DNA of 64,000 bases, from NCBI GenBank assembly GCA_943787535.1, contig CALSMU010000009.1, positions 1 through 64,000 of the forward strand, in the 5' to 3' direction. A program made the translations under genes and the position numbers. The first letter of the stretch is position 1. Each line of letters starts with the position of its first letter. Under the pieces are notes generated by a model. That model did no database searches, was not told the DNA's origin, and saw nothing but the letters and a program-made list of their open reading frames with translations. The DNA comes from an uncultured Flavobacteriales bacterium (lineage in GTDB: Bacteria > Bacteroidota > Bacteroidia > Flavobacteriales_D > Parvicellaceae). Shown in pieces: positions 1-64,000 of the stretch.

Positions 1-1
1 G

Positions 2-946
2 ATATTCAGAATTGATCATTACCTTGGAAAAGAGACGGTACAAAACATTATGGTTTTGCGATTTGCTAACCATCTTTTCGAGAGAGCATGGAATGCGGAA
101 AATATTGAAAACATACAAATTACGGTATCAGAAAGTTTAGGTGTAGAAAAGCGAGCGGGATATTATGATAACACCGGAGCTCTATTGGATATGATTCAAA
201 ATCATCTTTTACAACTCCTTTGCCTAATAGCCATGGAGCCACCTGCAAGCTTAAATCCAGATTCTGTACGAAACGAAAAAGTAAAAGTTCTTCAGTCACT
301 AAGACTTTTCAAGCCTTCAACAATCAAAGGCAATGTGGTGCGTGGTCAATACACCAGAGGTGCAAATGGTAATGAAAAATTAAATTCTTACCTCGAAGAC
401 ATTGAAAAATACAATTCAGAAACAGAGTCATTTGTCGCCATAAAGGCTTATATAGATAACTGGCGATGGAAAAATGTACCAATCTATCTCAGGACTGGCA
501 AACGAATGAAAAAAAGATATTCCGACATTGTTATTAACTTCAAGGAATTACCGCACAATATCTTTCCAGACTCTGAACACCGACTAAGAAATAAGTTAAT
601 TATTCGTCTTCAGCCTGAAGAAAGAATAGAGCTAGTTCAACTGAGTAAAATACCGGGTCCAGGAGGCTACAGATTTAAACCAATTTCTTTAAAACTTGAT
701 TTTATAGATTCTTTCAAAGATCCCATGCCAAGAGCCTATGAAAGATTAATTATTGACATTATCCGGGGAAATCAAACTCTATTTATGCGTCATGATGAAT
801 TAGAAGCGGCTTGGAATTGGATTGAGTCAATTAGTGCTTTTTGGAATAAAGAGATACCACTGTCATTATATGAATCGGGAACATGGGGCCCTGGAGATGA
901 AATTCTTGAAAAAAACACAAAATGGGAAACCAAAGATTCGAAATAA
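2..946 (+). CDS. zwf: Glucose-6-phosphate 1-dehydrogenase, 5'-truncated by the window edge
   Basis: Oxidises glucose-6-phosphate to 6-phosphogluconolactone with NAD(P)+, the entry to the Entner-Doudoroff and oxidative pentose phosphate routes; cytosolic. The frame is open from base 2 and already contains the active-site signature RIDHYLGKE (nt 8-34), so the N-terminal Rossmann domain lies outside the window; about 314 of the usual roughly 490-500 residues are present. The C-terminal G6PD domain is complete and shows family blocks such as GYYDNTGALLDMIQNH, the YLRTGKR motif and a terminal GPGDEIL region. An ATG at nt 50 is internal and is not the start. The end overlaps pgl by 25 nt, which indicates one operon with pgl, edd and eda. 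Identification is firm. Confidence 0.96.
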   Translation: MFRIDHYLGKETVQNIMVLRFANHLFERAWNAENIENIQITVSESLGVEKRAGYYDNTGALLDMIQNHLLQLLCLIAMEPPASLNPDSVRNEKVKVLQSLRLFKPSTIKGNVVRGQYTRGANGNEKLNSYLEDIEKYNSETESFVAIKAYIDNWRWKNVPIYLRTGKRMKKRYSDIVINFKELPHNIFPDSEHRLRNKLIIRLQPEERIELVQLSKIPGPGGYRFKPISLKLDFIDSFKDPMPRAYERLIIDIIRGNQTLFMRHDELEAAWNWIESISAFWNKEIPLSLYESGTWGPGDEILEKNTKWETKDSK

Positions 947-1620
947 CTAATATATTCTTCGATAAGAACATACTTTTTAGATCGATGGTAGATTCTATCA
1001 TTGAAGAGCTCAAAGATGTAATTATCAGAAAAGGAGAAGCTACCATGTTACTATCTGGAGGCAGTACTCCTGGTCCTTTATATAAGTTATTAGATGAAGA
1101 ATGTGCCTTTTTAGAAAAAATCAAAATCGGATTGGTAGATGAGCGATACGTTCCTGTTTCAAGTGAATTCAGCAATGAAAAGTACATAAAAAACTGTTTT
1201 TCCAAGCATCCTGAAGCGTTTTACCAAATAACGGGAATGGTAATAGATTCAGAAGATGAAAAAAAAAACATAGACCATGTAAACTCTAAATATCAAGATT
1301 TTCTAAACCAAACAGATATTGTAATACTTGGAATGGGAACAGATGGACATATAGCCTCTATTTTTCCGGAGGACAAGGAATCTTTGCGAGCTCTTTTAAC
1401 AAGCGAAAAAACAATTCTTAAAACCAAAGCTCCGAGCAAACCGTCTCATCGTATTACTTGTAGTATGAAAATGATAACTGAAGCAACTAGTATATACATG
1501 CTTTTTCATGGCAATGAAAAAAGAAAAGTGCTACATGATAAAACTCAATCTTTACCTATTCATGATTTACTTGAAAAAAGAAAAGATGTTAAAATATTTT
1601 ACCTAGATGATGATAAATAA
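922..1620 (+). CDS. pgl: 6-phosphogluconolactonase
   Basis: Hydrolyses 6-phosphoglucono-lactone to 6-phosphogluconate, the second step after Zwf. The 232-residue product is of normal length for the NagB/RpiA-fold (DevB-type) enzyme. Family signatures are SGGSTPGPLY near residues 45-54, VDERYVP at 72-78 and GMGTDGHIASIFP at 137-149; the His in GHIAS is the conserved catalytic-region residue of the family. The start overlaps the zwf end by 25 nt and the stop overlaps the edd start by 14 nt, so the three are probably translated in a coupled way. Confidence 0.96.
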   Translation: MGNQRFEITNIFFDKNILFRSMVDSIIEELKDVIIRKGEATMLLSGGSTPGPLYKLLDEECAFLEKIKIGLVDERYVPVSSEFSNEKYIKNCFSKHPEAFYQITGMVIDSEDEKKNIDHVNSKYQDFLNQTDIVILGMGTDGHIASIFPEDKESLRALLTSEKTILKTKAPSKPSHRITCSMKMITEATSIYMLFHGNEKRKVLHDKTQSLPIHDLLEKRKDVKIFYLDDDK

Positions 1621-3406
1621 AAAAATAAAAGAAATAACTGATCGTATTATTGAACGGAGTAAAACAGAACGTGACTCCTATCTAGAATCAGTAGCTTTTA
1701 ATTTTAATAATTCCGGAGGAAGAAGTCAGTTGAGTTGCGGAAATCTTGCACATGCATTTGCTGGATGTGGAACATCCGATAAAAAAATAATTTCAGAAGG
1801 TATTGAACCAAATATTGGAATTATTTCTGCTTATAACGATATGCTTTCTGCGCATAAGCCCTATGAGCACTACCCCGAAGAAGTTAGAAAATATGCGAAT
1901 GAAATGAACGCAACCGTGCAAGTAGCAGGCGGAACACCAGCAATGTGCGATGGTGTAACTCAAGGTCAACCAGGAATGGACCTTTCTTTATTAAGTCGGG
2001 ATATAATTGCTTTATCTTCAGCAATTGGACTCTCTCATGATATGTTTGACGGAGTTATGAATCTTGGGATTTGCGACAAAATTGTCCCTGGGTTATTAAT
2101 CGGCAATCTTAGCTTTGGACATTTACATTCTATCTTTATTCCCGGTGGACCCATGCCAACCGGGATTTCGAATGAAGAGAAAGGGAAAATTCGACAAGAT
2201 TTTGCAGAAGGTAAAATAGGAAGAGAAGAACTTTTGAAAGGAGAATCAGATTCTTACCACTCTCCCGGAACATGCACCTTTTATGGCACAGCCAATAGCA
2301 ATCAAATGTTAATGGAAATAATGGGTTTACAGCTTCCTGGGTCGAGTTTTGTAAATCCAGATACTAAAATGAGAAGAGCACTTAACAAAGAAGCTGTTTG
2401 TGTTTTATTAGAAAATATTCGGACAAAGAATCAATCAAGAATCATCGGAAGAATAATTGACGAAAAGTGCATTGTAAATGGAATTATTGGATTGCTTGCA
2501 ACCGGAGGTTCTACAAACCACACGTTACACCTAGTAGCAATAGCCAAAGCTGCTGGGATCTCCATAAATTGGCAAGATTTTTCTGATCTCTCGGAAGTAA
2601 TCCCATCTATAACAAGAGTATATCCAAATGGACCTGCAGATATCAATCATTTTCATGCAGCGGGAGGTATGGCTTTCGTTATTAGTACATTATTAGAGCA
2701 AGGCTTATTGCATAAAGATGTAAATACTATCATAGGAAAAGGACTAGAACTTTACACCAGAGAACCGAAACTACAGAATAGTACAATACAATATAAAGAA
2801 GGACCTAAGAAATCTTTAAATGATACCATAATACGTTCTGCAAACAATCCATTCCAAAAATCAGGTGGACTAAAAGTACTTAAGGGAAATATTGGTGTTG
2901 CTGTCATTAAAACTTCTGCTGTTGATCCATCCAACTATATTATTGAAGCAGAAGCTATTGTTTTTGATCATCAAAATGATTTAATCGAGGCCTTTCAAGC
3001 CGGGCAACTGGAAAAAGATTTTGTAGCAGTAATTCCCTTCCAAGGTCCAAAGCATAAAGGTATGCCTGAATTACACAAACTAACTCCTTCTCTCACAATA
3101 TTACAAAAAAGAGGTTTTAAGGTAGCTTTAATAACCGATGGAAGAATGTCTGGAGCATCCGGAAAAGTGCCCGCAGCAATTCACGTAAGCCCCGAAGCAA
3201 GCACGGGAGGAGTAATTGGAAAAATTAAGACGGGTGATCGAATAACTTTAGATGCATCAACTGGTGTATTCAATTGCTTGGAAAAAGAAATTGAAAATAG
3301 ACCAAACAGAATAGTGAACTATGATGATATGAGTCATGGTCGTCAGTTATTCAAAAACCTTAGAGGACTTATTTCTGAAAGTGAAAAAGGCGCAGGAATT
3401 TTATAA
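1607..3406 (+). CDS. edd: Phosphogluconate dehydratase (Entner-Doudoroff)
   Basis: Dehydrates 6-phosphogluconate to 2-keto-3-deoxy-6-phosphogluconate (KDPG). At 599 residues it matches the IlvD/Edd family. Iron-sulfur ligand candidates are visible: Cys114 in CDGVTQG, Cys156 in CDKIVPG, and a later Cys in PGTCTFYGTANSNQ. The AGGTPAMCDG and DGRMSGASGKVPAAIHVSPEA blocks are typical, and the long N-terminal region with ISAYNDMLSAHKPYEHYP favours Edd over the dihydroxyacid dehydratase IlvD. The start is the first of two adjacent ATG codons, inside the end of pgl. The gene context (zwf-pgl-edd-eda) confirms the assignment. Confidence 0.96.
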   Translation: MMINKKIKEITDRIIERSKTERDSYLESVAFNFNNSGGRSQLSCGNLAHAFAGCGTSDKKIISEGIEPNIGIISAYNDMLSAHKPYEHYPEEVRKYANEMNATVQVAGGTPAMCDGVTQGQPGMDLSLLSRDIIALSSAIGLSHDMFDGVMNLGICDKIVPGLLIGNLSFGHLHSIFIPGGPMPTGISNEEKGKIRQDFAEGKIGREELLKGESDSYHSPGTCTFYGTANSNQMLMEIMGLQLPGSSFVNPDTKMRRALNKEAVCVLLENIRTKNQSRIIGRIIDEKCIVNGIIGLLATGGSTNHTLHLVAIAKAAGISINWQDFSDLSEVIPSITRVYPNGPADINHFHAAGGMAFVISTLLEQGLLHKDVNTIIGKGLELYTREPKLQNSTIQYKEGPKKSLNDTIIRSANNPFQKSGGLKVLKGNIGVAVIKTSAVDPSNYIIEAEAIVFDHQNDLIEAFQAGQLEKDFVAVIPFQGPKHKGMPELHKLTPSLTILQKRGFKVALITDGRMSGASGKVPAAIHVSPEASTGGVIGKIKTGDRITLDASTGVFNCLEKEIENRPNRIVNYDDMSHGRQLFKNLRGLISESEKGAGIL

Positions 3407-3413
3407 GATAAAT

Positions 3414-3974
3414 ATGCAAAACAATATAGAAAATATTTTAAAATATAATCCTCTTATACCTGTAGCTACTATTGAAAGTGTAGATGATATAGATACTATC
3501 TATAACCAGTTGGTTGCACAAAATGTTAGATGCATCGAAATTACCCTTCGAACAGAGGTTGCTTGGAATGCAATTTCTATCTTTCAAACTAAATATGGTT
3601 CGGAATTTAAAATTGGTGTTGGCACCGTTGTTTCAGTTGAAGATATAATTAAATGCGAAAAATTGGATGTCGACTTTATAGTAAGTCCGGGATATAGCGC
3701 ATCAATGCTAAAGCAATATAAAAAGAGTAAATTACCTTTTCTTCCGGGTGTATCGACTCCTGGAGAAATAATTCAAGGAATTGAGGACGGCTGCCAATTC
3801 TTCAAGTTATTTCCAGCCAATCTATTTGGAGGAATTGATGCTTTGAAAACCTACAACAACGTTTTTCCAAATGTTAAATTTTGTCCTACTGGAGGAATAA
3901 ATGAAAATAATCATCATTCGTTTCTAGCTTTAAACAATGTTATTTCTGTTGGAGGATCTTGGTTAATTAAATAG
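3414..3974 (+). CDS. eda: KDPG/KHG aldolase
   Basis: Cleaves KDPG to pyruvate and glyceraldehyde-3-phosphate, completing the Entner-Doudoroff route. From the ATG at 3414 the product has 186 residues. Catalytic residues of class I KDPG aldolases are in place: Glu42 and Arg46 in EITLRTE, and the Schiff-base Lys131 in FKLFPA; GVGTV and the phosphate-binding PTGGI motif also match. An upstream ATG at 3336 would add 26 residues that overlap the edd C-terminus and have no family similarity, so I prefer 3414. It lies 7 nt after the edd stop and is the last gene of the operon. Confidence 0.94.
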   Translation: MQNNIENILKYNPLIPVATIESVDDIDTIYNQLVAQNVRCIEITLRTEVAWNAISIFQTKYGSEFKIGVGTVVSVEDIIKCEKLDVDFIVSPGYSASMLKQYKKSKLPFLPGVSTPGEIIQGIEDGCQFFKLFPANLFGGIDALKTYNNVFPNVKFCPTGGINENNHHSFLALNNVISVGGSWLIK

Positions 3975-4155
3975 TAATAACGCACAAAATTAAAAAGGAA
4001 AGGTTAAAGTCCATTTGACATTCTAAATACTTTTTATCAGTTCCGACGGTGTCTCCCGGGATCTTTCTGATTTCATCTGAATACATTTAATCATGTTTTT
4101 GGGTCCAAAATTACTTATGAATAATTTAATTTAATTCAAAGTAATTATGATACTT

Positions 4156-4208
4156 ATTGTAATTTTTACTATATTCGTACAAACAATACTTATTGTACAA
4201 TATACAAT
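4156..4208 (+). promoter_or_regulatory. Promoter with two copies of a 17-bp palindromic operator
   Basis: Within the 266-bp gap after eda, the motif ATTGTA-N5-TACAAT occurs perfectly at 4192-4208 and with one mismatch (TACTAT) at 4156-4172, 36 bp apart. A -7-like element TATATTCG at 4170-4177 overlaps the first copy. A further inverted repeat ACAATA-CT-TATTGT (4183-4196) overlaps the second. The same palindrome lies at the start site of the 9510 gene. The placement over and just after the -7 element suggests repressor binding; the regulator is not in the window. Confidence 0.6.
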
Positions 4209-4240
4209 TACGGTTATTTAACTTTTTAAACTAAAACATT

Positions 4241-7200
4241 ATGAAAATCCTTTCTAGTATCACATTTCTTCTAATGGTGTTTATTGGGTTCTCCCAGACA
4301 TTACCAGAAGATTTCGAAGCATCCATAATAACCTCCGACTTCACTGATTTCGATGGTGGTGTTGCGACAGTATTACCAAACCCTCAATCTTCTGGAATAA
4401 ATACTAGCGCCACAGTTGGTCAAATTGTTCGTAATGGAGGGCTAACTTGGGGCGGAAGTAAATATACTCTTGCTGGTAATCTTGATTTCTCTACAATGAC
4501 GAATATTACGATGAAAGTCTATACAGCTGCTCCAATTGGAACTACTATTAAATTCAAACTTGAAGGAGGAGTTGGTTCAGCGGAAGTAGATGCCTTAACT
4601 ACGGTAACGGGAGCTTGGGAAGAAATCACTTGGAATTTTTCGGGAACTGCAAACACATTCAACACTATCGTACTAATGTTCGATTTTGGAAATGTAGGTG
4701 ACGGAACCGCTACCTCTACATTCTTATTTGATGATATTGAACAATCGGCATCACCATTGACGCAAATTGATCTTCCTGTTACTTTTGAATCTGCAACTGT
4801 TGATTATACAATGACAGATTTCGGAGATAATATGTCAACATTATTAGTTGACCCAACGCTTCCTACGAATATGGTTATGCAAGTGGTTAAACCATTAAGT
4901 GCTCCAACGTGGGCAGGTACAACGATAGGTACTTCTCTTGGTTTTGTAAATGCAATTCCTTTCACAGCAACTGAAACAGAGATGTCTGTTCGTGTATGGT
5001 CTCCTGATGCCGGGATTCCTGTTCGTTTGAAAGTAGAAGATCACACAGACCCTGCGATTTCAGTTGAAACTGAAGCATTGACAACGGTTGCTGGGCAATG
5101 GGAAACATTGGTTTTTGATTTCGCAAATGAGGCTTCTGGTACAGCAGCTATCAATTTTGCAAATACATATAACAAGGCTTCTATCTTCTTCAACTTCGGT
5201 ACAGATGGAGCAACGGCTGGTTCTAAAACATACTACTTTGATGACTTGATATTTTCAGCGCCACCACCTTCTGGCGATTTGGTAATCACAGCTGAAGTTT
5301 GTGGAAACACAGGAGGCTCTGAAGTTAGGATGACTGGACCTATCTGGAATTGGGATCCAACAACTGGACCAATTGCAGTTGATAATATGGATGGAACATA
5401 TACATTTACCTTATCCCCTGCTCCTACCACTGATATGGAATACCTACTAATCTTAGATGGAGTGCAAGAAGATATGGTAGCTGCAGGAACCGCATCAGGA
5501 GACTGGTCCTGTACTCCGATAACAGATAACTTTAGCTATGCAAACAGACAATGGTTAATGACTGATCCACTTTCTTTAAGCGGATTAGTATACGGACAAT
5601 GTAGCCCTTGTTCTGCACCACCTTCTGGCGATTTGGTAATCACAGCTGAAGTTTGTGGAAACACAGGAGGCTCTGAAGTTAGGATGACTGGACCTATCTG
5701 GAATTGGGATCCAACAACTGGACCAATTGCAGTTGATAATATGGATGGAACATATACATTTACCTTATCACCTGCTCCTACCACTGATATGGAATACCTA
5801 CTAATCTTAGATGGAGTGCAAGAAGATTTAATTCAAGACATGGTGGATGGTGGTAGTTGTGCACCCGTAACCGATTACTTCTCATATGCAAATAGACAAT
5901 GGTTAATGACTGACCCACTTTCTTTAAGCGGATTAGTATACGGACAATGTAGCCCTTGTTCTGCACCACCTTCTGGCGATTTGGTAATCACAGCTGAAGT
6001 TTGTGGAAACACAGGAGGCTCTGAAGTTAGGATGACTGGACCTATCTGGAATTGGGATCCAACAACTGGACCAATTGCAGTTGATAATATGGATGGAACA
6101 TATACATTTACCTTATCACCTGCTCCTACCACTGATATGGAATACCTACTAATCTTAGATGGAGTGCAAGAAGATTTAATTCAAGAGATGGTGGATGGAG
6201 GCAGTTGTGCACCCGTAACCGATTACTTCTCATATGCAAATAGACAATGGTTAATGACTGACCCACTTTCTTTAAGCGGATTAGTATACGGACAATGTAG
6301 CCCTTGTTCTGCACCACCTTCTGGCGATTTGGTAATCACAGCTGAAGTTTGTGGAAACACAGGAGGCTCTGAAGTTAGGATGACTGGACCTATCTGGAAT
6401 TGGGATCCAACAACTGGACCAATTGCAGTTGATAATATGGATGGAACATATACATTTACCTTATCCCCTGCTCCTACCACTGATATGGAATACCTACTAA
6501 TCTTAGATGGAGTGCAAGAAGATTTAATTCAAGAGATGGTGGATGGTGGTAGTTGTGCACCCGTAACCGATTACTTCTCATATGCAAATAGACAATGGTT
6601 AATGACTGACCCACTTTCTTTAAGCGGATTAGTATACGGACAATGTAGCCCTTGTTCTGCACCACCTTCTGGCGATTTGGTAATCACAGCTGAAGTTTGT
6701 GGAAACACAGGAGGCTCTGAAGTTAGGATGACTGGACCTATCTGGAATTGGGATCCAACAACTGGACCAATTGCAGTTGATAATATGGATGGAACATATA
6801 CATTTACCTTATCCCCTGCTCCTACCACTGACATGGAATACCTACTAATCTTAGATGGAGTGCAAGAAGATTTAATTCAAGAGATGGTGGATGGTGGTAG
6901 TTGTGCACCCGTAACCGATTACTTCTCATATGCAAATAGACAATGGTTAATGACTGACCCACTTTCTTTAAGCGGATTAGTATACGGACAATGTAGCCCT
7001 TGTTCTGCACCACCTTCTGGCGATTTGGTAATCACAGCTGAAGTTTGTGGAAACACAGGAGGCTCTGAAGTTAGGATGACTGGACCTATCTGGAATTGGG
7101 ATCCAACAACTGGACCAATTGCAGTTGATAATATGGATGGAACATATACATTTACCTTATCACCTGCTCCTACCACTGATATGGAATACCTACTAATCTT

Positions 7201-8278
7201 AGATGGAGTGCAAGAAGATTTAATTCAAGAGATGGTGGATGGTGGCAGTTGTGCACCCGTAACCGATTACTTCTCATATGCAAATAGACAATGGTTAATG
7301 ACTGACCCACTTTCTTTAAGCGGATTAGTATACGGACAATGTAGCCCTTGTTCTGCACCACCTTCTGGCGATTTGGTAATCACAGCTGAAGTTTGTGGAA
7401 ACACAGGAGGCTCTGAAGTTAGGATGACTGGACCTATCTGGAATTGGGATCCAACAACTGGACCAATTGCAGTTGATAATATGGATGGAACATATACATT
7501 TACCTTATCCCCTGCTCCTACCACTGATATGGAATACCTACTAATCTTAGATGGAGTGCAAGAAGATTTAATCCAAGACATGGTTGATGGAGGCAGTTGT
7601 GCACCCGTAACCGATTACTTCTCATATGCAAATAGACAATGGTTAATTACAGACTCTTTATCTATTGATGCGATTTACAACCGATGTGTTCCATGTAGTT
7701 TTCCTGATATTTCAATTACGACTGAAATTTGTGATACGGTTGGAGTATCAACTGTGAAAATTTTACGTCCTCCTAACTGGGATTGGAATAATGCAAAAGA
7801 AGGTATAAGCAATGGTGATGGAACATGGACATTTACTTATTCTCCTGCGCCAACTGATTCTTTGGAATACAGAATAGTGGTAGATGGCGTTGAAGAAAAT
7901 TTGATTCAAGAAATGATTGATGGAGCCAATTGTGCGCCAATAACAGATTATTCTTCTTATGCAAATAGGCTATGGCAATTATCTGATGGTTCTTCGATAG
8001 TTAATACATATAATACATGTGCCGACTGTAGTGGTTCAAACGATATTTTTGAGTTGTCATTAGATTTTAAAATTTATCCAAATCCAGCAACAAATAGTAT
8101 TACTATTAAAAATGCTCCTGAATCTTTTGCATATTCAATTTATAATTCAATAGGGAGCCTGATGATAAAAGGTTATGATGGATCTCAGATAGATATTTCT
8201 TCACTGGAAAATGGGATCTATTTTGTGGTGATAAATTCAGATAATTCTAAAACGCAGGCGTCATTTGTTAAAAACTAA
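4241..8278 (+). CDS. Secreted T9SS protein with jelly-roll N-terminus and eight tandem CBM-like repeats
   Basis: A 1345-residue exported protein. Residues 1-18 form a signal peptide (MKILSS...GFSQ). Residues about 20-170 and 175-340 are two related beta-sandwich modules of a kind often attached to flavobacterial GH16 glucanases. Residues 344 to about 1270 hold eight copies of a 116-118 residue domain; seven are nearly identical and the eighth has diverged. The repeat core (GPIWNWDPTTGP, DGTYTFTLSP, EYLLILDGVQ) resembles starch/glucan-binding CBM folds. The last ~70 residues (FKIYPNPATNS...) are a type A T9SS sorting domain, so the protein should reach the cell surface. The neighbouring GH16 gene suggests a role in beta-glucan capture; this is inference, as no catalytic motif is seen. 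Confidence 0.85.
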   Translation: MKILSSITFLLMVFIGFSQTLPEDFEASIITSDFTDFDGGVATVLPNPQSSGINTSATVGQIVRNGGLTWGGSKYTLAGNLDFSTMTNITMKVYTAAPIGTTIKFKLEGGVGSAEVDALTTVTGAWEEITWNFSGTANTFNTIVLMFDFGNVGDGTATSTFLFDDIEQSASPLTQIDLPVTFESATVDYTMTDFGDNMSTLLVDPTLPTNMVMQVVKPLSAPTWAGTTIGTSLGFVNAIPFTATETEMSVRVWSPDAGIPVRLKVEDHTDPAISVETEALTTVAGQWETLVFDFANEASGTAAINFANTYNKASIFFNFGTDGATAGSKTYYFDDLIFSAPPPSGDLVITAEVCGNTGGSEVRMTGPIWNWDPTTGPIAVDNMDGTYTFTLSPAPTTDMEYLLILDGVQEDMVAAGTASGDWSCTPITDNFSYANRQWLMTDPLSLSGLVYGQCSPCSAPPSGDLVITAEVCGNTGGSEVRMTGPIWNWDPTTGPIAVDNMDGTYTFTLSPAPTTDMEYLLILDGVQEDLIQDMVDGGSCAPVTDYFSYANRQWLMTDPLSLSGLVYGQCSPCSAPPSGDLVITAEVCGNTGGSEVRMTGPIWNWDPTTGPIAVDNMDGTYTFTLSPAPTTDMEYLLILDGVQEDLIQEMVDGGSCAPVTDYFSYANRQWLMTDPLSLSGLVYGQCSPCSAPPSGDLVITAEVCGNTGGSEVRMTGPIWNWDPTTGPIAVDNMDGTYTFTLSPAPTTDMEYLLILDGVQEDLIQEMVDGGSCAPVTDYFSYANRQWLMTDPLSLSGLVYGQCSPCSAPPSGDLVITAEVCGNTGGSEVRMTGPIWNWDPTTGPIAVDNMDGTYTFTLSPAPTTDMEYLLILDGVQEDLIQEMVDGGSCAPVTDYFSYANRQWLMTDPLSLSGLVYGQCSPCSAPPSGDLVITAEVCGNTGGSEVRMTGPIWNWDPTTGPIAVDNMDGTYTFTLSPAPTTDMEYLLILDGVQEDLIQEMVDGGSCAPVTDYFSYANRQWLMTDPLSLSGLVYGQCSPCSAPPSGDLVITAEVCGNTGGSEVRMTGPIWNWDPTTGPIAVDNMDGTYTFTLSPAPTTDMEYLLILDGVQEDLIQDMVDGGSCAPVTDYFSYANRQWLITDSLSIDAIYNRCVPCSFPDISITTEICDTVGVSTVKILRPPNWDWNNAKEGISNGDGTWTFTYSPAPTDSLEYRIVVDGVEENLIQEMIDGANCAPITDYSSYANRLWQLSDGSSIVNTYNTCADCSGSNDIFELSLDFKIYPNPATNSITIKNAPESFAYSIYNSIGSLMIKGYDGSQIDISSLENGIYFVVINSDNSKTQASFVKN
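5270..8034 (+). repeat. Intragenic tandem array, unit 348 bp (8 units)
   Basis: Unit starts fall at 5270, 5624, 5972, 6320, 6668, 7016 and 7364; the first unit is 354 bp and the others 348 bp. The eighth, divergent unit begins near 7705. Units 2-7 differ only at scattered positions such as CCC/CCA and GGTGGTAGT/GGAGGCAGT, indicating very recent expansion or gene conversion. Unit 1 has a different distal segment (MVAAGTASGDWSCTPI) in place of LIQxMVDGGSCAPV. Confidence 0.95.
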
Positions 8279-8301
8279 CTAATTTACTATTTTGATTAAC
8301 C

Positions 8302-8332
8302 AAAAAGAGGGAATCTTAAATTCCCTCTTTTT
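8302..8332 (+). terminator. Intrinsic terminator
   Basis: A perfect 13-bp stem AAAAAGAGGGAAT / ATTCCCTCTTTTT with a 5-nt loop lies 23 nt after the repeat-protein gene and only 22 nt before the GH16 start. It should separate or attenuate the two genes, which implies partial readthrough or a processed leader for GH16. Confidence 0.85.
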
Positions 8333-8354
8333 ATAACGAACATATTCTGAAATT

Positions 8355-9356
8355 ATGAAGCTTATATTATGGCTCTCGACAATTTTCTTTTCATCACTTT
8401 CCTATAGTCAGTATGCTCTAGTTTGGTCAGATGAATTTGATAATAACGAACTGAACCTAAACAAATGGACTTATGATTTGGGTCAAGGTGATTGGGGATG
8501 GGGTAATAACGAGCTTCAATTTTACACAAATAATAGTGCCAATATCAATGTTGATAGTGGTTATTTGCATATCATAGCAAAAAGCCAGCAATTTGCAGGA
8601 GCAAATTATACGTCTGCTAGAATAAAAACAAAAGACCTTTACGAGTTTACTTACGGAAAAGTAGAAGCTAGAATTAAAATTCCATATGGGCAGGGGTTTT
8701 GGCCGGCTTTTTGGATGCTTGGATCAAATATTGACGACGTAAGCTGGCCGTATTGTGGTGAAATAGATATAATGGAACATGTAAATAACGAAAATGTTAT
8801 TCATGGCACACATCATTATGATAACAATGGCCATAATTATATTGGCAACTCAGTAGTATGCGATGCCTCAGAGTTTCAAGTCTACAGTATTGAATGGACT
8901 CCGTATAGCATAAAATGGTATCTGAATGGCTCAATCTATTTTCAAAATTCCATAGATCCTTCGTCAGTCTCTAAAGAAGAATTCCATTCTCCTTTTTTTC
9001 TACTTCTCAATCTAGCAGTAGGAGGTTTGTGGCCTGGAAACCCTGATAGTTCTACAAATTTCCCAGGAATTATGATGGTGGATTATGTGCGCGTATATCA
9101 AAATGAATTTACTTTAATTGAAAGTGAAAATCCAAATCAGAACTTCAAAATTTACCCGAATCCAGTTAAAGATGTTCTTAACATATCAAAAGAAAACTTT
9201 ATTTCTTACCAAATCTTCACTATTGAAGGTAAAGAAATCACCCCATCATTTAAACAGCAGAAAACCATAAATGTCTCTAATCTTGATTCTGGGTTTTACT
9301 TTCTGAAAATAGAGAATATTGATGGAAGCTACTCAAAAGCAATGTTTGTAAAATAA
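8355..9356 (+). CDS. GH16 family endo-beta-1,3-glucanase (laminarinase type), T9SS-secreted
   Basis: A 333-residue secreted glycoside hydrolase. A signal peptide (MKLILWLSTIFFSSLSYSQ) precedes a GH16 domain at residues about 20-252. The family signature EIDIMEH gives nucleophile Glu136, Asp138 and acid/base Glu141. The motifs WPAFWM, GTHHY and NLAVGG are typical of laminarinases rather than agarases or carrageenases. Residues about 265-333 (FKIYPNPVKD...FVK) form a type A T9SS sorting domain. It probably cleaves laminarin or mixed-linkage beta-glucan outside the cell or on its surface; the upstream repeat protein and the Entner-Doudoroff operon fit use of the released glucose. Exact substrate specificity cannot be read from the sequence. 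Confidence 0.93.
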   Translation: MKLILWLSTIFFSSLSYSQYALVWSDEFDNNELNLNKWTYDLGQGDWGWGNNELQFYTNNSANINVDSGYLHIIAKSQQFAGANYTSARIKTKDLYEFTYGKVEARIKIPYGQGFWPAFWMLGSNIDDVSWPYCGEIDIMEHVNNENVIHGTHHYDNNGHNYIGNSVVCDASEFQVYSIEWTPYSIKWYLNGSIYFQNSIDPSSVSKEEFHSPFFLLLNLAVGGLWPGNPDSSTNFPGIMMVDYVRVYQNEFTLIESENPNQNFKIYPNPVKDVLNISKENFISYQIFTIEGKEITPSFKQQKTINVSNLDSGFYFLKIENIDGSYSKAMFVK

Positions 9357-9450
9357 TAGACTTATACATCCATTTTTCCCATTATCATGAATTCGTATTT
9401 TCTCATACAATTTTATTGCACAAAGATTTGTAAAGATCCATATCCTTTTT

Positions 9451-9500
9451 TTGATTCATAAATTAAAAAGTTTTATATTTGATATTGTAAAAAATACAAT
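9451..9500 (+). promoter_or_regulatory. Bacteroidota promoter plus operator palindrome
   Basis: TTG at 9451-9453, a 20-bp spacer and TATATTTG at 9474-9481 match the Bacteroidota consensus exactly. The palindrome ATTGTA-AAAAA-TACAAT at 9484-9500 covers the expected transcription start, a classic repressor position, and matches the operator upstream of 4241. Confidence 0.75.
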
Positions 9501-9509
9501 AAGTGTGTT

Positions 9510-9719
9510 ATGAAAATAAAAAAGCGAACATTAAATGAATTAAGACAAACAAAAGATTGTTACTACGCATTTTCTGGCTACGAGAAAAAAAATCGAAATT
9601 CTGCAGTTGCTCAAGAATATATTAAAATAATGAAAGAAGAAGATCGGACATCTCAGATCAGTGTAGTAAACTTTATTCAATACCTGACAAAGAATAACCT
9701 CTGGATAGTCAAAGAATAA
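9510..9719 (+). CDS. Small hypothetical protein (69 aa)
   Basis: An ATG start 9 nt after the palindromic operator gives a 69-residue, Lys-rich, soluble protein without signal peptide or membrane segment. I do not recognise the family. Supporting a real gene are a consensus promoter upstream and a 6-nt gap to the following lectin gene, with which it probably forms an operon. The ELRQTKDCYYAFSGYEKKNRNS segment looks helical and charged, so a small regulator is possible, but nothing in the sequence proves this. Confidence 0.6.
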   Translation: MKIKKRTLNELRQTKDCYYAFSGYEKKNRNSAVAQEYIKIMKEEDRTSQISVVNFIQYLTKNNLWIVKE

Positions 9720-9725
9720 CTTGAT

Positions 9726-11204
9726 ATGTTTAAAATAGGTCTGGTTTTAGTTGTTTTTTCAATATCTGCTGTAGCTAATGGACAAAATAACTACCAATTA
9801 GTTGGTGATGCATTTGGTGTTAGCAACATCAATCAACTACTCTGTGGTGAATCAGATACATGCTTCACTCTAACGCAGAATTTAACCACACAAGCTGGAG
9901 CGGTTTGGGATCAAGAACCAATAGATTTATTGGAAAGTTTTGATGCTACTTTTTGTCTTTATCTTGGAGCTAATGATGCTGGTGCAGATGGATTTGCGTT
10001 TGTTTTGAGAGGACTTTCCTCGTCTAATAGCGGAGGGTCTGGAGGAGGTATTGGATATGAAGGTATTTCTGATGCATTAGCCATTGAGTTTGATACCTGG
10101 AACAATGGAACAGCTAATGATGATATAGCTGAAGACCATACCGGAATGTATCACAATAATAATTGGCTTACCCCCTTGGTTTCATCAATAAGTTTGGACC
10201 CTTCTGGAGCCAACGTTGAAGATGGTGATACGCATACTACAAGAATTGTATGGAATGCAAATACTCAAGTAATAGATATGTATTTTGATGGAACCCTGAG
10301 AATGACGGATACAATTGATTTAATCAATGAAATTTTTAATGGTGAAAATGAAGTTTTTTGGGGATTTACCGCGTCAACTGGTGGTGCATCAAACCTCCAG
10401 CAAATTTGTTTTCCATCAAGAAGTATAGATTTATTGGATGCCACCGTATGCTATCCGGACATGGCATATTTAAGCTATTACACAGAGAATATTACGAGCT
10501 ATACATGGTATACTGAAGAAGGTGACACATTATCAGATTGGAATAGTATCGATTATCCTTTTCCTTTTCCACTGGAAGATACTATTGTAGGAATAGACGA
10601 ATCGGGAAACGTTATCTTAAGTATTGACTTTAATAATAATTCTTATGCTGATACGGCAATGGTACTTGTTGTTCAAAATCCTGCTTCTCCTTTTGCTTCT
10701 GATAGTCTAAATTACTGCCCATTGAACACCTTAGTTGTTTTAGATGCGCTAAATAATGGTATGTCCTACACGTGGAATCCAATTATTTCAAACGATCAGA
10801 CAATACAAATTGATTCCTCTCAACTTGGTTGGTATAGTGTCATAATTGAAGAGCCAATAAATGGATGTCAGAATAAAGATTCAATTTATGTTTCAACTTT
10901 TTGTGAACCGATAATTGAGTTTCCCAATGTCTTTACACCTAACAATGATGGGGTAAATGATTTTTATGAACCAATTTATGTGCTACCTGCAGAATGGGTT
11001 AAAATAGAAAGTTTTGAAATATTTAATCGTTGGGGTAATTCTATATACCTTTATACTTATCAATCTGATAGCTCCCCTAAATGGGATGGCAAACTAAATG
11101 GAAAAAATATTAGTGAGGGAGTGTATTTTTACTTAGCAGCTTATTACAATATAAAGAATGAAAACCAAGAGTTAAAACAAGGTTCTTTTCATGTTTTTAG
11201 GTAA
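9726..11204 (+). CDS. L-type lectin domain protein with gliding-motility type C-terminal (T9SS type B) domain
   Basis: A 492-residue secreted protein. A signal peptide ends around residue 20 (ANGQ). Residues about 25-225 form a legume-lectin-like fold: DGFAFVLRG, the acidic AIEFDTWNNG strand with metal-binding type Asp/Asn residues, and a closing WGFTASTGG strand. Residues about 230-395 are Ig-like. The final ~95 residues (FPNVFTPNNDGVNDFY, FNRWGN, WDGKLNGK, GVYFY) are the CHU_C/type B T9SS sorting domain. It is likely a surface carbohydrate-binding protein co-expressed with the small 9510 gene, both under the shared palindromic operator. Ligand unknown. Confidence 0.88.
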   Translation: MFKIGLVLVVFSISAVANGQNNYQLVGDAFGVSNINQLLCGESDTCFTLTQNLTTQAGAVWDQEPIDLLESFDATFCLYLGANDAGADGFAFVLRGLSSSNSGGSGGGIGYEGISDALAIEFDTWNNGTANDDIAEDHTGMYHNNNWLTPLVSSISLDPSGANVEDGDTHTTRIVWNANTQVIDMYFDGTLRMTDTIDLINEIFNGENEVFWGFTASTGGASNLQQICFPSRSIDLLDATVCYPDMAYLSYYTENITSYTWYTEEGDTLSDWNSIDYPFPFPLEDTIVGIDESGNVILSIDFNNNSYADTAMVLVVQNPASPFASDSLNYCPLNTLVVLDALNNGMSYTWNPIISNDQTIQIDSSQLGWYSVIIEEPINGCQNKDSIYVSTFCEPIIEFPNVFTPNNDGVNDFYEPIYVLPAEWVKIESFEIFNRWGNSIYLYTYQSDSSPKWDGKLNGKNISEGVYFYLAAYYNIKNENQELKQGSFHVFR

Positions 11205-11237
11205 AAAATTATTTTACTAGCTAAATTATATTCTTGG

Positions 11238-11357
11238 AAAGTTCAAACCAAAAGAGTAAATTCTATTTTCTCCGCTATCCCTTTATTATCAAAGGATTTA
11301 GCAAAAATAAAAAGCGGAGAACCAGTTAATTTTAACCAATTCTCCGCTTTGGTGACC
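11238..11357 (+). repeat. Left 120-bp direct repeat (att-like) of the element
   Basis: It matches 35172-35291 over 120 bp with one mismatch seen (11291 region, AAAGG versus AATGG) and ends in the shared core GGTGACC (11351-11357). An 11-bp stem AAAGCGGAGAA / TTCTCCGCTTT (11311-11350) abuts the core. It marks the left boundary of the 24-kb accessory element. Confidence 0.85.
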
Positions 11358-11408
11358 TCAAGTGGTGACAGTTCAAACTTTTTGGAGGATTTGAAAGCGT
11401 TGGAATGA
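11238..11408 (+). pseudogene. 3' remnant of a large serine recombinase gene carrying its native C-terminus
   Basis: In the + frame this encodes KVQTKRVNSIFSAIPLLS... identical, apart from one Lys/Met change, to the C-terminal part of the recombinase at 33729-35333 up to SALVT. It then continues SSGDSSNFLEDLKALE and stops at 11408. The complete gene instead runs into the tRNA and ends QTGFKPVTARAEI. The remnant therefore shows the tail the recombinase has when not fused to the tRNA. No 5' part of the gene is present. Confidence 0.88.
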
Positions 11409-11760
11409 CCGCTTGAATAAGACAAAGAAATAACTAATCCCTCACCGCGCTGAACTCTTTGAAAATGGTTCAAATATATCTTCTAAACGCATCAGCTTCT
11501 TTGTTAGGTTAACTATAGCATCGAGGATTCAGATAATTTTTAATCCATTTAAGATTCGCCAAGGAATATTAAATAGTATTTTACAATGTGTATGAAACTA
11601 CACAAACCTGTATGAAATATAGAGAAAATCTATAAATAACTTACTTCAATAGTTATATATATATTGTTTTATATAATTTTATGTATAATAATATTGTGTT
11701 ATAATTAGGATTTGTTAAATATAATTACTATATTTGTGTCAAATTAATAATAAGTATGAA
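11409..11760. other. AT-rich non-coding left end of the element
   Basis: No convincing gene. The stretch becomes extremely AT-rich at 11640-11735 (runs of TATATATA and similar). It includes GTGTA-TGAAAC-TACAC, a short inverted repeat near 11587. A TATATTTG -7 element at 11729-11736 with a weak -33 (TTA) probably drives the next gene. Confidence 0.5.
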
Positions 11761-12006
11761 ATGAAAGAGCAAAATGATCAGAAATTATCCATCCGCAGAA
11801 AGCGATTTAAAGAGTATGGAGCGCGTAAGGTAACAAACATGTTGAATTCATTAGATAGCTTACGAAGTTTCGCTCAGAAAACAAATTATGATGCCAAACC
11901 GGATGAACTGAATCAGATTATCCAGGCGCTGAGAAAAAAGATTGATGAGATTGAAAAAGTCTTTAAAAATGACAAAGATGAAAAAAATGATTTTACGTTC
12001 AAGTAG
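11761..12006 (+). CDS. Small hypothetical protein with C-terminal coiled coil
   Basis: From ATG 11761 the product has 81 residues and is basic at the N-terminus (KLSIRRKRFKEYGARKV) and helical afterwards, with a probable coiled coil at LNQIIQALRKKIDEIEKVF. There is no signal peptide. A TTG at 11734 would extend it by nine residues, but that codon overlaps the likely -7 promoter element TATATTTG, so ATG 11761 is preferred. The charged, short, helical layout at the left end of an integrative element would suit a small DNA-binding or accessory factor; function unknown. Confidence 0.55.
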   Translation: MKEQNDQKLSIRRKRFKEYGARKVTNMLNSLDSLRSFAQKTNYDAKPDELNQIIQALRKKIDEIEKVFKNDKDEKNDFTFK

Positions 12007-12178
12007 GAACCTCTGTGATTGTTAATTTGATGAGTTTGTAAGACTAGTCTTTCTTTGGGAAGTCGAATAACACTGCTAAATAATCTCGGTTTACATTAAT
12101 AACTGGCAAATCATAAAATGACTTGCATGGGATAGATATGCTCAAGAAAACACGTGACACAAATATAAAACAACTGAA

Positions 12179-12646
12179 ATGAAAAGAAATAAAAGGATAG
12201 AACTGAACATGAAAAAAAATAAAAACCTGCAATCCATGCAGAGCTTAATTTATTGTGCAATCCTATTTGAGGATATGGATACAGTAAAGAAATTACTACA
12301 TCCTCAAGGGGACTTTTTGGGAATGAGTAAATACAGGTTTTTATACTTCTTACAAAATGAATTCAACAAAAAAGTAAGTGAATTCGTTTCCGGAGACTCC
12401 AAGCTTTTCACGGTCCTTATAGATATTGGTAAATATGCAGGTAAACAATGCTATATTTTGAATAGAGGATCTCCGGGTCAGTCAAAACCTCCTGCATATG
12501 TTTTTTTACCCTACGAACACGACCTAAAAAGAGTCGGGAGGATTGTACAGACCAATAATTACAGAAACGAGAAAGCCTTTACTCTAAATGCAAGTATGTT
12601 CAGAAAGGACAAGAGTAATGACTTTAATTTAATATTTAAAAACTAA
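12179..12646 (+). CDS. Hypothetical protein (155 aa)
   Basis: A soluble basic protein of unrecognised family, with Met codons at residues 1 and 11 as possible starts. The middle (FLGMSKYRFLYFLQNEF, FTVLIDIGKYAGKQCYIL) looks like a compact alpha/beta domain. The gene lies 5 nt upstream of the nuclease-fold gene at 12652 and is probably the first gene of an operon running to 15025 or 17761. It could be a partner or antidote for that protein, but only position supports the idea. Confidence 0.6.
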   Translation: MKRNKRIELNMKKNKNLQSMQSLIYCAILFEDMDTVKKLLHPQGDFLGMSKYRFLYFLQNEFNKKVSEFVSGDSKLFTVLIDIGKYAGKQCYILNRGSPGQSKPPAYVFLPYEHDLKRVGRIVQTNNYRNEKAFTLNASMFRKDKSNDFNLIFKN

Positions 12647-12651
12647 AAATT

Positions 12652-13518
12652 ATGAAAAAGCAAAAAGCAGTTGAAACATTTTCGTCCAATACTAACATTG
12701 GAGGAAGCCCAAAATCTTTGTCTACTAGAGCAAGAGATTATTACATTAACACGCACCTGTCAGGGCTAACGTCCGTAAACGTTAATGAAGAAAATAAGTT
12801 GGAAAGAAACCAGATCATGGAGACGTCGAAACCTCATGCAGACATTGTGTATAAAGATACTCATGGAGTGATAAAATACATCGAAATCAAGGCTACTGAA
12901 GCACAAGGTAAGTGTTTTGGGGCATGTACATTATCGGAGGTCTTGAAGGCACTTGAGCACCCGAAAAACTACATATTTCAACTTATAGTTACAAATAAAA
13001 GTGCGGCGGGATTCAGACTTGGGCCTGCATACGATATACATGAATTAATTGATTTGAAAATACTTTCAATACCACCCATAAAATTATACTTCAATTTAAG
13101 TGTAATTAATAAAGTTACCAGGGCGGTTAGTAGAAGAGCTGACACCTTAATAGCGACCGTCAGAAATATTTTAGGATACGATAAATTCAGAAACGATCAT
13201 ATAATCAATGAGAACAACGATCAAATGATCAATGAAAACAACTGGTTCCCGCTACTCACCATGTTTGAGTACGGCAACCTTGATCTTGAAATGGAGGCAC
13301 CACTTTTCCAGTATTTGATAGATACTGGAAAAGTGTGGAACCTTCAGGGACATCATGGAAATCATGCTGTAGAGCTGATACAGGATGGCATCTGCATTTT
13401 TGGAGAGAAACCTTTCAAAAGTGCCTACGGTGGTGTTTATCCATCTAGATACGAACTCCCTCAGGGTGTGGCCGGAACCATCGAATACCAAAAAGAAATG
13501 AGAAACATTGAAGGATAA
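12652..13518 (+). CDS. PD-(D/E)xK nuclease-fold-like protein with C-terminal small domain
   Basis: A 288-residue protein. Residues 60-120 carry a D...ExK pattern: Asp64 (HADIVY), Glu78 and Lys80 (YIEIKAT). The pattern is followed by an alpha/beta stretch ending in YIFQLIVTN, the layout of DUF3883/restriction-endonuclease-like domains. A distinct C-terminal part (LQGHHGNHAVELIQDGICIF, then PSRYELPQG and IEYQK) resembles a small module that I have seen in phage and mobile-element proteins. The nuclease assignment is inferred from the motif. The gene overlaps the next by 11 nt, so it belongs to a co-translated set in the element. Confidence 0.6.
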   Translation: MKKQKAVETFSSNTNIGGSPKSLSTRARDYYINTHLSGLTSVNVNEENKLERNQIMETSKPHADIVYKDTHGVIKYIEIKATEAQGKCFGACTLSEVLKALEHPKNYIFQLIVTNKSAAGFRLGPAYDIHELIDLKILSIPPIKLYFNLSVINKVTRAVSRRADTLIATVRNILGYDKFRNDHIINENNDQMINENNWFPLLTMFEYGNLDLEMEAPLFQYLIDTGKVWNLQGHHGNHAVELIQDGICIFGEKPFKSAYGGVYPSRYELPQGVAGTIEYQKEMRNIEG

Positions 13519-14050
13519 GTTTAAAATATCATTTTCTGAAAAAGGTCTTCAATATCCATCACTAAAAAAGGTGTTAACGAAAGATTCTATAGATCTAATT
13601 CAAAAAATTATCGGACACGATTTTGATCTTAATTTCGACCTCAGGTATAGAGAAATTTTACCCGGTAAACTCTACGATATTGACAAAGAGAAGAAATATC
13701 GTGACATCTGGAAAAACACCATGAAGCAACATGACATGAACGAAAAAAGAGCCGCGCTGAAGGAGTATGTCTTTTACAAAAAATTTGGCACCACTCCCGA
13801 GAAGTTCAATTACATAGACGATATCCTTTTCTCCAGGGTGTTAATCAAACCAGATACGATCTTCGGACTGTCGAGGACAAAACTGAAGTGGTGGAATCAT
13901 TTTATTATCAATACAGGAGTTACCGTCAAACCTTTGGGTTATGCGATAATCGATATCAACAAAAAGGTATTAGGAACGGAAATTCAGAGAATAAACGAGC
14001 CTCAAATGGGGTTCGCAAACAAAATTATTTTAATTCTAAATCATGAATAA
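13508..14050 (+). CDS. Hypothetical protein (180 aa), TTG start
   Basis: No family recognised. The start is a TTG at 13508 inside the end of the upstream gene; there is no upstream ATG in frame. The protein is basic and soluble, with a helical middle (KKYRDIWKNTMKQHDMNEKRAALKEY is helix-rich) and a beta-rich end (PLGYAIIDINKKVLGTEI). It overlaps the 14043 gene by 8 nt. Overlaps on both sides make it a genuine member of the cargo operon, although the function remains open. Confidence 0.6.
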   Translation: MKDKFKISFSEKGLQYPSLKKVLTKDSIDLIQKIIGHDFDLNFDLRYREILPGKLYDIDKEKKYRDIWKNTMKQHDMNEKRAALKEYVFYKKFGTTPEKFNYIDDILFSRVLIKPDTIFGLSRTKLKWWNHFIINTGVTVKPLGYAIIDINKKVLGTEIQRINEPQMGFANKIILILNHE

Positions 14051-14660
14051 ATTAAAAAATATCATACGTACCAAACGAAATTCACTAGGTCTTCGACCAG
14101 CCGTTTTATGGTACCCCTCCTCGTATAACGATGTCCGACCTTTGTTTAAAAACGCATTTAATAGTAATCAACATATGCAAGTAACCACATACATTTTGAA
14201 CGATACATATTCTACTCCATTTAGTGAACCTCTTGTGACCCATAACGCAGTAATCCATTTCGAGCTGAACACAATCATTTCTCTTGAACACCATCACAAC
14301 AACATTCCAATTATGTGTTATACTGCAAAAAGAACTTTCCAGGGAAATACAACATGTAAAAAATTCCTTTTTATCAATGCCTCTAATGAAGCTGTTAAAC
14401 AGCTTCTGACGGAATGCAAGATACCTATCTACTGCATACATAGCAGATTTTGTGTCGGAACCAGCTGGCAATCCGACATTGAAGAATTTGAACGAGTTAT
14501 TAAACAATTGAAAGTTCAATTTATATCAACAGATAAAGAATATGTCTCCTTTTCTGCTCCAGTAATTTCTAGACTGCAAAACTGCAGTATTACTTCTACA
14601 ATCTATGAAAACAAACACATAAACATTGACTCTAGAAACATCCTAACTCATAAAATATGA
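14043..14660 (+). CDS. Hypothetical protein (205 aa)
   Basis: An unrecognised soluble protein that starts with a basic segment (MNKLKNIIRTKRNSLG) and holds several His and Cys residues (LEHHHNN, CKIPIYCIHSRFC). No conserved catalytic pattern is certain. It sits between the 13508 gene and the receiver-like cREC gene with overlaps of 8 and 4 nt, so translation of the three is likely coupled and they may act together. Confidence 0.6.
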   Translation: MNKLKNIIRTKRNSLGLRPAVLWYPSSYNDVRPLFKNAFNSNQHMQVTTYILNDTYSTPFSEPLVTHNAVIHFELNTIISLEHHHNNIPIMCYTAKRTFQGNTTCKKFLFINASNEAVKQLLTECKIPIYCIHSRFCVGTSWQSDIEEFERVIKQLKVQFISTDKEYVSFSAPVISRLQNCSITSTIYENKHINIDSRNILTHKI

Positions 14661-15025
14661 AAAAATATAATTTATTCTTAGACGATATCCGTTCCCCATA
14701 TTCTGTATTCTTCAAGACGCTCATCCCTCTTTACGAGCATAATTCTGATTGGATAATAGTTAAAGATTATTCTGAATTTGTATCATACATTGAAAAACAC
14801 GGCATTCCGACCGTTATAAGCTTAGACCATGATCTAAGTCAAAATCACTATCTGCCTCATAATCAAGAAGATATAGACTACTCCTCTATGGAGACTCCCT
14901 CAGGATGGCACTGTTTAAAATGGCTGATTGAACATTGTAAAAACAACAATACCACCCTACCGCAAATCCTTTTTCATACGCAAAACAAGCAGGGAGAGCA
15001 AAACATGAGAGCCTTAATCATTTGA
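14657..15025 (+). CDS. Cyclic-phosphate processing receiver-like (cREC) domain protein
   Basis: A single 122-residue domain with a receiver-like start FLDDIR (Asp9-Asp10), the central SLDHDL (Asp57-His58-Asp59) and the terminal HTQN (His107...Asn110) followed by GEQNM. This is the pattern of the cREC family, predicted to process cyclic phosphate ends of RNA or nucleotides and often found in RNA-repair or conflict loci. It is not a phosphorelay receiver, because the extra His and Asn positions replace the usual signalling face. Its ATG overlaps the upstream stop by 4 nt. The link to the nuclease-fold protein three genes upstream suggests RNA or DNA damage biology, by inference. Confidence 0.75.
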   Translation: MKKYNLFLDDIRSPYSVFFKTLIPLYEHNSDWIIVKDYSEFVSYIEKHGIPTVISLDHDLSQNHYLPHNQEDIDYSSMETPSGWHCLKWLIEHCKNNNTTLPQILFHTQNKQGEQNMRALII

Positions 15026-15055
15026 ATAAATAGATAATAAACCATACATTTAATT

Positions 15056-15655
15056 ATGAATTACAATCAATTTTTACGTTCCGCCGGATTAACCAACCTA
15101 GACCTGAGCTCCGACAAAACAAATGTGGGAGAAAATGCTTATGGAATACCATTTGAGCAGGTCAACGATTTGCATGTAAGCTGTATACGAGCATCAGACC
15201 CAAATAATGTAATCGCACAGATAGAAGCGCTGACCAACAAGGGAACAGATCTGAATCAATTCGTTAATGAGTTTGGTTTCAACCTGCTGTATTTCGTTCG
15301 CAACAGAGCTGTTCTGAATGCGCTTATAGGCGCAGGCGTCAATCCCGACCACAGAAGCAACGGTCAGGACCATGCGTTCGCAGATCATGCAACGCCCGCA
15401 TGCACAGCCTTCCATTACGCTTGCTACTATTTCTTTATTGAGGCGATTAAGTTATTTGTAGAGCATGTAACCGACATCAATGTGCTGGACGAGGATGGTT
15501 TCTCTCCAATAGCCTATGCCGAACAGACTTACTCTGATCAAGCACATGATAAAAAAATCGGAGTACGGTATTGTGGGGACGAAAAGCTGAAGGCAATGGA
15601 ACAGTGGATTGCCTGGATCGAGGACCGGGGAGGTAAAATAATTAAAACAGTATAA
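15056..15655 (+). CDS. Ankyrin-repeat protein
   Basis: A 199-residue cytosolic protein. Residues about 50-165 carry ankyrin-like units: GTDLNQFVNEFGFNLLYFV, NALIGAGVNPDHRS, then TAFHYACYYFFIEAIKLFVEH and DINVLDEDGFSPIAYA. Ankyrin repeats mediate protein binding. Base composition is visibly richer in G+C than in the LRR array downstream, suggesting a separate origin of the cargo. It lies 30 nt after the cREC gene and 3 nt before the DUF4116-like gene. Confidence 0.8.
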   Translation: MNYNQFLRSAGLTNLDLSSDKTNVGENAYGIPFEQVNDLHVSCIRASDPNNVIAQIEALTNKGTDLNQFVNEFGFNLLYFVRNRAVLNALIGAGVNPDHRSNGQDHAFADHATPACTAFHYACYYFFIEAIKLFVEHVTDINVLDEDGFSPIAYAEQTYSDQAHDKKIGVRYCGDEKLKAMEQWIAWIEDRGGKIIKTV

Positions 15656-15658
15656 ATT

Positions 15659-17761
15659 ATGGGATGGGGATGTGCAGCAGGAGTCAGCGTTAAAATAAAT
15701 GATCAGTATTTAAATGATATGCTTTTAAAGGATGAGGCCATCAGTCAAATATTTGAAGAATCATTGGATTTTTTGCGAAAAAATGAAGTAATCATTCCAA
15801 AAGACATAGGCGAACCATTGTTTTTTAAAACATTGGCCTATTACGCTCAATTTACTGGATATCAATTGACCTATAATACAATTCGAGAATATATCGTGGA
15901 TGAATATTGCCTTATCTCAAGTCCATTTGAAGCTTTTGAGTTTATGGTAAGCATTGCTTATCTGAGTACAAAATTTCCGGATTCAGAGGTCCTTGCCGGA
16001 ATTGGAGATGCAGGTATTTTCTGGCTGGATTTGAAATTTAAAAATGGCAGTCTATTGGAAACAGAAACGATGTTGGAATATCATATCAATGATATAGAGG
16101 ATGTGGATGCTTTTATTTGTACACGAAAAGAGATCGAAGATTTTTTCAGCACTTCAATTATGTTGCGTCTGGAATGCGATAAATACTGGGAGATAAAAAA
16201 GATAGGAAATAAATTGCGAGGTGGGAATGCCGGTAAGGATATTCTCTCAGTAGGTATGGCTTATTGCGGTAAAATGTATAAGGAGACCAAATATCATGAA
16301 ATGAGCTTGGAAGAACAAGAGATGGCTGAGGAATTCGAAGATGAATTATGGGACCATATTTTAAAAGCATTGAAAGAATCAGATAACCTAAATTCTGATA
16401 AAGAATTCTTATTGGAGTTGGTCAAGCACATTCAAAAATCGTATATCCAGTTTGTAAGTTTTGGTTCAGATTGTATTGATTTCATTTCAGAAATAATAAA
16501 AAATATTTCAAAGGAACTTCGAGAGGACAAAAAATTCATGAAAGAGATGCTCAAAATTGATGGTTGGGAAGTTTTTTGTTATGCGGGAGAGTTGAGATTC
16601 GATAGAGATTTTCTCCTTGAATCTATAGCATATTGTAGGAAAATGTATGAAGAGGTTAAAAAGGATGAAATGGGAAGTCTCACATTAGCAAACCCCGAGG
16701 TATTCGGACGTGTATTATGGGGCCATATTTTAAAAGCATTGAGAAAATCAGATGACCTGAAATCTGATAAAGAATTTTTATTGGAGTTATTTAAGCACAT
16801 TCAAAAACTATATAATGTTAGTTGTGACATAAGCGATTATTTGACCTTGGAAATATTCTGCTTCGTTGATTTCAGTTCAGAAATAGTAGAAAATATTTCA
16901 CAGGAACTTCGAGAGGATAAACAGTTCATGAAAGAGGTAATCAAAATTAATGGTCCTACTAAGTTAACGTCAACCCTCCTATTTGAATCATTTTTTTCTG
17001 TTTACGGTGGAGAGTTGAGCTTCGATAGAAATATCCTCCTGGAATCCATGGCGTATTCCAGGAAAATGTATGAAGAGATTGAAAAGAGTGAAATAATATA
17101 TTCTGAAAAGGATTTGTTATGGAAATGGGAGAATAGTTTCGAAGTTCAATTATGGAGCCATATTTTAAAAGCATTAAAGGAATCAGATGACCTAAGTTCT
17201 GATAAAGAATTTGTATTGGAACTGGTCAATCACATTCAAAAAATACGCTCTATATCAGATTATTATGATGCAGATCGTGATGATGGTTGCCGTTACCAAA
17301 TATTAAAAAATATCTCACAGGAACTTCAAGAGGACAAACAGTTCATGAAAGAAGTTATCAAACTTGATGGTTTTCAAGCATTTAATTTATTTGGAGTGTT
17401 TGAATTCGATAAAGATTTTCTCATGGAATCTATGGCATATTGCAGGAAAATGCAGGAAGAGTTTGAAAAGGGTGAAATGGGACCTTACTTTCAAGCGGAC
17501 CACCGGTTGGATAGTTTCGGAGATGCATTATGGGGCCATATTGAATATGTTTTAGAAGAATCAGATGACCTGAGATCTGATAAAGAATTTGTATTGGAAG
17601 TATTACAAATGAACTTAATAGGAATCCTACCCTATGGCAATGATTATAAAAGAATGGCAGGTGACAACAACCTTTTCAATTATTTATCAGAGGATTTACA
17701 AAATGACCCAGAATTAATAGCACTGGCCTCATCTTTATTAGCTAAAAAAACTAAAAAATGA
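15659..17761 (+). CDS. DUF4116-like repeat protein (700 aa)
   Basis: Residues 1-190 form a unique N-terminal domain (starting MGWGCAAGVSVKIND). From about residue 195 to the end there are four super-repeats of roughly 130 residues, each with a YCRKMYEE helix, a LWxHILKALxxSDDLxSDKEFxLEL segment and an ELREDKxFMKE segment. The DKEF(L)LE...LxxDKxFM spacing resembles DUF4116 repeats. The C-terminal cap (LQNDPELIALA...KKTKK) is nearly the same as that of the 27292 protein. There is no signal peptide. The stop codon overlaps the ATG of a 19-codon scar ORF. The protein shares its tail type, but not its head, with the shuffled family downstream. Confidence 0.7.
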   Translation: MGWGCAAGVSVKINDQYLNDMLLKDEAISQIFEESLDFLRKNEVIIPKDIGEPLFFKTLAYYAQFTGYQLTYNTIREYIVDEYCLISSPFEAFEFMVSIAYLSTKFPDSEVLAGIGDAGIFWLDLKFKNGSLLETETMLEYHINDIEDVDAFICTRKEIEDFFSTSIMLRLECDKYWEIKKIGNKLRGGNAGKDILSVGMAYCGKMYKETKYHEMSLEEQEMAEEFEDELWDHILKALKESDNLNSDKEFLLELVKHIQKSYIQFVSFGSDCIDFISEIIKNISKELREDKKFMKEMLKIDGWEVFCYAGELRFDRDFLLESIAYCRKMYEEVKKDEMGSLTLANPEVFGRVLWGHILKALRKSDDLKSDKEFLLELFKHIQKLYNVSCDISDYLTLEIFCFVDFSSEIVENISQELREDKQFMKEVIKINGPTKLTSTLLFESFFSVYGGELSFDRNILLESMAYSRKMYEEIEKSEIIYSEKDLLWKWENSFEVQLWSHILKALKESDDLSSDKEFVLELVNHIQKIRSISDYYDADRDDGCRYQILKNISQELQEDKQFMKEVIKLDGFQAFNLFGVFEFDKDFLMESMAYCRKMQEEFEKGEMGPYFQADHRLDSFGDALWGHIEYVLEESDDLRSDKEFVLEVLQMNLIGILPYGNDYKRMAGDNNLFNYLSEDLQNDPELIALASSLLAKKTKK

Positions 17762-17817
17762 CAGAACAAGAACAAAAACAACAGATCCAAGCTCAGTTTC
17801 CTTTTGCGAAGGTTTAA
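17758..17817 (+). pseudogene. Scar ORF: family start fused to family end (19 aa)
   Basis: It encodes MTEQEQKQQIQAQFPFAKV. The first six residues are the standard start of the shuffled family (MTEQEQ), and the rest is the standard end (SEQKQQIKAQFPFAKV). It looks like a deletion between the similar GAACAAGAACAA stretches at the start and end of one family gene. The ATG overlaps the preceding stop. Confidence 0.7.
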
Positions 17818-17914
17818 CAATGAATGAATAAAATGAAAGAGGCTGGGTTTAAACCGCTATAAAAAAAAAATGAAACCTTGTGGGTAACGATTTAGATACA
17901 AGCATAGTTTCATG

Positions 17915-17946
17915 AGGTGGAGGCCTGATCAACCTCCACCTTTCTT
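17915..17946 (+). terminator. Intrinsic terminator before the LRR array
   Basis: A perfect 9-bp GC-rich stem AGGTGGAGG / CCTCCACCT with a 9-nt loop is followed by TTCTT. It should end the 12179-17761 transcript and separate it from the array starting at 18010. Confidence 0.75.
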
Positions 17947-17965
17947 ATTATTATAAATTTATAAC

Positions 17966-18013
17966 ATGACAGAACAAGAACAACAACTAATACAAACGAG
18001 ACTCAAGAAATGA
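17966..18013 (+). CDS. Leader peptide ORF (15 aa) overlapping the next start
   Basis: It encodes MTEQEQQLIQTRLKK; its TGA overlaps the ATG of the 18010 gene (ATGA). The same 48-bp ORF recurs at 19420 and 26270, each time before a gene starting MNTEKWQQAEAE. It begins like the heads of the other family members. It may couple translation, or be the broken start of an ancestral head. Confidence 0.5.
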   Translation: MTEQEQQLIQTRLKK

Positions 18014-19404
18014 ATACAGAAAAATGGCAGCAAGCAGAGGCGGAATTACTACTAATAAGAGTGATAATGGAAATAGACCATGCTTCAGCACCGGAGCTTG
18101 CCATGACTTTGCTTAGGGGCATAAACCAGAATGTGGATAATAGGCTGCGCAAAATGGCAGAGTATGTAAAACAACTTTCATTAACCCATCCAGAAGTACA
18201 GGAAATTACCGATAATCTTAACAGGTATCTTGCCTACACGATCAAAGGCACAACAGACAATGAATATGGAAATCATCCTATTGATTTCACTGCACGGGTT
18301 CTTGCTCTGCTTTATTTCCACCCTGATAATGAACAAGAGTTTATCAATGTGGAAACAATTGGAGGTTTTGAGCCATTAAATGCAAATGAACGCTTTTCAT
18401 TTCTTTTAGATGGATGTAGCATCGACGATGAGGGTAAACCCCAGTTTAGTAATTGGTATAATGGATGTTCAAGATCAAATTCCATCTCATTTTTTCTTCA
18501 TTTAATTGGTGAATGCCCGGAAGATTTGCATGTGGATGAATCTTTGCGCAGAAGTAATATAACAACGCTTAATTTAAGAGAAAATCAGCTCAGTGAATTA
18601 CCTTCCAGCATTGGAAATTTAACTTCTTTGACTTGGCTCGATTTAGATGGAAATCAGCTCAGTGAATTACCTTCCACCATTGGAAATTTAACTTCTTTGA
18701 CTAGTCTCGATTTAGATGGAAATCAGCTCAGTGAATTACCTTCCACCATTGGAAATTTAACTTCTTTGACTTGGCTCGATTTAGATGGAAATCAGCTCAG
18801 TGAATTACCTTCCACCATTGGAAATTTAATTTCTTTGACTAGGCTCTTGTTATCTGGAAATCAGCTCAGTGAATTACCTTCCATCATTGGAAATTTAACT
18901 TCTTTGACTAGTCTCAATTTACATGGAAATCAGCTCAGTGAATTACCTTCCACCATTGGAAATTTAATTTCTTTGACTAGGCTCTTGTTATCTGGAAATC
19001 AGCTCAGTGAATTACCTTCCATCATTGGAAATTTAACTTCTTTGACTAGTCTCAATTTACATGGAAATCAGCTCAGTGAATTACCTTCCACCATTGGTAA
19101 TTTAACTTCTTTGACTAGGCTCGATTTAGATGGAAATCAGCTCAGTGAATTACCTTCCACCATTGGAAATTTAATTTCTTTGACTAGGCTCTTGTTATCT
19201 GGAAATCAGCTCAGTGAATTACCTTCCATCATTGGAAATTTAACTTCTTTGTGGGAGCTCTTTTTAAGTGGAAATCAGCTCAGTGAATTACCTTCCACCA
19301 TTGGTAATTTAACTTCTTTGACTAGGCTCTATTTAGATGGAAATCAGCTCAGCTCAGAACAAAAGCAACAGATCAAAGCTCAGTTTCCTTTTGCTAAGGT
19401 TTAA
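18010..19404 (+). CDS. Shuffled-family protein: chimeric head + 11 LRRs (type A)
   Basis: A 464-residue cytosolic protein. Residues 1-34 (MNTEKWQQAEAELLLIRVIM...) match the heads of the 19464 and 26314 proteins. From about residue 35 (RGINQNVDNRLRKMAEYVKQ) it switches to the other head type, as in the 22689 protein. A shared linker follows (ERFSFLLDGCSI, GKPQFSNWYN, SFFLHLIGECP). LRRs begin at nt 18583: eleven 23-residue units of the form NQLSELPSTIGNLTSLTxLxLxG. The end is the common cap LSSEQKQQIKAQFPFAKV. LRRs of this plant/Ras-type spacing bind proteins; the partner is unknown. Almost all differences between units fall at exposed beta-strand positions. Confidence 0.85.
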   Translation: MNTEKWQQAEAELLLIRVIMEIDHASAPELAMTLLRGINQNVDNRLRKMAEYVKQLSLTHPEVQEITDNLNRYLAYTIKGTTDNEYGNHPIDFTARVLALLYFHPDNEQEFINVETIGGFEPLNANERFSFLLDGCSIDDEGKPQFSNWYNGCSRSNSISFFLHLIGECPEDLHVDESLRRSNITTLNLRENQLSELPSSIGNLTSLTWLDLDGNQLSELPSTIGNLTSLTSLDLDGNQLSELPSTIGNLTSLTWLDLDGNQLSELPSTIGNLISLTRLLLSGNQLSELPSIIGNLTSLTSLNLHGNQLSELPSTIGNLISLTRLLLSGNQLSELPSIIGNLTSLTSLNLHGNQLSELPSTIGNLTSLTRLDLDGNQLSELPSTIGNLISLTRLLLSGNQLSELPSIIGNLTSLWELFLSGNQLSELPSTIGNLTSLTRLYLDGNQLSSEQKQQIKAQFPFAKV

Positions 19405-19419
19405 CAATGAATAACTAAC

Positions 19420-19467
19420 ATGACAGAACAAGAACAACAACTAATACAAACGAGACTCAAGAAATGA
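19420..19467 (+). CDS. Leader peptide ORF, copy 2
   Basis: Same product (MTEQEQQLIQTRLKK) and same ATGA overlap with the following gene as at 17966. It lies 15 nt after the stop of the upstream family gene. Confidence 0.5.
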   Translation: MTEQEQQLIQTRLKK

Positions 19468-20867
19468 ATACAGAAAAATGGCAGCAAGCAGAGGCGGAAT
19501 TACTACTAATAAGGGTGATAATGGAAATAGACCATGCTTCAGCACCGGAGCTTGCCATGACTTTGGTTAAAGGCATTAATTTACAGAATCTATTTTGGCG
19601 TACCAACTTAAAGGCGGCTAGAATATTAATTCCAGAAACGATTAATTCATTCAACGGGCAAAGAAATGATAACGGACATATACCTATAAATGAGTTTCTG
19701 CAACTAGCATGGGAGGGCGAAGTTCAACATTTTAATGACGTTGTACATGATTTTACTTTAATGGCTGCTCTGTATCATTTTCATCCTCGGAATAATTATG
19801 ATGATTTTGAAGGGCCGCTGGATGGTTTTGAGCCACAGCATGCTGAGGAACGCTTTTCATTTCTTTTAGATGGATGTAGCATCAACGATGAGGGCAAACC
19901 TCAGCTTAGTGATTGGTATAATGAATTTCCACAATGCAATTCCATTTCGTTTTTTCTTTCTCTTGTTGGAGATTGTCCTGCTGACCTTAGCATTGATGAA
20001 TCGCTTCGTGTCAGAAATATAACGAAGCTTAATGTTTCTGGTTGTGGCCTTCTAACTTTACCGGGCTTGCATCGAATGACTAATTTGGAAGAATTGTTTT
20101 TTTCTTGCAATGACCTAACAAAGATTGACCTCAGCGATAACAGTAATTTGGTAAGTTTGGATTGTTCTGAAAATTTATTGCTTCAGCTTGATTTGAGCCA
20201 CAATTCAAAAATAGAATATTTGAATTGTGCTGAAAACCAACTAGGCTCCATTGATCTGTGGATGCTGACCTATTTATTTGAGTTAGATTGTTCTGAAAAT
20301 CAGCTGACCTCCCTTGATATTACAAAAAACTTGAATTTGAACTATTTAGAGTGTTGGCGTAATCAACTCACTACTTTGGATGTAAGTCAAAACAATGCAT
20401 TAACTATATTGTCGTGTTCTAATAATAAGCTCAAGATCTTAGATGTAAGTCAAAACAATGCATTAACTGAATTGAATTGTTCTCTTAATCATCTCTACCC
20501 GGTATTGGATGTAAGTCAAAACAATGCATTAACTAAATTGCACTGTTCTGAGAATCTGCTCTTTATCTTGGATGTAAGTCAAAACAATGCATTAACTATA
20601 TTGTGGTGTGGAGTTAATCAACTCACGATCTTGGATGTAAGTCAAAACAATGCATTAACTAAATTGTCGTGTGCTGAAAATCAACTTACCACCTTGGATG
20701 TAAGTCAAAACAATGCATTAACTGATTTGGATTGTCCTTTTAATAAGCTCACGATCTTGGATGTAAGTCAAAACAATGCATTAACTGAATTGAATTGTTC
20801 TTATAATGAGCTCAGCTCAGAACAAAAACAACAGATTAAAAATCAATTTTCTTTTGCTAAAGTTTAA
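19464..20867 (+). CDS. Shuffled-family protein: head type 2 + LRR tail (LDVSQNNAL type)
   Basis: A 467-residue cytosolic protein. The head (residues 1-125) has the same first 34 residues as the 18010 protein, then a different middle (GINLQNLFWRTNLKAARIL, FNDVVHDFTLMAALYHFHP). The common linker (ERFSFLLDGCSI, SIDESLRVRNIT) precedes the LRRs. These are four irregular units shared almost exactly with the 26314 protein (IDLSDNSNLVSLDCSENLL and following) and then seven units of LDVSQNNALTxLxCxxNxL. The common cap LSSEQKQQIKNQFSFAKV closes the protein. No signal peptide, so the LRRs face the cytosol. Confidence 0.85.
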   Translation: MNTEKWQQAEAELLLIRVIMEIDHASAPELAMTLVKGINLQNLFWRTNLKAARILIPETINSFNGQRNDNGHIPINEFLQLAWEGEVQHFNDVVHDFTLMAALYHFHPRNNYDDFEGPLDGFEPQHAEERFSFLLDGCSINDEGKPQLSDWYNEFPQCNSISFFLSLVGDCPADLSIDESLRVRNITKLNVSGCGLLTLPGLHRMTNLEELFFSCNDLTKIDLSDNSNLVSLDCSENLLLQLDLSHNSKIEYLNCAENQLGSIDLWMLTYLFELDCSENQLTSLDITKNLNLNYLECWRNQLTTLDVSQNNALTILSCSNNKLKILDVSQNNALTELNCSLNHLYPVLDVSQNNALTKLHCSENLLFILDVSQNNALTILWCGVNQLTILDVSQNNALTKLSCAENQLTTLDVSQNNALTDLDCPFNKLTILDVSQNNALTELNCSYNELSSEQKQQIKNQFSFAKV

Positions 20868-20882
20868 TAATGAATAACAAAT

Positions 20883-22577
20883 ATGACCGAACAAGAACAA
20901 CAACTAATACAGGCAATACTGCGAATAGACCATGCTTCAGCACCGGAGGTTGCAATGGCGTTGGTTAAAGGCATAGAACAGACTGTGGATAATAGGCTGC
21001 GCAAAATGGCAGAGTATGTAAAACAACTTTCATCACACCATCCGGAAGTACAGGAAATTACCGATAATCTTAACAGGTATCTTGCCTACACGATCAATGG
21101 CACAACAGACAATGAATATGGAAATCATCCTATTGATTTCACTGCACGGGTTCTTGCTCTGCTTTATTTCCACCCTGATAATGAACAAGAGTTTATCAAT
21201 GTGGAAACAATTGGAGGTTTTTCAATTTCTCGTTCTGATGAAGAAATTGTTGCTTATTTTATTGAACCATTCAGAGAACAAATAATAGATGGGATACACG
21301 ATTTCTATTTCACATGGGATTTTGCGACATTTCCTGAACAGCTGAAAACCGATTTTGACATAAGTCTTGCAGCAGTGGTTATGGAGCATGGCTATTTCTT
21401 AGAAATGTCTCCGCACCTGCAACATGACATTGAATTCATAAAAAAATCATTGTTGCACGGTAGTATTGATATCTGTCTATGGCTTCCGCAAGAGCTGTTG
21501 TGCAGCAAGGAATTTTTTCTGGAGGTAATTGATATTGATGTGGACATTCTGAGCCATGCAAAGTTTGACTATAAAAATGATGGGGACTTTATATTAAAAG
21601 CGGCAAAAAAGAATCCACGAGCGATTGAATTTGCCTCAGATGAATTGAAAGCTGATAAGCAGTTTTTTTTAGATTCAATGCAGATTTATCCTGCTCTTTT
21701 AAAATTTGAAAAATTACTCAATAATGAATCGTCAGAAGACTTATATACAGTTTTAAAAGAACCATTTCCGTTTTGTCTGGAACTGGAGTTTTTAGATGAA
21801 CTTCTGCATTCGAATCATCGATATTCATCAAAAATTACAGAAAGAATATTTAAAGGGTTGAACTTTGTTGATTTTGACAAAAAAAACGACACTGTTTTAA
21901 ACCGGATTTATAACAGAGATGTGTCTTTCACAAAGGCCTCTTATGACCTGATGGATCATCTTCGAAATAAGAAACTTGAAGACCAGTTGCATCTACTTTC
22001 AATATTCAGGGCTATGAAGTTTTTGGACAACCCAAAAAACGGTTCATTGAGTGCAGCACAAAAACAGGAATTTTTTAATCCTGACTTTAATTTTATCAGA
22101 AACTGGTTGTTTCGACAACACTTAAAGTTAAATTACATTGATAAATTTCTTCCATTAACGTATGACGATAAAACGCACTTTGTTCTAAAAAAGTATATTC
22201 CATTGTTCTTGGGGAAAGAAATGGGAATTGAGGAATATAAGAACAGGCATCGGGACAAAGCTGTGATTCGCAAATATTTGAGTAATGAATTAGTACATAC
22301 GGAAACTGCGATGTTGAGTCCTGCTTATCTGGAAAAAAAAGCGAGTGAGCATAGATGCACAGCATGCGGCGGATACAGAGATGAGAAAAGAATTAAAAAT
22401 GATAAGAGTAACTTTCTTTGCAGGGTTTGTACAGATCTTAAAAAAAGAAAACCCCGACCAGATTGTAGTGAGCTATTGAAAGAAAAAATAAATAAGTCAA
22501 AAATAGCCCGAGAATATGGTGTATCAGATACAGCGGTAAGGAAATGGATAGAAGCATGCAAAAAAATAATTGAATAA
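20883..22577 (+). CDS. Shuffled-family protein: head type 1 + DUF4116-like repeats + zinc ribbon and HTH
   Basis: A 564-residue protein. Residues 1-112 are head type 1 (MTEQEQQLIQAILRIDHASAPEVA...IGGF). Residues about 125-300 hold DUF4116-like units (LKADKQFFLDSM, AIEFASDELKADK). A long helical region follows. The C-terminus has a four-Cys zinc ribbon (Cys492, Cys495, Cys513, Cys516: CTAC...CRVC), a basic linker and an HTH (KSKIAREYGVSDTAVRKW, about 539-556). Such a ribbon-HTH end is common in phage HNH-type and other DNA-binding proteins. This member may therefore bind nucleic acid, unlike its LRR siblings. No nuclease motif is visible. Confidence 0.75.
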   Translation: MTEQEQQLIQAILRIDHASAPEVAMALVKGIEQTVDNRLRKMAEYVKQLSSHHPEVQEITDNLNRYLAYTINGTTDNEYGNHPIDFTARVLALLYFHPDNEQEFINVETIGGFSISRSDEEIVAYFIEPFREQIIDGIHDFYFTWDFATFPEQLKTDFDISLAAVVMEHGYFLEMSPHLQHDIEFIKKSLLHGSIDICLWLPQELLCSKEFFLEVIDIDVDILSHAKFDYKNDGDFILKAAKKNPRAIEFASDELKADKQFFLDSMQIYPALLKFEKLLNNESSEDLYTVLKEPFPFCLELEFLDELLHSNHRYSSKITERIFKGLNFVDFDKKNDTVLNRIYNRDVSFTKASYDLMDHLRNKKLEDQLHLLSIFRAMKFLDNPKNGSLSAAQKQEFFNPDFNFIRNWLFRQHLKLNYIDKFLPLTYDDKTHFVLKKYIPLFLGKEMGIEEYKNRHRDKAVIRKYLSNELVHTETAMLSPAYLEKKASEHRCTACGGYRDEKRIKNDKSNFLCRVCTDLKKRKPRPDCSELLKEKINKSKIAREYGVSDTAVRKWIEACKKIIE

Positions 22578-22619
22578 TGATTTATTTTATTGAAACAAGA
22601 TTAGAGTTATTAACACTAA

Positions 22620-22679
22620 ATGACAGAACAAGAACAAAAACAACATATCCAAGCTCAGTTTCCTTTTGCTCAATTATAA
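22620..22679 (+). pseudogene. Scar ORF, copy 2 (19 aa)
   Basis: It encodes MTEQEQKQHIQAQFPFAQL: family start joined to family end, like 17758-17817 but diverged at three residues. It is followed directly by the TATAAATTTATA leader that also precedes the 17966 ORF, and then by the 22689 gene. Confidence 0.65.
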
Positions 22680-22688
22680 ATTTATAAC

Positions 22689-24149
22689 ATGACAGAACAA
22701 GAACAACAACTAATACAGGCAATACTGCGAATAGACCATGCTTCAGCACCGGAGGTTGCCATGACTTTGCTTAGGGGCATAAACCAGAATGTGGATAATA
22801 GGCTGCGCAAAATGGCAGAGTATGTAAAACAACTTTCATCACACCATCCAGAATTACAAGGAATGGCGTTTGTCGATTTGAGAGATCGATATGGCATGGA
22901 AATTACCGATAATCTTATCAGGTATCTTGCCTACACTATCAATGGCACAACAGACAATGAATATGGAAATCATCCTATTGATTTCACTGCACGGGTTCTT
23001 GCTCTGCTTTATTTCCACCCTGATAATGAACAAGAGTTTATCAATGTGGAAACAATTGGAGGTTTTGAGCCATTAAATGCAAATGAACGTTTTTCATTTC
23101 TTTTAGATGGATGTAGCATCAATGATGAGGGTAAACCCCAGCTTAATTCTTGGTTTAATCAATTTCCAAAGAAGCATGCCATTTCATTTTTTCTTTATTT
23201 AATTGGTGAATGCCCATTGGATATTGCTATCCATGAATCGCTTCGTGTGAGAAATATTACAACACTATCTATTATAGATATTGGTCTCACGACCATACCA
23301 AGTTTACATAAAATGACGGCTTTAACTCAATTGAATTGTCAGGAGAATCAAATCACAAGTTTAGATGTAAGTCAAAATACTGCTTTAACTGAATTGAGGT
23401 GTTATGGTAATCAACTAACGAGTTTAGATGTAAGTCAAAATACTGCTTTAACTGTATTGTGGTGTTGGTCAAATGAGCTTAGAAGTTTAGATGTAAGTCA
23501 AAATACTGCTTTAACTGAATTGAGGTGTGATAATAATCAAATAACGAGTTTAGATGTCAGTCAAAATACTGCTTTAACTGAATTGTTTTGTGGAAATAAT
23601 CAAATGACGGCTTTAACTCAATTGAATTGTCAGGAGAATCAAATCACAAGTTTAGATGTAAGTCAAAATACTGCTTTAAATAAATTGAGTTGTTATGGTA
23701 ATAATCTGTCGAGTTTAGATGTAAGTCAAAATACTGCTTTAACTGAATTGAGGTGTTATGGTAATAATCTGTCGAGTTTAGATGTAAGTCAAAATACTGC
23801 TTTAACTGAATTGAGGTGTTATGGTAATCAACTAACGAGTTTAGATGTAAGTCAAAATACTGCTTTAACTGTATTGTTTTGTGGAAATAATCAAATAACG
23901 AGTTTAGAAGTAAGTCAAAATACTGCTTTAAATAAATTGAGTTGTTATGGTAATAATCTGTCGAGTTTAGATGTCAGTCAAAATACTGCTTTAGATTATT
24001 TGTGGTGTGGAAATAATCAACTAGTGAGTTTAGATGTCAGTCAAAATACTGCTTTAAATAAATTGAGTTGTAGTAGTAATCGACTCAGCCAAGAACAAAA
24101 AGAACGCATAAAGGCTCAATTTCCTTTTGCTAATTTTTATAATGAATAA
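22689..24149 (+). CDS. Shuffled-family protein: head type 1 (long) + 11 LRRs (LDVSQNTAL type)
   Basis: A 486-residue cytosolic protein. Its head contains an extra block (LQGMAFVDLRDRYGM) that only the 24155 protein shares. The linker (ERFSFLLDGCSI, FFLYLIGECP, IHESLRVRNITT) is followed by eleven 21-residue units LDVSQNTALTxLxCxxNxLxS. Between units 4 and 5 the repeat-entry segment MTALTQLNCQENQ appears a second time, evidence of unequal recombination inside the tail. It ends with a variant of the family cap (SQEQKERIKAQFPFANF). Same strand, 5-nt gap to the next gene. Confidence 0.85.
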   Translation: MTEQEQQLIQAILRIDHASAPEVAMTLLRGINQNVDNRLRKMAEYVKQLSSHHPELQGMAFVDLRDRYGMEITDNLIRYLAYTINGTTDNEYGNHPIDFTARVLALLYFHPDNEQEFINVETIGGFEPLNANERFSFLLDGCSINDEGKPQLNSWFNQFPKKHAISFFLYLIGECPLDIAIHESLRVRNITTLSIIDIGLTTIPSLHKMTALTQLNCQENQITSLDVSQNTALTELRCYGNQLTSLDVSQNTALTVLWCWSNELRSLDVSQNTALTELRCDNNQITSLDVSQNTALTELFCGNNQMTALTQLNCQENQITSLDVSQNTALNKLSCYGNNLSSLDVSQNTALTELRCYGNNLSSLDVSQNTALTELRCYGNQLTSLDVSQNTALTVLFCGNNQITSLEVSQNTALNKLSCYGNNLSSLDVSQNTALDYLWCGNNQLVSLDVSQNTALNKLSCSSNRLSQEQKERIKAQFPFANFYNE

Positions 24150-24154
24150 CGCAA

Positions 24155-26254
24155 ATGACTAAAAAAGAACAACAACTAATACAGGCAATACTGCGTTGGG
24201 ATAATGCGGAGGCACCGGAGGTTGCCATGACTTTGCTTAGGGGCATAAACCAGAATGTGGATAATAGGCTGCGCAAAATGGCAGAGTATGTAAAACAACT
24301 TTCATCACACCATCCAGAATTACAAGGAATGGCGTTTGTCGATTTGAGAGATCGATATGGCATGGAAATTACCGATAATCTTATCAGGTATCTTGCCTAC
24401 ACTATCAATGGCACAACAGACAATGAATATGGAAATCATCCTATTGATTTCACTGCACGGGTTCTTGCTCTGCTTTATTTCCACCCTGATAATGAACAAG
24501 AGTTTATCAATGTGGAAACAATTGGAGGTTTTGAGCCATTAAATGCAAATGAACGCTTTTCATTTCTTTTAGATGGATGTAGCATCGTCGATGAGGGTAA
24601 ACCCCAGTTTAGTAATTGGTATAATGGATGTTCAAGATCAAATTCCATCTCATTTTTTCTTCATTTAATTGGTGAATGCCCGGAAGATTTGCATGTGGAT
24701 GAATCTTTGCGCAGAAGTAATATAACAACGCTTAATTTAAGAGAAAATCAGCTCAGTGAATTACCTTCCAGCATTGGAAATTTAACTTCTTTGACTTGGC
24801 TCGATTTAGATGGAAATCAGCTCAGTGAATTACCTTCCACCATTGGAAATTTAACTTCTTTGACTAGTCTCGATTTAGATGGAAATCAGCTCAGTGAATT
24901 ACCTTCCACCATTGGAAATTTAATTTCTTTGACTAGGCTCTTGTTATCTGGAAATCAGCTCAGTGAATTACCTTCCACCATTGGAAATTTAACTTCTTTG
25001 ACTAGGCTCTTGTTATCTGGAAATCAGCTCAGTGAATTACCTTCCACCATTGGAAATTTAACTTCTTTGACTAGTCTCTATTTAGATGGAAATCAGCTCA
25101 GTGAATTACCTTCCACCATTGGAAATTTAATTTCTTTGACTAGGCTCTTGTTATCTGGAAATCAGCTCAGTGAATTACCTTCCACCATTGGAAATTTAAC
25201 TTCTTTGACTAGTCTCTATTTAGATGGAAATCAGCTCAGTGAATTACCTTCCACCATTGGTAATTTAACTTCTTTGACTAGGCTCGATTTAGATGGAAAT
25301 CAGCTCAGTGAATTACCTTCCACCATTGGAAATTTAATTTCTTTGACTAGGCTCTTGTTATCTGGAAATCAGCTCAGTGAATTACCTTCCACCATTGGAA
25401 ATTTAACTTCTTTGACTAGGCTCTTGTTATCTGGAAATCAGCTCAGTGAATTACCTTCCACCATTGGAAATTTAACTTCTTTGACTAGTCTCTATTTAGA
25501 TGGAAATCAGCTCAGTGAATTACCTTCCACCATTGGAAATTTAATTTCTTTGACTAGGCTCTTGTTATCTGGAAATCAGCTCAGTGAATTACCTTCCACC
25601 ATTGGAAATTTAACTTCTTTGACTAGTCTCTATTTAGATGGAAATCAGCTCAGTGAATTACCTTCCACCATTGGTAATTTAACTTCTTTGACTAGGCTCG
25701 ATTTAGATGGAAATCAGCTCAGTGAATTACCTTCCACCATTGGAAATTTAATTTCTTTGACTAGGCTCTTGTTATCTGGAAATCAGCTCAGTGAATTACC
25801 TTCCACCATTGGAAATTTAACTTCTTTGACTAGTCTCAATTTACATGGAAATCAGCTCAGTGAATTACCTTCCACCATTGGAAATTTAACTTCTTTGACT
25901 AGTCTCAATTTAGATGGAAATCAGCTCAGTGAATTACCTTCCATTGGTAATTTAACTTCTTTGACTTTGCTCGATTTAGATGGAAATCAGCTCAGTGAAT
26001 TACCTTCCACCATTGGAAATTTAATTTCTTTGAAATACCTCTTTTTAGGTAAAAATCAGCTCAGTGAATTACCTTCCATCATTGGTAATTTAACTTCTTT
26101 GACTTGGCTCTATTTAGATGGAAATCAGCTCAGTGAATTACCTTCCACCATTGGTAATTTAACTTCTTTGACTAGGCTCTATTTAGATGGAAATCAGCTC
26201 AGCTCAGAACAAAAGCAACAGATCAAAGCTCAGTTTCCTTTTGCTAAGGTTTAA
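24155..26254 (+). CDS. Shuffled-family protein: head type 1 (long) + 21 LRRs (type A)
   Basis: A 699-residue cytosolic protein. Head and linker are nearly the same as in 22689 up to the linker, but the tail is the 23-residue LRR of the 18010 protein. There are 21 units from nt 24746 to 26191, then the cap LSSEQKQQIKAQFPFAKV. The linker from FSNWYNGCSRSNSISFFLHL onward matches 18010 closely, so the linker-tail cassette moved as one. Units 3-8 and 9-14 are exact 414-bp copies. Unit 18 lacks one residue. The start is MTKKEQQLIQAILRWDNAEAPEVA, a variant of the usual start. Confidence 0.85.
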   Translation: MTKKEQQLIQAILRWDNAEAPEVAMTLLRGINQNVDNRLRKMAEYVKQLSSHHPELQGMAFVDLRDRYGMEITDNLIRYLAYTINGTTDNEYGNHPIDFTARVLALLYFHPDNEQEFINVETIGGFEPLNANERFSFLLDGCSIVDEGKPQFSNWYNGCSRSNSISFFLHLIGECPEDLHVDESLRRSNITTLNLRENQLSELPSSIGNLTSLTWLDLDGNQLSELPSTIGNLTSLTSLDLDGNQLSELPSTIGNLISLTRLLLSGNQLSELPSTIGNLTSLTRLLLSGNQLSELPSTIGNLTSLTSLYLDGNQLSELPSTIGNLISLTRLLLSGNQLSELPSTIGNLTSLTSLYLDGNQLSELPSTIGNLTSLTRLDLDGNQLSELPSTIGNLISLTRLLLSGNQLSELPSTIGNLTSLTRLLLSGNQLSELPSTIGNLTSLTSLYLDGNQLSELPSTIGNLISLTRLLLSGNQLSELPSTIGNLTSLTSLYLDGNQLSELPSTIGNLTSLTRLDLDGNQLSELPSTIGNLISLTRLLLSGNQLSELPSTIGNLTSLTSLNLHGNQLSELPSTIGNLTSLTSLNLDGNQLSELPSIGNLTSLTLLDLDGNQLSELPSTIGNLISLKYLFLGKNQLSELPSIIGNLTSLTWLYLDGNQLSELPSTIGNLTSLTRLYLDGNQLSSEQKQQIKAQFPFAKV
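24884..25711 (+). repeat. Exact tandem duplication of six LRR units (2 x 414 bp)
   Basis: LRR units 3-8 (24884-25297) and 9-14 (25298-25711) agree at each position I compared, including the GGAAAT/GGTAAT and AACTTC/AATTTC variants. This is a recent unequal-crossover or slippage event within the tail. Confidence 0.85.
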
Positions 26255-26269
26255 CAATGAATAACTAAC

Positions 26270-26317
26270 ATGACAGAACAAGAACAACAACTAATACAAA
26301 CGAGACTCAAGAAATGA
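26270..26317 (+). CDS. Leader peptide ORF, copy 3
   Basis: Identical product to the ORFs at 17966 and 19420 (MTEQEQQLIQTRLKK), again with its TGA overlapping the ATG of the downstream MNTEKWQQ gene. Confidence 0.5.
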   Translation: MTEQEQQLIQTRLKK

Positions 26318-27282
26318 ATACAGAAAAATGGCAGCAAGCAGAGGCGGAATTACTACTAATAAGGGTGATAATGGAAATAGACCATGCTTCAGCACCGGAG
26401 CTTGCCATGACTTTGGTTAAAGGCATTAATTTACAGAATCTATTTTGGCGTACCAACTTAAAGGCGGCTAGAATATTAATTCCAGAAACGATTAATTCAT
26501 TCAACGGGCAAAGAAATGATAACGGACATATACCTATAAATGAGTTTCTGCAACTAGCATGGGAGGGCGAAGTTCAACATTTTAATGACGTTGTACATGA
26601 TTTTACTTTAATGGCTGCTCTGTATCATTTTCATCCTCGGGATAATTATGATGATTTTGAAGGGCCGCTGGATGGTTTTGAGCCACAGCATGCTGAGGAA
26701 CGCTTTTCATTTCTTTTAGATGGATGTAGCATCAGGCACCGCTGCGGCAGACCCCAGCTCAGTTCTTGGTATAATGATTTTTCACATGTAAATAGAGTTG
26801 CCTTTTTTCTCCATCTGATTAGCGATTGCCAAGCAGATCTAAATATCGATGAATCTCTTCGCGTCAGAAATATAACTAAGCTTGATGTTTCTAGTTGTGG
26901 CCTTCTAACTTTACCGGGTTTGCATCGAATGACTAATTTAGAAGAATTGCTTTTTTCTTGCAATGACCTAACAAAGATTGACCTCAGCGATAACAGTAAT
27001 TTGGTAAGTTTGGATTGTTCTGAAAATTTATTGATTCAGCTTGATTTGAGCCACAATTCAAAAATAGAATATTTGAATTGTGCTGAAAACCAACTAGGCT
27101 CCATTGATCTGTCGATGCTGACCTATTTATTTGAGTTAGATTGTTCTGAGAGTCAGCTGACCTCCCTTGATATTACAAACAACTTGAATTTGAACTATTT
27201 GGATTGTTCCGATAATCAACTAACAGAGCAAAACAAGCAAGAAGTCAGAGAGCTTTTACCTCAAGCAATCATTGATATTTAA
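26314..27282 (+). CDS. Shuffled-family protein: head type 2 + short LRR tail
   Basis: A 322-residue cytosolic protein. The head is nearly identical to the 19464 protein. The linker is different for a short stretch (RHRCGRPQLSSWYNDF) and then returns to the shared form. The LRR part equals the first units of 19464 (LTKIDLSDNSNLVSLDCSENLL..., LTSLDITNNLNLNYLDCSDNQL) but stops there, with its own cap TEQNKQEVRELLPQAIIDI. It is either the shorter ancestor of 19464 or a version that lost the LDVSQNNAL array. It lies 9 nt before the next gene. Confidence 0.82.
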   Translation: MNTEKWQQAEAELLLIRVIMEIDHASAPELAMTLVKGINLQNLFWRTNLKAARILIPETINSFNGQRNDNGHIPINEFLQLAWEGEVQHFNDVVHDFTLMAALYHFHPRDNYDDFEGPLDGFEPQHAEERFSFLLDGCSIRHRCGRPQLSSWYNDFSHVNRVAFFLHLISDCQADLNIDESLRVRNITKLDVSSCGLLTLPGLHRMTNLEELLFSCNDLTKIDLSDNSNLVSLDCSENLLIQLDLSHNSKIEYLNCAENQLGSIDLSMLTYLFELDCSESQLTSLDITNNLNLNYLDCSDNQLTEQNKQEVRELLPQAIIDI

Positions 27283-27291
27283 AACTAAACA

Positions 27292-29928
27292 ATGACAGAA
27301 CAAGAACAACAACTAATACAGGCAATACTGCGAATAGACCATGCTTCAGCACCGGAGGTTGCAATGGCGTTGGTTAAAGACATAGACCAAACTGTGGATA
27401 ATAGGCTGCGCAAAATGGCAGAGTATGTAAAACAACTTTCATCACACCATCCAGAAGTACAGGAAATTACCGATAATCTTAACAGGTATCTTGCCTATAC
27501 TATCAATGGCACCAAAGACAATGAATATGGAAATCATCCTATTGATTTCACTGCACGGATTCTTGCTCTGCTTTTTTTCTACCCTGATAATGAACAAGAG
27601 TTTATCAATGTGGAAACAATTGGAGGTTTTGAGCCGGAGCATGCTGATGAACGGATGCATCAAGCCATACCAATATTTATTGAAGGTATATCAAATGGAA
27701 AATGGAAACTCAAGGATTACCCTGGAGAGTTGCAATGCCATCACGAAATTATAATTGCAGAGCTTGGTCAAAGAGCAGAGTCATTCCTCGAATTAAACAT
27801 TAATTTTCGAGAAGATCATAATTTTCAGCGTGCGGCTCTCGGAAATCTAAATATTGTTGATCTCATTCAAGAATATAGAATACTGGAAAAGGAAGCACCT
27901 CAGTATAATGATTCCGGGTATAATGAATATCAAGAAAAAAGAAAGGAATATCAAGAAAAAAGAAAGGCAATTAGTGCGGATGTGAAAAGATCGGTTAACA
28001 GAGGCTATATCCTGGAACATGTGGATGAAGAGCTCAAGGATTTTGAATTTGTTCGTGATGTTATACGAAATGATGGAAGCGCCTTAAAATTCGCAGGAAG
28101 CTGGCAGAAAAACGAAGAAATTCTAGTGGAGGCAATACTGGCTATGGTACGGTATAGTGGCCTGCACTGGGACTTTAGTTTATATTATGATGATCCTCTG
28201 GAAGATACATTGAGAGAGTATTTGGATACTCTCAAAGAAATTGGAAAAAACGGTAACAACGCCATTTATGAAAAACTTTTGGACGGATTGTTTTTTGAAG
28301 GAAATGATAAATATTGTGAAGGTTTCCCTTTAAAAGGTATTGATGAATGGAAAGATAAATATGCTATTTCATGGTATGAAAATAAAGCACTGGGAATATT
28401 GATCTACAGGCTGGTGCTCGACTGTCCGGCAGATGCAGAAATTCATAAAAGTCTTAACTGGGATAATCTTTGCCGGTGGTTCATTTACGCAACAGAAAAT
28501 GTTGGAGATGGAATTGAGGGGCATGACGGTCATAAACATCTGAATATGGTTGCCCCAAAAGAGTTTTTTACCAGCTGGAAATACATTAAATGGTTATTTG
28601 AATTTAGATGGGATGACGTACCTCTTTTTTGCGTATGCGATGGCTACGTTTTTGATCAGGTTCCAAATGATAAATTTTCTGATAAGCAATTCCTGTGCAA
28701 TGTTTTAATGAGTTGCAGTAAGACCAGTGCCTATTTTCCGGAAAGCAAGCTTGCGTTAATTGAAGAGCTTGCTAATGATGAAGAAGTTTCAAGATTTATT
28801 AAATACAGGGACGTAGAGATACTTGAAAAGATCAATTCCACAGCAGATCTTTCCTCGTCACAATTTGCTGAATTTCCGGATATTCAGCTGTTAAAAAGGA
28901 GTCGGAGTTTTGTGGATGTCAAGGTTTTGAAATTAAACGATTGCAAATCCCTGATGTCAATACAAAACTTAAGTGCACTTGATTTTCTGGAGGAGCTTCA
29001 GCTAAACGGTTGTAGCTCACTTGAGTCCTTAACGGGAATTGAAAATTTATCGAATATTAAAAAACTGTCACTGAACGATTGCAGTAATCTTAAATCTCTT
29101 AGCGCATTGAAGCCTTTAACTCAATTGGAATTTTTATATCTAAATGGATGTGGTGCTCTTGTTACTTTTGAAGGACTGGAAGATATAACAGAGCAAAAAC
29201 CCCCTTTCTACCGTATACTACAGCTTATAGACAGTAGTAATAATCAGGTTGTGTTCCTTCCATTAGAACTGAATGATGGTGAAGACTTACGTTCGTTAAA
29301 GGGATTGGATTTTGCAATGAACCTTTTAAAAATTTGCCCATGGTTTGGAGACGATCCAACTTTAATGTTTTTGTCAGACAGTTTACGGTCTAATAAAAAA
29401 GTTGTTTTAGAGGCAGTTAAAAACAATGTTTGCGCTTTATTTGAGGCTTCAGAAGAATTACAAAACGATTATGAGGTTTTCCTTGAGGCATTAAAATCAG
29501 ATTATGAGTATGTCTGTGAGGTTACCGATAATTTAAAAACAGAAAAAGAACTTGTCCTTAAGGCATTAAAATCAGATTATGAGCCTCAAAATGATAAATC
29601 CTTTTTCTATGATTTACCAAAAGAATTATTATCAGATATAGATTTTGCAATGGACCTTTTAAAAATTTGCCCATGGTTTGGAGACGATCCAACTAGTTGG
29701 CCAACTTTTATTTATTTGTCAGACAGTTTACAGTCTAATAAAAAAGTTGTTTTAGAGGCAGTTAAAAACAATGGATATGCTTTGGAATTTACTTCAGAAG
29801 AGTTTAGGGCAGATAGACAGGTTGTCCTGGAGGCAGTGAAACAAGCAGGAGAGGCTTTGGAGTATGCCTCAGAAGCGCTTCAAAATGATCCTGAATTAAT
29901 AGCATTGGCAGAGAAAACTAAAAAATGA
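27292..29928 (+). CDS. Shuffled-family protein: head type 1 + unique middle + LRR + DUF4116-like tail (878 aa)
   Basis: The longest family member. Residues 1-115 are head type 1. A unique helical middle follows, including the duplicated EYQEKRK segment. Residues about 520-640 carry Cys-rich LRRs (LNDCKSL, LEELQLNGCSSLESL, LNDCSNLKSL, LNGCGALVTFEGL). The last ~220 residues are DUF4116-type units (KKVVLEAVKNNxxAL, ADRQVVLEAVKQAGEALEYASEALQNDPELIALA). The segment with FAMNLLKICPWFGDDPT is present twice. The C-terminal cap matches that of the 15659 protein. It joins the LRR and DUF4116 tail types in one chain. No catalytic domain recognised. Confidence 0.75.
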   Translation: MTEQEQQLIQAILRIDHASAPEVAMALVKDIDQTVDNRLRKMAEYVKQLSSHHPEVQEITDNLNRYLAYTINGTKDNEYGNHPIDFTARILALLFFYPDNEQEFINVETIGGFEPEHADERMHQAIPIFIEGISNGKWKLKDYPGELQCHHEIIIAELGQRAESFLELNINFREDHNFQRAALGNLNIVDLIQEYRILEKEAPQYNDSGYNEYQEKRKEYQEKRKAISADVKRSVNRGYILEHVDEELKDFEFVRDVIRNDGSALKFAGSWQKNEEILVEAILAMVRYSGLHWDFSLYYDDPLEDTLREYLDTLKEIGKNGNNAIYEKLLDGLFFEGNDKYCEGFPLKGIDEWKDKYAISWYENKALGILIYRLVLDCPADAEIHKSLNWDNLCRWFIYATENVGDGIEGHDGHKHLNMVAPKEFFTSWKYIKWLFEFRWDDVPLFCVCDGYVFDQVPNDKFSDKQFLCNVLMSCSKTSAYFPESKLALIEELANDEEVSRFIKYRDVEILEKINSTADLSSSQFAEFPDIQLLKRSRSFVDVKVLKLNDCKSLMSIQNLSALDFLEELQLNGCSSLESLTGIENLSNIKKLSLNDCSNLKSLSALKPLTQLEFLYLNGCGALVTFEGLEDITEQKPPFYRILQLIDSSNNQVVFLPLELNDGEDLRSLKGLDFAMNLLKICPWFGDDPTLMFLSDSLRSNKKVVLEAVKNNVCALFEASEELQNDYEVFLEALKSDYEYVCEVTDNLKTEKELVLKALKSDYEPQNDKSFFYDLPKELLSDIDFAMDLLKICPWFGDDPTSWPTFIYLSDSLQSNKKVVLEAVKNNGYALEFTSEEFRADRQVVLEAVKQAGEALEYASEALQNDPELIALAEKTKK

Positions 29929-30135
29929 CAGAACAAGAACAAGAACAAGAACAAGAGCAAGAGCAAGAACAACATCTAATAAAAGCAATACTGCGAATAG
30001 ACCAGGAACCGATGGGTGATTTTGAGCCACAAATATCAAGCATGCCTCATCCTAGTATCTGGTATAATGAATTTCGACAATGCAATTCAATTTCATTCTT
30101 TCTTTCACTTGTTGGAGATTGTCCTGCTGGTACCA
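29925..30135 (+). pseudogene. Decayed shuffled-family gene (head and linker fragment)
   Basis: It starts MTEQEQ followed by an expanded EQ repeat, then HLIKAILRIDQEP. It jumps directly to the linker (GDFEPQ, IWYNEFRQCNSISFFLSLVGDCPAG) that matches the 19464 gene (SDWYNEFPQCNSISFFLSLVGDCPAD). About 100 head residues and the tail are missing. The frame stays open to 30332, but beyond 30135 it reads antisense to the probable small RNA and resembles nothing in the family. Confidence 0.75.
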
Positions 30136-30141
30136 ATAGAA

Positions 30142-30170
30142 TAAAAAAACCACACCTCTATTGGGTGTGG
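30142..30170 (-). terminator. Intrinsic terminator of the candidate small RNA
   Basis: On the minus strand a 7-bp stem CCACACC / GGTGTGG is followed by seven T residues (complement of 30143-30149). The + strand lacks a T-tract after the stem, so the terminator works for the minus strand only. Confidence 0.75.
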
Positions 30171-30282
30171 CTGCCTTTAGTTTCTAATGAACTTAAGGAC
30201 TTTATTTATTCCTCTTTTCTTGGTTGGCTTTTACCTTTAGTCTATATTGAACCTAGGATGTTTTCTTTTCTTCCGTATTCTT
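30142..30282 (-). ncRNA. Candidate small RNA (about 141 nt)
   Basis: On the minus strand a consensus promoter (30319-30289) predicts a start near 30282, and an intrinsic terminator ends near 30142. No ORF with a sensible start fits between them. The transcript contains two imperfect repeats, each with AAGAAAAGA, then a GTTCA block and ACTAAAGG. I do not recognise the RNA class. No cas, TnpB/IscB or reverse-transcriptase gene lies nearby. Confidence 0.55.
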
Positions 30283-30288
30283 ATAACA

Positions 30289-30319
30289 CAAATATACGAC
30301 AAATAACAGGACAGAGCAA
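30289..30319 (-). promoter_or_regulatory. Consensus Bacteroidota promoter on the minus strand
   Basis: Minus-strand TTG (30319-30317), a 20-bp spacer and TATATTTG (30296-30289), the same geometry as the promoters at 9451 and 41570. It faces into the decayed family gene, where no minus-strand protein gene exists. Confidence 0.7.
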
Positions 30320-30480
30320 GAACTACAACTAATACAGGCAATACTGCGCAGCAATTGATAAGAGTCACAACACACTAGTAAAATTATTAAACATTGACCA
30401 CAAAAACCCTCATATCATCCTCTAAAAACTGGCTAGATACCTCAAGTAATCATTGATATTTAAAACTAAACAATGACAGA
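30312..30480 (+). repeat. Family remnants in the gap before 30577
   Basis: The 30333-30576 gap has no gene. It holds two fragments of family DNA: 30314-30343 matches the start region (CAACTAATACAGGCAATACT), and 30439-30480 matches the end of the 26314 gene plus the following ATGACAGAACA start. These are left-overs of lost copies. Confidence 0.65.
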
Positions 30481-30576
30481 ACATGTATGTTTTAAATGTT
30501 ACAGTTACATCCGCATTATATACAGCGGCTTATTACAGGGTAAAATTAATATATTTTAATTAACATACACAAAGTA

Positions 30577-31452
30577 ATGAAAAGGAAAGATCACAACATA
30601 AAGCTCCAAGACCCCATATTTACCTATATGGTGGGTGAACAACGGGTCAGCAACATCGCCGAGCTCGACCTTTCTGCAAGAAGTATAAAAAGCTTTGAGG
30701 GTATGAAACACTTCACTAACCTGATCAAACTATCGGTAAACGACAACCCCTGCTGGGAAATCGATTTGAGTAAAAACAGGGCACTGCGGGAGCTGGCATG
30801 TTCCAACAGGCAACAGAATATGAGCGTAAATTGTACAGCCCGTCTCGAGTATCTACAATGCAACCGCGACGATCTCGATACAATACTGTGCGATCGTGCT
30901 TCATTAAAGAGGCTTTCGCTTCATGCCCTTTTGCCCGAAGCAGCATTGCCGAAGGTTATTTCAGAGCTGCATAATCTCCAAAACCTTGAAGTGATTCGGA
31001 TGGGACTGTCGGATCTTTCTGCAATTTATTCGCTTAAGGAGCTGAAGTCATTGGATCTTGCCTTCAACAGACTCTCTGAGCTGCCCTCCGAGATTATCTC
31101 AATGGATCTGGTCGAGCTGAGATTAAGGGGCAATCCGTTCAATGAGCTTCCCGAATCGCTGCACGACGAATACAAAGTTGTTCTGGAGCTGAGCTATGGT
31201 CAGGCATTGCTTCCTGACGGAACAACCGACGAGCTCTGGACCGAACAGGACTTTTACCTTACACACCGAACAACCGACGATCAAACAATTCATGAGCGAG
31301 CTAACGGTCAGCTGAACTGCGATGTCCACATTGTTCACGAATGGGATGTACGGGAGCTTCTTGTAAAAATAAATTCAGTTTACGACAAGCAATTCAGCCC
31401 ATCACCAGAACCGATCATTAGCTACGATACACCAGACGGCCTGCCGTTTTAG
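30577..31452 (+). CDS. LRR protein unrelated to the shuffled heads (291 aa)
   Basis: A cytosolic protein with LRR units through residues 25-200: IAELDLSARSIKSFEGMKHFTNLIKLSVNDN, LRELACSN, LQNLEVIRMGLSDLSAIYS and LKSLDLAFNRLSELPSEI. It has its own N-terminus (MKRKDHNIKLQDPIF), lacks the family head and cap, and is richer in G+C than the array. The C-terminal 90 residues are a separate, acidic region ending SYDTPDGLPF. It is probably an independent cargo gene of the element. Confidence 0.78.
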   Translation: MKRKDHNIKLQDPIFTYMVGEQRVSNIAELDLSARSIKSFEGMKHFTNLIKLSVNDNPCWEIDLSKNRALRELACSNRQQNMSVNCTARLEYLQCNRDDLDTILCDRASLKRLSLHALLPEAALPKVISELHNLQNLEVIRMGLSDLSAIYSLKELKSLDLAFNRLSELPSEIISMDLVELRLRGNPFNELPESLHDEYKVVLELSYGQALLPDGTTDELWTEQDFYLTHRTTDDQTIHERANGQLNCDVHIVHEWDVRELLVKINSVYDKQFSPSPEPIISYDTPDGLPF

Positions 31453-31566
31453 AAAATTTTCGAGCGTTCAAAAGAACTTAGCACCTCTATAAAACAAGAA
31501 ATTCCTTATGTCATATCTCCATAACTTACTTTAAAAATATAGATTTCTTTAGCCTTTTTAATCGAA

Positions 31567-31607
31567 AAACGTCGTTTGAACGCGAATTACGGAGTAAAAC
31601 GACGTTT
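31567..31607. repeat. Inverted repeat in the 31453-31743 gap
   Basis: AAACGTCGTTT (31567-31577) and AAACGACGTTT (31597-31607) are perfect inverted copies 19 nt apart; a smaller CGGC...GCCG hairpin follows at about 31610-31624. The rest of the gap shows no gene. The repeat could be a binding site or a structure in a 3' UTR; there is no T-tract directly after it. Confidence 0.55.
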
Positions 31608-31679
31608 AACGGCATTCAACGCCGCATTAAGGTTATTTTTTTTGAAAATGGAATAGGGATAGGTAAAATGAAAAATAAA

Positions 31680-31707
31680 AAAGGTCAAGCAGTTTTGCTT
31701 AACCTTT
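31680..31707 (-). terminator. Terminator of the small minus-strand operon
   Basis: On the minus strand an 11-bp stem (one mismatch) AAGGTTAAGCA / TGCTTGACCTT is followed by TTTTTTATTTTT. It lies 36 nt after the stop of the 31744-31893 gene. Confidence 0.75.
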
Positions 31708-31743
31708 AGGTCTGAATAATGAAACTGAAAGAGTGCTGATTAT

Positions 31744-31893
31744 TTACATTCCCATATCCTTAAAATCTCCTATCATTATTTTACTTAATCTTAACAATGC
31801 AGTTACTCCTGCAACAATAATTACTGCTCCAATCATTGTCTTTACAATTTTTTGAATCTCTTCATTAGAAGATTTAGTCTTTTCCGTTTTCAT
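31744..31893 (-). CDS. Single-span membrane protein (49 aa)
   Basis: From ATG 31893 the product starts MKTEKTKSSNEEIQKIVKTM, then has one membrane span (GAVIIVAGVTALL) and a short tail RLSKIMIGDFKDMGM. Its start overlaps the end of the 31874 gene by 20 nt. It is the last gene of a three-gene minus-strand operon closed by a terminator. Family unknown; small and easily missed. Confidence 0.6.
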   Translation of the reverse strand: MKTEKTKSSNEEIQKIVKTMIGAVIIVAGVTALLRLSKIMIGDFKDMGM

Positions 31894-32083
31894 TTTCTAC
31901 AGGTTTAATTCTAGTTATCTTTGGTTGTGCGCTTCTCATAACAGATGCGGAAATTGCTACTCCCAATAGTATTACTCCTCCCACAATTATAAATTTTAAC
32001 CAAGGGTTTGATCCTGGGTGATTCGTGCCGTTGCTTTTTGCGATGAAGCTTGGCAACTGATCTATTGGCATTGGTGTTTTCAT
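31874..32083 (-). CDS. Single-span membrane protein (69 aa)
   Basis: N-terminal soluble half (MKTPMPIDQLPSFIAKSNG...), one transmembrane helix (FIIVGGVILLGVAISASV) and a charged end. ATG 32083 overlaps the stop of the zinc-ribbon gene (ATGA, 32080-32083), and its own end overlaps the 31744 gene. The three form one translated unit. Function unknown; perhaps a membrane accessory of the element. Confidence 0.6.
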   Translation of the reverse strand: MKTPMPIDQLPSFIAKSNGTNHPGSNPWLKFIIVGGVILLGVAISASVMRSAQPKITRIKPVENENGKD

Positions 32084-32508
32084 CGTTTAAATATTTTTAT
32101 CATTTTAATATTATCTAGAAAGAATATACAGTAGTAGTAATTGTATGTATAGTAGTATTCAATGCTATCCGTTTCGGATTTCCCTATATGATATCCGAAT
32201 TTGAATCCGTCTGCCTTGAGTATAGCATAATGCCTATCGACATGTTTGGTATTTCTTTCCGATTTATAGTGTTTGTTCAGAACGTTATCATTTTTCAATA
32301 AAATTTTTTCTACGCTAATTCTATTTTTATTCTTGGACTTTCTCTTTCCATGGTTATAACCATAATTAGCATGTTGATTGTTGAGGTAAACTTTATCTCT
32401 TCTTGATGGAATAAATGAATGACCGCATCCACAAATACAAATCCTCTCTGCAATAGGCCGAGGAGCAGGAGTTATAGGTCCTCCCGTTAAGCGTTTATCA
32501 ATTGTCAT
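32080..32508 (-). CDS. Zinc-ribbon-like small protein of mobile element
   Basis: A 142-residue basic protein. Residues 23-35 carry CICGCGHSFIPSR, a Cys-rich knuckle, and YLNNQHANYGYNHGKRK follows; this looks like the treble-clef or ribbon proteins common in Bacteroidota integrative elements. The C-terminus is aromatic and Tyr-rich (YYYTYNYYYC). It is transcribed divergently from the HTH regulator at 32583, from an intergenic region where both promoters overlap. It may be a nucleic-acid-binding partner of excision or regulation; the role is inferred only. Confidence 0.6.
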   Translation of the reverse strand: MTIDKRLTGGPITPAPRPIAERICICGCGHSFIPSRRDKVYLNNQHANYGYNHGKRKSKNKNRISVEKILLKNDNVLNKHYKSERNTKHVDRHYAILKADGFKFGYHIGKSETDSIEYYYTYNYYYCIFFLDNIKMIKIFKR

Positions 32509-32532
32509 AAAAAAAATACTTTACTGTTATTA

Positions 32533-32563
32533 TTGCAAATATATTACATTATTGTTACATTTA
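32533..32563. promoter_or_regulatory. Overlapping divergent promoters
   Basis: For the + strand, TTG 32533-32535, a 20-bp spacer and TACATTTA 32556-32563 precede the 32583 gene. For the minus strand, TATATTTG (32543-32536) serves the 32508 gene. A direct repeat TTACATTA / TTACATTT (32545-32562) lies across them and could be the site where the divergent HTH regulator binds. Confidence 0.6.
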
Positions 32564-32582
32564 CAGAATAAACTAAATTATT

Positions 32583-33500
32583 ATGACTGCTCACCAACAT
32601 GATCTTGATAGATTACCACAATATATCGCAGAGCTAAAACTGAACGAACCTAGCTATCTAAAAGAGTTTTCCGAACGTAAATACAAACCAAGCGAGTTAG
32701 GAATCTCAGCAAGAAACATTAATAATTGGAGTGATAATAGCTTACTTCCTGTAGCTAAAAAGAAAGGATGGCATAAATTTAATCTTACAGAATGTGTTTG
32801 GCTCAAAATAATTCTTCACCTGCGAGAGCTGAATATTAACCTAGATGCAATTCGAATAATCAAAGAGTCTTTGTTCAGTAAACCTGACTTCGTCGAGCTA
32901 ATGGAGGAACATGATATCTTTAAAGAACTAAAAGGTGCATTCGAAGTCAATGATTACGAAAACGTTTCGGAAATTATCGATTCAGATGATTTTAAGGATT
33001 CTATGCGAGAAGAAAAAATGACAGTGCTTGACTCATTGATTATAGATTTAATAGTGACCAGGAGCAATTTCAGGTTGCTATTTAATAACAATGGAGATGT
33101 TATGACTCATAAAGACAATTATGATGAATACCTAAAATCATTTCCTGAGTACCGACAGTTTATACGATCAACGCACGTGTCAGTTTCTCTCAATCAAGTT
33201 CTTTTTGAGATTACTAATGAATTGATTGAAGATGATCATTTAGTCACTTTACAAATACTTTCAGACCCTGAAAAAAAAATCATTCAATTGATCAGAGAGA
33301 AGGGAACAAAAAAAGCGGAAATATCATTCGCGTCAGACGACTCGCCGCAAATGATAAAGATTACGAATCAAAATAAATTGGATAGTGCAGCGAGGGTTAA
33401 AGAATTACTAATGGATGGCGGATATCAAGACATTAAAATAACCACTCAAAATGGCAAGGTGGTATGTTTTGAGAATACGCGAAAAATAAAACTTGGATAA
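32583..33500 (+). CDS. MerR-like HTH regulator of the element
   Basis: A 305-residue protein. Residues about 30-95 match a MerR-type winged HTH: YKPSELGISARNINNWSDNSLLP, then GWHKFNLTECVWLKIILHLRELNINLDAIR. The remainder is helical followed by a small alpha/beta end (AEISFASDDSPQMIKI, VVCFENTRKIK). It has a good promoter of its own and is divergent from the zinc-ribbon operon. Its position between that operon and the recombinase fits control of excision or of the element's genes. Confidence 0.72.
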   Translation: MTAHQHDLDRLPQYIAELKLNEPSYLKEFSERKYKPSELGISARNINNWSDNSLLPVAKKKGWHKFNLTECVWLKIILHLRELNINLDAIRIIKESLFSKPDFVELMEEHDIFKELKGAFEVNDYENVSEIIDSDDFKDSMREEKMTVLDSLIIDLIVTRSNFRLLFNNNGDVMTHKDNYDEYLKSFPEYRQFIRSTHVSVSLNQVLFEITNELIEDDHLVTLQILSDPEKKIIQLIREKGTKKAEISFASDDSPQMIKITNQNKLDSAARVKELLMDGGYQDIKITTQNGKVVCFENTRKIKLG

Positions 33501-33577
33501 ATTACCGTAGAAGGCGGAAGCAAAATAAATCGGCTACTTATCAAACAAATGAAAGATAGACGCATCCTCTAAAAGCA

Positions 33578-33727
33578 ATGGATGAAAACAAATTAACAAA
33601 AAGAAGAAATGAAGTCATAGATAAACTGAAAAAACAATTAAAGCTGAAAAAGAAAGACGCTATAAAAATTGTGAAGTCACTTGAGTCCTATTGTGAACTA
33701 ATAATTCACACAATGAATAATAAGTAG
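33578..33727 (+). CDS. Small basic helical protein (49 aa)
   Basis: ATG 33578 starts MDENKLTKRRNEVIDKLKKQ and the product is Lys-rich and helical throughout. The stop lies 1 nt before the ATG of the serine recombinase, so it is co-translated with it. Such a protein could be a recombination directionality factor or a small DNA-binding helper; only size, charge and position support this. Confidence 0.55.
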   Translation: MDENKLTKRRNEVIDKLKKQLKLKKKDAIKIVKSLESYCELIIHTMNNK

Positions 33728-33728
33728 T

Positions 33729-35333
33729 ATGAAAGAACTAAACGAATTCAAAAAATTTAGCCCTGAGCGCAAAGCTCTTGGAGAAAATAATAATGCAATT
33801 ATCTATACTCGCGTTTCAACAAAGGAACAAGCAGACACAAACACAAGTCTTGGAACTCAAAAAAGGTATTGCGAAAATTATGCTAAAGCGAATGAATTAA
33901 ATGTAGTAGGCTATTTTGGAGGAACGCACGAATCAGCAAAAAGTGATGACAGAAAGGAATTTAAAAGAATGCTGAAGTATGTCAAGCAAAGTGGCTCAAT
34001 AGGCTACATTATCGTTTATTCATACGATCGATTTTCACGAACAGGATCCAGTGCATCTCAAATCACACATGAATTACTGAATCAAGGAATTCAAGTAAAA
34101 GCAGTGACTCAAGAGGTTGATGCGACTTCAGCATCAGGTAAATTCCAGCAAAACCTATTCTATATGTTTAGTCAATTTGACAACGAACTGAGAAGAGATA
34201 AAACAATCACCGCAATGAGTGACTTATTGCGAAAAGGCTATTGGCTTTGGAATCCCCCACTGGGTTATATCAATAAGAAAAAATATCATAAAGCAGTGGA
34301 TTGGGATATTGTGATTGATGAAAACGGAAAACAACTAAAAAAAGCTTTTAAGTGGAGATTGAAAAACACATACTCTAATGCTGAAATCGTCAGAAGATTG
34401 AATGCAGCAGGAATGAAGATAAATGAAAAGCGCTTACATGAGATTTTCAAGAATCCTTTTTATTGCGGAATTCTTGTATGTAAAATGTTACCTGGTGAAA
34501 TAATTGAAGGGAAGCACAAACCTATTGTATCTAAAGAGGATTTTTTAGTAATCAATTCTGAATCTCATTCTCAGGTAAAAGAATATAAAACAGACAACGA
34601 TCAACTTCCACTAAAGCAATTCGTTTACTGTGAAGCTTGCCACACCCCTTTGACAGGTTTTATTGTTAAACAAAAAGGATTGTATTACTATAAATGCAGA
34701 ACCAAAGGATGTAGCTGTACAAAATCGGCAAAAAAACTTCATGAGCAATTTGAGCAGAGATTAAGTAATTTTCAAGTTGATTCAGAATATGCCGATATAA
34801 TCAAGGAGGTAATGGTTTACACCTATTATTCTATAACAAAAGACAACAGGGAAAATGAGACGAATGTCAAAAAGCAATTGAGCTTGCTAAAGTCCAAAAT
34901 TGATACTATTGAAGAACGCTTTGCAATTGGAGAAATTGACAACGAAATATATAAGAAATTCAAAACCAAATATGAAGCAGAAGAAAAGAATTTACAGTCA
35001 AATTTATTCAGTTCTGAAATTTCGAGTTCAAACCTTCAAAAAGCAATAGACAAAGCATTAAAAATGTCTTCTAACCTTAGTGAATTATGGACTTCTGGCG
35101 ATTTATTTCAAAAGAAGAAAATACAAAATTTAGTGTTTCCATCCGGAATAGGTTACGACAAGTTAAAAGGCAAAGTTCAAACCAAAAGAGTAAATTCTAT
35201 TTTCTCCGCTATCCCTTTATTATCAATGGATTTAGCAAAAATAAAAAGCGGAGAACCAGTTAATTTTAACCAATTCTCCGCTTTGGTGACCCAGACAGGA
35301 TTCAAACCTGTAACCGCCAGAGCCGAAATCTGA
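33729..35333 (+). CDS. Large serine recombinase (integrase) whose C-terminus reads into tRNA-Arg
   Basis: A 534-residue site-specific recombinase. The resolvase domain has catalytic Ser30 in YTRVST, with YDRFSRTGSSASQITHELL and the DNELRRD helix. A recombinase domain (GYWLWNPPLGY..., LNAAGMKINEKRLHEIFKNPFYCGIL) is followed by a zinc ribbon with CEAC and CRTKGCSC, and a coiled coil (about 380-440). The last residues QTGFKPVTARAEI are encoded by the 3' end of the tRNA-Arg, read antisense. The 11238 remnant shows a different natural tail (SSGDSSNFLEDLKALE). The recombinase presumably integrates the element at the tRNA-Arg. Confidence 0.93.
   Translation: MKELNEFKKFSPERKALGENNNAIIYTRVSTKEQADTNTSLGTQKRYCENYAKANELNVVGYFGGTHESAKSDDRKEFKRMLKYVKQSGSIGYIIVYSYDRFSRTGSSASQITHELLNQGIQVKAVTQEVDATSASGKFQQNLFYMFSQFDNELRRDKTITAMSDLLRKGYWLWNPPLGYINKKKYHKAVDWDIVIDENGKQLKKAFKWRLKNTYSNAEIVRRLNAAGMKINEKRLHEIFKNPFYCGILVCKMLPGEIIEGKHKPIVSKEDFLVINSESHSQVKEYKTDNDQLPLKQFVYCEACHTPLTGFIVKQKGLYYYKCRTKGCSCTKSAKKLHEQFEQRLSNFQVDSEYADIIKEVMVYTYYSITKDNRENETNVKKQLSLLKSKIDTIEERFAIGEIDNEIYKKFKTKYEAEEKNLQSNLFSSEISSSNLQKAIDKALKMSSNLSELWTSGDLFQKKKIQNLVFPSGIGYDKLKGKVQTKRVNSIFSAIPLLSMDLAKIKSGEPVNFNQFSALVTQTGFKPVTARAEI
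35172..35291 (+). repeat. Right 120-bp direct repeat (att-like) of the element
   Basis: Mate of 11238-11357. The copies part ways just after GGTGACC (35285-35291): the right side continues into the tRNA-Arg (CAGACAGG), the left side into the element. The strand exchange is therefore most simply placed within or next to TTGGTGACC. Confidence 0.85.
35245..35284 (-). terminator. Hairpin inside the recombinase 3' end, probable tRNA terminator
   Basis: A perfect 11-bp stem AAAGCGGAGAA / TTCTCCGCTTT encloses GTTAA/TTAAC. On the minus strand, reading out of the tRNA, it begins right at the tRNA end and is followed by TTTATTTTTGC. It thus replaces the native terminator (40228-40257) of this tRNA copy. 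Confidence 0.65.
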
Positions 35334-35360
35334 TGCGCTATTCAGTTGCGCCACTGGGCC
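35284..35360 (-). tRNA. tRNA-Arg (anticodon TCG), copy with encoded CCA
   Basis: The cloverleaf folds fully: acceptor GGCCCAG/CTGGGTC, D-stem GCGC/GCGC, anticodon stem TCAGA/TCTGG with loop TTTCGGC (anticodon TCG), T-arm ACAGG/CCTGT with loop TTTGAAT, discriminator A. The CCA end is encoded here because the element's core supplies GGT on the other strand. Positions 19 and 56 are A and T instead of G and C, keeping the tertiary pair. The other copy at 40266 has the same 74-nt body. Confidence 0.92.
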
Positions 35361-35933
35361 ATTTTATTTCTTTAACACCCAGGCAGACAGCCCTTCGTTT
35401 TCTTTAATCTCTTTCTTTGCTTTCTTAGCTTCCTTTCGAGAGCTATATTTTCCAAATGAAACGCGATGCAATCCTTTATTTTGATCTATAATCATTGCAC
35501 CTTCATAACCTTTATCTATAAAATTTTCAACCAACCTATCTGCATTTGATTTTTTACCGAAACAACCACCTATTACAAAATACCCTTTTTCCAAATCAAT
35601 AGGCTCGATGCTCGTATATGTTTCTTTCTCCACAAACGTTGTATCCGCAACAACAACATCATTAGTTTCTTCTGGTGAAACACTTATCTCTTCATTCGCT
35701 TCAATTACCACATCAACTTCATTAAGAGGGTCAATTTTAGTTTCTCCTATTAATACCTCAGACACTTCCTTTTTCTCAATTAAAGAGGAGTTAATTCGCT
35801 CTGGCTTATAATTAGTTGTTCTCTTTGTTTTGCTATATGTAAATGGATTCAAATCTGAATACTGAAAATTATCTCCTCCATTTAACAAATCCGTTTTCAT
35901 AGGAATCCATGCAGAATAAAACACTATGGGAAT
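35287..35933 (-). repeat. 647-bp direct repeat, copy 1 (mate 40266-40912)
   Basis: tRNA-Arg plus the 3' half of the HU/SPOR gene are repeated with a constant offset of 4979 bp. I saw one mismatch (near 35771, Lys instead of Glu in the protein). The identity stops abruptly at 35933, where a pirin fragment begins. Confidence 0.92.
35364..35933 (-). pseudogene. Truncated copy of the HU/SPOR-domain gene
   Basis: It encodes the part from [13 protein letters not shown] to the C-terminus (SAWVLKK) of the 40343-41506 protein, including the SPOR domain. It lacks the first ~197 residues (both HU-like domains and half of the membrane span). The upstream side at 35933 is fused to unrelated DNA and has no proper start or promoter. 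Confidence 0.9.
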
Positions 35934-36113
35934 CAAGACGCTTACTTCCTAATTCTAGAAGGAAAACCTATTGGGGAGCCCGTAGCACAATATGGTCCTT
36001 TTGTTATGAATACGCAAGAAGAAATACAACAAGCAATGAAAGACTATGGCAGAACTCAATTCGGAGGATGGCCATGGTCAGAGAGAGAAGTTGTGCACCA
36101 CAGAGAAAAATGA
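35934..36113 (+). pseudogene. C-terminal fragment of a pirin-family gene
   Basis: The + frame reads [20 protein letters not shown], then [17 protein letters not shown] and [21 protein letters not shown], then stop. This is the characteristic end of pirin-family cupins. Only about 60 residues exist, and the 5' side joins the truncated SPOR gene at 35933. It is thus one side of a rearrangement junction. The remaining 36114-36317 shows no gene. Confidence 0.85.
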
Positions 36114-36317
36114 CGATTTGCTCTACACACTAGTGGAAAAGAAGAAAATAAATAAAACTGTACGGCCCCATTTTGAATATTCTAGCCAACAATACATAAA
36201 GGTAACAGCAGTTTGGAATAATATCAAACCTTCTTTTAATTTATTTGGGTATATTGTTAGTGAAAAGAATTGAGAGGGTTATTATCCTCTGATACTTCTG
36301 AAATAGAGGTTGGCAAC

Positions 36318-37214
36318 ATGAAAAGAGAGCAATATAATCACAGAGAACAGGAACGAAGACTATGGAATAAATGGCAGAATTCTGATAAACGCAGTCTTTT
36401 CAATGAACAAAAGCAAAAGCCGCTACAAGCATTGATGTTTTGGATAACTCACTATCCCAGCATTCTTCCAATATTATTTTTAAATCTAATCCCAATATTT
36501 GGCGTAATTTTTTATGATTGGGAGGCTTTTGGTATTCTTGGCGCCTATATCTTAGAAACATTTGTCATTCTGTTTTTTTCGTGTTACAAAATCTTTTTTT
36601 TGAAAAATAGCACGTGCCTAGAAATAATGAAACACGCGCCTAAAAAAATAATAAACCCCGAACCGAATAAACTCTTTTGTATTACGAATGATATGGTCCC
36701 CTTTCCAAATGTTGGTAGAAGCAGAACAGAAAAATTGCAGAACGATTATAAATTGTCTAAAGAGAAAAATGCAAAGTTTCTTTATCACATATATCGTTAC
36801 AAAATACATCGCGTTTTATTTCTGTCATCCTTGTGTTTCGTTTGGTCCCTCTTTTTCTTTGTTTTTATTGGGCCTGAGAACTGGTCTGCATTATTGAGCC
36901 TTTCCACGCTATATGCGATCAGCTTATTGTTTTTTTATCACTTTATCTCGTTCATCGCAAATTATTTTTTTAAACAAGAAAATGAAAAAAGCAGCACTTT
37001 TTACAAGAGTCAACTGGACCCTATATTTCGAATGATGATCCTCCATGTTGTTATTTGTTTAGGTGCTTTGGCAGCTGGAGGTCATACTTATGATTTTCCT
37101 ATGCTATGTATATTAACAGGCATTAAGTTATGTATAGATTTATATTTTCACTTTTCATCACACCCAAGCACAATTGAGGAAAGAATTAATAAATGGGATT
37201 TATATGTTAAATAA
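36318..37214 (+). CDS. Multi-pass membrane protein (DUF6498-like)
   Basis: From ATG 36318 the product has 298 residues; a TTG at 36270 would add 16. A charged N-terminus (REQERRLWNKWQ) is followed by about six membrane segments (ILPILFLNLIPIFGVIF, AYILETFVILFFSC, VLFLSSLCFVWSLFFFVFIG, LYAISLLFFYHFI, MILHVVICLGALAAGG). The ILFLNLIPIFGVIFYDWEAFGIL-type opening resembles the DUF6498 family. Function unknown. It lies upstream of lemA-like and DUF2207 genes but has a 140-nt gap and a separate promoter before them. Confidence 0.65.
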   Translation: MKREQYNHREQERRLWNKWQNSDKRSLFNEQKQKPLQALMFWITHYPSILPILFLNLIPIFGVIFYDWEAFGILGAYILETFVILFFSCYKIFFLKNSTCLEIMKHAPKKIINPEPNKLFCITNDMVPFPNVGRSRTEKLQNDYKLSKEKNAKFLYHIYRYKIHRVLFLSSLCFVWSLFFFVFIGPENWSALLSLSTLYAISLLFFYHFISFIANYFFKQENEKSSTFYKSQLDPIFRMMILHVVICLGALAAGGHTYDFPMLCILTGIKLCIDLYFHFSSHPSTIEERINKWDLYVK

Positions 37215-37302
37215 CAACTTCAATTACGATTGGATCTGTATATTTTCTAATAAATAGTTTTCTTTCTTTGGAATAGCACCTTTTAACAATGTTTCGATTC
37301 TT

Positions 37303-37333
37303 TTGAAATGTAACTGCTGAATATGTATATTTA
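37303..37333 (+). promoter_or_regulatory. Promoter of the lemA-DUF2207 operon
   Basis: TTG at 37303-37305, a 20-bp spacer and TATATTTA at 37326-37333 (one mismatch to TAnnTTTG), 21 nt before the LemA start. Confidence 0.65.
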
Positions 37334-37354
37334 GGAATATCAAAAAAGTAAATT

Positions 37355-37921
37355 ATGTCTGTCATCGATATTTTAATTACGATCATATCCACACCCATAG
37401 TATGGATTGTTGTCATTTATATCATATATGTCTATAATAAATTAGTTAAATCCCGAAATATTAAAACAGAAGCATGGAGTGGTGTGGATGTCCAACTCAA
37501 GAAACGTCATGATCTTGTTCCTAACTTGATCAATATTGTAAAAACCTATGCTGCGTATGAAAGTGACCTTATTGAAAAAGTTACTTTGGCCAGATCATCT
37601 GCTATGGAGGCCAAAATGATTAATGAAAAGAGCAGTGGAGAGGGTTTGTTGGGCCTACAATTGGGAAATTTAATGGTATTGGTTGAAGATTACCCCGATC
37701 TTAAAGCAAATGATAATTTCCTAGACCTACAAAAGAATCTAGCAGATATTGAAGATACAATTCAGCATGCCCGAAGATATTACAATGGTTCTGTTAGGGA
37801 TTTAAATAATTTAATAGAAAAGATTCCTTCAAATATAGTTGCACGTCTTTTTCGGTTTAAAAAAGCTGAGTTTTTTGAAATACAAGATACTCAAGAAAGA
37901 AAAGTTCCCAAAAGCTATTAA
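37355..37921 (+). CDS. LemA family protein
   Basis: 188 residues: one N-terminal membrane span (IVWIVVIYIIYVYNKLV), then the LemA helical domain with the signatures W(S)GVDVQLKKRHDLVPNLI, TYAAYE, LARS and ARRYYNGSVRDLNNLIEKIPSN. LemA proteins are membrane-anchored and of unclear role, often paired with DUF2207/TPM-domain proteins, as here. The stop overlaps the ATG of the next gene by one base. Confidence 0.92.
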   Translation: MSVIDILITIISTPIVWIVVIYIIYVYNKLVKSRNIKTEAWSGVDVQLKKRHDLVPNLINIVKTYAAYESDLIEKVTLARSSAMEAKMINEKSSGEGLLGLQLGNLMVLVEDYPDLKANDNFLDLQKNLADIEDTIQHARRYYNGSVRDLNNLIEKIPSNIVARLFRFKKAEFFEIQDTQERKVPKSY

Positions 37922-39918
37922 TGAAAATCCTGATATACATATGTATCCTTTTCATGTCCACCAAACTGATTGGTCAGAAGATTTACGAAGACGTCAAAAT
38001 AAAACGCTTTAAAAGTGAAGTTTGGATTCCGCGTACTGGAAATATAGAAGTCTCAGAAAAAATAACTTGTGTATTCAAAAAGTCTACTGGCAATCCCGTA
38101 TTTGTTCGAAAAATCAGTCACCGGTACAAAAACCTCCACCAAAAGGAACAACACAACAGCAGTTGCCAAATTAAATCATTGAAGATAGACAAACAACCGG
38201 TTACGTATATAATTGATGACGATAGTGTTTTCATTTATTTCGGACAAGCCAATGATAGAATTTTACCCGGAACTTATGAATTTGAATTTAAATATGACAT
38301 TGTTAACCAAATATCTTGCAGCGAGAATAGAGATTATTGCGACTTAACTTGGGATGTAAATGGATTTAATTCAGGATATGCTATTGATCAGTTGATTTGT
38401 ATTGTTACGGCTGAAGAAAAAAACATCCTCTCTTACCCTGGTTCTTATGGTGGTTCAATGGTCCCTACATCATTAGGTTATACAATTGAGGGAGGAAAAT
38501 ATTGTTCAATTCAATCCGATACCAACAATGTTGTTTTTAAATCAATAAAGAAATATAAATCGGATGAGGGACAGCGGATTACGGTGCTTCTTCCAAAAGA
38601 ATATTTTTCGCCAGCTGTTGTAAATTCCGCCATAGAAAGAGATAAATTAAAACATCAAAAAATTCTTGACCTTGCCCAAAAGCAATCCAAGAGAGATTAC
38701 AATGGTTTGCCAATTGATAAAGAAACTAAAAAACAAGCAGATCCAAATGAAAATAAAAAAGTATCCGAAAAAGATCGGGAGCTAATAATGGACAGTTGGG
38801 AGTATCAGGAAAAAAAACTTGAAGAGCTAGCTCGAGAAGAGGAAAATAATGCAAATCAAGATGAAATGATCGGTTTGTATGAGAGAGACTCCGTTTACAC
38901 TATTCGTTTTACCGTTATTGGCATATTGCTAATTGGTTCATTTTATTTTGTAGTGTGGAGAATGTATGGAAGGGATCCACCTGAGGATACGGTGTATCCT
39001 ATATACTACCCTCCACACAATTTACAGCCATCAGCAATGGGGTATATACTGGATTACTTTGATATGACGACAGATCGTTATTTTACAGGTGAGGTCCTCA
39101 ATTTAGTATCCAAAAATGCGATTCGAATTGAGAAAAGAAAAAATCGCCGTGAATCTATAGTATTTGTTAAAAATGAATTTACTGAGCTTACTCCATCTGA
39201 AGAAGAGTCGGTCCTCAAGGAAATCAAGATCCGACTTACACCGTCTGAGGAAGAGCTATTAAATACTTTGTTTCCAACAGGAAATGAACTGGTTATTTCT
39301 CCTGAAAACCGCGGTATTATTGGAGATGCAAAACTAACTGTTTTGAGGCATTCCGGATCCCAAAATGAGAATAATCGTTTGTTTGCTACGAATGATAAGT
39401 GGGTAATATACGGTTGGCTGATATCAGCCATTTATTTTATAATTGGTTGGTTGGTGTCTTTTCAAAATACCGAATTTTATGTTCCTTTGGTTTTTGTTGT
39501 AATAGCGGTAATCATGAGGTTTATTGTTCCTAGTTTTTCCAGATATAAATTAATTAGAGGATTACTTTATGGTTTTATATTCTTTTTTCTGACCGTCTTT
39601 TGCTTGTATTTCTTTGCCACTTTCGCTTCAGGGTTATATTTCTTTTTTTGGCTTTTCTTATTAGGAATCAATTATCGTTTTATAGAACTTCTCAAGGCTC
39701 CAACCACTCTTGGGCAACAATATATGGCTGACATCAAAGGTTTCAAAATGTATCTTTCCAAGTTGAGTAATTTTAAAAACAGCACCTTTAATTCTTTTCA
39801 GCTTGGACAAAATGAGCTTGATCATTACCTTCCATATGCCCATGCACTTGGTGTGCAAATTAAATGGGTTGAAGAATTTGAAGATCAATTTGAGAATGAG
39901 CTCCAACCTAAAAATTAA
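37921..39918 (+). CDS. DUF2207 (YciQ-like) membrane protein
   Basis: 665 residues. A signal peptide (MKILIYICILFMSTKLIGQ) precedes an extracytoplasmic beta domain (30-230, typical of DUF2207 with GTYEFEFKYDI). A charged coiled-coil segment (about 240-320) leads to a membrane span (TVIGILLIGSFYFVVW), then RDPPEDTVYPIYYPPHNLQPSAMGYILD, the family hallmark. A cytoplasmic domain and further spans (VIYGWLISAIYFIIGWL, FVVIAVIMRFIV, LFYGFIF-type) follow, then GLKMYLS-like FKMYLSKL. It is commonly found with LemA. Role unknown. Confidence 0.85.
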   Translation: MKILIYICILFMSTKLIGQKIYEDVKIKRFKSEVWIPRTGNIEVSEKITCVFKKSTGNPVFVRKISHRYKNLHQKEQHNSSCQIKSLKIDKQPVTYIIDDDSVFIYFGQANDRILPGTYEFEFKYDIVNQISCSENRDYCDLTWDVNGFNSGYAIDQLICIVTAEEKNILSYPGSYGGSMVPTSLGYTIEGGKYCSIQSDTNNVVFKSIKKYKSDEGQRITVLLPKEYFSPAVVNSAIERDKLKHQKILDLAQKQSKRDYNGLPIDKETKKQADPNENKKVSEKDRELIMDSWEYQEKKLEELAREEENNANQDEMIGLYERDSVYTIRFTVIGILLIGSFYFVVWRMYGRDPPEDTVYPIYYPPHNLQPSAMGYILDYFDMTTDRYFTGEVLNLVSKNAIRIEKRKNRRESIVFVKNEFTELTPSEEESVLKEIKIRLTPSEEELLNTLFPTGNELVISPENRGIIGDAKLTVLRHSGSQNENNRLFATNDKWVIYGWLISAIYFIIGWLVSFQNTEFYVPLVFVVIAVIMRFIVPSFSRYKLIRGLLYGFIFFFLTVFCLYFFATFASGLYFFFWLFLLGINYRFIELLKAPTTLGQQYMADIKGFKMYLSKLSNFKNSTFNSFQLGQNELDHYLPYAHALGVQIKWVEEFEDQFENELQPKN

Positions 39919-40049
39919 ATCAATTAAGAATGAGTACCTGTGAAATAACAAAAGCCTGGGTAAGGATTTACAACCTGAAGTTCATTAGATTAATTTAACC
40001 CTATTGACCATTCTTCACTAGTATAAATTCGATTCGCCCTAAAACAAAT

Positions 40050-40077
40050 AAAGCTCGATACTTTCGCATCGAGCTTT
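40050..40077. terminator. Hairpin between DUF2207 gene and tRNA-Arg
   Basis: A perfect 10-bp stem AAAGCTCGAT / ATCGAGCTTT with an 8-nt loop, with T-rich flanks in both directions. It likely terminates the lemA-DUF2207 transcript. The remainder of the 39919-40265 gap has no gene; 40012-40045 and 40190-40225 are weakly similar to each other. Confidence 0.6.
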
Positions 40078-40227
40078 GCTTTCTTGTCTGGTTCACCAGG
40101 ATTATATCGCTACCGCTAATGATCCTTTTGAACTCCGAATTCCGAGTAAAAAGCTATCAATTTTCAATTGATATATCTTTGCTCTTTTATCACTCATTTG
40201 AATAAATTCAATTCGTTCTAAAACGCA

Positions 40228-40257
40228 AAAAAGCCTACTGTAAACAGTAAGCTTTTT
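40228..40257 (-). terminator. Native terminator of tRNA-Arg
   Basis: A stem AAAAAGC-C-TACTG / CAGTA-A-GCTTTTT lies 9 nt downstream of the tRNA on the minus strand and is followed by a T-run. Confidence 0.75.
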
Positions 40258-40265
40258 ACTCTTAG

Positions 40266-40339
40266 TGACCCAGACAGGATTCAAACCTGTAACCGCCAGA
40301 GCCGAAATCTGATGCGCTATTCAGTTGCGCCACTGGGCC
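40266..40339 (-). tRNA. tRNA-Arg (anticodon TCG), native copy without encoded CCA
   Basis: Same 74-nt sequence as 35287-35360, but the bases after the discriminator are CTA, so CCA must be added enzymatically. It lies 4 nt downstream of the intact HU/SPOR gene on the same strand and is followed by a terminator. It is probably co-transcribed with that gene. Confidence 0.93.
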
Positions 40340-40912
40340 ATTTTATTTCTTTAACACCCAGGCAGACAGCCCTTCGTTTTCTTTAATCTCTTTCTTTGCT
40401 TTCTTAGCTTCCTTTCGAGAGCTATATTTTCCAAATGAAACGCGATGCAATCCTTTATTTTGATCTATAATCATTGCACCTTCATAACCTTTATCTATAA
40501 AATTTTCAACCAACCTATCTGCATTTGATTTTTTACCGAAACAACCACCTATTACAAAATACCCTTTTTCCAAATCAATAGGCTCGATGCTCGTATATGT
40601 TTCTTTCTCCACAAACGTTGTATCCGCAACAACAACATCATTAGTTTCTTCTGGTGAAACACTTATCTCTTCATTCGCTTCAATTACCACATCAACTTCA
40701 TTAAGAGGGTCAATTTTAGTTTCTCCTATTAATACCTCAGACACTTCCTTTTCCTCAATTAAAGAGGAGTTAATTCGCTCTGGCTTATAATTAGTTGTTC
40801 TCTTTGTTTTGCTATATGTAAATGGATTCAAATCTGAATACTGAAAATTATCTCCTCCATTTAACAAATCCGTTTTCATAGGAATCCATGCAGAATAAAA
40901 CACTATGGGAAT
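40266..40912 (-). repeat. 647-bp direct repeat, copy 2 (mate 35287-35933)
   Basis: This copy is continuous with an intact HU/SPOR gene and the accC cluster, so it is the native position. See the mate for the boundaries. Confidence 0.92.
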
Positions 40913-41506
40913 TAAAGCTGCTGCTACCCACCAATAGCTCCTGCGGCTGGCAGAATTCGCTGCAGCAGAAATCGGTATTACCTCATCTTCATTTTGAATC
41001 GGTTGTAGCTTATCCTTGTCATGAATAATATCTAATGGCTTAACCTTAGCCTCTTTAATTGGTAATTCAGAAATAGATTCTTTCTTTCGTTCAATAGGAA
41101 TAGCTTTTACAATTGGCAATCCAAATGAATTTATCAAAAAGTTGGTTGAACTAGGTTTAAAACAAATGTTATTTTCTGGATCTAAAAAAAGAACGCCAAC
41201 TTTATCAATTTCAAATCGTTTTGAGGTAGATAAAGCTGATTTAATCTCACCCACAAATCTGGAAATATCAATAAGCGCTTGCTCATAAGTAATGCTATTG
41301 TTTGCAATTATTTTATGCGCAAGCAATCCATCATTATTCGTCAAATATTTATTGAAAATCACTCGCTTAGCTGGAGGAAAAACACGCCTAGTATTTTCGT
41401 CAACTTTTGCAGAAACATAATTAGCAACAAAACCACCAAAATCCGATAGAATAACACAATCATGCTGGAATAGTAACTCAAAAATATGTTGGTCAATCTT
41501 TTTCAA
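40343..41506 (-). CDS. CCDC81-type HU domain plus SPOR domain membrane protein
   Basis: 387 residues. Residues 1-60 and about 70-135 match the two bacterial CCDC81-like HU domains (HDCVILSDFGGFVANYVSA, RRVFPPAKRVIFNKYLTNNDGLLAHKI). A cytosolic linker leads to a membrane span at about 190-208 ([17 protein letters not shown]), a Glu-rich periplasmic linker and a SPOR domain at about 312-387 (GYFVIGGCFGKKSNADRLV, LHRVSFGKYSSRKEA). SPOR domains bind denuded peptidoglycan at division septa. A consensus promoter lies at 41570-41540. The 3' half is duplicated at 35364. Confidence 0.9.
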   Translation of the reverse strand: MKKIDQHIFELLFQHDCVILSDFGGFVANYVSAKVDENTRRVFPPAKRVIFNKYLTNNDGLLAHKIIANNSITYEQALIDISRFVGEIKSALSTSKRFEIDKVGVLFLDPENNICFKPSSTNFLINSFGLPIVKAIPIERKKESISELPIKEAKVKPLDIIHDKDKLQPIQNEDEVIPISAAANSASRRSYWWVAAALIPIVFYSAWIPMKTDLLNGGDNFQYSDLNPFTYSKTKRTTNYKPERINSSLIEEKEVSEVLIGETKIDPLNEVDVVIEANEEISVSPEETNDVVVADTTFVEKETYTSIEPIDLEKGYFVIGGCFGKKSNADRLVENFIDKGYEGAMIIDQNKGLHRVSFGKYSSRKEAKKAKKEIKENEGLSAWVLKK

Positions 41507-41539
41507 ATGGTGAATCTTTAACTCAATAAGAGGCTAAAA

Positions 41540-41570
41540 CAAATATAACACGAATTTTGGGGACATACAA
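41540..41570 (-). promoter_or_regulatory. Promoter of the HU/SPOR-tRNA unit
   Basis: Minus-strand TTG (41570-41568), a 20-bp spacer and TATATTTG (41547-41540). The predicted start near 41533 gives a 5' leader of about 27 nt. Confidence 0.75.
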
Positions 41571-41581
41571 CAGTAAAACAA

Positions 41582-41624
41582 AAAAGGTCAATCTTCAGAT
41601 AATTATCCGAATGAATGACCTTTT
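41582..41624 (-). terminator. Terminator of the acc/fab cluster
   Basis: Stem AAAAGGTCA / TGACCTTTT with an internal palindrome GATAATTATC, 22 nt after the accC stop; the minus-strand side ends in TTTT(T)G. Confidence 0.7.
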
Positions 41625-41645
41625 AACATATAAATTGATTTTTTA

Positions 41646-42983
41646 CTACTTCATTTCAAATGTATTCATGAAATCGGTCGTAAAATTACCCTCGTTAAAT
41701 TTCTCGTCTTCCATTAACTGTTGATGGAATGGTATTGTTGTCTTTACACCTTCAATTATATACTCATCTAAAGCTCTTTTCATTTTAGTAATGGCCTCTT
41801 CACGTGTTTGAGCAACGGTAATCAACTTCGACATCATAGAATCATAGTGAGGCGAAATCATATAGTTTGCATATACATGTGTATCAATTCTGATTCCATG
41901 TCCGCCCGGAGAATGATAAGACGTAATTTTACCAGGACTCGGCATAAAATTGTTATGCGGATCTTCTGCATTTATTCTACATTGAATAGAATGCGCTTGA
42001 GGAAAATAATCTTTTCCAGAAATTTTCTCACCGCTAGCAATTCTAATCTGCTCTTTAACCAAATCTCTATTAATCACCTCTTCTGTAATTGTATGCTCTA
42101 CTTGGATACGGGTATTCATTTCCATAAAGTAGAATTTGCGATGTTTATCTACTAAAAACTCAACCGTTCCAACACCTTCATAATTGACTGCAAGTGCCGC
42201 TTTTTTTGCAGCATCACCCATAGCTTTTCGAAGTTTATCAGTGATAAATGGAGAAGGCGTTTCTTCAACTAATTTTTGATGGCGTCTTTGAATCGAACAA
42301 TCTCTTTCAGATAAGTGACAAACTGTACCGAATTGATCTGCTGCTATCTGTATTTCAATGTGACGAGGCTCCTCAATGAATTTCTCCATGTACATTCCAT
42401 CGTTTCCAAAAGCTGCAGCAGATTCAGCTCGTGCACTATGCCACCCATCTTCGCACTCTTCAGCATTCCAGCATAACCTCATACCTTTTCCACCGCCGCC
42501 AGCAGTAGCTTTCAACATAATAGGATATCCTATTTTTTCAGCCGTTTTAAGGCAATCAGATAAATTCTTTAACAATCCTTTCGAACCAGGCACACAAGGA
42601 ACTTTTGCTTTAAGCATTGTAGCTTTTGCATTTGCTTTATCTCCCATTCCTTCAATTTGTTCAGGAAGTGCGCCAATAAATTTAATATTATGCTCTTGGC
42701 AAATTCTAGAGAAACCTGCGTTTTCACTTAGAAATCCATATCCCGGATGAATTGCATCCGCATTTGTAATTTCTGCTGCTGCAATAATATTAGGAATCTT
42801 TAAATACGATTCAGCACTGGAAGCCGGGCCAATACATACAGCTTCATCAGCGAAACGGACATGCAGACTATCTGCATCAGCTGCAGAATAAACAGCAACC
42901 GTTTTAATTTCCATTTCTTTGCAAGTGCGAATAATACGCAATGCTATTTCGCCTCTATTAGCAATTAATATCTTTTTAAACAT
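41646..42983 (-). CDS. accC: Biotin carboxylase subunit of acetyl-CoA carboxylase
   Basis: 445 residues, normal for AccC. It carboxylates the biotin on BCCP using ATP and bicarbonate. Visible motifs are [16 protein letters not shown] at the start, the ATP-grasp glycine loop [12 protein letters not shown], the HIEIQ segment, [12 protein letters not shown], and [15 protein letters not shown] with its metal-binding Glu. Another biotin-dependent carboxylase could look similar, but the accB gene 58 nt upstream and the fab context support AccC. Confidence 0.95.
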
Positions 42984-43041
42984 GGTAATTTGCTTAGGTA
43001 AAAAAATTACAACTTTAAAAGTTGCTTTTAAATTGAATCTA

Positions 43042-43557
43042 TTAAGATGGGTCTACTAAAAATAATGGTTGATCAAACTCAACTGGAGTTGCATCATCTA
43101 CCAATACTTTTACGATTTTTCCAGAAACGTCAGATTCAATTTCATTAAATAACTTCATCGCCTCTACAATACAAATCGCATCACCTTCTTTGACAGAATC
43201 TCCTACCTCAACAAAAGCCGGTTTATCCGGAGAAGAAGAACGGTAAAAAGTTCCAATCATTTGTGACTTTATTGTTATGTAGTTTTCGTTCTCATCTGGT
43301 GTGGCAGCTGCTGGTGTTGATGCAGGAGCAGGAGCAGCAGATGCAGCAGGAGCAGCAGGAGCAACTTGCTGGACAATTGGCTGGGGCTGCATAACAGGAA
43401 CTTGTTGAATGACCGGATCAGAAGCAACATTAGATTTCTTTTTAGCCATATAATCTGACTTGATAAGAATTTTAAAATCTTTTTGCTCAATTTCTACTTC
43501 ATTTACCCCGGAACGAGAAACAAATTTTATTAAGTCTTGAATTTCAGAAAGTTTCAT
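43042..43557 (-). CDS. accB: Biotin carboxyl carrier protein
   Basis: 171 residues. The N-terminal helix-strand segment ([26 protein letters not shown]) is followed by an Ala/Pro/Gln-rich flexible linker (about 55-88) and the biotinyl domain. The biotinylated residue is Lys135 in [10 protein letters not shown]. It forms acetyl-CoA carboxylase with AccC and the AccA/D subunits, which lie elsewhere. It is directly upstream of accC in the same orientation. Confidence 0.96.
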
Positions 43558-43673
43558 ATATTAAGGTTATTTATATTTATTTTAGGAGAGGCTAAGGTAT
43601 AAAAAAATGTGAATGGAAGTTCAATCCCATTTAAGATTTAATAGTTAAATAGTAATACTTTAAAGTTTCTGCC

Positions 43674-44660
43674 TTAATAAGCCCATTTCAGGTAAATAGA
43701 ACCCCAAGTAAATCCTCCTCCAAAAGCAGATAAAACAATATTATCTCCCTTCTTCAGCTTGTCTTCCCATTCCCATAAACATAATGGTATAGTTCCAGCT
43801 GTAGTGTTCCCATACTTTTCAATATTTACCATGACCTTTTCTTTTGGCAAGCCCATTCTGTTTGCGGTTGCATCAATGATTCGTAAATTTGCCTGATGAG
43901 GAACTAACCAATTAATATCTTTACTTGAAAGATTATTTCTCTCCATTATTTGAGCAGAAACATCAGCCATATTGGTTACGGCAAATTTAAATACCGTTCG
44001 TCCTTCTTGATAAACATACATCTCAGGAGAACCTACATTTTCTTTCGTTATAGGATGCATAGATCCACCTGCTTTTTGGAGTAAATACTCCCGCCCAGAA
44101 CCATCCGCTTTCATAACAGCATCTTGAATCCCCATCCCCTCATCATTAGGCTCTAAAAGAACTCCACCTGCGCCATCTCCAAAAATGATACATGTATTTC
44201 TATCTCGATAATCAATTATACTCGACATCACATCACCACCTATAACAATTACCTTTTTGGCAGTTTTATTTTCAATGTATTGCTGACCCGAAGTTAGTGC
44301 AAACAAAAAACCTGAACAAGCAGCACTGACATCATGACCCCAAGCGTTTTTTGCTCCAGACTTGTCGCATATAACATTCGAAGTACTTGGAAACCTGTAA
44401 TCTCCGGTAATCGTCCCGACAATAATCATGTCAATGTCCAAAGGTGAAATTCCTCTTTTGTCGCAAATACCCTTAACAATTTCAGCTCCTAAATCTGACA
44501 TTGCTTGGCCCGGAGCGCACTTTCTTCTTTCCTTAATTCCCGTTCTTGAAACAATCCATTCATCATTAGTGTCAACCAATTTCTCTAAATCGGCATTAGT
44601 AAGCTTTCCTTCTGGAACTGCGCCATGCACCGCTGTTATTGCTGCTGTAATTTTACTCAT
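43674..44660 (-). CDS. fabH: 3-oxoacyl-ACP synthase III
   Basis: 328 residues, typical for FabH, which condenses acetyl-CoA (or a branched starter) with malonyl-ACP to begin fatty acid synthesis. The Cys-His-Asn triad is present: Cys115 (AACSGFLF), His255 (PHQANLRIID) and Asn285 (YGNTTAGT). The start overlaps the plsX end by 4 nt (ATGA). Bacteroidota often use branched starters; specificity is not determinable here. Confidence 0.95.
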   Translation of the reverse strand: MSKITAAITAVHGAVPEGKLTNADLEKLVDTNDEWIVSRTGIKERRKCAPGQAMSDLGAEIVKGICDKRGISPLDIDMIIVGTITGDYRFPSTSNVICDKSGAKNAWGHDVSAACSGFLFALTSGQQYIENKTAKKVIVIGGDVMSSIIDYRDRNTCIIFGDGAGGVLLEPNDEGMGIQDAVMKADGSGREYLLQKAGGSMHPITKENVGSPEMYVYQEGRTVFKFAVTNMADVSAQIMERNNLSSKDINWLVPHQANLRIIDATANRMGLPKEKVMVNIEKYGNTTAGTIPLCLWEWEDKLKKGDNIVLSAFGGGFTWGSIYLKWAY

Positions 44661-45595
44661 TCAAATGCTTCTTTTATTTTAGATGCAAGACTTGCTTCCG
44701 TAACATCTTTTGCCAAAACTAACATATTCTTGATAGCTTTTGGGCTTGAAATCCCATGACCTATCAACACGTTACCGTTAACACCCAGAATAGGAGTACC
44801 TCCGTAAATCTCATAATTAAAGCGGCTAAAGTACTCATCTAAAGAACCTTTCTTTGCCATAATACCATACACAGCTTCTGCTTGTTTTAGCACTACATTT
44901 CCTGTAAAACCATCGCAAACAACAACATCCACAGTATCAGAAAACAAATCTCTACCTTCAATATTCCCCACGAAATTAAAATCTTTCGATCCTTTCATTA
45001 CCTGATAAGCCGCCTGAGAAAGCAAATTTCCTTTACCTTCCTCTTCTCCAATATTTAATAAGCCCACTTTCGGATTCTTAATTCCAAAAACACTTTCAGC
45101 GTATAACGAACCTAATATTCCAAATTGGTATAAAACATCTGGCTTACAATCAGCATTTATTCCTACGTCTAAAATTACTCCTACACCGCCATTATTTTTT
45201 GGCAAAACCGAAGTAATACTAGGGCGTATAATCCCTGGAATTGGTCGAATAGTGTACATTGATCCAACAAGCATAGCTCCTGAATTACCTGCACTTGCAA
45301 ATGCCTGAATTTCATTTTTTTGCAATAAGTCAAAACCTTTTGCAATGCTAGAATCTTGTTTTTTTCTGTAAGCTTTTGCGGGATGTTCTTCCATCTCTAT
45401 GACTTCAGAAGCATGTATTAAATCAAAAAGAGAAGCGTCTATAGCTTCCCTTTTAAGTATCTCCTCAACTTTCGATTTATCCCCTATTAAAACCAGGCGA
45501 ATATCATCTGAAAATTGCTTTTGCGCCTCAATCGCTCCGAGAACAGTAGCCTCGGGAGCAAAATCACCACCCATAATATCTAAACCGATTTTCAT
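44657..45595 (-). CDS. plsX: Phosphate acyltransferase
   Basis: 312 residues. It makes acyl-phosphate from acyl-ACP for phospholipid synthesis. Family blocks are IGLDIMGGDFAPEA at the start, HASEVIEMEEHPAKA, SAGNSGAMLVG, LDVGINADCKPD, LLNIGEEEGKGN, VVCDGFTGNVVLKQAE and the closing GGTPILGVNGNVLIGHG. It lies between rpmF and fabH in the classic order. Confidence 0.96.
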   Translation of the reverse strand: MKIGLDIMGGDFAPEATVLGAIEAQKQFSDDIRLVLIGDKSKVEEILKREAIDASLFDLIHASEVIEMEEHPAKAYRKKQDSSIAKGFDLLQKNEIQAFASAGNSGAMLVGSMYTIRPIPGIIRPSITSVLPKNNGGVGVILDVGINADCKPDVLYQFGILGSLYAESVFGIKNPKVGLLNIGEEEGKGNLLSQAAYQVMKGSKDFNFVGNIEGRDLFSDTVDVVVCDGFTGNVVLKQAEAVYGIMAKKGSLDEYFSRFNYEIYGGTPILGVNGNVLIGHGISSPKAIKNMLVLAKDVTEASLASKIKEAFE

Positions 45596-45636
45596 CGACG
45601 AAATGTAATAAGAATTTTTTACAAATCCCTATTTAA

Positions 45637-45828
45637 TTATAGCGCCAATTCTTTTTCCATTACAACTTTCCCCTTGTAGTAAAGTTTACCTTCAGACCAA
45701 TAAGCTCTGTGATATAAGTGTGCTTCACCAGTTGTAGGACAAGTAGCTATTTGCTGTGCTTCAGCTTTATAGTGAGTTCTTCTCTTCTTTCTTCTCTGGT
45801 TCGAGATTTTTCGTTTAGGATGTGCCAT
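45637..45828 (-). CDS. rpmF: 50S ribosomal protein L32
   Basis: 63 residues, beginning [19 protein letters not shown], the L32 hallmark. Only one Cys remains of the zinc-ribbon positions ([16 protein letters not shown]), so this is the zinc-independent (C-minus) form. It lies between the DUF177 gene and plsX. Confidence 0.96.
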
Positions 45829-45850
45829 TATATATGGTTTTTAATTCTTA

Positions 45851-46405
45851 TTAATTCTTGTTTTTTAATTCTTTCAATGTTGCCCATCGAGGATCAACAT
45901 CTTCACTCTCTTTACTTTGCGGTTCTAATTCAGGTTTCTCTGTCAATAAATACTGACTAACTATATCCTTTACTTTATCATTACACCCTCCATCTTCATG
46001 CGTCATTTTAGCTGGAATACAGAGATGAATAAATTCATATATAAAACGGGAAACGTTAATCTCATAATCGGATAAAGGGATTGCTGTAACTTCATCGTCT
46101 GAACCTATAAAAGCCTCATCTGAGAACTTACAGATTTGCCTAAATTCATTGGAAATATTTAGCACTAAAGGATCAATACAAACATCACATTCGACATTTA
46201 ACGTTCCGTTTATTGAAAACATAAGCACCAGCATAGTACTGGATTTTTCCAACTGCAATTCAACATCTACATTCCCATCCTCAAAAACAGAGTCTGCGTT
46301 TATAAAATTTGTAAAGAACTCTTTTCCAATTTTATAGCTATAACCATGAATTCCTTCCTTAAGCCCTACAAATGAAATGTTATATTTCTTAAGATTTTCC
46401 TTCAT
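45851..46405 (-). CDS. DUF177 (YceD) family protein
   Basis: 184 residues from ATG 46405. YceD-family proteins are encoded next to rpmF and are linked to 23S rRNA or ribosome assembly. The conserved CDVCIDPL motif (VECDVCIDPLVL), the acidic centre and the C-terminal DPRWATLKELK pattern are present. An upstream ATG at 46465 would add 20 residues, but a TATCTTTG promoter element lies at 46432-46425 inside that extension, so the shorter start is preferred. First gene of the plsX-fabH-accBC cluster. Confidence 0.88.
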   Translation of the reverse strand: MKENLKKYNISFVGLKEGIHGYSYKIGKEFFTNFINADSVFEDGNVDVELQLEKSSTMLVLMFSINGTLNVECDVCIDPLVLNISNEFRQICKFSDEAFIGSDDEVTAIPLSDYEINVSRFIYEFIHLCIPAKMTHEDGGCNDKVKDIVSQYLLTEKPELEPQSKESEDVDPRWATLKELKNKN

Positions 46406-46424
46406 AAATCCAAAAAATGGACTG

Positions 46425-46432
46425 CAAAGATA
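46425..46432 (-). promoter_or_regulatory. -7 promoter element for the yceD-accC cluster
   Basis: Minus-strand TATCTTTG matches TAnnTTTG, predicting a start near 46418, 13 nt before ATG 46405. No clear TTG is seen at the -33 position. Confidence 0.5.
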
Positions 46433-46531
46433 AAAAAATATGTCTGAATATAAAAACTTATCCAAAATACCTAAACACCTATCTCAATAATTATTCTTTT
46501 CGAAGTTCGATATTATTTATTTTTGGACCTT

Positions 46532-46960
46532 ATGGGGTTAGAGGAATTCGGATATTTAGGGCTGTTTATTGCAGGTTTTTTAGCTGCTACAGTTATGCCA
46601 TTTTCTTCAGAAGGCTTATTAGCTATAGCTCTTCTGAATGGATTTGATCCATTTCTTTGTTTAATAATTATCACATTTGGAAATTGGCTTGGGAGCTTAA
46701 CAACATACGGAATTGGTTATATTGGAAATGTTGAATGGATTGAAAAATACTTTAAAATAAGTCGAGAAAAGATAGAAAAAATCAAACGATATCTCGATAA
46801 ACATGGAATATTGCTCGCATTCTTTGTCTGGGTGCCCATTCTGGGAGATGCATTTGCCTTATCGTTGGGCTATTTTAAAGTGAACTTTACTGCAACAGCC
46901 ATATTTATGTTAATTGGTAAGTTTTTTAGGTATTTATTACTAACTTTTCTCTTCAATTAA
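46532..46960 (+). CDS. DedA/YqaA-type small membrane protein
   Basis: 142 residues from ATG 46532 (TTG 46523 would add three). Several membrane segments and the motifs MPFSSEGLLAIAL, FGNWLGSLTTYGIGYIG and WVPILGDAFALSLGYFKV are typical of the YqaA branch of the SNARE-associated/DedA family. These proteins are thought to move lipids or maintain membrane homeostasis. A TATTTTTG element ends 6 nt before the ATG, so the message may be nearly leaderless. The 3' end overlaps the convergent peptidase gene by 4 nt. Confidence 0.85.
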   Translation: MGLEEFGYLGLFIAGFLAATVMPFSSEGLLAIALLNGFDPFLCLIIITFGNWLGSLTTYGIGYIGNVEWIEKYFKISREKIEKIKRYLDKHGILLAFFVWVPILGDAFALSLGYFKVNFTATAIFMLIGKFFRYLLLTFLFN

Positions 46961-47862
46961 AAGCGCATGTAGTCTTCTGGATTTAAAGCTGTCCCTTTGT
47001 GCCAAAGTTCAAAATGTAAATGCGGCCCGGTTGAGAGTCTTCCAGAATTACCAATGATAGCAATAGGCTCACCTGCCTCTACAAATTCACCAACCTTCAT
47101 CAAGACAAACGCATTATGTTTGTAGACCGAAATTAAGTTATAATTATGTTGTAAGTATATAACATGTCCTTCTTCTGGTGTCCAAGTATTAAAAACAACA
47201 GTTCCGTCTAAAGTTGCCATAACAGCTTCATCTTTTGGAGCAACCACGTCCACACCAAAATGACCCTCCTTTAAATCAAAGGAACCTGATACGGAGCCAT
47301 TAATAGGAGTAAAGAAAAACACACCTTTCATATCATCATTCTGACTCAGGCTTCCCTCTTTATTATGTAACTCATACTTTTCTCTTAAATCAATTTTAAC
47401 CCGTAATAAGCTATCTTTTTCCGAGGTTGAAAAATCCATCACTGCGAAATTTGTTGAATCTCGATTATAAGCTGAATCTTGCAAAGTAGGATCCGGAGGC
47501 ACTTCATCATTAAGAATAGATATTAAATTTTTATAGTAAAGATCTTCAATATTAGATTGGTGCTTTACCTTTTCCAAGTATTGGATGTTTTCCAAATCTA
47601 TTTTCTTTAAAGTCAACTCACTACTATAACTAGGCATTCCAGGTATCCATTGTTTTAATGGTGTGTAAGCAATTATTAAATAAGTAGATACAGTAATTAG
47701 TATTGTAAAAAAAGAGATAAGCACAGCAGCATTTAGAGGAGAAAGCGTAAAATGTCTTTTCTCTTCAAAACTCTCTGCATTTACAACAACAATGCGAACC
47801 TTCTTGCTAAAACGCTGAAATAGTGATAAATCTTGTTCCTTTTCTTTTTTCGATTTGGCCAT
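46957..47862 (-). CDS. M23 family metallopeptidase (LytM type)
   Basis: 301 residues. A cytosolic N-terminus (KKVRIVVVNAESFEEKRHFTLSPLN) precedes one membrane span (AAVLISFFTILITVSTYLII) and a periplasmic helical linker. The C-terminal M23 domain has HFGVDVVAP (His and Asp zinc ligands) and GPHLHFELWHKGTALNPEDYM (the HxH ligand). It probably cuts peptidoglycan crosslinks or activates other hydrolases. All zinc ligands are present, so it should be catalytic. Confidence 0.9.
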   Translation of the reverse strand: MAKSKKEKEQDLSLFQRFSKKVRIVVVNAESFEEKRHFTLSPLNAAVLISFFTILITVSTYLIIAYTPLKQWIPGMPSYSSELTLKKIDLENIQYLEKVKHQSNIEDLYYKNLISILNDEVPPDPTLQDSAYNRDSTNFAVMDFSTSEKDSLLRVKIDLREKYELHNKEGSLSQNDDMKGVFFFTPINGSVSGSFDLKEGHFGVDVVAPKDEAVMATLDGTVVFNTWTPEEGHVIYLQHNYNLISVYKHNAFVLMKVGEFVEAGEPIAIIGNSGRLSTGPHLHFELWHKGTALNPEDYMRF

Positions 47863-48002
47863 TGATTGCTACAAATATTGTTAAAAATCATTTAGGTATC
47901 CGCGATTCCTGACAAAAATTAACGCTTGTAAATAAAATAAAACCCAATAAACAAAATAAATTAGAAGGATTGTAGTTATTATTGCAGGTTTCAAATTCCT
48001 TT

Positions 48003-50684
48003 GTGAAGGTTATCAATCCATATAAAGCTTTAGTACCCATATTATTAATTGTAGGTATAGCAATTATTGGCTGTAGCACTGAAAAAGATGCATGGCTAAA
48101 TAGAACTTATCATAATACTACAGCTAAATACAACGGCTACTTTAATGCGGGTGAAATAATTAAGGAAGCAATGACTAATTATTCTGAAACTAGGACGGAA
48201 AATTACAACGTAATTATTCCTATTTATGAATATGCTGATGAGATAGGATCAAAATCTCTTTATGCTCCGATGGATACAGCAGCAGCCAAGTGTGAAACTG
48301 TTATTGGAAGACATTCAATGCCTTCTGCGAAAAAGGGGCAATTCCGAAAGACAGAGTGGTGCAGATGGATTGACAATAATTGGCTGGTAATTGGTCAATC
48401 CAATTTTTACAAAAGAGACTTTGAAAAAGCCTTAAAAAGGTTTATCTACATTGAAAAACAATACTCTAAAGAGCCAATAAAGTATATTAGTATGCTTTGG
48501 CAAGCAAAAACATATATCGAGCTTGAAAATTATGAAGACGCTGAAGACATTTTAAAAAAACTCATAGAAGGAGAAAAAGAGCTTGCACAACTTCTTGCGG
48601 AAGAAAAAGAGGAAGAAAAAAAGCAAAAAGGAAAATCTAAATCTCGCTCTAAATCTAAACAGAAGAGCAAGTCCATCAAAGAGGATAAAACCCCACCACC
48701 ATTTCCGAAAAATTTTAATCAAGAAATTGCTCCTATCTATGCAGATTTGTTTTTACGACAAAAAAAATATCCTCAAGCTGCGGAAAAACTAATAGAAGCA
48801 ATTGAATTAGAAACAAAACGACAATTTAAAACACGTCTTATTTTCATCCTTGCTCAGGTACAGCAAGAATTAGGAAGTCCGCAAGCATCGAGTCTTTATG
48901 AACAAGTTGTAAAGTTAAACCCAAAATATGAAATGGCTTTTCAAGCCAAGATAAAGCAAGCATTGGCTTATAGTGGAGGAAACAATAAATCAATAAAGGC
49001 ACAGCTTTTAAAAATGGTGAAAGATGATAAAAATGCTGAGTATTTAGATCAAATATATTTTGCTTTAGCTGACATGACTCTAAGAGAAGGAGATCGTCCC
49101 AAAGGCATTGAATATTTGGAGCTTTCTGTACTTGAAAGCAGCTCAAATAATGATCAAAAAAGTAAATCTTTTCTTCGGTTAGGTAAATTATATTATGCGG
49201 ATAAAAACTACATAAAAGCTCAGCGATACTACGATAGCACCATGACTGTTTTACCAAAAGAACACGAGGAATATGCATTGATAGAGCTTCAAAACATCAG
49301 TTTAACAGAGCTAGTAAACCAACTAGAAATAATAAATAATACCGACAGCATTAGCCAACTATGCGCGCTTTCTGAAAAAGATTTGATTGCAAAAATTGAA
49401 GACTTAATTCAGAACAAGAAAGATTATGACACTAGAATTAAAGAAGAAAATAACTCAATGGCGCCCGTTCCATTTGGAGGAAACACAACCGGTGTTACAG
49501 GAGGGAAATTCTGGGTATGGGACAACAACCTACGAGGAAAGGGATTTAATGACTTTAAAACAGCATGGGGAAGCAGAAAACTAGAAGACAACTGGAGAAG
49601 ACTAAACAAAAGTAGTACTTCAGTCGGAGAGGAAAATTCAGATGGAGAAGATGGAGATGTGAAAGATGAATACACGGTTGAGTTTTATATGAAAAATCTT
49701 CCTTGTGGAGATGACGAAAAACTACTAGCATCTGAGAAAGAAATGATGAACGCGCTTTACGAGGTTGGAACAATATATAGGGTAAAATTAGATGATCCGA
49801 ATGCAGCAAAAGAGACTTTCAATGTTTTAGTTAATAGGTTTTTACCCAAACAAAAAGCCGTTGCTGGGCTTTATCAGTTATATTTATTGGAAATTGGAGA
49901 ACAAAAGAAAAAACACAAAAAAACAATTCTGAATGACTTTCCAAATAGTGAGTATGCCAAGTTAATTCTTAATCCTAATTACAAGCAGGCCGAGCAATTA
50001 GCCAAAGAGAAAGATAAGGCTGGATATGCTGCTACTTATAAAAAATATAGGCAGAAGCAGTATGCTGAAGTAATCATTAATTGTGATGAGATAATTAAGA
50101 CAGACTCGGCCAATGCATTTCTTTGCAATTACTACTTCTTAAAAGCACAAGCGATCAGTGAAAAAAACTCTGGACTAGACACCATAGGAATATTAGAGCA
50201 GGCTCTGAGTGATGTCGTAGATCATTGCGAAGAACATGAGGTATATTTTAATGCAAAGGCCGCATTGGACAAAATAAGAAAAACGAATTCTATTGAAGAA
50301 GCTCAAAAAGGGAAAGGAACTTATATTTTCGACCCAAGTTTAAAGCACTTTTTTGTAATGGTCATTCCTAACGAAACGGGTAAAACAAAAGATGCTAAAA
50401 TGAAATTATCGAATTTCAATTCTACTTCATTCTCGAAAAGTAAATTAAAAACAACCAGCACTTTCATTGATCAAGAAAGGCAGCTTGTTTTAGTAAAAGA
50501 ATTTAAAAACAAAAAAGCTGCAGATGATTATTACTTGGCGTTTAAAGTAAATAAAAAACAAGTGAAATCACTTAACAATGCCTATACTTATTTTGTTATT
50601 ACCAACAAGAATTATGCTTCTCTGATGATCGAAAAATCAGTCGACGACTATCTTGCTTTTTTCAAAAAAAACTATACAAAATAA
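48003..50684 (+). CDS. porW: T9SS/gliding lipoprotein PorW (SprE-like), TPR-rich
   Basis: About 893 residues from GTG 48003; a TTG at 47982 is an alternative that adds seven. A lipoprotein signal ends at IAIIGC. The region after the Cys (AWLNRTYHNTTAKYNGYFNAGEII) is the diagnostic PorW/SprE opening. TPR units run through much of the protein (YKRDFEKALKRFIYIEKQY, RQKKYPQAAEKLIEAI, YYADKNYIKAQRYYDST). A Lys/Ser-rich stretch lies near residues 205-230. The C-terminus carries SPOR-like FVMVIPN and LVLVKEFKNKKAADDYYLAF segments. It is required for T9SS in relatives, consistent with the five T9SS cargo proteins here. Confidence 0.88.
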   Translation: MKVINPYKALVPILLIVGIAIIGCSTEKDAWLNRTYHNTTAKYNGYFNAGEIIKEAMTNYSETRTENYNVIIPIYEYADEIGSKSLYAPMDTAAAKCETVIGRHSMPSAKKGQFRKTEWCRWIDNNWLVIGQSNFYKRDFEKALKRFIYIEKQYSKEPIKYISMLWQAKTYIELENYEDAEDILKKLIEGEKELAQLLAEEKEEEKKQKGKSKSRSKSKQKSKSIKEDKTPPPFPKNFNQEIAPIYADLFLRQKKYPQAAEKLIEAIELETKRQFKTRLIFILAQVQQELGSPQASSLYEQVVKLNPKYEMAFQAKIKQALAYSGGNNKSIKAQLLKMVKDDKNAEYLDQIYFALADMTLREGDRPKGIEYLELSVLESSSNNDQKSKSFLRLGKLYYADKNYIKAQRYYDSTMTVLPKEHEEYALIELQNISLTELVNQLEIINNTDSISQLCALSEKDLIAKIEDLIQNKKDYDTRIKEENNSMAPVPFGGNTTGVTGGKFWVWDNNLRGKGFNDFKTAWGSRKLEDNWRRLNKSSTSVGEENSDGEDGDVKDEYTVEFYMKNLPCGDDEKLLASEKEMMNALYEVGTIYRVKLDDPNAAKETFNVLVNRFLPKQKAVAGLYQLYLLEIGEQKKKHKKTILNDFPNSEYAKLILNPNYKQAEQLAKEKDKAGYAATYKKYRQKQYAEVIINCDEIIKTDSANAFLCNYYFLKAQAISEKNSGLDTIGILEQALSDVVDHCEEHEVYFNAKAALDKIRKTNSIEEAQKGKGTYIFDPSLKHFFVMVIPNETGKTKDAKMKLSNFNSTSFSKSKLKTTSTFIDQERQLVLVKEFKNKKAADDYYLAFKVNKKQVKSLNNAYTYFVITNKNYASLMIEKSVDDYLAFFKKNYTK

Positions 50685-50854
50685 TTGCTCCTCCTTGTGC
50701 TCGCCAGTAATAAATTGATGCAGTTCATTTAACCTAGAATTTAAATCTCACGTAGATATATTAATCGTCTAAATAATGGAATCAAAAACTTTTTGTAAAG
50801 CGTAAAATAGCATTAATTTCAAATTCACTATCTTCGCCTAAAGAACAACGCAAT

Positions 50855-51289
50855 ATGTTTAAAGGAAATAAAGAAACAATGGCAGCAGGAAACGTTAATT
50901 CACCAGACAAATTAAATCGAATTGTAGCAGGAACTTCTATTGAGGGAGAAATAATGTCGGAGGGTAACATTCGAATTGACGGAAAGGTAAAAGGAACAGT
51001 TTCTACCAAAGGAAGATTAGTGATTGGACCGGAGGGAAACATTGAAGGGAATATAACTTGTTCTAATGCTGATGTCGAAGGGGTTTTGGAAGGAACAATT
51101 AAAGTAAGTGAATTACTAACATTAAAAAGCACTGCCAAATTACAAGGAGATATAGTAACCTCAAAATTATCGATTGAACCAGGAGCTGTATTTGGAGGTA
51201 CCTGTAACATGGGCGGCATCGTAAAGGGCATGCCAAAATCTTCAGAAGATGTTTCTTCAGAGGCTATTAGAGAAGATAAAACTGCTTAA
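50855..51289 (+). CDS. bacA: Bactofilin (polymer-forming cytoskeletal protein)
   Basis: 144 residues. The central bactofilin beta-helix (NRIVAGTSIEGEI, IRIDGKVKGTVSTKGRLVIGPEGNIEGNI, DVEGVLEGTIKVSELLTLKSTAKLQGDI) is flanked by short disordered ends. Bactofilins polymerise without nucleotide to form scaffolds for cell shape or envelope enzymes; the M23 peptidase nearby is a typical functional partner. It precedes the AtpZ-like genes, as often seen in Bacteroidota. Confidence 0.93.
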   Translation: MFKGNKETMAAGNVNSPDKLNRIVAGTSIEGEIMSEGNIRIDGKVKGTVSTKGRLVIGPEGNIEGNITCSNADVEGVLEGTIKVSELLTLKSTAKLQGDIVTSKLSIEPGAVFGGTCNMGGIVKGMPKSSEDVSSEAIREDKTA

Positions 51290-51298
51290 TTCACTGGT

Positions 51299-51499
51299 AT
51301 CAAGTTTAAACTGCCAATAAGCAATGGAGTAAGAGGGTTTCTTTTAATCATCGCAGGAGTTTCTGGCGGATACATTTGTGATCAGCAATTTCAAAACAAT
51401 TTCCCAATCTGCACCATCGTGTTGCCAATTATGGCTACTATGATTGCTTACGCGATGAATAACCTATTAAATGATGGAGGCAAAGAAGAAGAAAGCTAA
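51299..51499 (+). CDS. Small two-span membrane protein lacking a standard start codon
   Basis: The frame 51290-51499 reads (I)KFKLPISNGVRG, FLLIIAGVSGGYICDQQF, QNNFPICTIVLPIMATMIAYAMNNLLNDGGKEEES: two membrane spans with a GGYICD turn like AtpZ-type proteins. No ATG, GTG or TTG precedes the first span; candidates are ATC 51299 or CTG 51311. It is in the same frame as the bactofilin and follows its TAA directly. It overlaps the next AtpZ-like gene by 29 nt. The hydrophobic pattern suggests a real product, perhaps translationally coupled, with an uncertain start. Confidence 0.45.
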   Translation: MKFKLPISNGVRGFLLIIAGVSGGYICDQQFQNNFPICTIVLPIMATMIAYAMNNLLNDGGKEEES

Positions 51500-51695
51500 T
51501 TTATTCGTCAGGTTTTCATCTGCTGGAATACAAATGACAATATTAATTATTGGAGGAGCTCTTGGCGGTCAATATTTGGATGAAAAAAGTGGAAATGACA
51601 AACCTATTTACACTGTTGTTTTTTCATTAATTGCTTTAGCAATTGGACTTTATCTTATCATTAAAGAAGTTTTGAATATTACTAAAGAAGACTAA
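51471..51695 (+). CDS. AtpZ/AtpI family protein
   Basis: 74 residues with two membrane spans: MTILIIGGALGGQYLDEKSGND and TVVFSLIALAIGLYLIIKEV. The pattern and the FVRFSSAGIQMTI opening are those of AtpZ/AtpI proteins, which help Mg2+ supply or c-ring assembly of ATP synthase. It sits between bactofilin and a DUF6168-type gene, the usual order before atpB in Bacteroidota, although atpB does not follow here. Confidence 0.88.
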   Translation: MMEAKKKKANLFVRFSSAGIQMTILIIGGALGGQYLDEKSGNDKPIYTVVFSLIALAIGLYLIIKEVLNITKED

Positions 51696-51704
51696 TTTTG
51701 CGCT

Positions 51705-52067
51705 ATGAAAAAACTGATTCCACTGTTTTCATTTGCATTCGTCCTTTTTGGACTGCATTTAATGCTTATCTTTTTCTTGCTCAAAGGTCAAAATTTAAGT
51801 TTTATAATAGGAACACATGCTTTTTTGTTCTTCTTTTTATTCGTGGGAAACCTAGCTATGCGGAAAGTAAAATCAATTGACCCTAAAAAAGTTGGAATGA
51901 CTTTTTTAGCGATTACAGTTTTTAAAATGCTCTTCTCAATTGTATTTATTTTTGTAATAAAACAGAATTCCAGTTTAAATAAGAACGAAATTATACTTAA
52001 TTTTTTTGGGGTGTTCTTTCTCTACCTTATATATGAAGTTGTTACAGCCATAAAAGAATTAAAATAG
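51705..52067 (+). CDS. DUF6168-like four-span membrane protein
   Basis: 120 residues with four predicted spans (LIPLFSFAFVLFGLHLMLIFFLL, FIIGTHAFLFFFLFVGNLA, GMTFLAITVFKMLFSIVFIFVI, ILNFFGVFFLYLIYEVV). It resembles the DUF6168 protein found between AtpZ and the ATP synthase a-subunit in flavobacteria. The 9-nt gap after the AtpZ-like gene indicates one operon. Confidence 0.78.
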   Translation: MKKLIPLFSFAFVLFGLHLMLIFFLLKGQNLSFIIGTHAFLFFFLFVGNLAMRKVKSIDPKKVGMTFLAITVFKMLFSIVFIFVIKQNSSLNKNEIILNFFGVFFLYLIYEVVTAIKELK

Positions 52068-52105
52068 GTCTCCGTAATAACTGTTAATTATTCTAACAGA
52101 AATAA

Positions 52106-52136
52106 CTGTAAAATAGAGAAATAGAGTTTACTTTTG
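52106..52136 (+). promoter_or_regulatory. Promoter of the universal stress protein gene
   Basis: CTG 52106-52108 (one mismatch to TTG), a 20-bp spacer and TACTTTTG 52129-52136; the expected start near 52143 leaves a leader of about 60 nt. Confidence 0.65.
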
Positions 52137-52201
52137 CAATGTGAATAAGATTTACTAATATTACAATATAGATTTAGAGTTTTTAATTAAAAAGAATAAT
52201 A

Positions 52202-53032
52202 ATGAGTTTAAAATCAATTTTGGTTCCAACTGACTTTACTAAAGAAGCTCACACAGCAATCAACCATGCTGTAGAATTAGCAAATACAATCAACGGAGAG
52301 GTTATATTACTTCATGTGGTAGAAAACAAAGAGGATGTAGAACCTGCGAAAGCTAAATTAGCCGAAGAACAAAAGCTTGCGAATGAAATGGAAGGAAGTG
52401 TTCCAGTAAAAACAATGATTCGTATTGGAAACATATTCAATGACATAGGTGATTCTGCCGCGGAAATAAATGCTTCTATGATAATCATGGGAACGCATGG
52501 TGCTAGTGGATGGCAAAAAGTTGCTGGAAGTCATGCGCTTAAAGTTGTAACAAATTCTTCTGTACCTTTTGTTATTGTACAAAATGACATGATGCATGTA
52601 GGAGGTTATGATAAGATTATGATTCCTTTAGATCTGCATAATGAAACCAAGCAGAAATTAGAAATCGTTGCTGATATGGCTAAATATTTTGATTCTGAAG
52701 TACACATATTTACACCAAAAGAAACAGATGAGTTTTTAAGACATAAACTTAACGGAAATATTGCTTGGGCTAAAAAATACCTTGCTGAAAAAGGGATTAA
52801 AAGTGCAACACATGTTGCTGAAAAAGGGAGCTTTGTTAAAAATATGATTACTACAGCTCAAGACTTAGAGATTGACTTAATTTCTATAATGAATCTACAA
52901 AAAAATTCATTAATGGGAATGTTTGGAAGTAGTTATGAGCAATCAATCATCACTAACGAAGCACAAATACCCGTTTTATGCGTTAACCCGAAAGTAGTTT
53001 CTAGTGCTGGAGGGTCTGTTTTTTCTAGATAA
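52202..53032 (+). CDS. Universal stress protein, two UspA domains
   Basis: 276 residues with two tandem USP domains. The first (1-130) has ILVPTDFTKEAHTAINHAVELA and the ATP-binding-type IIMGTHGASGWQKVAGSHALKVV (the GxxG pattern is partial). The second (about 140-276) has IMIPLDLHNETKQKLEIV and a more degenerate loop (MNLQKNSLMGMFGSSYEQSI). It is likely cytosolic and stress-induced. A strong terminator follows at 53052. Confidence 0.92.
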   Translation: MSLKSILVPTDFTKEAHTAINHAVELANTINGEVILLHVVENKEDVEPAKAKLAEEQKLANEMEGSVPVKTMIRIGNIFNDIGDSAAEINASMIIMGTHGASGWQKVAGSHALKVVTNSSVPFVIVQNDMMHVGGYDKIMIPLDLHNETKQKLEIVADMAKYFDSEVHIFTPKETDEFLRHKLNGNIAWAKKYLAEKGIKSATHVAEKGSFVKNMITTAQDLEIDLISIMNLQKNSLMGMFGSSYEQSIITNEAQIPVLCVNPKVVSSAGGSVFSR

Positions 53033-53051
53033 TAAAAACAATATAAAATTC

Positions 53052-53088
53052 AAAAAAAAGCCCGTGATTCGAATCACGGGCTTTTTTT
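53052..53088. terminator. Strong intrinsic terminator
   Basis: Palindrome with the stem AAGCCCGTGATTC / GAATCACGGGCTT, flanked by A-run and T-run, 19 nt after the usp stop. It can act in both directions, but only the + strand gene ends here. Confidence 0.9.
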
Positions 53089-53120
53089 GTACCTTTACTT
53101 AGCACCGAATAAGATATTCA

Positions 53121-53525
53121 ATGAAAAACATACTTTTCTTTATTTTTATTATGCCGTACATCAATTTGTTTTCCCAACAAATGCTACCAAAAGAACCTAA
53201 TATTATAATTGCAGGTTGCGTAGTAGTTGAAAAAGCATTTGTAAATAAAGTTGGCAAGACCACAGAATTTAAAGAACTATACCTAAGGTGTTCTATTCAG
53301 GATTACTTCATCAAATTTTGTGAGAGCAGAGTTTCTTTGAAGAAGATGAAGAAGTACATTGACAAAGGGTTAACCGTTACCTATGAAGTAAAAGAAGGGG
53401 AATGGGATATCTGCGAAGGTGAACCAGAAATGCAAAGTCGTATTGGAACTTACGCAATCGTTCTTAAAATTAATAAGAGTAAGGCGCGTAAACCAATCCC
53501 AAAAAGCGGAGTTAGGTGGCTTTAA
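53121..53525 (+). CDS. Secreted hypothetical protein (134 aa)
   Basis: Signal peptide (MKNILFFIFIMPYINLFSQ), then a small soluble domain with four Cys (IAGCVVVEKAF, LRCSIQDYFIKFCESRVS, WDICEGEPE) and a KGLTVTYEVKEGEWDICEG hairpin. Family not recognised. It probably resides in the periplasm. The 3' end overlaps the convergent RidA gene by 4 nt. Confidence 0.7.
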   Translation: MKNILFFIFIMPYINLFSQQMLPKEPNIIIAGCVVVEKAFVNKVGKTTEFKELYLRCSIQDYFIKFCESRVSLKKMKKYIDKGLTVTYEVKEGEWDICEGEPEMQSRIGTYAIVLKINKSKARKPIPKSGVRWL

Positions 53526-53953
53526 TTAATCGTAGCGATACACTTCAGCTCGATTGCTATAGGAGATGGTAATGCATTTATCTCCACAGTAGTTCTACAG
53601 GGTTGATTATCTTTAAAATACTCCGCATACACCCTGTTATACGTTTTAAAATCTCTTTTCATGTCTACAAGAAAAGTAGTTACGTCAACTAAGTTCTCCC
53701 AACTAGAACCAGATTCTTCTAGTATTAATTTTACATTTTCAAAAACTGATCGACACTGCGCTTCAAAATCGAAAGTCTCGTAATTACCATTTTTATCAAA
53801 CTTTAACCCAGGTATATTCGCTTCTTCACTTCCAGAGCCTGCAGCTCTCGGACCTACTCCAGACAAAAACAATAAATTCCCTACCTTTCTCGCATGCGGA
53901 TACAACCCCATTGGTTTCGGCGCGTTTTGTGAATTTATTCTGTCATTTTCCAT
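53522..53953 (-). CDS. RidA family protein, candidate 2-aminomuconate deaminase
   Basis: 143 residues of YjgF/RidA/Rid type: PHARKVGNLLFLSGVGPR, then FDFEAQCRSVFENVKLILEESGSSWENLVDVTTFLVDM, YNRVYAEYF and the closing PCRTTVEINALPSPIAIELKCIA. The ring-arginine sits in CRTTVE. Some RidA relatives in Bacteroidota act as 2-aminomuconate deaminases of the kynurenine route, and the dehydrogenase of the preceding step appears to be encoded at 55787-57229. That link is inference; a generic imine deaminase is possible. Confidence 0.82.
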   Translation of the reverse strand: MENDRINSQNAPKPMGLYPHARKVGNLLFLSGVGPRAAGSGSEEANIPGLKFDKNGNYETFDFEAQCRSVFENVKLILEESGSSWENLVDVTTFLVDMKRDFKTYNRVYAEYFKDNQPCRTTVEINALPSPIAIELKCIATIN

Positions 53954-53956
53954 GTT

Positions 53957-55672
53957 TTATTTTTTGATAATTACAACTTCAATTCGGCGGTTAATATCTC
54001 TGCCCCATCTATATTTATTAGATGCTATTGGGTTACCTGAACCACATCCGGAATAATAAAGTCTATCGGCATCAATCCCTTTTTCAATCAGATAATCGTG
54101 CAGTGCTTTTGCCCGATTTTTAGAGAGTACAATGTTTTTATCTTCTATCCCAGATTTATCCGTATACCCAAAAACTTCTATCGATAATTCTGGATTTCCC
54201 TTAAGTATATCAACTAAAGTATCTGCTTGAAATTTAGAGGTTGCTGTGAGTTCCGTCATATTAGGCTCAAACAATATATGTTTCAAAATAAGAGCTTCCC
54301 CGATTTCTTTTTTCTCAAAGTCAATTAATGATGAATTAGTATGCTTTTCAAACGAATCTTCCACTGGTGCTGGAATTTCATCGACAAGGTTATCCATTGA
54401 TTCTGCTTTTTTAGAAAGAATCTTTACTTCTATTCTTCGATTTGCTGCTCTACCATCTTTGGTTCTGTTAGAGTAGGCCGGCTTGGCAGAACCATAACCT
54501 ATAAAAGATAACCTATCTGGCGAGATTCCTTTTGCAATAAGATGATCGTAAACGAACTTAGCTCGACTTTTTGAAAGTGTCTTGTTCGTTTGCTCATTTC
54601 CAGAACGATCAGTATGCCCACTTATTTGAATTTTTAAATCAGGGCTCTTTTGCATTGCAGCAACCAAATTTATCAAATCTTCGTTTGTGTTTGTTCCGGA
54701 AAAAATGGTCTTCCCTGGAGCAAACTTGACATGCGTTAATATCAAAATTGTATTCAAAGGAATTGCCTCTGGAACGATTACCAAATGCTCAACACTTATG
54801 TGTAACTGGGAGCTATCGATAAACTCGGGCATAGGCGCACAGATTTTGTTCCCCAGGGAATCTTCAAGCAAGAATTCCGAATAAGGTTCGAAATCCATTA
54901 TTTTTTGTCGAATCGAATTATATCGAGGACTTGTATTTGCGCCATCTGTTCCTAAATCCCAATAAGCTGTAGCATCTAAATCAGAAAACCCACAAAACTG
55001 CTTTAAAATTACTGCAGAGATAAAACCAGAAGCATGCCAACCGTTCCAGCAGTGCAAATATACGGGACCTGTATTTGGATCAACAGCACTTTTATAAATT
55101 AACCCGAGCATTTCCTTAATGTGATCCTTATCGTAATAATCATATTGGGAATACTCCATTTCATTTTGAGCCTCGTTAACGCAATCACATGTTTCATATT
55201 CTGGTGCACTGTCCCAATTTTGCTTATACAAATAAATAGAATGAGAAAAGCCTTCTTTACATAGGTTCGCAATTCCATCATCGGGCAGAGGATTATGATT
55301 GTTGCGCTTATTTGTTTTGTGGTAATAGTTATTTGCACCACCTCTATATGCTACTCCGTGAAGAACGGTCCTCATATTTCGCGTGCCATATAAACTATCA
55401 AAACCATTACCAAAATTGTCAATCACCTTATACATTAAGTCAGGCTCTTTATATCGATTCACATAATAATCACTTTCTAATAAAAAGGTTGGGTTATACA
55501 ATTCCTCTTCAAAAGTGATTTCCGGACATATTTCAGGGAAGTCGATTTTTGCTAGTTCTTCATAGGTATATAAAGAATCGTAAAATGTAGAATCTGGATT
55601 ATATACGTTCTGGCCCGCATACAGGTTAGAAAAACTAATCAGCCAAAAAAATATAATAATTAATCGCATCAT
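53957..55672 (-). CDS. OmpA-family protein with phosphatase-like N-terminal domain and two OmpA domains
   Basis: 571 residues. Signal peptide (to NLYAGQ), then a domain at about 90-250 with RGGANNYYH and VYLHCWNGWHASG, resembling a dual-specificity phosphatase P-loop (HCx5R). Cys208 is present, but the Arg position is Ala214, so classical phosphatase activity is doubtful. Two OmpA-like peptidoglycan-binding domains follow (about 310-415, with GHTDRSGNEQTN and RAANRRIEV; and 465-571, with GYTDKSGIEDKN and RDINRRIEV). Likely anchored between outer membrane and wall. It lies between the RidA and dehydrogenase genes. Confidence 0.82.
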   Translation of the reverse strand: MMRLIIIFFWLISFSNLYAGQNVYNPDSTFYDSLYTYEELAKIDFPEICPEITFEEELYNPTFLLESDYYVNRYKEPDLMYKVIDNFGNGFDSLYGTRNMRTVLHGVAYRGGANNYYHKTNKRNNHNPLPDDGIANLCKEGFSHSIYLYKQNWDSAPEYETCDCVNEAQNEMEYSQYDYYDKDHIKEMLGLIYKSAVDPNTGPVYLHCWNGWHASGFISAVILKQFCGFSDLDATAYWDLGTDGANTSPRYNSIRQKIMDFEPYSEFLLEDSLGNKICAPMPEFIDSSQLHISVEHLVIVPEAIPLNTILILTHVKFAPGKTIFSGTNTNEDLINLVAAMQKSPDLKIQISGHTDRSGNEQTNKTLSKSRAKFVYDHLIAKGISPDRLSFIGYGSAKPAYSNRTKDGRAANRRIEVKILSKKAESMDNLVDEIPAPVEDSFEKHTNSSLIDFEKKEIGEALILKHILFEPNMTELTATSKFQADTLVDILKGNPELSIEVFGYTDKSGIEDKNIVLSKNRAKALHDYLIEKGIDADRLYYSGCGSGNPIASNKYRWGRDINRRIEVVIIKK

Positions 55673-55786
55673 TTAATACAAAAATATAAGGATAGTACAT
55701 GCTTACTGTCCTCTTTGTTTTAAGTTATTAACACAAATATCTGAATGGTGAGTGCGTATAAAACGGTGAAATGTATAATATATTAT

Positions 55787-57229
55787 TTACAGCTTAATAC
55801 AAACGTTTGTTTGTTCGGTAAAAAAGTTCAACGCATTAAATCCGCCTTCACGACCAACACCAGAATTTTTAACTCCCCCGAAAGGTGTTCGCAAATCTCG
55901 AACCAACCAACAATTGACCCAAACAATTCCTGAAGCTAGACTAGCGCCTAATCTTGTAGACTTACCAACATCTTGTGTCCATACTGTTGCTGCTAGACCA
56001 TATTCGGTACTATTTGCCATGTCTACAACTTCTTCTTCTGTGTCAAAAGGCATAATTGTAACTACTGGTCCAAAAATTTCTTCTTGATTCGTACGACAAT
56101 CAAATGCTAAACCTTCAATGATAGTTGGCTCCATAAAATATCCTTCAGAAAGTTCTCCTTCCAATTGAACTTTGTTTCCACCAGCTAACACAGTTCCACC
56201 TTCTTCCTGCGCTAATTGCACATAAGACAATACCTTTTCTAAGTGAGCTTTCGATACAATTGCACCAAGGTTGGTGTCTGCATCGTTAGGATTCCCTACT
56301 TTTAGTTGTTTTGTTTTAGCAACAAAAGCGTCTCTAAATTTTTCATATATAGGTCTTTCCACAAAAATTCTAGAACCACATAAACAAATCTGTCCTTGAT
56401 TAGCAAAAGAAGAAAGCATGGTTGTTTTCAAAGCTTTATCGAAATCGCAATCTGCAAAAATGATATTTGGATTTTTACCTCCTAACTCTAAACTCAATTT
56501 TTTAAACATTGGAGCAGCAACTTTAGCAATAGCTTTTCCGGTAGCTGTACCTCCAGTAAATGAAATTGCCTTAATTCCAGGATGGGTCGTTATTGGAGAG
56601 CCTACGCTTGGCCCCATTCCATGAATTATGTTTAATACCCCTTTTGGTAGCCCTGCTTCAACACATAACTTAGAAAACAAATAAGCTGTCATGGGTGTTA
56701 CTTCAGAAGGTTTTGCAACTACGCAATTCCCTGAAGCTAATGCCGGTGCAATTTTCCACGTAAAAAGATACAATGGTAAATTCCATGGAGAAATACATCC
56801 AACCACCCCGATTGGTTTACGCAAGGTATAATTAATTGCTACACCATCCATCTCGTGGCTTTCGGAAGCATAGTGTAAAATTGCTGTAGCAAAAAAGCGC
56901 ATATTACTTGCAGCACGAGGAATATCAACATGCGCTGCTAATTTTACAGGCTTCCCATTATCCATGGATTCTGCCTTTGCGAGTTCATCTAAGTTCTCTT
57001 CAATCAAATCCGCTATACGCATCATGATTTTTGAGCGTTCTTCTTTTGGTGTCTTGCTCCAACCTGAAAAAGCTTCGTTTGCTGCGTTATAACCTAAATC
57101 AATATCCTTTTCATTGGAATCAGGAATTTGATTATATACTTTTCCAATAGATGGGTTGTAATTATCCAAATATGCATTATTAATTGGTTCTACTAACGCA
57201 CCATTTATGTAATTAAGGATTTTTTCCAT
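55787..57229 (-). CDS. Aldehyde dehydrogenase, 2-aminomuconic semialdehyde dehydrogenase type
   Basis: 480 residues of the ALDH superfamily: SPWNLPLYLFTWKIAPALASGN, the SFTGGTATGK nucleotide loop, LELGGKNPNI with its general-base Glu, catalytic Cys in GQICLCGSRIFV, and EEIFGPV. The C-terminal WVNCWLVRDLRTPFGG with its Arg is characteristic of ALDH8A1/aminomuconate- or hydroxymuconate-semialdehyde dehydrogenases. The RidA gene downstream on the same strand supports the tryptophan-kynurenine route. Closely related ALDHs can only be separated biochemically. Confidence 0.85.
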   Translation of the reverse strand: MEKILNYINGALVEPINNAYLDNYNPSIGKVYNQIPDSNEKDIDLGYNAANEAFSGWSKTPKEERSKIMMRIADLIEENLDELAKAESMDNGKPVKLAAHVDIPRAASNMRFFATAILHYASESHEMDGVAINYTLRKPIGVVGCISPWNLPLYLFTWKIAPALASGNCVVAKPSEVTPMTAYLFSKLCVEAGLPKGVLNIIHGMGPSVGSPITTHPGIKAISFTGGTATGKAIAKVAAPMFKKLSLELGGKNPNIIFADCDFDKALKTTMLSSFANQGQICLCGSRIFVERPIYEKFRDAFVAKTKQLKVGNPNDADTNLGAIVSKAHLEKVLSYVQLAQEEGGTVLAGGNKVQLEGELSEGYFMEPTIIEGLAFDCRTNQEEIFGPVVTIMPFDTEEEVVDMANSTEYGLAATVWTQDVGKSTRLGASLASGIVWVNCWLVRDLRTPFGGVKNSGVGREGGFNALNFFTEQTNVCIKL

Positions 57230-57243
57230 AGTTCAAGCGTTTC

Positions 57244-57519
57244 TTATCGACAAACATCTAAAGCTTCTTCAAATTTTGCCATTTCTTCTGCATCATTTTC
57301 TAGTGATTTGATTATGCCAATATAGATTGCTCGGCACGAATCACCGATGACATCAACTCTAATAGAGTCCGCTCTAAACTGTTGCGTATAGCACCTGCAT
57401 AACCTTTCTGAATCTGGATGAACCGGATCACTACAAGACTGAAGACCCATTGAAAATAAAACACCAACTGAACATACAATATTCTTTAACACAATAGAAT
57501 GATTTAGAAGTTTCCTCAA
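57244..57519 (-). CDS. Small putative lipoprotein (91 aa)
   Basis: From ATG 57519 the product has a signal-like start ending LQSCSDPV (lipobox-like) and a soluble part with further Cys (RLCRCYTQQF, GDSCRAIYI, ALDVCR). Family not recognised. It is 14 nt upstream of the dehydrogenase gene on the same strand and begins just after the terminator at 57521. Confidence 0.65.
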   Translation of the reverse strand: MRKLLNHSIVLKNIVCSVGVLFSMGLQSCSDPVHPDSERLCRCYTQQFRADSIRVDVIGDSCRAIYIGIIKSLENDAEEMAKFEEALDVCR

Positions 57520-57520
57520 A

Positions 57521-57557
57521 TGTAAAAGCCTTTTGACAAAATCAAAAGGCTTTTACA
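57521..57557 (-). terminator. Terminator after the SprB-repeat gene
   Basis: A perfect 16-bp stem TGTAAAAGCCTTTTGA / TCAAAAGGCTTTTACA with a 5-nt loop, 20 nt downstream of the 57578 gene stop on the minus strand. The T-tract after the stem is short, but the stem is strong. Confidence 0.75.
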
Positions 57558-57577
57558 GACTAAATATTTTATTCCCC

Positions 57578-60500
57578 TTATTGCTTCACAATTTTCTTAT
57601 GGATAGACTGATCTTCTGCAGAAATTTGTAGCATATAAATACCCGCTTCTAAAGTTTCAATGTTTACTTCTGCATTGTTATTAGATACTGTTTCATTTAA
57701 AATCAGTTTTCCGTTCATATCTAATATTGAATAACTCCAATTTGAAGTTTCGACAAATATCGAAAATAATCCATTACTTGGGTTTGGCTGAACTCGAGCG
57801 TTTAATAGAGTTAGTTCATCTATTGCATTTGCATTTGGAGGAGCAATAGTATGTCTATTAGAACGAGTAGTGTTATGATCTTGCGCCTTCTCAGCTAAAC
57901 AAGGAAAGGTTGGAATAACCTCAATATCATATTCTAATCCAGCTAATGAAGGATATGAGCTATCCGTATAACTATGAATATTAGCTGCCACAGAATCTAA
58001 CACCTCCCAACCTGTAGTTGGATGGTATCTGTTAATATAAAAAGTTAAATAGTCAAACCCTATGTAATCATCCCAAACAAGATTCACTGTATTATTAAGC
58101 CCAATATTTGAAACTAAATGTATTGTTTTATGATAAGCTAAAAATTCAGAAAAGTTCCCACAACTGTCAATCGTTCTTAATTTATAACGATAAGAGTGCA
58201 CACTAGAATTTGCTGCTGTATCAATAAATTGCGATAAACTATCAAAAGGGACTGTTCCTAGCAGTTGAAATACATTAAGAGAGCTTGTTTCTTTATGAAC
58301 TTCATATTCTGAAATACCTAAATTATTCTCCTTATTCCAAACCACTACATTTGCTCCAGTAGTCGTGTCTACTGTTACCATACAAATTTCAGCAGCATTA
58401 AAATTAATTCCATCAAGCTCTAAATACTCAACGGCCTGACATCCCGCTGAATCTGTTACGACAAGTTCGTAACTTCCTACTGGTGCATTAAATAAATCCT
58501 CACTATTTGCTCCGCTACTCCAAGCATATGAATATGGCAAAGTACCTCCTGTTACTGAAACAAGTATTTCTCCACTTCCACCTTGACAGACAGGTTGAAT
58601 AACTTGATCAATTGCAATAGAAGGTCCAGTCACATTACTGACAGAATAGCTATTAATTGCCATACATCCATTATTATCACTAACAGACAGAGAATATGTT
58701 CCTGCTGTTAAGTTTGTCGCATCTGCTGTTGTTGAACCACTAGACCAAAGATAATTGTATCCACCTGCACCTCCTAAAGCAGAAACTGAAATCATACCAT
58801 CTGCAATGCCACAGGAAGCATTCGTGATAGCAGCTATCGACAAATCAATCGGCATAGGCTCCGAAACAGAAAACACCTGAACGACTCCACAACCAGCATC
58901 ATCGAATATTGTGACATCATAAATACCTGCAGCTAAGCCAGAAATATCTTCAGTATGCTCACCTGTTGACCAATCAATAGTATAAGGAGCTGTTCCACCG
59001 CTAATCATCAAATCAATTCCACCATCATTTCCTCCATTACACGATGCATCTATTATGTTGCTTGTAATGATCGGTCCAGCGTTACTTGTAATGTTAACGG
59101 TTTCAATTGTTACACAGAGGTTGTCATCCGTTACAGTAACTAAATAAACCCCCGCAAGCAAACTATCCGCTAATGCTGAAGTAGACCCATTAGACCACTG
59201 ATAAGAATAGGGAAGAACACCACCTGTTGATGCGGTAACTTCCGCAGAGCCATTATTTGACCCACAAGAAGGAGCAACAGAAGAAATTGTATTCGAAATT
59301 GCTGTCGGTTCTAGAATTGTGACTATATCTATGCCTTGACAGCCTAAACCATCTATAACCGAAACAGTAAAGGTTCCCGCACAAACGTTTGACAAGCTAT
59401 CTCCTTGCATACCATTACTGCATGTATACGAATAATTTCCATCACCACCAGATGCTGACAACTCAATTGCACCATCACAACTCCCATGACATGAAGCAGG
59501 ACTAGATGAAGATGACAGGGTGATGTTCGAAATTGTGGAATTTATCGTAAATGGATTCGATTCTATTACACATCCATTCGTATCGGAAACTGTTAAAACA
59601 TAAGACCCCGGTTGAGCGTTTAATAAGTCTAAAGTAGATGACCCTCCAGTATAATGATATGTATAAGTCCCTGGACCTGTTCCGCCCGAAACTGTAATTC
59701 CAGTTATACTACCATCCGTATTTGCACAAGAAGCATCACTAACCAAGGCGGAACTGGTATTAATGGCAAAGCCATTGGTTGGCGCAACTAAGTAAATAAT
59801 AGTATCTAAATACGCCGAGCAAGCATTTAATTGAATTGTAAAATCAGAAAGTTGCTCCGTACCAATACTATCTACTACTATTTGTCCACTTTGATCAGCC
59901 ATTTGTGTAACCGGGGGCAATGTATCACCATACTGATTTAAACCACTAAGGATATAAGTAGAATCTTGGGTAAGACCTGAAAAAACAAGATATCCGTCCG
60001 CTACGTTGCAAGCTGTTGGGTTTGAAGATGTAACTGAAAAATTAATAGGTGCTGGTTCCAGAATGGTGTGCGATGAGGATGCAATACAACCCAGTGAATC
60101 CTGAACAATTAATCCATATAAACCAGCTGTCAAATTTGAAAATTGAGAGTTCATGTGATAGGTCTGTCCTTCGTCAATGGAGTAATCATAACCTCCATTT
60201 GCAAAGGGGGTGCCGCCAAATGCTCCAGAATTACCAATACCATCCATAAAATTGATCACCCCATCACTTCCACCATGGCAAGAAACATTTTGTGCATCTA
60301 TCGTAAAGACTAGCGCGCTAGGCTCACTGATTACTAAAGTAATGCTGTCAGAGCATTCATTATCATCAGAAACCGTACACTCATATGAGCCTGGGCATAA
60401 TCCAGATATAGCAGGCGTAGTAGGCCCATACGTCCAACTATACATATAGCCAGATCCCACAGTCCCGCCGGAAGCTGCAACGGAGGCTGATCCATCACAA

Positions 60501-60844
60501 TCGCCATTGCAAACAACATCAGATGTAAAAGAATTTATGTCCAAAAGAGCAGGCTCCGTCATTACCACCGTTGTATCAGCATATAAACTTAACAAAGGGT
60601 CATGTACCCAAATATCGTAGGTACCTGCACATAGAGAACTCAAAAAATTCTGGCTGCTGTAGGTAACTCCGCCATCTACACTATATTGATAGGGGCCGGA
60701 GGTGCCACTTGCAGAAATGGAAAGAGAGCCATTGCATAATGCGTGGCATTGAGGAGATTCAACTACAACATTGTTAATTACTAATTGGGCCATCACTATA
60801 CCATTGGCAAGAACCAATAGTAACGCACAAAAACATTTCTTCAT
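57578..60844 (-). CDS. SprB-repeat surface adhesin with T9SS sorting domain (1088 aa)
   Basis: Signal peptide (to GIVMAQ) followed by about ten SprB-type repeats (CNGDCDGSASVAASGG, YSWSNGSTS-like strands, GLCPGSYECTVSDDNEC, CHGSCDGAIELSASGG). A fibronectin-like region follows (EICMVTVDTTTGANVVVWNKENN, YRYKLRTIDSCGN, NLVWDDYIGFDYLTFYINRYH). The last ~70 residues (VQPNPSNGLFSIF...IVKQ) are a type A T9SS sorting domain. SprB-repeat proteins are gliding or attachment adhesins. It is 8 nt downstream of its paralogue at 60853, same strand, so co-transcription is likely. Confidence 0.9.
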   Translation of the reverse strand: MKKCFCALLLVLANGIVMAQLVINNVVVESPQCHALCNGSLSISASGTSGPYQYSVDGGVTYSSQNFLSSLCAGTYDIWVHDPLLSLYADTTVVMTEPALLDINSFTSDVVCNGDCDGSASVAASGGTVGSGYMYSWTYGPTTPAISGLCPGSYECTVSDDNECSDSITLVISEPSALVFTIDAQNVSCHGGSDGVINFMDGIGNSGAFGGTPFANGGYDYSIDEGQTYHMNSQFSNLTAGLYGLIVQDSLGCIASSSHTILEPAPINFSVTSSNPTACNVADGYLVFSGLTQDSTYILSGLNQYGDTLPPVTQMADQSGQIVVDSIGTEQLSDFTIQLNACSAYLDTIIYLVAPTNGFAINTSSALVSDASCANTDGSITGITVSGGTGPGTYTYHYTGGSSTLDLLNAQPGSYVLTVSDTNGCVIESNPFTINSTISNITLSSSSSPASCHGSCDGAIELSASGGDGNYSYTCSNGMQGDSLSNVCAGTFTVSVIDGLGCQGIDIVTILEPTAISNTISSVAPSCGSNNGSAEVTASTGGVLPYSYQWSNGSTSALADSLLAGVYLVTVTDDNLCVTIETVNITSNAGPIITSNIIDASCNGGNDGGIDLMISGGTAPYTIDWSTGEHTEDISGLAAGIYDVTIFDDAGCGVVQVFSVSEPMPIDLSIAAITNASCGIADGMISVSALGGAGGYNYLWSSGSTTADATNLTAGTYSLSVSDNNGCMAINSYSVSNVTGPSIAIDQVIQPVCQGGSGEILVSVTGGTLPYSYAWSSGANSEDLFNAPVGSYELVVTDSAGCQAVEYLELDGINFNAAEICMVTVDTTTGANVVVWNKENNLGISEYEVHKETSSLNVFQLLGTVPFDSLSQFIDTAANSSVHSYRYKLRTIDSCGNFSEFLAYHKTIHLVSNIGLNNTVNLVWDDYIGFDYLTFYINRYHPTTGWEVLDSVAANIHSYTDSSYPSLAGLEYDIEVIPTFPCLAEKAQDHNTTRSNRHTIAPPNANAIDELTLLNARVQPNPSNGLFSIFVETSNWSYSILDMNGKLILNETVSNNNAEVNIETLEAGIYMLQISAEDQSIHKKIVKQ

Positions 60845-60852
60845 AATTCATT

Positions 60853-63800
60853 CTATTGTTTTATTAATCTTATTGATTTCACTTCCTTTTCAGAAGAGAT
60901 TATTATCAAATACATACCGGTTTCAAATTCAGAAATATCAAAACCAATTGTTTTGTTTTCTTTTGCACACAATTTGTTCGCGAGTCGTTTTCCTTGAAGA
61001 TCAAAAATCTCAATATTTCTTTCTGTTGCTTGCCCAGCAAAATACAGTGCAAATATGCCATTTGTAGGGTTTGGGCTAATGCTTATTTTTCCGTTTAGCA
61101 ATTGATCTATTCCCGTATCGTCAGTTGGTTGTAATATTGTAGCTCGATTAGATCGAGTAGTGTTATGATCTTGGGCCTTTTCTGCTAAACATGGAAAACT
61201 AGGAACAACCTCTATCCCATATTCCAATCCTGACAATGACAATCCGCTATTATCTGTATAACTATGAACATTTGAAGCAACGGAATCAATTAATTCCCAG
61301 CCAGTTGTTGGATGATATCTATTTATGTAAAACGTAGAATAAGTAAACCCTATGTAATCATCCCAAGATAAATTAATTACATTATTGAGCCCAATGTTTG
61401 AAGCTAAGTGAATTGTCTTATGATATGCTAAAAATTCAGAAGCATTAGCGCAACTATCCAAAGTTCTTAGCTTATACCTGTAGGAATGAGTTCCAGAATT
61501 TGCAGCAGTGTCAATAAATTGCGACAAACTGTCAAACGGCACAGTTCCTAGAAGCTGAAAAACATTAAAAGAACTCGTTTCCTTGTAAATTTCATATTCG
61601 GAAATCCCTAGGTTCTGCTCTTTATTCCACACAATAATATTTGCTCCCGTCGCCGTATCAACAGTAACCATACAGATAGGTGTGGCATTAAAGTTAACCC
61701 CAATTAAATCTGCATATTCAACACCTATACAGCCTGCTGAATCCGTAACGGTTAATTCATATTCTCCTATCTGAGCATTTAATAAATCCTCATTATTTGA
61801 ACCATTTGACCATAAGTACGAATATGGCGTCGCTCCTCCTGAAACAGAGACCAATATTTCTCCTGTTGCGCCTTGGCAAGTTGGTTGATTTACCTGATCA
61901 ATAGAAACGACTGGGCCAGCGACATTACTAATCGTATAATTTCCCATTGCCAAACACCCATTTGCATCTGAAACAGATAATGTATAAACACCTGGAGACA
62001 ACCCGGTTTCAATCGACGAAACCCCTCCGGAAGACCATAAATAATTAAGGTTTCCAGAACCTCCCGAGGCAGAAACAGCAATAATCCCATCAGAATTCCC
62101 ACAACTTGCATCAGAAGTAGTAAAACTTGATAAATCAATAGGAACAATACCATTTAACGTTATCTGTTCTATAACTGTACAGCCACTTGCATCAGATAGT
62201 ATGACATCATAAATACCAGCGGCTAAATTTGAAATATCTTCAGTCGACTCTCCTGTAGACCAATCAAATGTGTAAGGTAACGTACCTCCGGAAACAGTCA
62301 AATCAATATTTCCGTCATTATTTCCATTACAAGAAGGCGAGGTCAATGATACTGTAATTAATGGTCCATCTCCACTTGTTATATTAACTGTTTCCGATAC
62401 AGTACACCCATTATCATCTTGCACATTAACAACATAAACTCCAGCTAACAAACTATCAGCAGTGGTAGAGGTATTTCCATTTGACCATTGATATGTATAG
62501 GGAGCTGTACCTCCAGTTGTTCCTGTAATCTCTGCCGTTCCATTGCTCAAACCACAAGATGGCTCTATTAGGGAAATAGTATTTACAATTGAAGATGGTT
62601 CAAGAATTGTTCCGGTAGATATCCCTTCACAGTTATTTGCATCAGTCACTGTAACACTGTATGTGCCAGAGCAAATATTAGTCGCTAAAGACCCCGTAAC
62701 CCCATTACTCCATTGAAAAGAATAGGGAGCCAAACCTCCAGAAACTGACACCTCTAAACTCCCATCGCATAGAGCAAAACAAGTAGCGTCAATTGCTGAC
62801 ACATTTAAATTTAGTGAAGCAACCGTGGATAAAATTTGATAGCTTAGCGAAGATGCACTGCATCCATTTGAATCAGTTACAGTAAAAACATAGGTTCCTG
62901 GAGTAGCGTTTAATAAATCAACTGTAGGGTTCGGGATCTGATTGTAATCATAAGACAAAGGGGGCGTTCCTCCAACTATTGAAAACCCAACTAAGCTTCC
63001 ATCATTATTTGCACAAGAGGCATCGGTAACAGAAACCCCCGTTTCATTAATTGAAATTCCAACTCCTTGGTTAATTATGTAAGCGTTACTATCAATATAC
63101 GAACAACCATTTTGACTGGCCATGATATTAGTAAATTGTCCCGCAGCTAACCCTACAATTTTTAAAACACCATTACTATCTGAATTAAGCGTTAAAGGCC
63201 CCTGAGATCCTGATTGATCCGTAAACGAAATGTCATATGAAGCCGTTACGTCCAAACCAGTTAAAACCAATTCACCATCGGTGGCTACACAATTTGTTGT
63301 TTCTATAGTAATTACAGAAAAAGTGATTGCACTTGGTTCAGAAACCACAATAGACGAAGAACTCATACATCCATTTGCATCTAAAACCATAACTTCATAT
63401 AATCCTGCTAACAAACCTGTATAAGATGCTGTCGTTTGAAAAGTTACTCCATTATCTATAGAATATGAATAAGGAGGTGTTCCTCCAGAAGCATCAAAAT
63501 CTATTGTTCCATCTGCAAACCCATTGCAACTTACAGCACCGGGAATTGCCAAAAAGGTGAGAGCTGTTGGTTCATTTATTATTGCGTTATCGGCATATAC
63601 ACATCCCGCATTATCAACAACTGTTAACCCATAGCTACCTTCACATAACCCGGATTCCGATTGTAGCTGTCCTCCAGAACTCCAAGAATAACTATAAGGT
63701 AGGGTTCCACCACTAGGCAAAATGGTCGCAGTACCATCACAATCTCCATTACAAGTAACATCAGTTACTGTTAGTGAACCAGTAATTGGGGTTGGTTCCG

Positions 63801-64000
63801 AAATAACCAATGATTCCACAATAAGACAACCATTTGCGTCTTGCACTGTGCAATTAACTGTTCCCGCGCATAAATCTGTTGCTTCCGCATTTACACCTAA
63901 GCCACTATCCCAAGTATAATCATAAGGAGAAGTACCCCCAGAGACCGATACTGAAGCCGTTCCATCACAAACACCATTACATGAAGCATCCGTAAACACC
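60853..64000 (-). CDS. SprB-repeat surface adhesin, N-terminus cut by the window end
   Basis: At least 1049 residues; the frame is open to the right edge, so the start and signal lie outside. Repeated units such as CNGVCDGTASVSVSGG, YTWDSGLG, DLCAGTVNCTVQDANGC and CFALCDGSLEVSVSGG are SprB repeats. The non-repeat region before the C-terminus is highly similar to the 57578 protein (VTVDTATGANIIVWNKEQN, HKTIHLASNIGLNNVINLSW). The end (ISPNPTNGIFALYF...LIKQ) is a type A T9SS sorting domain. A tandem duplicate of 57578 with diverged repeats. Confidence 0.9.
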   Translation of the reverse strand, partial: VFTDASCNGVCDGTASVSVSGGTSPYDYTWDSGLGVNAEATDLCAGTVNCTVQDANGCLIVESLVISEPTPITGSLTVTDVTCNGDCDGTATILPSGGTLPYSYSWSSGGQLQSESGLCEGSYGLTVVDNAGCVYADNAIINEPTALTFLAIPGAVSCNGFADGTIDFDASGGTPPYSYSIDNGVTFQTTASYTGLLAGLYEVMVLDANGCMSSSSIVVSEPSAITFSVITIETTNCVATDGELVLTGLDVTASYDISFTDQSGSQGPLTLNSDSNGVLKIVGLAAGQFTNIMASQNGCSYIDSNAYIINQGVGISINETGVSVTDASCANNDGSLVGFSIVGGTPPLSYDYNQIPNPTVDLLNATPGTYVFTVTDSNGCSASSLSYQILSTVASLNLNVSAIDATCFALCDGSLEVSVSGGLAPYSFQWSNGVTGSLATNICSGTYSVTVTDANNCEGISTGTILEPSSIVNTISLIEPSCGLSNGTAEITGTTGGTAPYTYQWSNGNTSTTADSLLAGVYVVNVQDDNGCTVSETVNITSGDGPLITVSLTSPSCNGNNDGNIDLTVSGGTLPYTFDWSTGESTEDISNLAAGIYDVILSDASGCTVIEQITLNGIVPIDLSSFTTSDASCGNSDGIIAVSASGGSGNLNYLWSSGGVSSIETGLSPGVYTLSVSDANGCLAMGNYTISNVAGPVVSIDQVNQPTCQGATGEILVSVSGGATPYSYLWSNGSNNEDLLNAQIGEYELTVTDSAGCIGVEYADLIGVNFNATPICMVTVDTATGANIIVWNKEQNLGISEYEIYKETSSFNVFQLLGTVPFDSLSQFIDTAANSGTHSYRYKLRTLDSCANASEFLAYHKTIHLASNIGLNNVINLSWDDYIGFTYSTFYINRYHPTTGWELIDSVASNVHSYTDNSGLSLSGLEYGIEVVPSFPCLAEKAQDHNTTRSNRATILQPTDDTGIDQLLNGKISISPNPTNGIFALYFAGQATERNIEIFDLQGKRLANKLCAKENKTIGFDISEFETGMYLIIISSEKEVKSIRLIKQ

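Follow-up and report, generated by a model that had tools for sequence, protein, structure and literature searches.

The NrtR family is composed of transcriptional regulators in which a Nudix-like domain is followed by an NrtR winged helix, and a palindromic operator beside the regulator's own gene or its targets is a family trait. AraR (BT0354) from Bacteroides thetaiotaomicron (BtAraR) is a member of this family. The oligonucleotides printed for its gel shifts are of the GTGTA-N5-TACAC type, a spacing read off those oligonucleotides, and the apo-dimer spans 25 bp (PMC4666351). According to the same account, L-arabinose makes the winged helices rotate and reduces the affinity for DNA. In the AraR-DNA crystal, the first G of GTGT is in contact with Lys179, and Arg180 is intercalated next to this base (PMC4666351). 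XylR (BT0791) belongs to the same family, and its xylose regulon, as described in PMC3878776, differs from the one reported here; the XylR treated in PMC12125979 is a different kind of protein. In Pseudomonas, Entner-Doudoroff genes are controlled by HexR, which binds TTGT-N7/8-ACAA and targets zwf, edd, and gap-1 (PMC5489143, PMC5902321). A limited literature search did not turn up a Bacteroidetes regulator of the NrtR/Nudix type for hexose, laminarin, or Entner-Doudoroff genes.

The DNA studied here comes from an uncultured Flavobacteriales bacterium whose genome assembly holds 3.15 Mb in 25 contigs and is 94% complete. The window is the whole 64,000-nucleotide stretch that was analyzed, and it opens on the 3' part of zwf, the first gene of a zwf-pgl-edd-eda operon, followed by a glucan locus (Table 1). 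We consider it very probable that an NrtR/AraR-type repressor, released by a sugar, controls these glucan and Entner-Doudoroff genes.

Table 1. Genes, -7-like box, and operators at the beginning of the window. E values are those of the relatives-only model.
Feature	Position	Strand	Remarks	E value
zwf (3' part), pgl, edd, eda	50..3974	+	Entner-Doudoroff genes	
Operator 1	4154..4174		TTATTGTAATTTTTACTATAT; overlaps the -7-like box TATATTCG (4170-4177)	0.011
Operator 2	4190..4210		TTATTGTACAATATACAATTA; precedes the repeat protein	0.0195
Secreted repeat protein	4241..8278	+	T9SS C-terminal tail	
GH16 glucanase	8355..9356	+	T9SS tail; starts 76 bases past the repeat gene	
-7-like box	9474..9481	+	TATATTTG; immediately 5' of operator 3	
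Operator 3	9482..9502		ATATTGTAAAAAATACAATAA; genome rank 1	0.001
Small protein, 69 aa	9510..9719	+	conserved among relatives	
L-type lectin protein	9726..11204	+	CHU_C T9SS domain	

A sequence-only reading of this DNA had described a palindrome, ATTGTA-N5-TACAAT, and pattern matching re-found every copy it listed: perfect copies at 4192-4208 (ATTGTACAATATACAAT) and 9484-9500 (ATTGTAAAAAATACAAT) and a copy with one mismatch at 4156-4172 (ATTGTAATTTTTACTAT). A second one-mismatch copy, at 14934-14950 within an ORF (14657-15025), is probably due to chance. When up to two mismatches are allowed, the window holds 18 palindromes, compared to a mean of 8.6 and a maximum of 15 across 100 shuffles. 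The 17-bp size given to the site has to be revised, as the functional operator is rather ~21-25 bp. The repeat protein gene contains ~6.9 copies of a 348-bp repeat (5262-7654). Neither the core pattern nor a 25-bp model placed an operator of its own before the GH16 gene among their window matches, and this gene probably follows the control of the repeat gene.

The -7 consensus of Bacteroidota is TAnnTTTG. Boxes of this type are abutted or overlapped by the operators at 9482, mgsA, and gapA and are overlapped by the operator at 4154; the zwf operator lies just upstream of one. The claim that all three window sites lie at or just after -7 elements thus holds for the operators at 9482 and 4154 and is loose for that at 4190, which begins 12 bases beyond the box TATATTCG and 36 bp, start to start, from operator 1. 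Operators located at -7-like boxes fit steric repression, and the word repressor is consistent with this position and with the likeness to AraR; activation may be conceivable at operators other than those that abut or overlap such boxes.

Counting the motif in the genome gives a mixed result. The perfect 12-base core and its reversed control pattern are each found in 8 places, leaving the motif unproven by frequency alone, and the 21-bp form with 3 mismatches is not enriched (132 matches vs 166 in the control). The count was dropped as proof of the motif for this reason. The 8 core places collapse to 6 because two pairs of contigs overlap, C5 with C9 (99.75% over 7.6 kb) and C16 with C24 (99.97% over 6.6 kb). 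Promoters account for four of these places (4192, 9484, and those of two mgsA paralogues); the other two (C9:153479 and C9:233934) are intragenic. The longer form TTATTGT-N7-ACAATAA, with at most one mismatch, has 13 matches vs 8 in the control. These represent 11 places, of which 8, including all 5 perfect ones, are at regulon promoters; C1:227434, C9:48968, and C25:1405 lie outside the regulon. The sequence-only reading had called for a genome-wide search and would have been undone by a motif found equally often at random, non-promoter places. Counting alone gives no clean pass here; what matters is context, not core frequency.

A sequence-only model of 25 positions was built from 25 sites of relatives only, 2 of which duplicate others in the set. 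On the studied genome, scoring covered 150 of the 7127 first-look candidates, and weaker sites may have been missed. The top-ranked site in the genome is the 9484 site of the window. With strands and contig overlaps collapsed, 13 places among those scored have E<0.5, including all three window sites, and 12 of the 13 precede zwf(-pgl-edd-eda), the second gapA, mgsA, a sodium/solute symporter, lectins, secreted proteins, or a regulator gene; this membership is observed computationally. Beyond 9484, these places comprise mgsA, the lectin/regulator intergenic region, gapA, 4154, 4190, the symporter, C5:4985, zwf, and C21:88019, the last (E 0.21) likely a false hit by chance. A direct search of the loci of the two intragenic perfect cores, with default filters, gave no model match even at E 10. 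Over the window, the model picked up a single weak match, at 32549, besides the three sites.

The zwf operator (C5:9390-9410, outside the window) sits between zwf and a divergent ORF. This ORF has weak likeness to N-acetylglucosamine kinase. The second gapA, on C3, has a one-mismatch site immediately upstream, and a further GAPDH gene is found on C10. Another site precedes the gene for a T9SS-tail protein, 3' of a GH3 gene. On C16 and in a paralogous region of C23, sites are found before mgsA, between a large L-type lectin gene and the regulator gene, and before the sodium:solute symporter gene. None of the 12 regulon places precedes a recognized arabinose-catabolism gene, judged from the genes at those places. 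The proposal that the repeat protein and the small protein-lectin pair form one regulon is supported, since the model recovers all three window sites alongside other sugar promoters; its extent was drawn too narrowly, as zwf, the second gapA, mgsA, the symporter, and a second lectin are also included.

The regulator was said not to be encoded in the window, and this is correct. Only two NrtR_WHD genes were found in the genome, on C16 (7819-8526, or 7819-8529 as locus L027) and C23 (5590-6297). They are paralogues with 90% identity, both are outside the window, and the same operator adjoins each. In Pfam, the C16 protein matches NUDIX (5e-6) and NrtR_WHD (1.4e-26), both above cut-offs, and AraR_C (7e-14). 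It scores 143.8 bits against NCBIfam NtrR, far under the cut-off of 400. The order of domains is that of the NrtR family, and the palindromic operators lie beside the gene itself and its putative targets, as is typical of the family. The Nudix box is degenerate, with D, K, E, V, D, and L at the consensus positions G, E, R, E, E, and E, and the regulator is expected to lack hydrolase activity. The nearest named regulator loci are from Flavobacteriales and Crocinitomicaceae MAGs, and the closest solved relative is BtAraR (5bs6/5ddg; E 7e-48). A match to SoNrtR (3gz5) spans both domains (E 1e-24), though SoNrtR differs in its ligand, ADP-ribose, and in its NAD regulon.

The regulator shares with AraR the Nudix-like and winged-helix domains and an operator geometry of xTGTA-N5-TACAx. 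Among the 12 DNA contacts named in the AraR account, seven are kept (D178, R180, N181, R183, K184, R205, and A207) and five are changed (S163T, K179T, K200E, K204H, and A208K). In the conserved AraR set of K179, R180, N181, K184, K204, and R205, Thr is found at 179 and His at 204, and the other four are kept. By its sequence, then, the protein appears to be an AraR-like member of the NrtR family, yet one that departs from AraR's conserved DNA-contact set. In the ligand pocket, the sugar-hydrogen-bonding residues R34, R86, and H131 of AraR are kept as R40, R92, and H138; F36 and G48 are each replaced by Asp, F49 by Leu, and the neighboring G89 by Phe. Of the four phosphate contacts described in SoNrtR, Arg41 is kept, whereas Asn43, Lys76, and Arg98 are replaced by Asp, Leu, and Phe. 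A neutral sugar is favored as ligand because the residues for sugar hydroxyls are kept and most of the SoNrtR phosphate contacts are replaced. Our guess is a neutral hexose, for example glucose or a short glucan product, and the chances that glucose or a gluco-oligosaccharide is the ligand are about even. The predicted regulon is one of hexose/Entner-Doudoroff and glucan genes, whereas that of AraR serves arabinose.

The palindrome is conserved beside the regulator in near relatives. Contigs with a regulator were collected with six search peptides, one of them DTRNFRKK, and gave 80 loci of 101. The 28 nearest loci hold 25 copies of ATTGTA-N5-TACAAT with no more than one mismatch, vs 1-6 copies for five scrambled halves, and the 25 matches at spacer 5 compare to no more than 7 at every other spacer from 0 to 11. 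A simple ORF caller places 22 of these 25 copies between genes; the genes they precede include zwf and gapA as well as those for the regulator and a presumed xylulokinase. The NrtR genes of Adhaeribacter, beside a presumed xylulokinase, have the same site. Palindromes of any sequence were also counted (6-mer halves, spacers 1-12) in 31 loci, comprising the 28 nearest, L075, and the two of the studied genome. The commonest were TATTGT-N7 (22), TTATTG-N9 (17), and ATTGTA-N5 (13), which are one motif in three views; no other half among those listed exceeded 6, runs of N aside. The motif was not in excess in the remaining 52 loci (mostly Prolixibacteraceae and relatives), and the all-palindrome count, run on 51 of them, did not reveal an excess.

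Conservation varies among the target promoters. Sixty genomes were examined, the studied one included, and 10 of the 11 that bear zwf have an upstream site, under a criterion of at most 3 mismatches of 16 to the ATTGT form that thus admits AGTGT-type variants. The exception, G043, has a degenerate AGTGT-like stretch. Thirty of 61 listed gapA upstream regions were examined. An ATTGT-type site is present in G000, G051, G015, and G008, an AGTGT-type site in G011 and G024 (perfect) and in G018 and G049 (two mismatches of 14), and a mixed site in G006 and G014. Nothing better than 3 mismatches was found before the eight gapA orthologues of one genus (g3), and the site is missing in 9 of 16 orthologues with at least 58% identity. 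The mgsA site is present in 5 of 26 loci, all five from the bacterium's own genus; one locus is too short upstream to judge. The operator of the 69-aa protein, which has no Pfam or NCBIfam family and no plasmid match, is present in 8 of 8 loci fetched from 16 places listed and in 0 of 2000 first-order shuffled upstream regions, making it the best conserved of the operators examined. It is of the AGTGT type in three loci (G013, G029, and G005).

At the position where AraR Lys179 contacts G, the operators studied here have T, and the regulator has Thr at 179. An agreement test on the first 80 loci was set aside, as Thr is favored by the fetching peptide DTRNFRKK. Whole-protein searches added loci to reach 221, among which the first 80 still inflate the Thr class. 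These were scanned with a pattern that leaves base x free (TTAxTGT-N7-ACAxTAA, with one mismatch allowed among the 12 fixed bases), and 74 distinct sites were found near the regulator. Grouped by residues 179-181, base x is G36 T3 A3 for KRN, G4 for RRN, T45 A11 G5 C1 for TRN, T20 for KAN, and T8 for KGN; the rare classes are IRN (G1 T1), VRN (T2), KPN (A1 T1), and KSN (A1 C1). Two loci that each have two residue types were treated separately. Of 59 single-type loci, 48 were scored by half-site majority and 11, with a tie or neither base, were left unscored. In 48 of 48 scored loci, the residue class equals the base class: 31 regulators other than (K/R)RN have T, and 17 with (K/R)RN have G. 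On the tree, each trait changes 6 times, and the 3 independent pairs on supported branches are all concordant, too few for significance (sign test, p 0.25). The agreement extends to unlinked promoters, where genomes with KRN regulators have AGTGT at zwf (G009), gapA (G011, G024, and G018), and the small protein (G013 and G005). Three promoters depart from the rule: zwf of G005 and gapA of G006, in genomes with KRN regulators, have mixed ATTGT/AGTGT sites, and G043, with KAN, has a degenerate AGTGT-like stretch at zwf. G029 has an AGTGT small-protein site, yet its regulator homologue is only 33% identical.

Three other explanations can be weighed against an NrtR/AraR-type repressor. Under the first, the palindromes would have no regulator and would be AT-rich repeats due to chance or features of the core promoter, in agreement with the core and 21-bp counts, which do not exceed their controls. 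In our view, this idea is refuted by the ranking under the relatives-only model, the conservation of the small-protein operator, and the peak at spacer 5, and has barely any probability left. Another transcription factor could own the sites, with the NrtR gene a mere neighbor or another target. In its favor, two incomplete genomes, G001 (88% complete) and G002 (82% complete), have sites and no detected NrtR gene, several sites lie on contigs other than that of the regulator gene, and the residue-base rule is broken at some unlinked promoters (G005, G006, and G043). We regard it as unlikely, given that class and base match in every scored locus and also at unlinked zwf, gapA, and small-protein promoters of G009, G011, G024, G018, G013, and G005, and that the residues concerned are those that contact the base and intercalate alongside it in the AraR-DNA crystal (PMC4666351).

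Finally, the regulator might be a true HexR, of the RpiR family, released by KDPG and bound to TTGT-N7-ACAA at Entner-Doudoroff genes. The half-site, spacing, and zwf/edd/gap targets described for HexR match those here, as do several operators near +1, but as a resemblance only: the protein family is unrelated, and the effector is KDPG (PMC5489143, PMC5902321), whereas 3 of 4 phosphate-contacting residues of SoNrtR are replaced in this regulator. A search of the 94%-complete genome for the RpiR HTH_6 domain gave no gene over the family cut-off of 28.3 bits; its sole weak hit, with 20.9 bits, coincides in part with an ORF read as MntR-like. The sites also follow the NrtR gene across relatives. 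HexR/RpiR was rejected as the regulator on the lack of a gene above the cut-off, and a true HexR is very unlikely. By analogy, the NrtR/AraR-type protein may work like HexR without being HexR.

In the favored reading, a dimeric NrtR-family repressor with Nudix-like and winged-helix domains would use the palindromes as its operators; this protein is close to Bacteroides AraR and is encoded twice elsewhere in the genome. The match between regulator and operator is a computational observation, as are the sites and the residue-base agreement; binding of the dimer, repression, and release by sugar are proposed from AraR. The ligand-free dimer would sit on TTATTGTA-N5-TACAATAA over the -7/+1 region and block transcription; at zwf, it would lie just upstream of the -7 box. 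Upon entry of a glucan-derived sugar into the cell, the ligand would turn the winged helices and the dimer would leave the DNA. The result would be joint derepression of the secreted repeat, lectin, and glucanase proteins, the symporter, the Entner-Doudoroff operon, the second gapA, and mgsA.

We lean toward a broader view, in which a hexose repressor of Bacteroidota was derived from an arabinose-, xylose-, or NAD-type Nudix regulator and converged on the half-site and Entner-Doudoroff targets of the unrelated HexR. A switch at residues 179/180, where K/R-R reads G and T-R or K-small reads T, would have rewritten unlinked operators across the regulon several times. This one residue-base pair would be a natural, structure-backed specificity switch. 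The 69-aa protein, though lacking a known function, appears to be a core member of the regulon. For these Bacteroidota, the NrtR/AraR-type protein provides a named candidate regulator for joining glucan breakdown to central carbon flux.

In the genome to which the window belongs (G000), the region made up of the NrtR/AraR-type regulator, lectin, mgsA and symporter genes is present in two copies, on contigs C16 (L027) and C23 (L029). These copies share 85-91% identity over their longest aligned pieces and reflect either a duplication or a mixture of strains. In G003, a member of the same genus, the regulator (G003:C1:7446-8140) is interrupted by several stops and is split into two fragments that overlap, so it may be broken. 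The predicted mgsA operator of this genome is intact despite the fragmented regulator reading frame.

The conserved 69-aa protein (window 9510-9719; L344-L351) has no Pfam or NCBIfam match. In the related genome G008 (L348/L191), its gene lies directly downstream of gapA and has a predicted operator of its own, in addition to the one borne by gapA.

Contig C5 of G000, which overlaps the window, stops within the 348-bp repeat array (window 5262-7654) of the gene for the secreted repeat protein (4241-8278, + strand), and the reading frame of this gene is broken there in C5. Both are probably assembly trouble in the repeat. At window 18010-30332, related genes with a common N-terminal region of the 'EQQLIQAILRIDHASAPE' type stand in a row, several with leucine-rich repeats; the run is a family expanded in tandem. 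An element seems to have integrated at window 33729-41506 and left a scar, where the 190-aa ORF nearly duplicates the C-terminal part of gene 40343-41506.

Open reading frames at the start of the putative scar
Feature	Window position	Remark
ORF read as serine recombinase	33729-35333	
190-aa ORF	35364-35936	next after the serine recombinase-like ORF

The regulators of loci L132, L271, L282 and L288 have K-A-N at positions 179-181 (AraR numbering), and directly downstream of each regulator gene are two TTATTGT-type sites, 129-150 bp apart. This site pair is a different, tandem operator arrangement.

Follow-up and report, generated by a model that had tools for sequence, protein, structure and literature searches.

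The window, a 64,000-nt stretch of DNA (G000:C9:1-64000) from a Bacteroidota genome of 3.15 Mb and 35% GC, contains an element that is probably a real, evolutionarily young non-coding RNA gene, found so far in one genome. We consider it reasonably probable that a 173-bp insert represents a compact, independently transcribed minus-strand non-coding RNA gene that was acquired or formed as the end of an array of LRR genes decayed. Most likely, the element is a lineage-specific, independently transcribed small RNA that is cis-antisense to any read-through transcript of the array.

We predict transcription by sigma-A RNA polymerase from about 30284 to an intrinsic terminator near 30143. The product would have a 5' half that is A-rich and unstructured and then two hairpin units, derived from an old tandem duplication of ~60 nt, of which only the second would keep a working terminator. 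The likeliest action, if any, would be base-pairing, either as a perfect cis-antisense RNA to array read-through mRNA or on targets in trans. Alternatively, the predicted RNA may be non-functional. The sequence itself shows the motifs, how rarely they coincide, the ends of the insert and the lack of relatives in the searches; transcription, its start site and any function are inferred.

Setting of the insert in the array

The array spans about 15.6-30.5 kb on the plus strand and encodes LRR and DUF4116 proteins, which share their N-terminal region and, at the 5' start, a repeated sequence. The last intact family copy is at 27292-29928. The features at the end of the array, in window coordinates, are:

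29925..30129, plus strand: truncated, internally deleted LRR-family copy (N-terminal part) with the family start; its last part, up to 30129, is homologous to 19899-19983
29925..30332, plus strand: ORF of 135 aa, open through the insert; the part within the insert has no relatives and does not resemble coding sequence
30130..30302, no strand assigned: insert of 173 bp without similarity to the LRR family; nearly coextensive with the unit from -7 box to terminator
30142..30172, minus strand: intrinsic terminator with a 9-bp stem, 7-nt loop and T run; stem-loop AGCCACACC-CAATAGA-GGTGTGGTT
30143..30284, minus strand: predicted non-coding transcript of about 142 nt, with +1 placed from the position of the box
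30174..30199, minus strand: repeat R2, TCCTTAAGTTCATTAGAAACTAAAGG; 8-bp hairpin with one mismatch
30234..30258, minus strand: repeat R1, TCCTAGGTTCAATATAGACTAAAGG; weak hairpin (-1.6 kcal/mol)
30289..30319, minus strand: promoter-like site TTG-N20-TATATTTG, an exact pattern match; the -7 box belongs to the insert, and the -33 TTG falls within the 5' end of the following family copy
30303..30348, plus strand: 5' start of the following family copy, decayed, with AGG in place of ATG
30438..30483, plus strand: end of a decayed family copy and start of another, 98% identical to 27257-27302

Family homology halts at 30129. Where it picks up again, at 30303, the sequence is already the start of the next copy; the remaining part of the gene is absent. 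The original prediction placed the element in an interrupted family gene. Non-family DNA does lie within a broken copy, but the interruption is not a clean one, as the right flank is the start of the next copy. In the minus orientation, 6 nt of insert precede the -7 box and 12-13 nt follow the RNA. The near coincidence of these boundaries with the unit supports an RNA gene, and the view that this is an orphan small RNA gene or a separate insertion is borne out to the extent that a promoter-terminator unit is present in non-family, non-coding DNA.

Signs of recombination and decay occur elsewhere in the array. At 17760-17819 and 22620-22679, family genes are collapsed, with the start MTEQEQKQQ fused directly to an LRR-gene C-terminus (IQAQFPFA...), which suggests deletion through recombination between Gln-rich start and end sequences. 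The N-terminal region common to the LRR/DUF4116 array (15659-31452) was not found in any other of the 399 genomes of the order searched, or in GTDB or viral contigs, at the sensitivity used. A profile search identified no array family outside the own genome, hence there is no comparative array.

A 120-bp direct repeat, 99% identical, is present at 11238-11357 and 35172-35291. It contains the 3' end of the recombinase gene and a terminator hairpin adjacent to tRNA-Arg. The two copies either bound a serine-recombinase island of ~24 kb, which includes the array, or are a scar left by an earlier integration. Two tRNA-Arg (TCG) genes are located 5 kb apart (35284-35360 and 40265-40339), one of which adjoins the island end. 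The window also encodes a 1345-aa protein with a Por-secretion tail (4241-8278), built on 348-bp tandem repeats (5262-7975).

The integration module of the island occupies about 31.74-35.29 kb, and related islands were found via the recombinase. The closest intact one (G148) has the module in common (72% at the DNA level), with similarity beginning at about 31.74 kb, and contains neither the array nor the RNA. Given a related island with the module and without the RNA, the RNA is island cargo rather than integration machinery. The sibling island on G148:C31 (L212 14513-17961) has this same module, with a recombinase of 71% protein identity, a MerR-like gene and two small minus-strand genes, and carries different cargo.

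Promoter, predicted transcript and internal repeats

The promoter letters TTGCTCTGTCCTGTTATTTGTCGTATATTTG match exactly at 30319-30289 on the minus strand, so the perfect TTG-N20 promoter originally described is there. It is of the sigma-A type (TTG-N19-21-TAnnTTTG) and lies directly upstream of the predicted transcript. Only the -7 box is held by the insert; the -33 TTG sits in family coding DNA, in a CAA codon of the next copy, which weakens the case for an RNA gene. In flavobacteria the TAnnTTTG box is located at -12 to -5 (PMC9723704), and +1 would thus be A30284. At the 3' end of the predicted transcript is an intrinsic terminator, the stem-loop with T tail that had been noted earlier; hairpin and T run end at about 30143.

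Read by eye, the predicted transcript lacks ATG and TTG, and GTG occurs inside the terminator only. The lack of a start codon outside the terminator points to a non-coding RNA, and no translated ORF was identified in the predicted transcript. The minus-strand frames of the insert are non-coding, rich in stops and without a gene tail. The earlier description of ~141 nt free of ORFs thus holds for the minus-strand RNA, but on the plus strand the 135-aa ORF crosses the element. Overall, the sigma-A type promoter, the intrinsic terminator and the lack of a translated ORF in the predicted transcript are features of a stand-alone Bacteroidota small RNA gene.

The two imperfect repeats that had been pointed out are real. 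R1 (TCC-TAGGTTCAATATAGACTAAAGG) and R2 (TCCTTAAGTTCATTAGAAACTAAAGG) are 82% identical over 22 nt at a spacing of 60 nt, and the best self-alignment has a p of about 0.001 relative to dinucleotide shuffles. The likeness extends downstream (AGCCA(C)ACC...AGAGG in one copy and AGCCACACC..AGAGG in the other), with p between 0.0005 and 0.03 depending on which half is shuffled. Based on this extension, a ~60-nt hairpin-plus-terminator unit was seemingly duplicated, and the predicted RNA seems to consist of two diverged copies of this unit, the first of which has lost its terminator.

Two base differences between the stems of R1 and R2 keep pairing via G-U only in minus-strand RNA, a weak hint that the minus strand may be the one transcribed. 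Differences between the repeats fall mostly on second codon positions of the plus frame, which also supports an RNA gene. On the other side, the R1 hairpin is weak and the folding z of the whole RNA is only -1.7, slightly better than shuffled sequences; both weaken the case.

Relatives and frequency of the signals

Searches by blastn of the own genome, 100 relatives, phages and plasmids gave short AT-rich chance matches only. Exact-pattern scans of viral contigs and GTDB contigs returned two unrelated 18-base matches or nothing. A covariance-model search of Bacteroidota genomes had been suggested with the original prediction; a single-sequence model run on 399 genomes of the order and 395 of the phylum yielded weak matches and no homologue near any element. 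The best of the weak matches (L083) proved to be the 3' end of a gene plus its terminator, and a 78% match in L217 is Lys/Thr-rich coding DNA. Among Rfam families the best score was 20 bits, relative to cut-offs of 45 or more. The lack of a homologue in all these searches, which cover a sample of the phylum rather than the whole of it, weakens the case for an RNA gene and leaves neither conservation nor covariation to cite. No conservation was thus seen in relatives, the order or the phylum, and a young RNA need not be conserved.

Promoters and terminators were counted in 2.46 Mb, about 78% of the own genome, taken as stretches. In 800 kb of genome strand there are 24 terminators of comparable strength, whereas a single one occurs in 2 Mb of first-order shuffles. 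There are 117 in the 2.46 Mb: 73 follow an ORF, 6 follow a tRNA gene, 37 are otherwise intergenic and just one, that at 30142-30172, lies within an ORF 100 aa or longer. That this terminator class is nearly absent from shuffles and in real DNA is almost confined to intergenic positions and the ends of genes supports an RNA gene. The promoter pattern alone is no more common than in shuffled sequence (41 per 800 kb versus 121 per 2 Mb), which weakens the case, but its density upstream of genes is 6.2 times that in coding DNA (0.264 versus 0.043 per kb), which strengthens the case.

A strict promoter and a strong terminator on the same strand, 60-300 nt apart, occur together three times in the 2.46 Mb. 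The other two pairs belong to tRNA genes (L101, with the tRNA at 10395-10479, and L153), and this rarity is in favor of an RNA gene. The element had been called the only one of its kind in the cargo, and its counterparts in this sample are indeed tRNA genes only. If the promoter pattern occurred at its coding-DNA rate, it would be present in about 1% of random 240-nt stretches, so about one chance pair is expected for the 117 terminators in the whole sample. The combination is therefore suggestive of a transcription unit rather than proof of one. Antisense transcription from random promoters is also expected in AT-rich genomes (PMC7366714), and this further weakens the case.

A serious rival, although a rather unlikely one in our estimate, is that the insert is a captured fragment, i.e., non-coding filler from rearrangement at the array end, such as the 3' tail and terminator of a minus-strand gene. 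The terminator would be genuine in origin and now terminate nothing, and the promoter would have arisen by chance at the junction. Consistent with such an origin, the -33 TTG belongs to the family DNA outside the insert, the promoter motif occurs at its shuffled frequency, the best weak covariance-model match is itself a gene 3' end with terminator, and conservation is lacking in DNA whose surroundings are clearly decaying. However, a promoter would be found by chance 60-300 nt upstream of only about 1% of terminators at the coding-DNA rate, versus 2 of the 6 tRNA terminators that have a strict promoter at this distance; a gene tail is missing from the stop-rich minus-strand frames; and no donor was found in the own genome, for which the assembly is 94% complete.

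It is improbable, in our view, that the insert marks the emergence of a new small RNA family, in which a tandemly duplicated hairpin-terminator unit settled in an LRR array undergoing recombination, took over a -33 element from the repeated 5' sequence of the array and now attenuates read-through by convergent antisense transcription.

Slightly less credible still is that the plus strand is the one that matters. In this case 29925-30332 would encode a genuine short protein of the family, whose C-terminal domain is different and hydrophobic and which has a repeat of 20 aa, and the signals on the minus strand would be incidental. No stop codon interrupts the frame within the insert and the 60-nt repeat preserves it, but the codon-pair score of the insert in this frame is -0.04, below the 5th percentile (0.095) of coding segments of that size (0.33, sd 0.14); open shadow frames average -0.09. 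This plus-strand sequence that is not coding-like is among the grounds for preferring a minus-strand RNA gene. Furthermore, the repeat differences are mostly amino-acid changing, the 135-aa ORF has no relatives in Pfam, PHROGs or phages, and it would be the sole scanned ORF with a strong antisense terminator inside.

Possible roles and known systems

If the minus-strand RNA is made, what could it do? The original prediction suggested an antisense or guide-like RNA tied to the array, and this did not hold up: in addition to the lack of homologues near any element, there is no family sequence in the transcribed part and no excess complementarity. Without family sequence, the RNA is not antisense to any intact array gene, and the antisense relation that remains, to a plus-strand read-through transcript crossing the insert only, is trivial. 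Complementarity of the RNA to 26 gene starts of the island and its surroundings, those of the array included, showed no excess (best rank 10-13 of 100 shuffles). No effector nuclease domain was identified among the island ORFs scanned that could point to a guide RNA of TnpB, IscB or Cas. Overall, nothing ties the RNA to neighboring genes, a role in trans or as a guide is unsupported, and nothing so far gives the RNA a role in the array.

An orphan type III antitoxin-like RNA, whose repeats would neutralize an RNase toxin that was lost or is encoded elsewhere, is hardly credible: promoter, tandem repeats and terminator do follow the order used to recognize ToxI loci (PMC8860590), but no toxin gene follows the terminator (the first minus-strand ORF of 60 aa or more below 30142 is a short shadow ORF at 29244-29426, within a plus-strand gene), and no ToxN match in the genome exceeds the PF13958 cut-off (of the ToxN, TenpN and CptN models, the search used ToxN). 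Type III antitoxins have near-identical tandem repeats that each form a pseudoknot; here there are just two repeats, diverged to 82% over 22 nt.

If transcribed, the minus-strand small-RNA gene would be very young, with a birth cleanly recorded in the DNA, in that the 173-bp insert is almost coextensive with the transcription unit and the promoter is completed by the flanking gene family. It would be a useful but modest example of how orphan small RNAs originate in mobile islands.

Among known systems, the type III antitoxin RNA ToxI resembles the element in its layout of promoter, repeats and terminator, but here no toxin gene lies behind, ToxN is not detected above cut-off in the genome and the two repeats are diverged (PMC8860590). 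Like Bacteroidota cis-antisense RNAs of the DonS type (PMC7366714), the RNA is antisense to a gene array and could pair perfectly with a read-through transcript; unlike them, it lies in non-family DNA of a broken copy and is complementary to no intact array gene. The closest parallels are ordinary Bacteroidota small RNAs with their own start and terminator, such as GibS (PMC7366714). GibS of Bacteroides thetaiotaomicron is 145 nt long and has its own transcription start site and intrinsic terminator (PMC7366714). For the RNA predicted here no sequence relative or conservation was found and, in contrast to small RNAs of this type, it is not intergenic with conserved neighbors. It resembles them in the Bacteroidota promoter type, a length of about 142-145 nt, a largely unstructured 5' part, a 3' intrinsic terminator and the lack of an ORF, and this likeness in layout and length to validated Bacteroides small RNAs (PMC7366714) supports its interpretation as an RNA gene.
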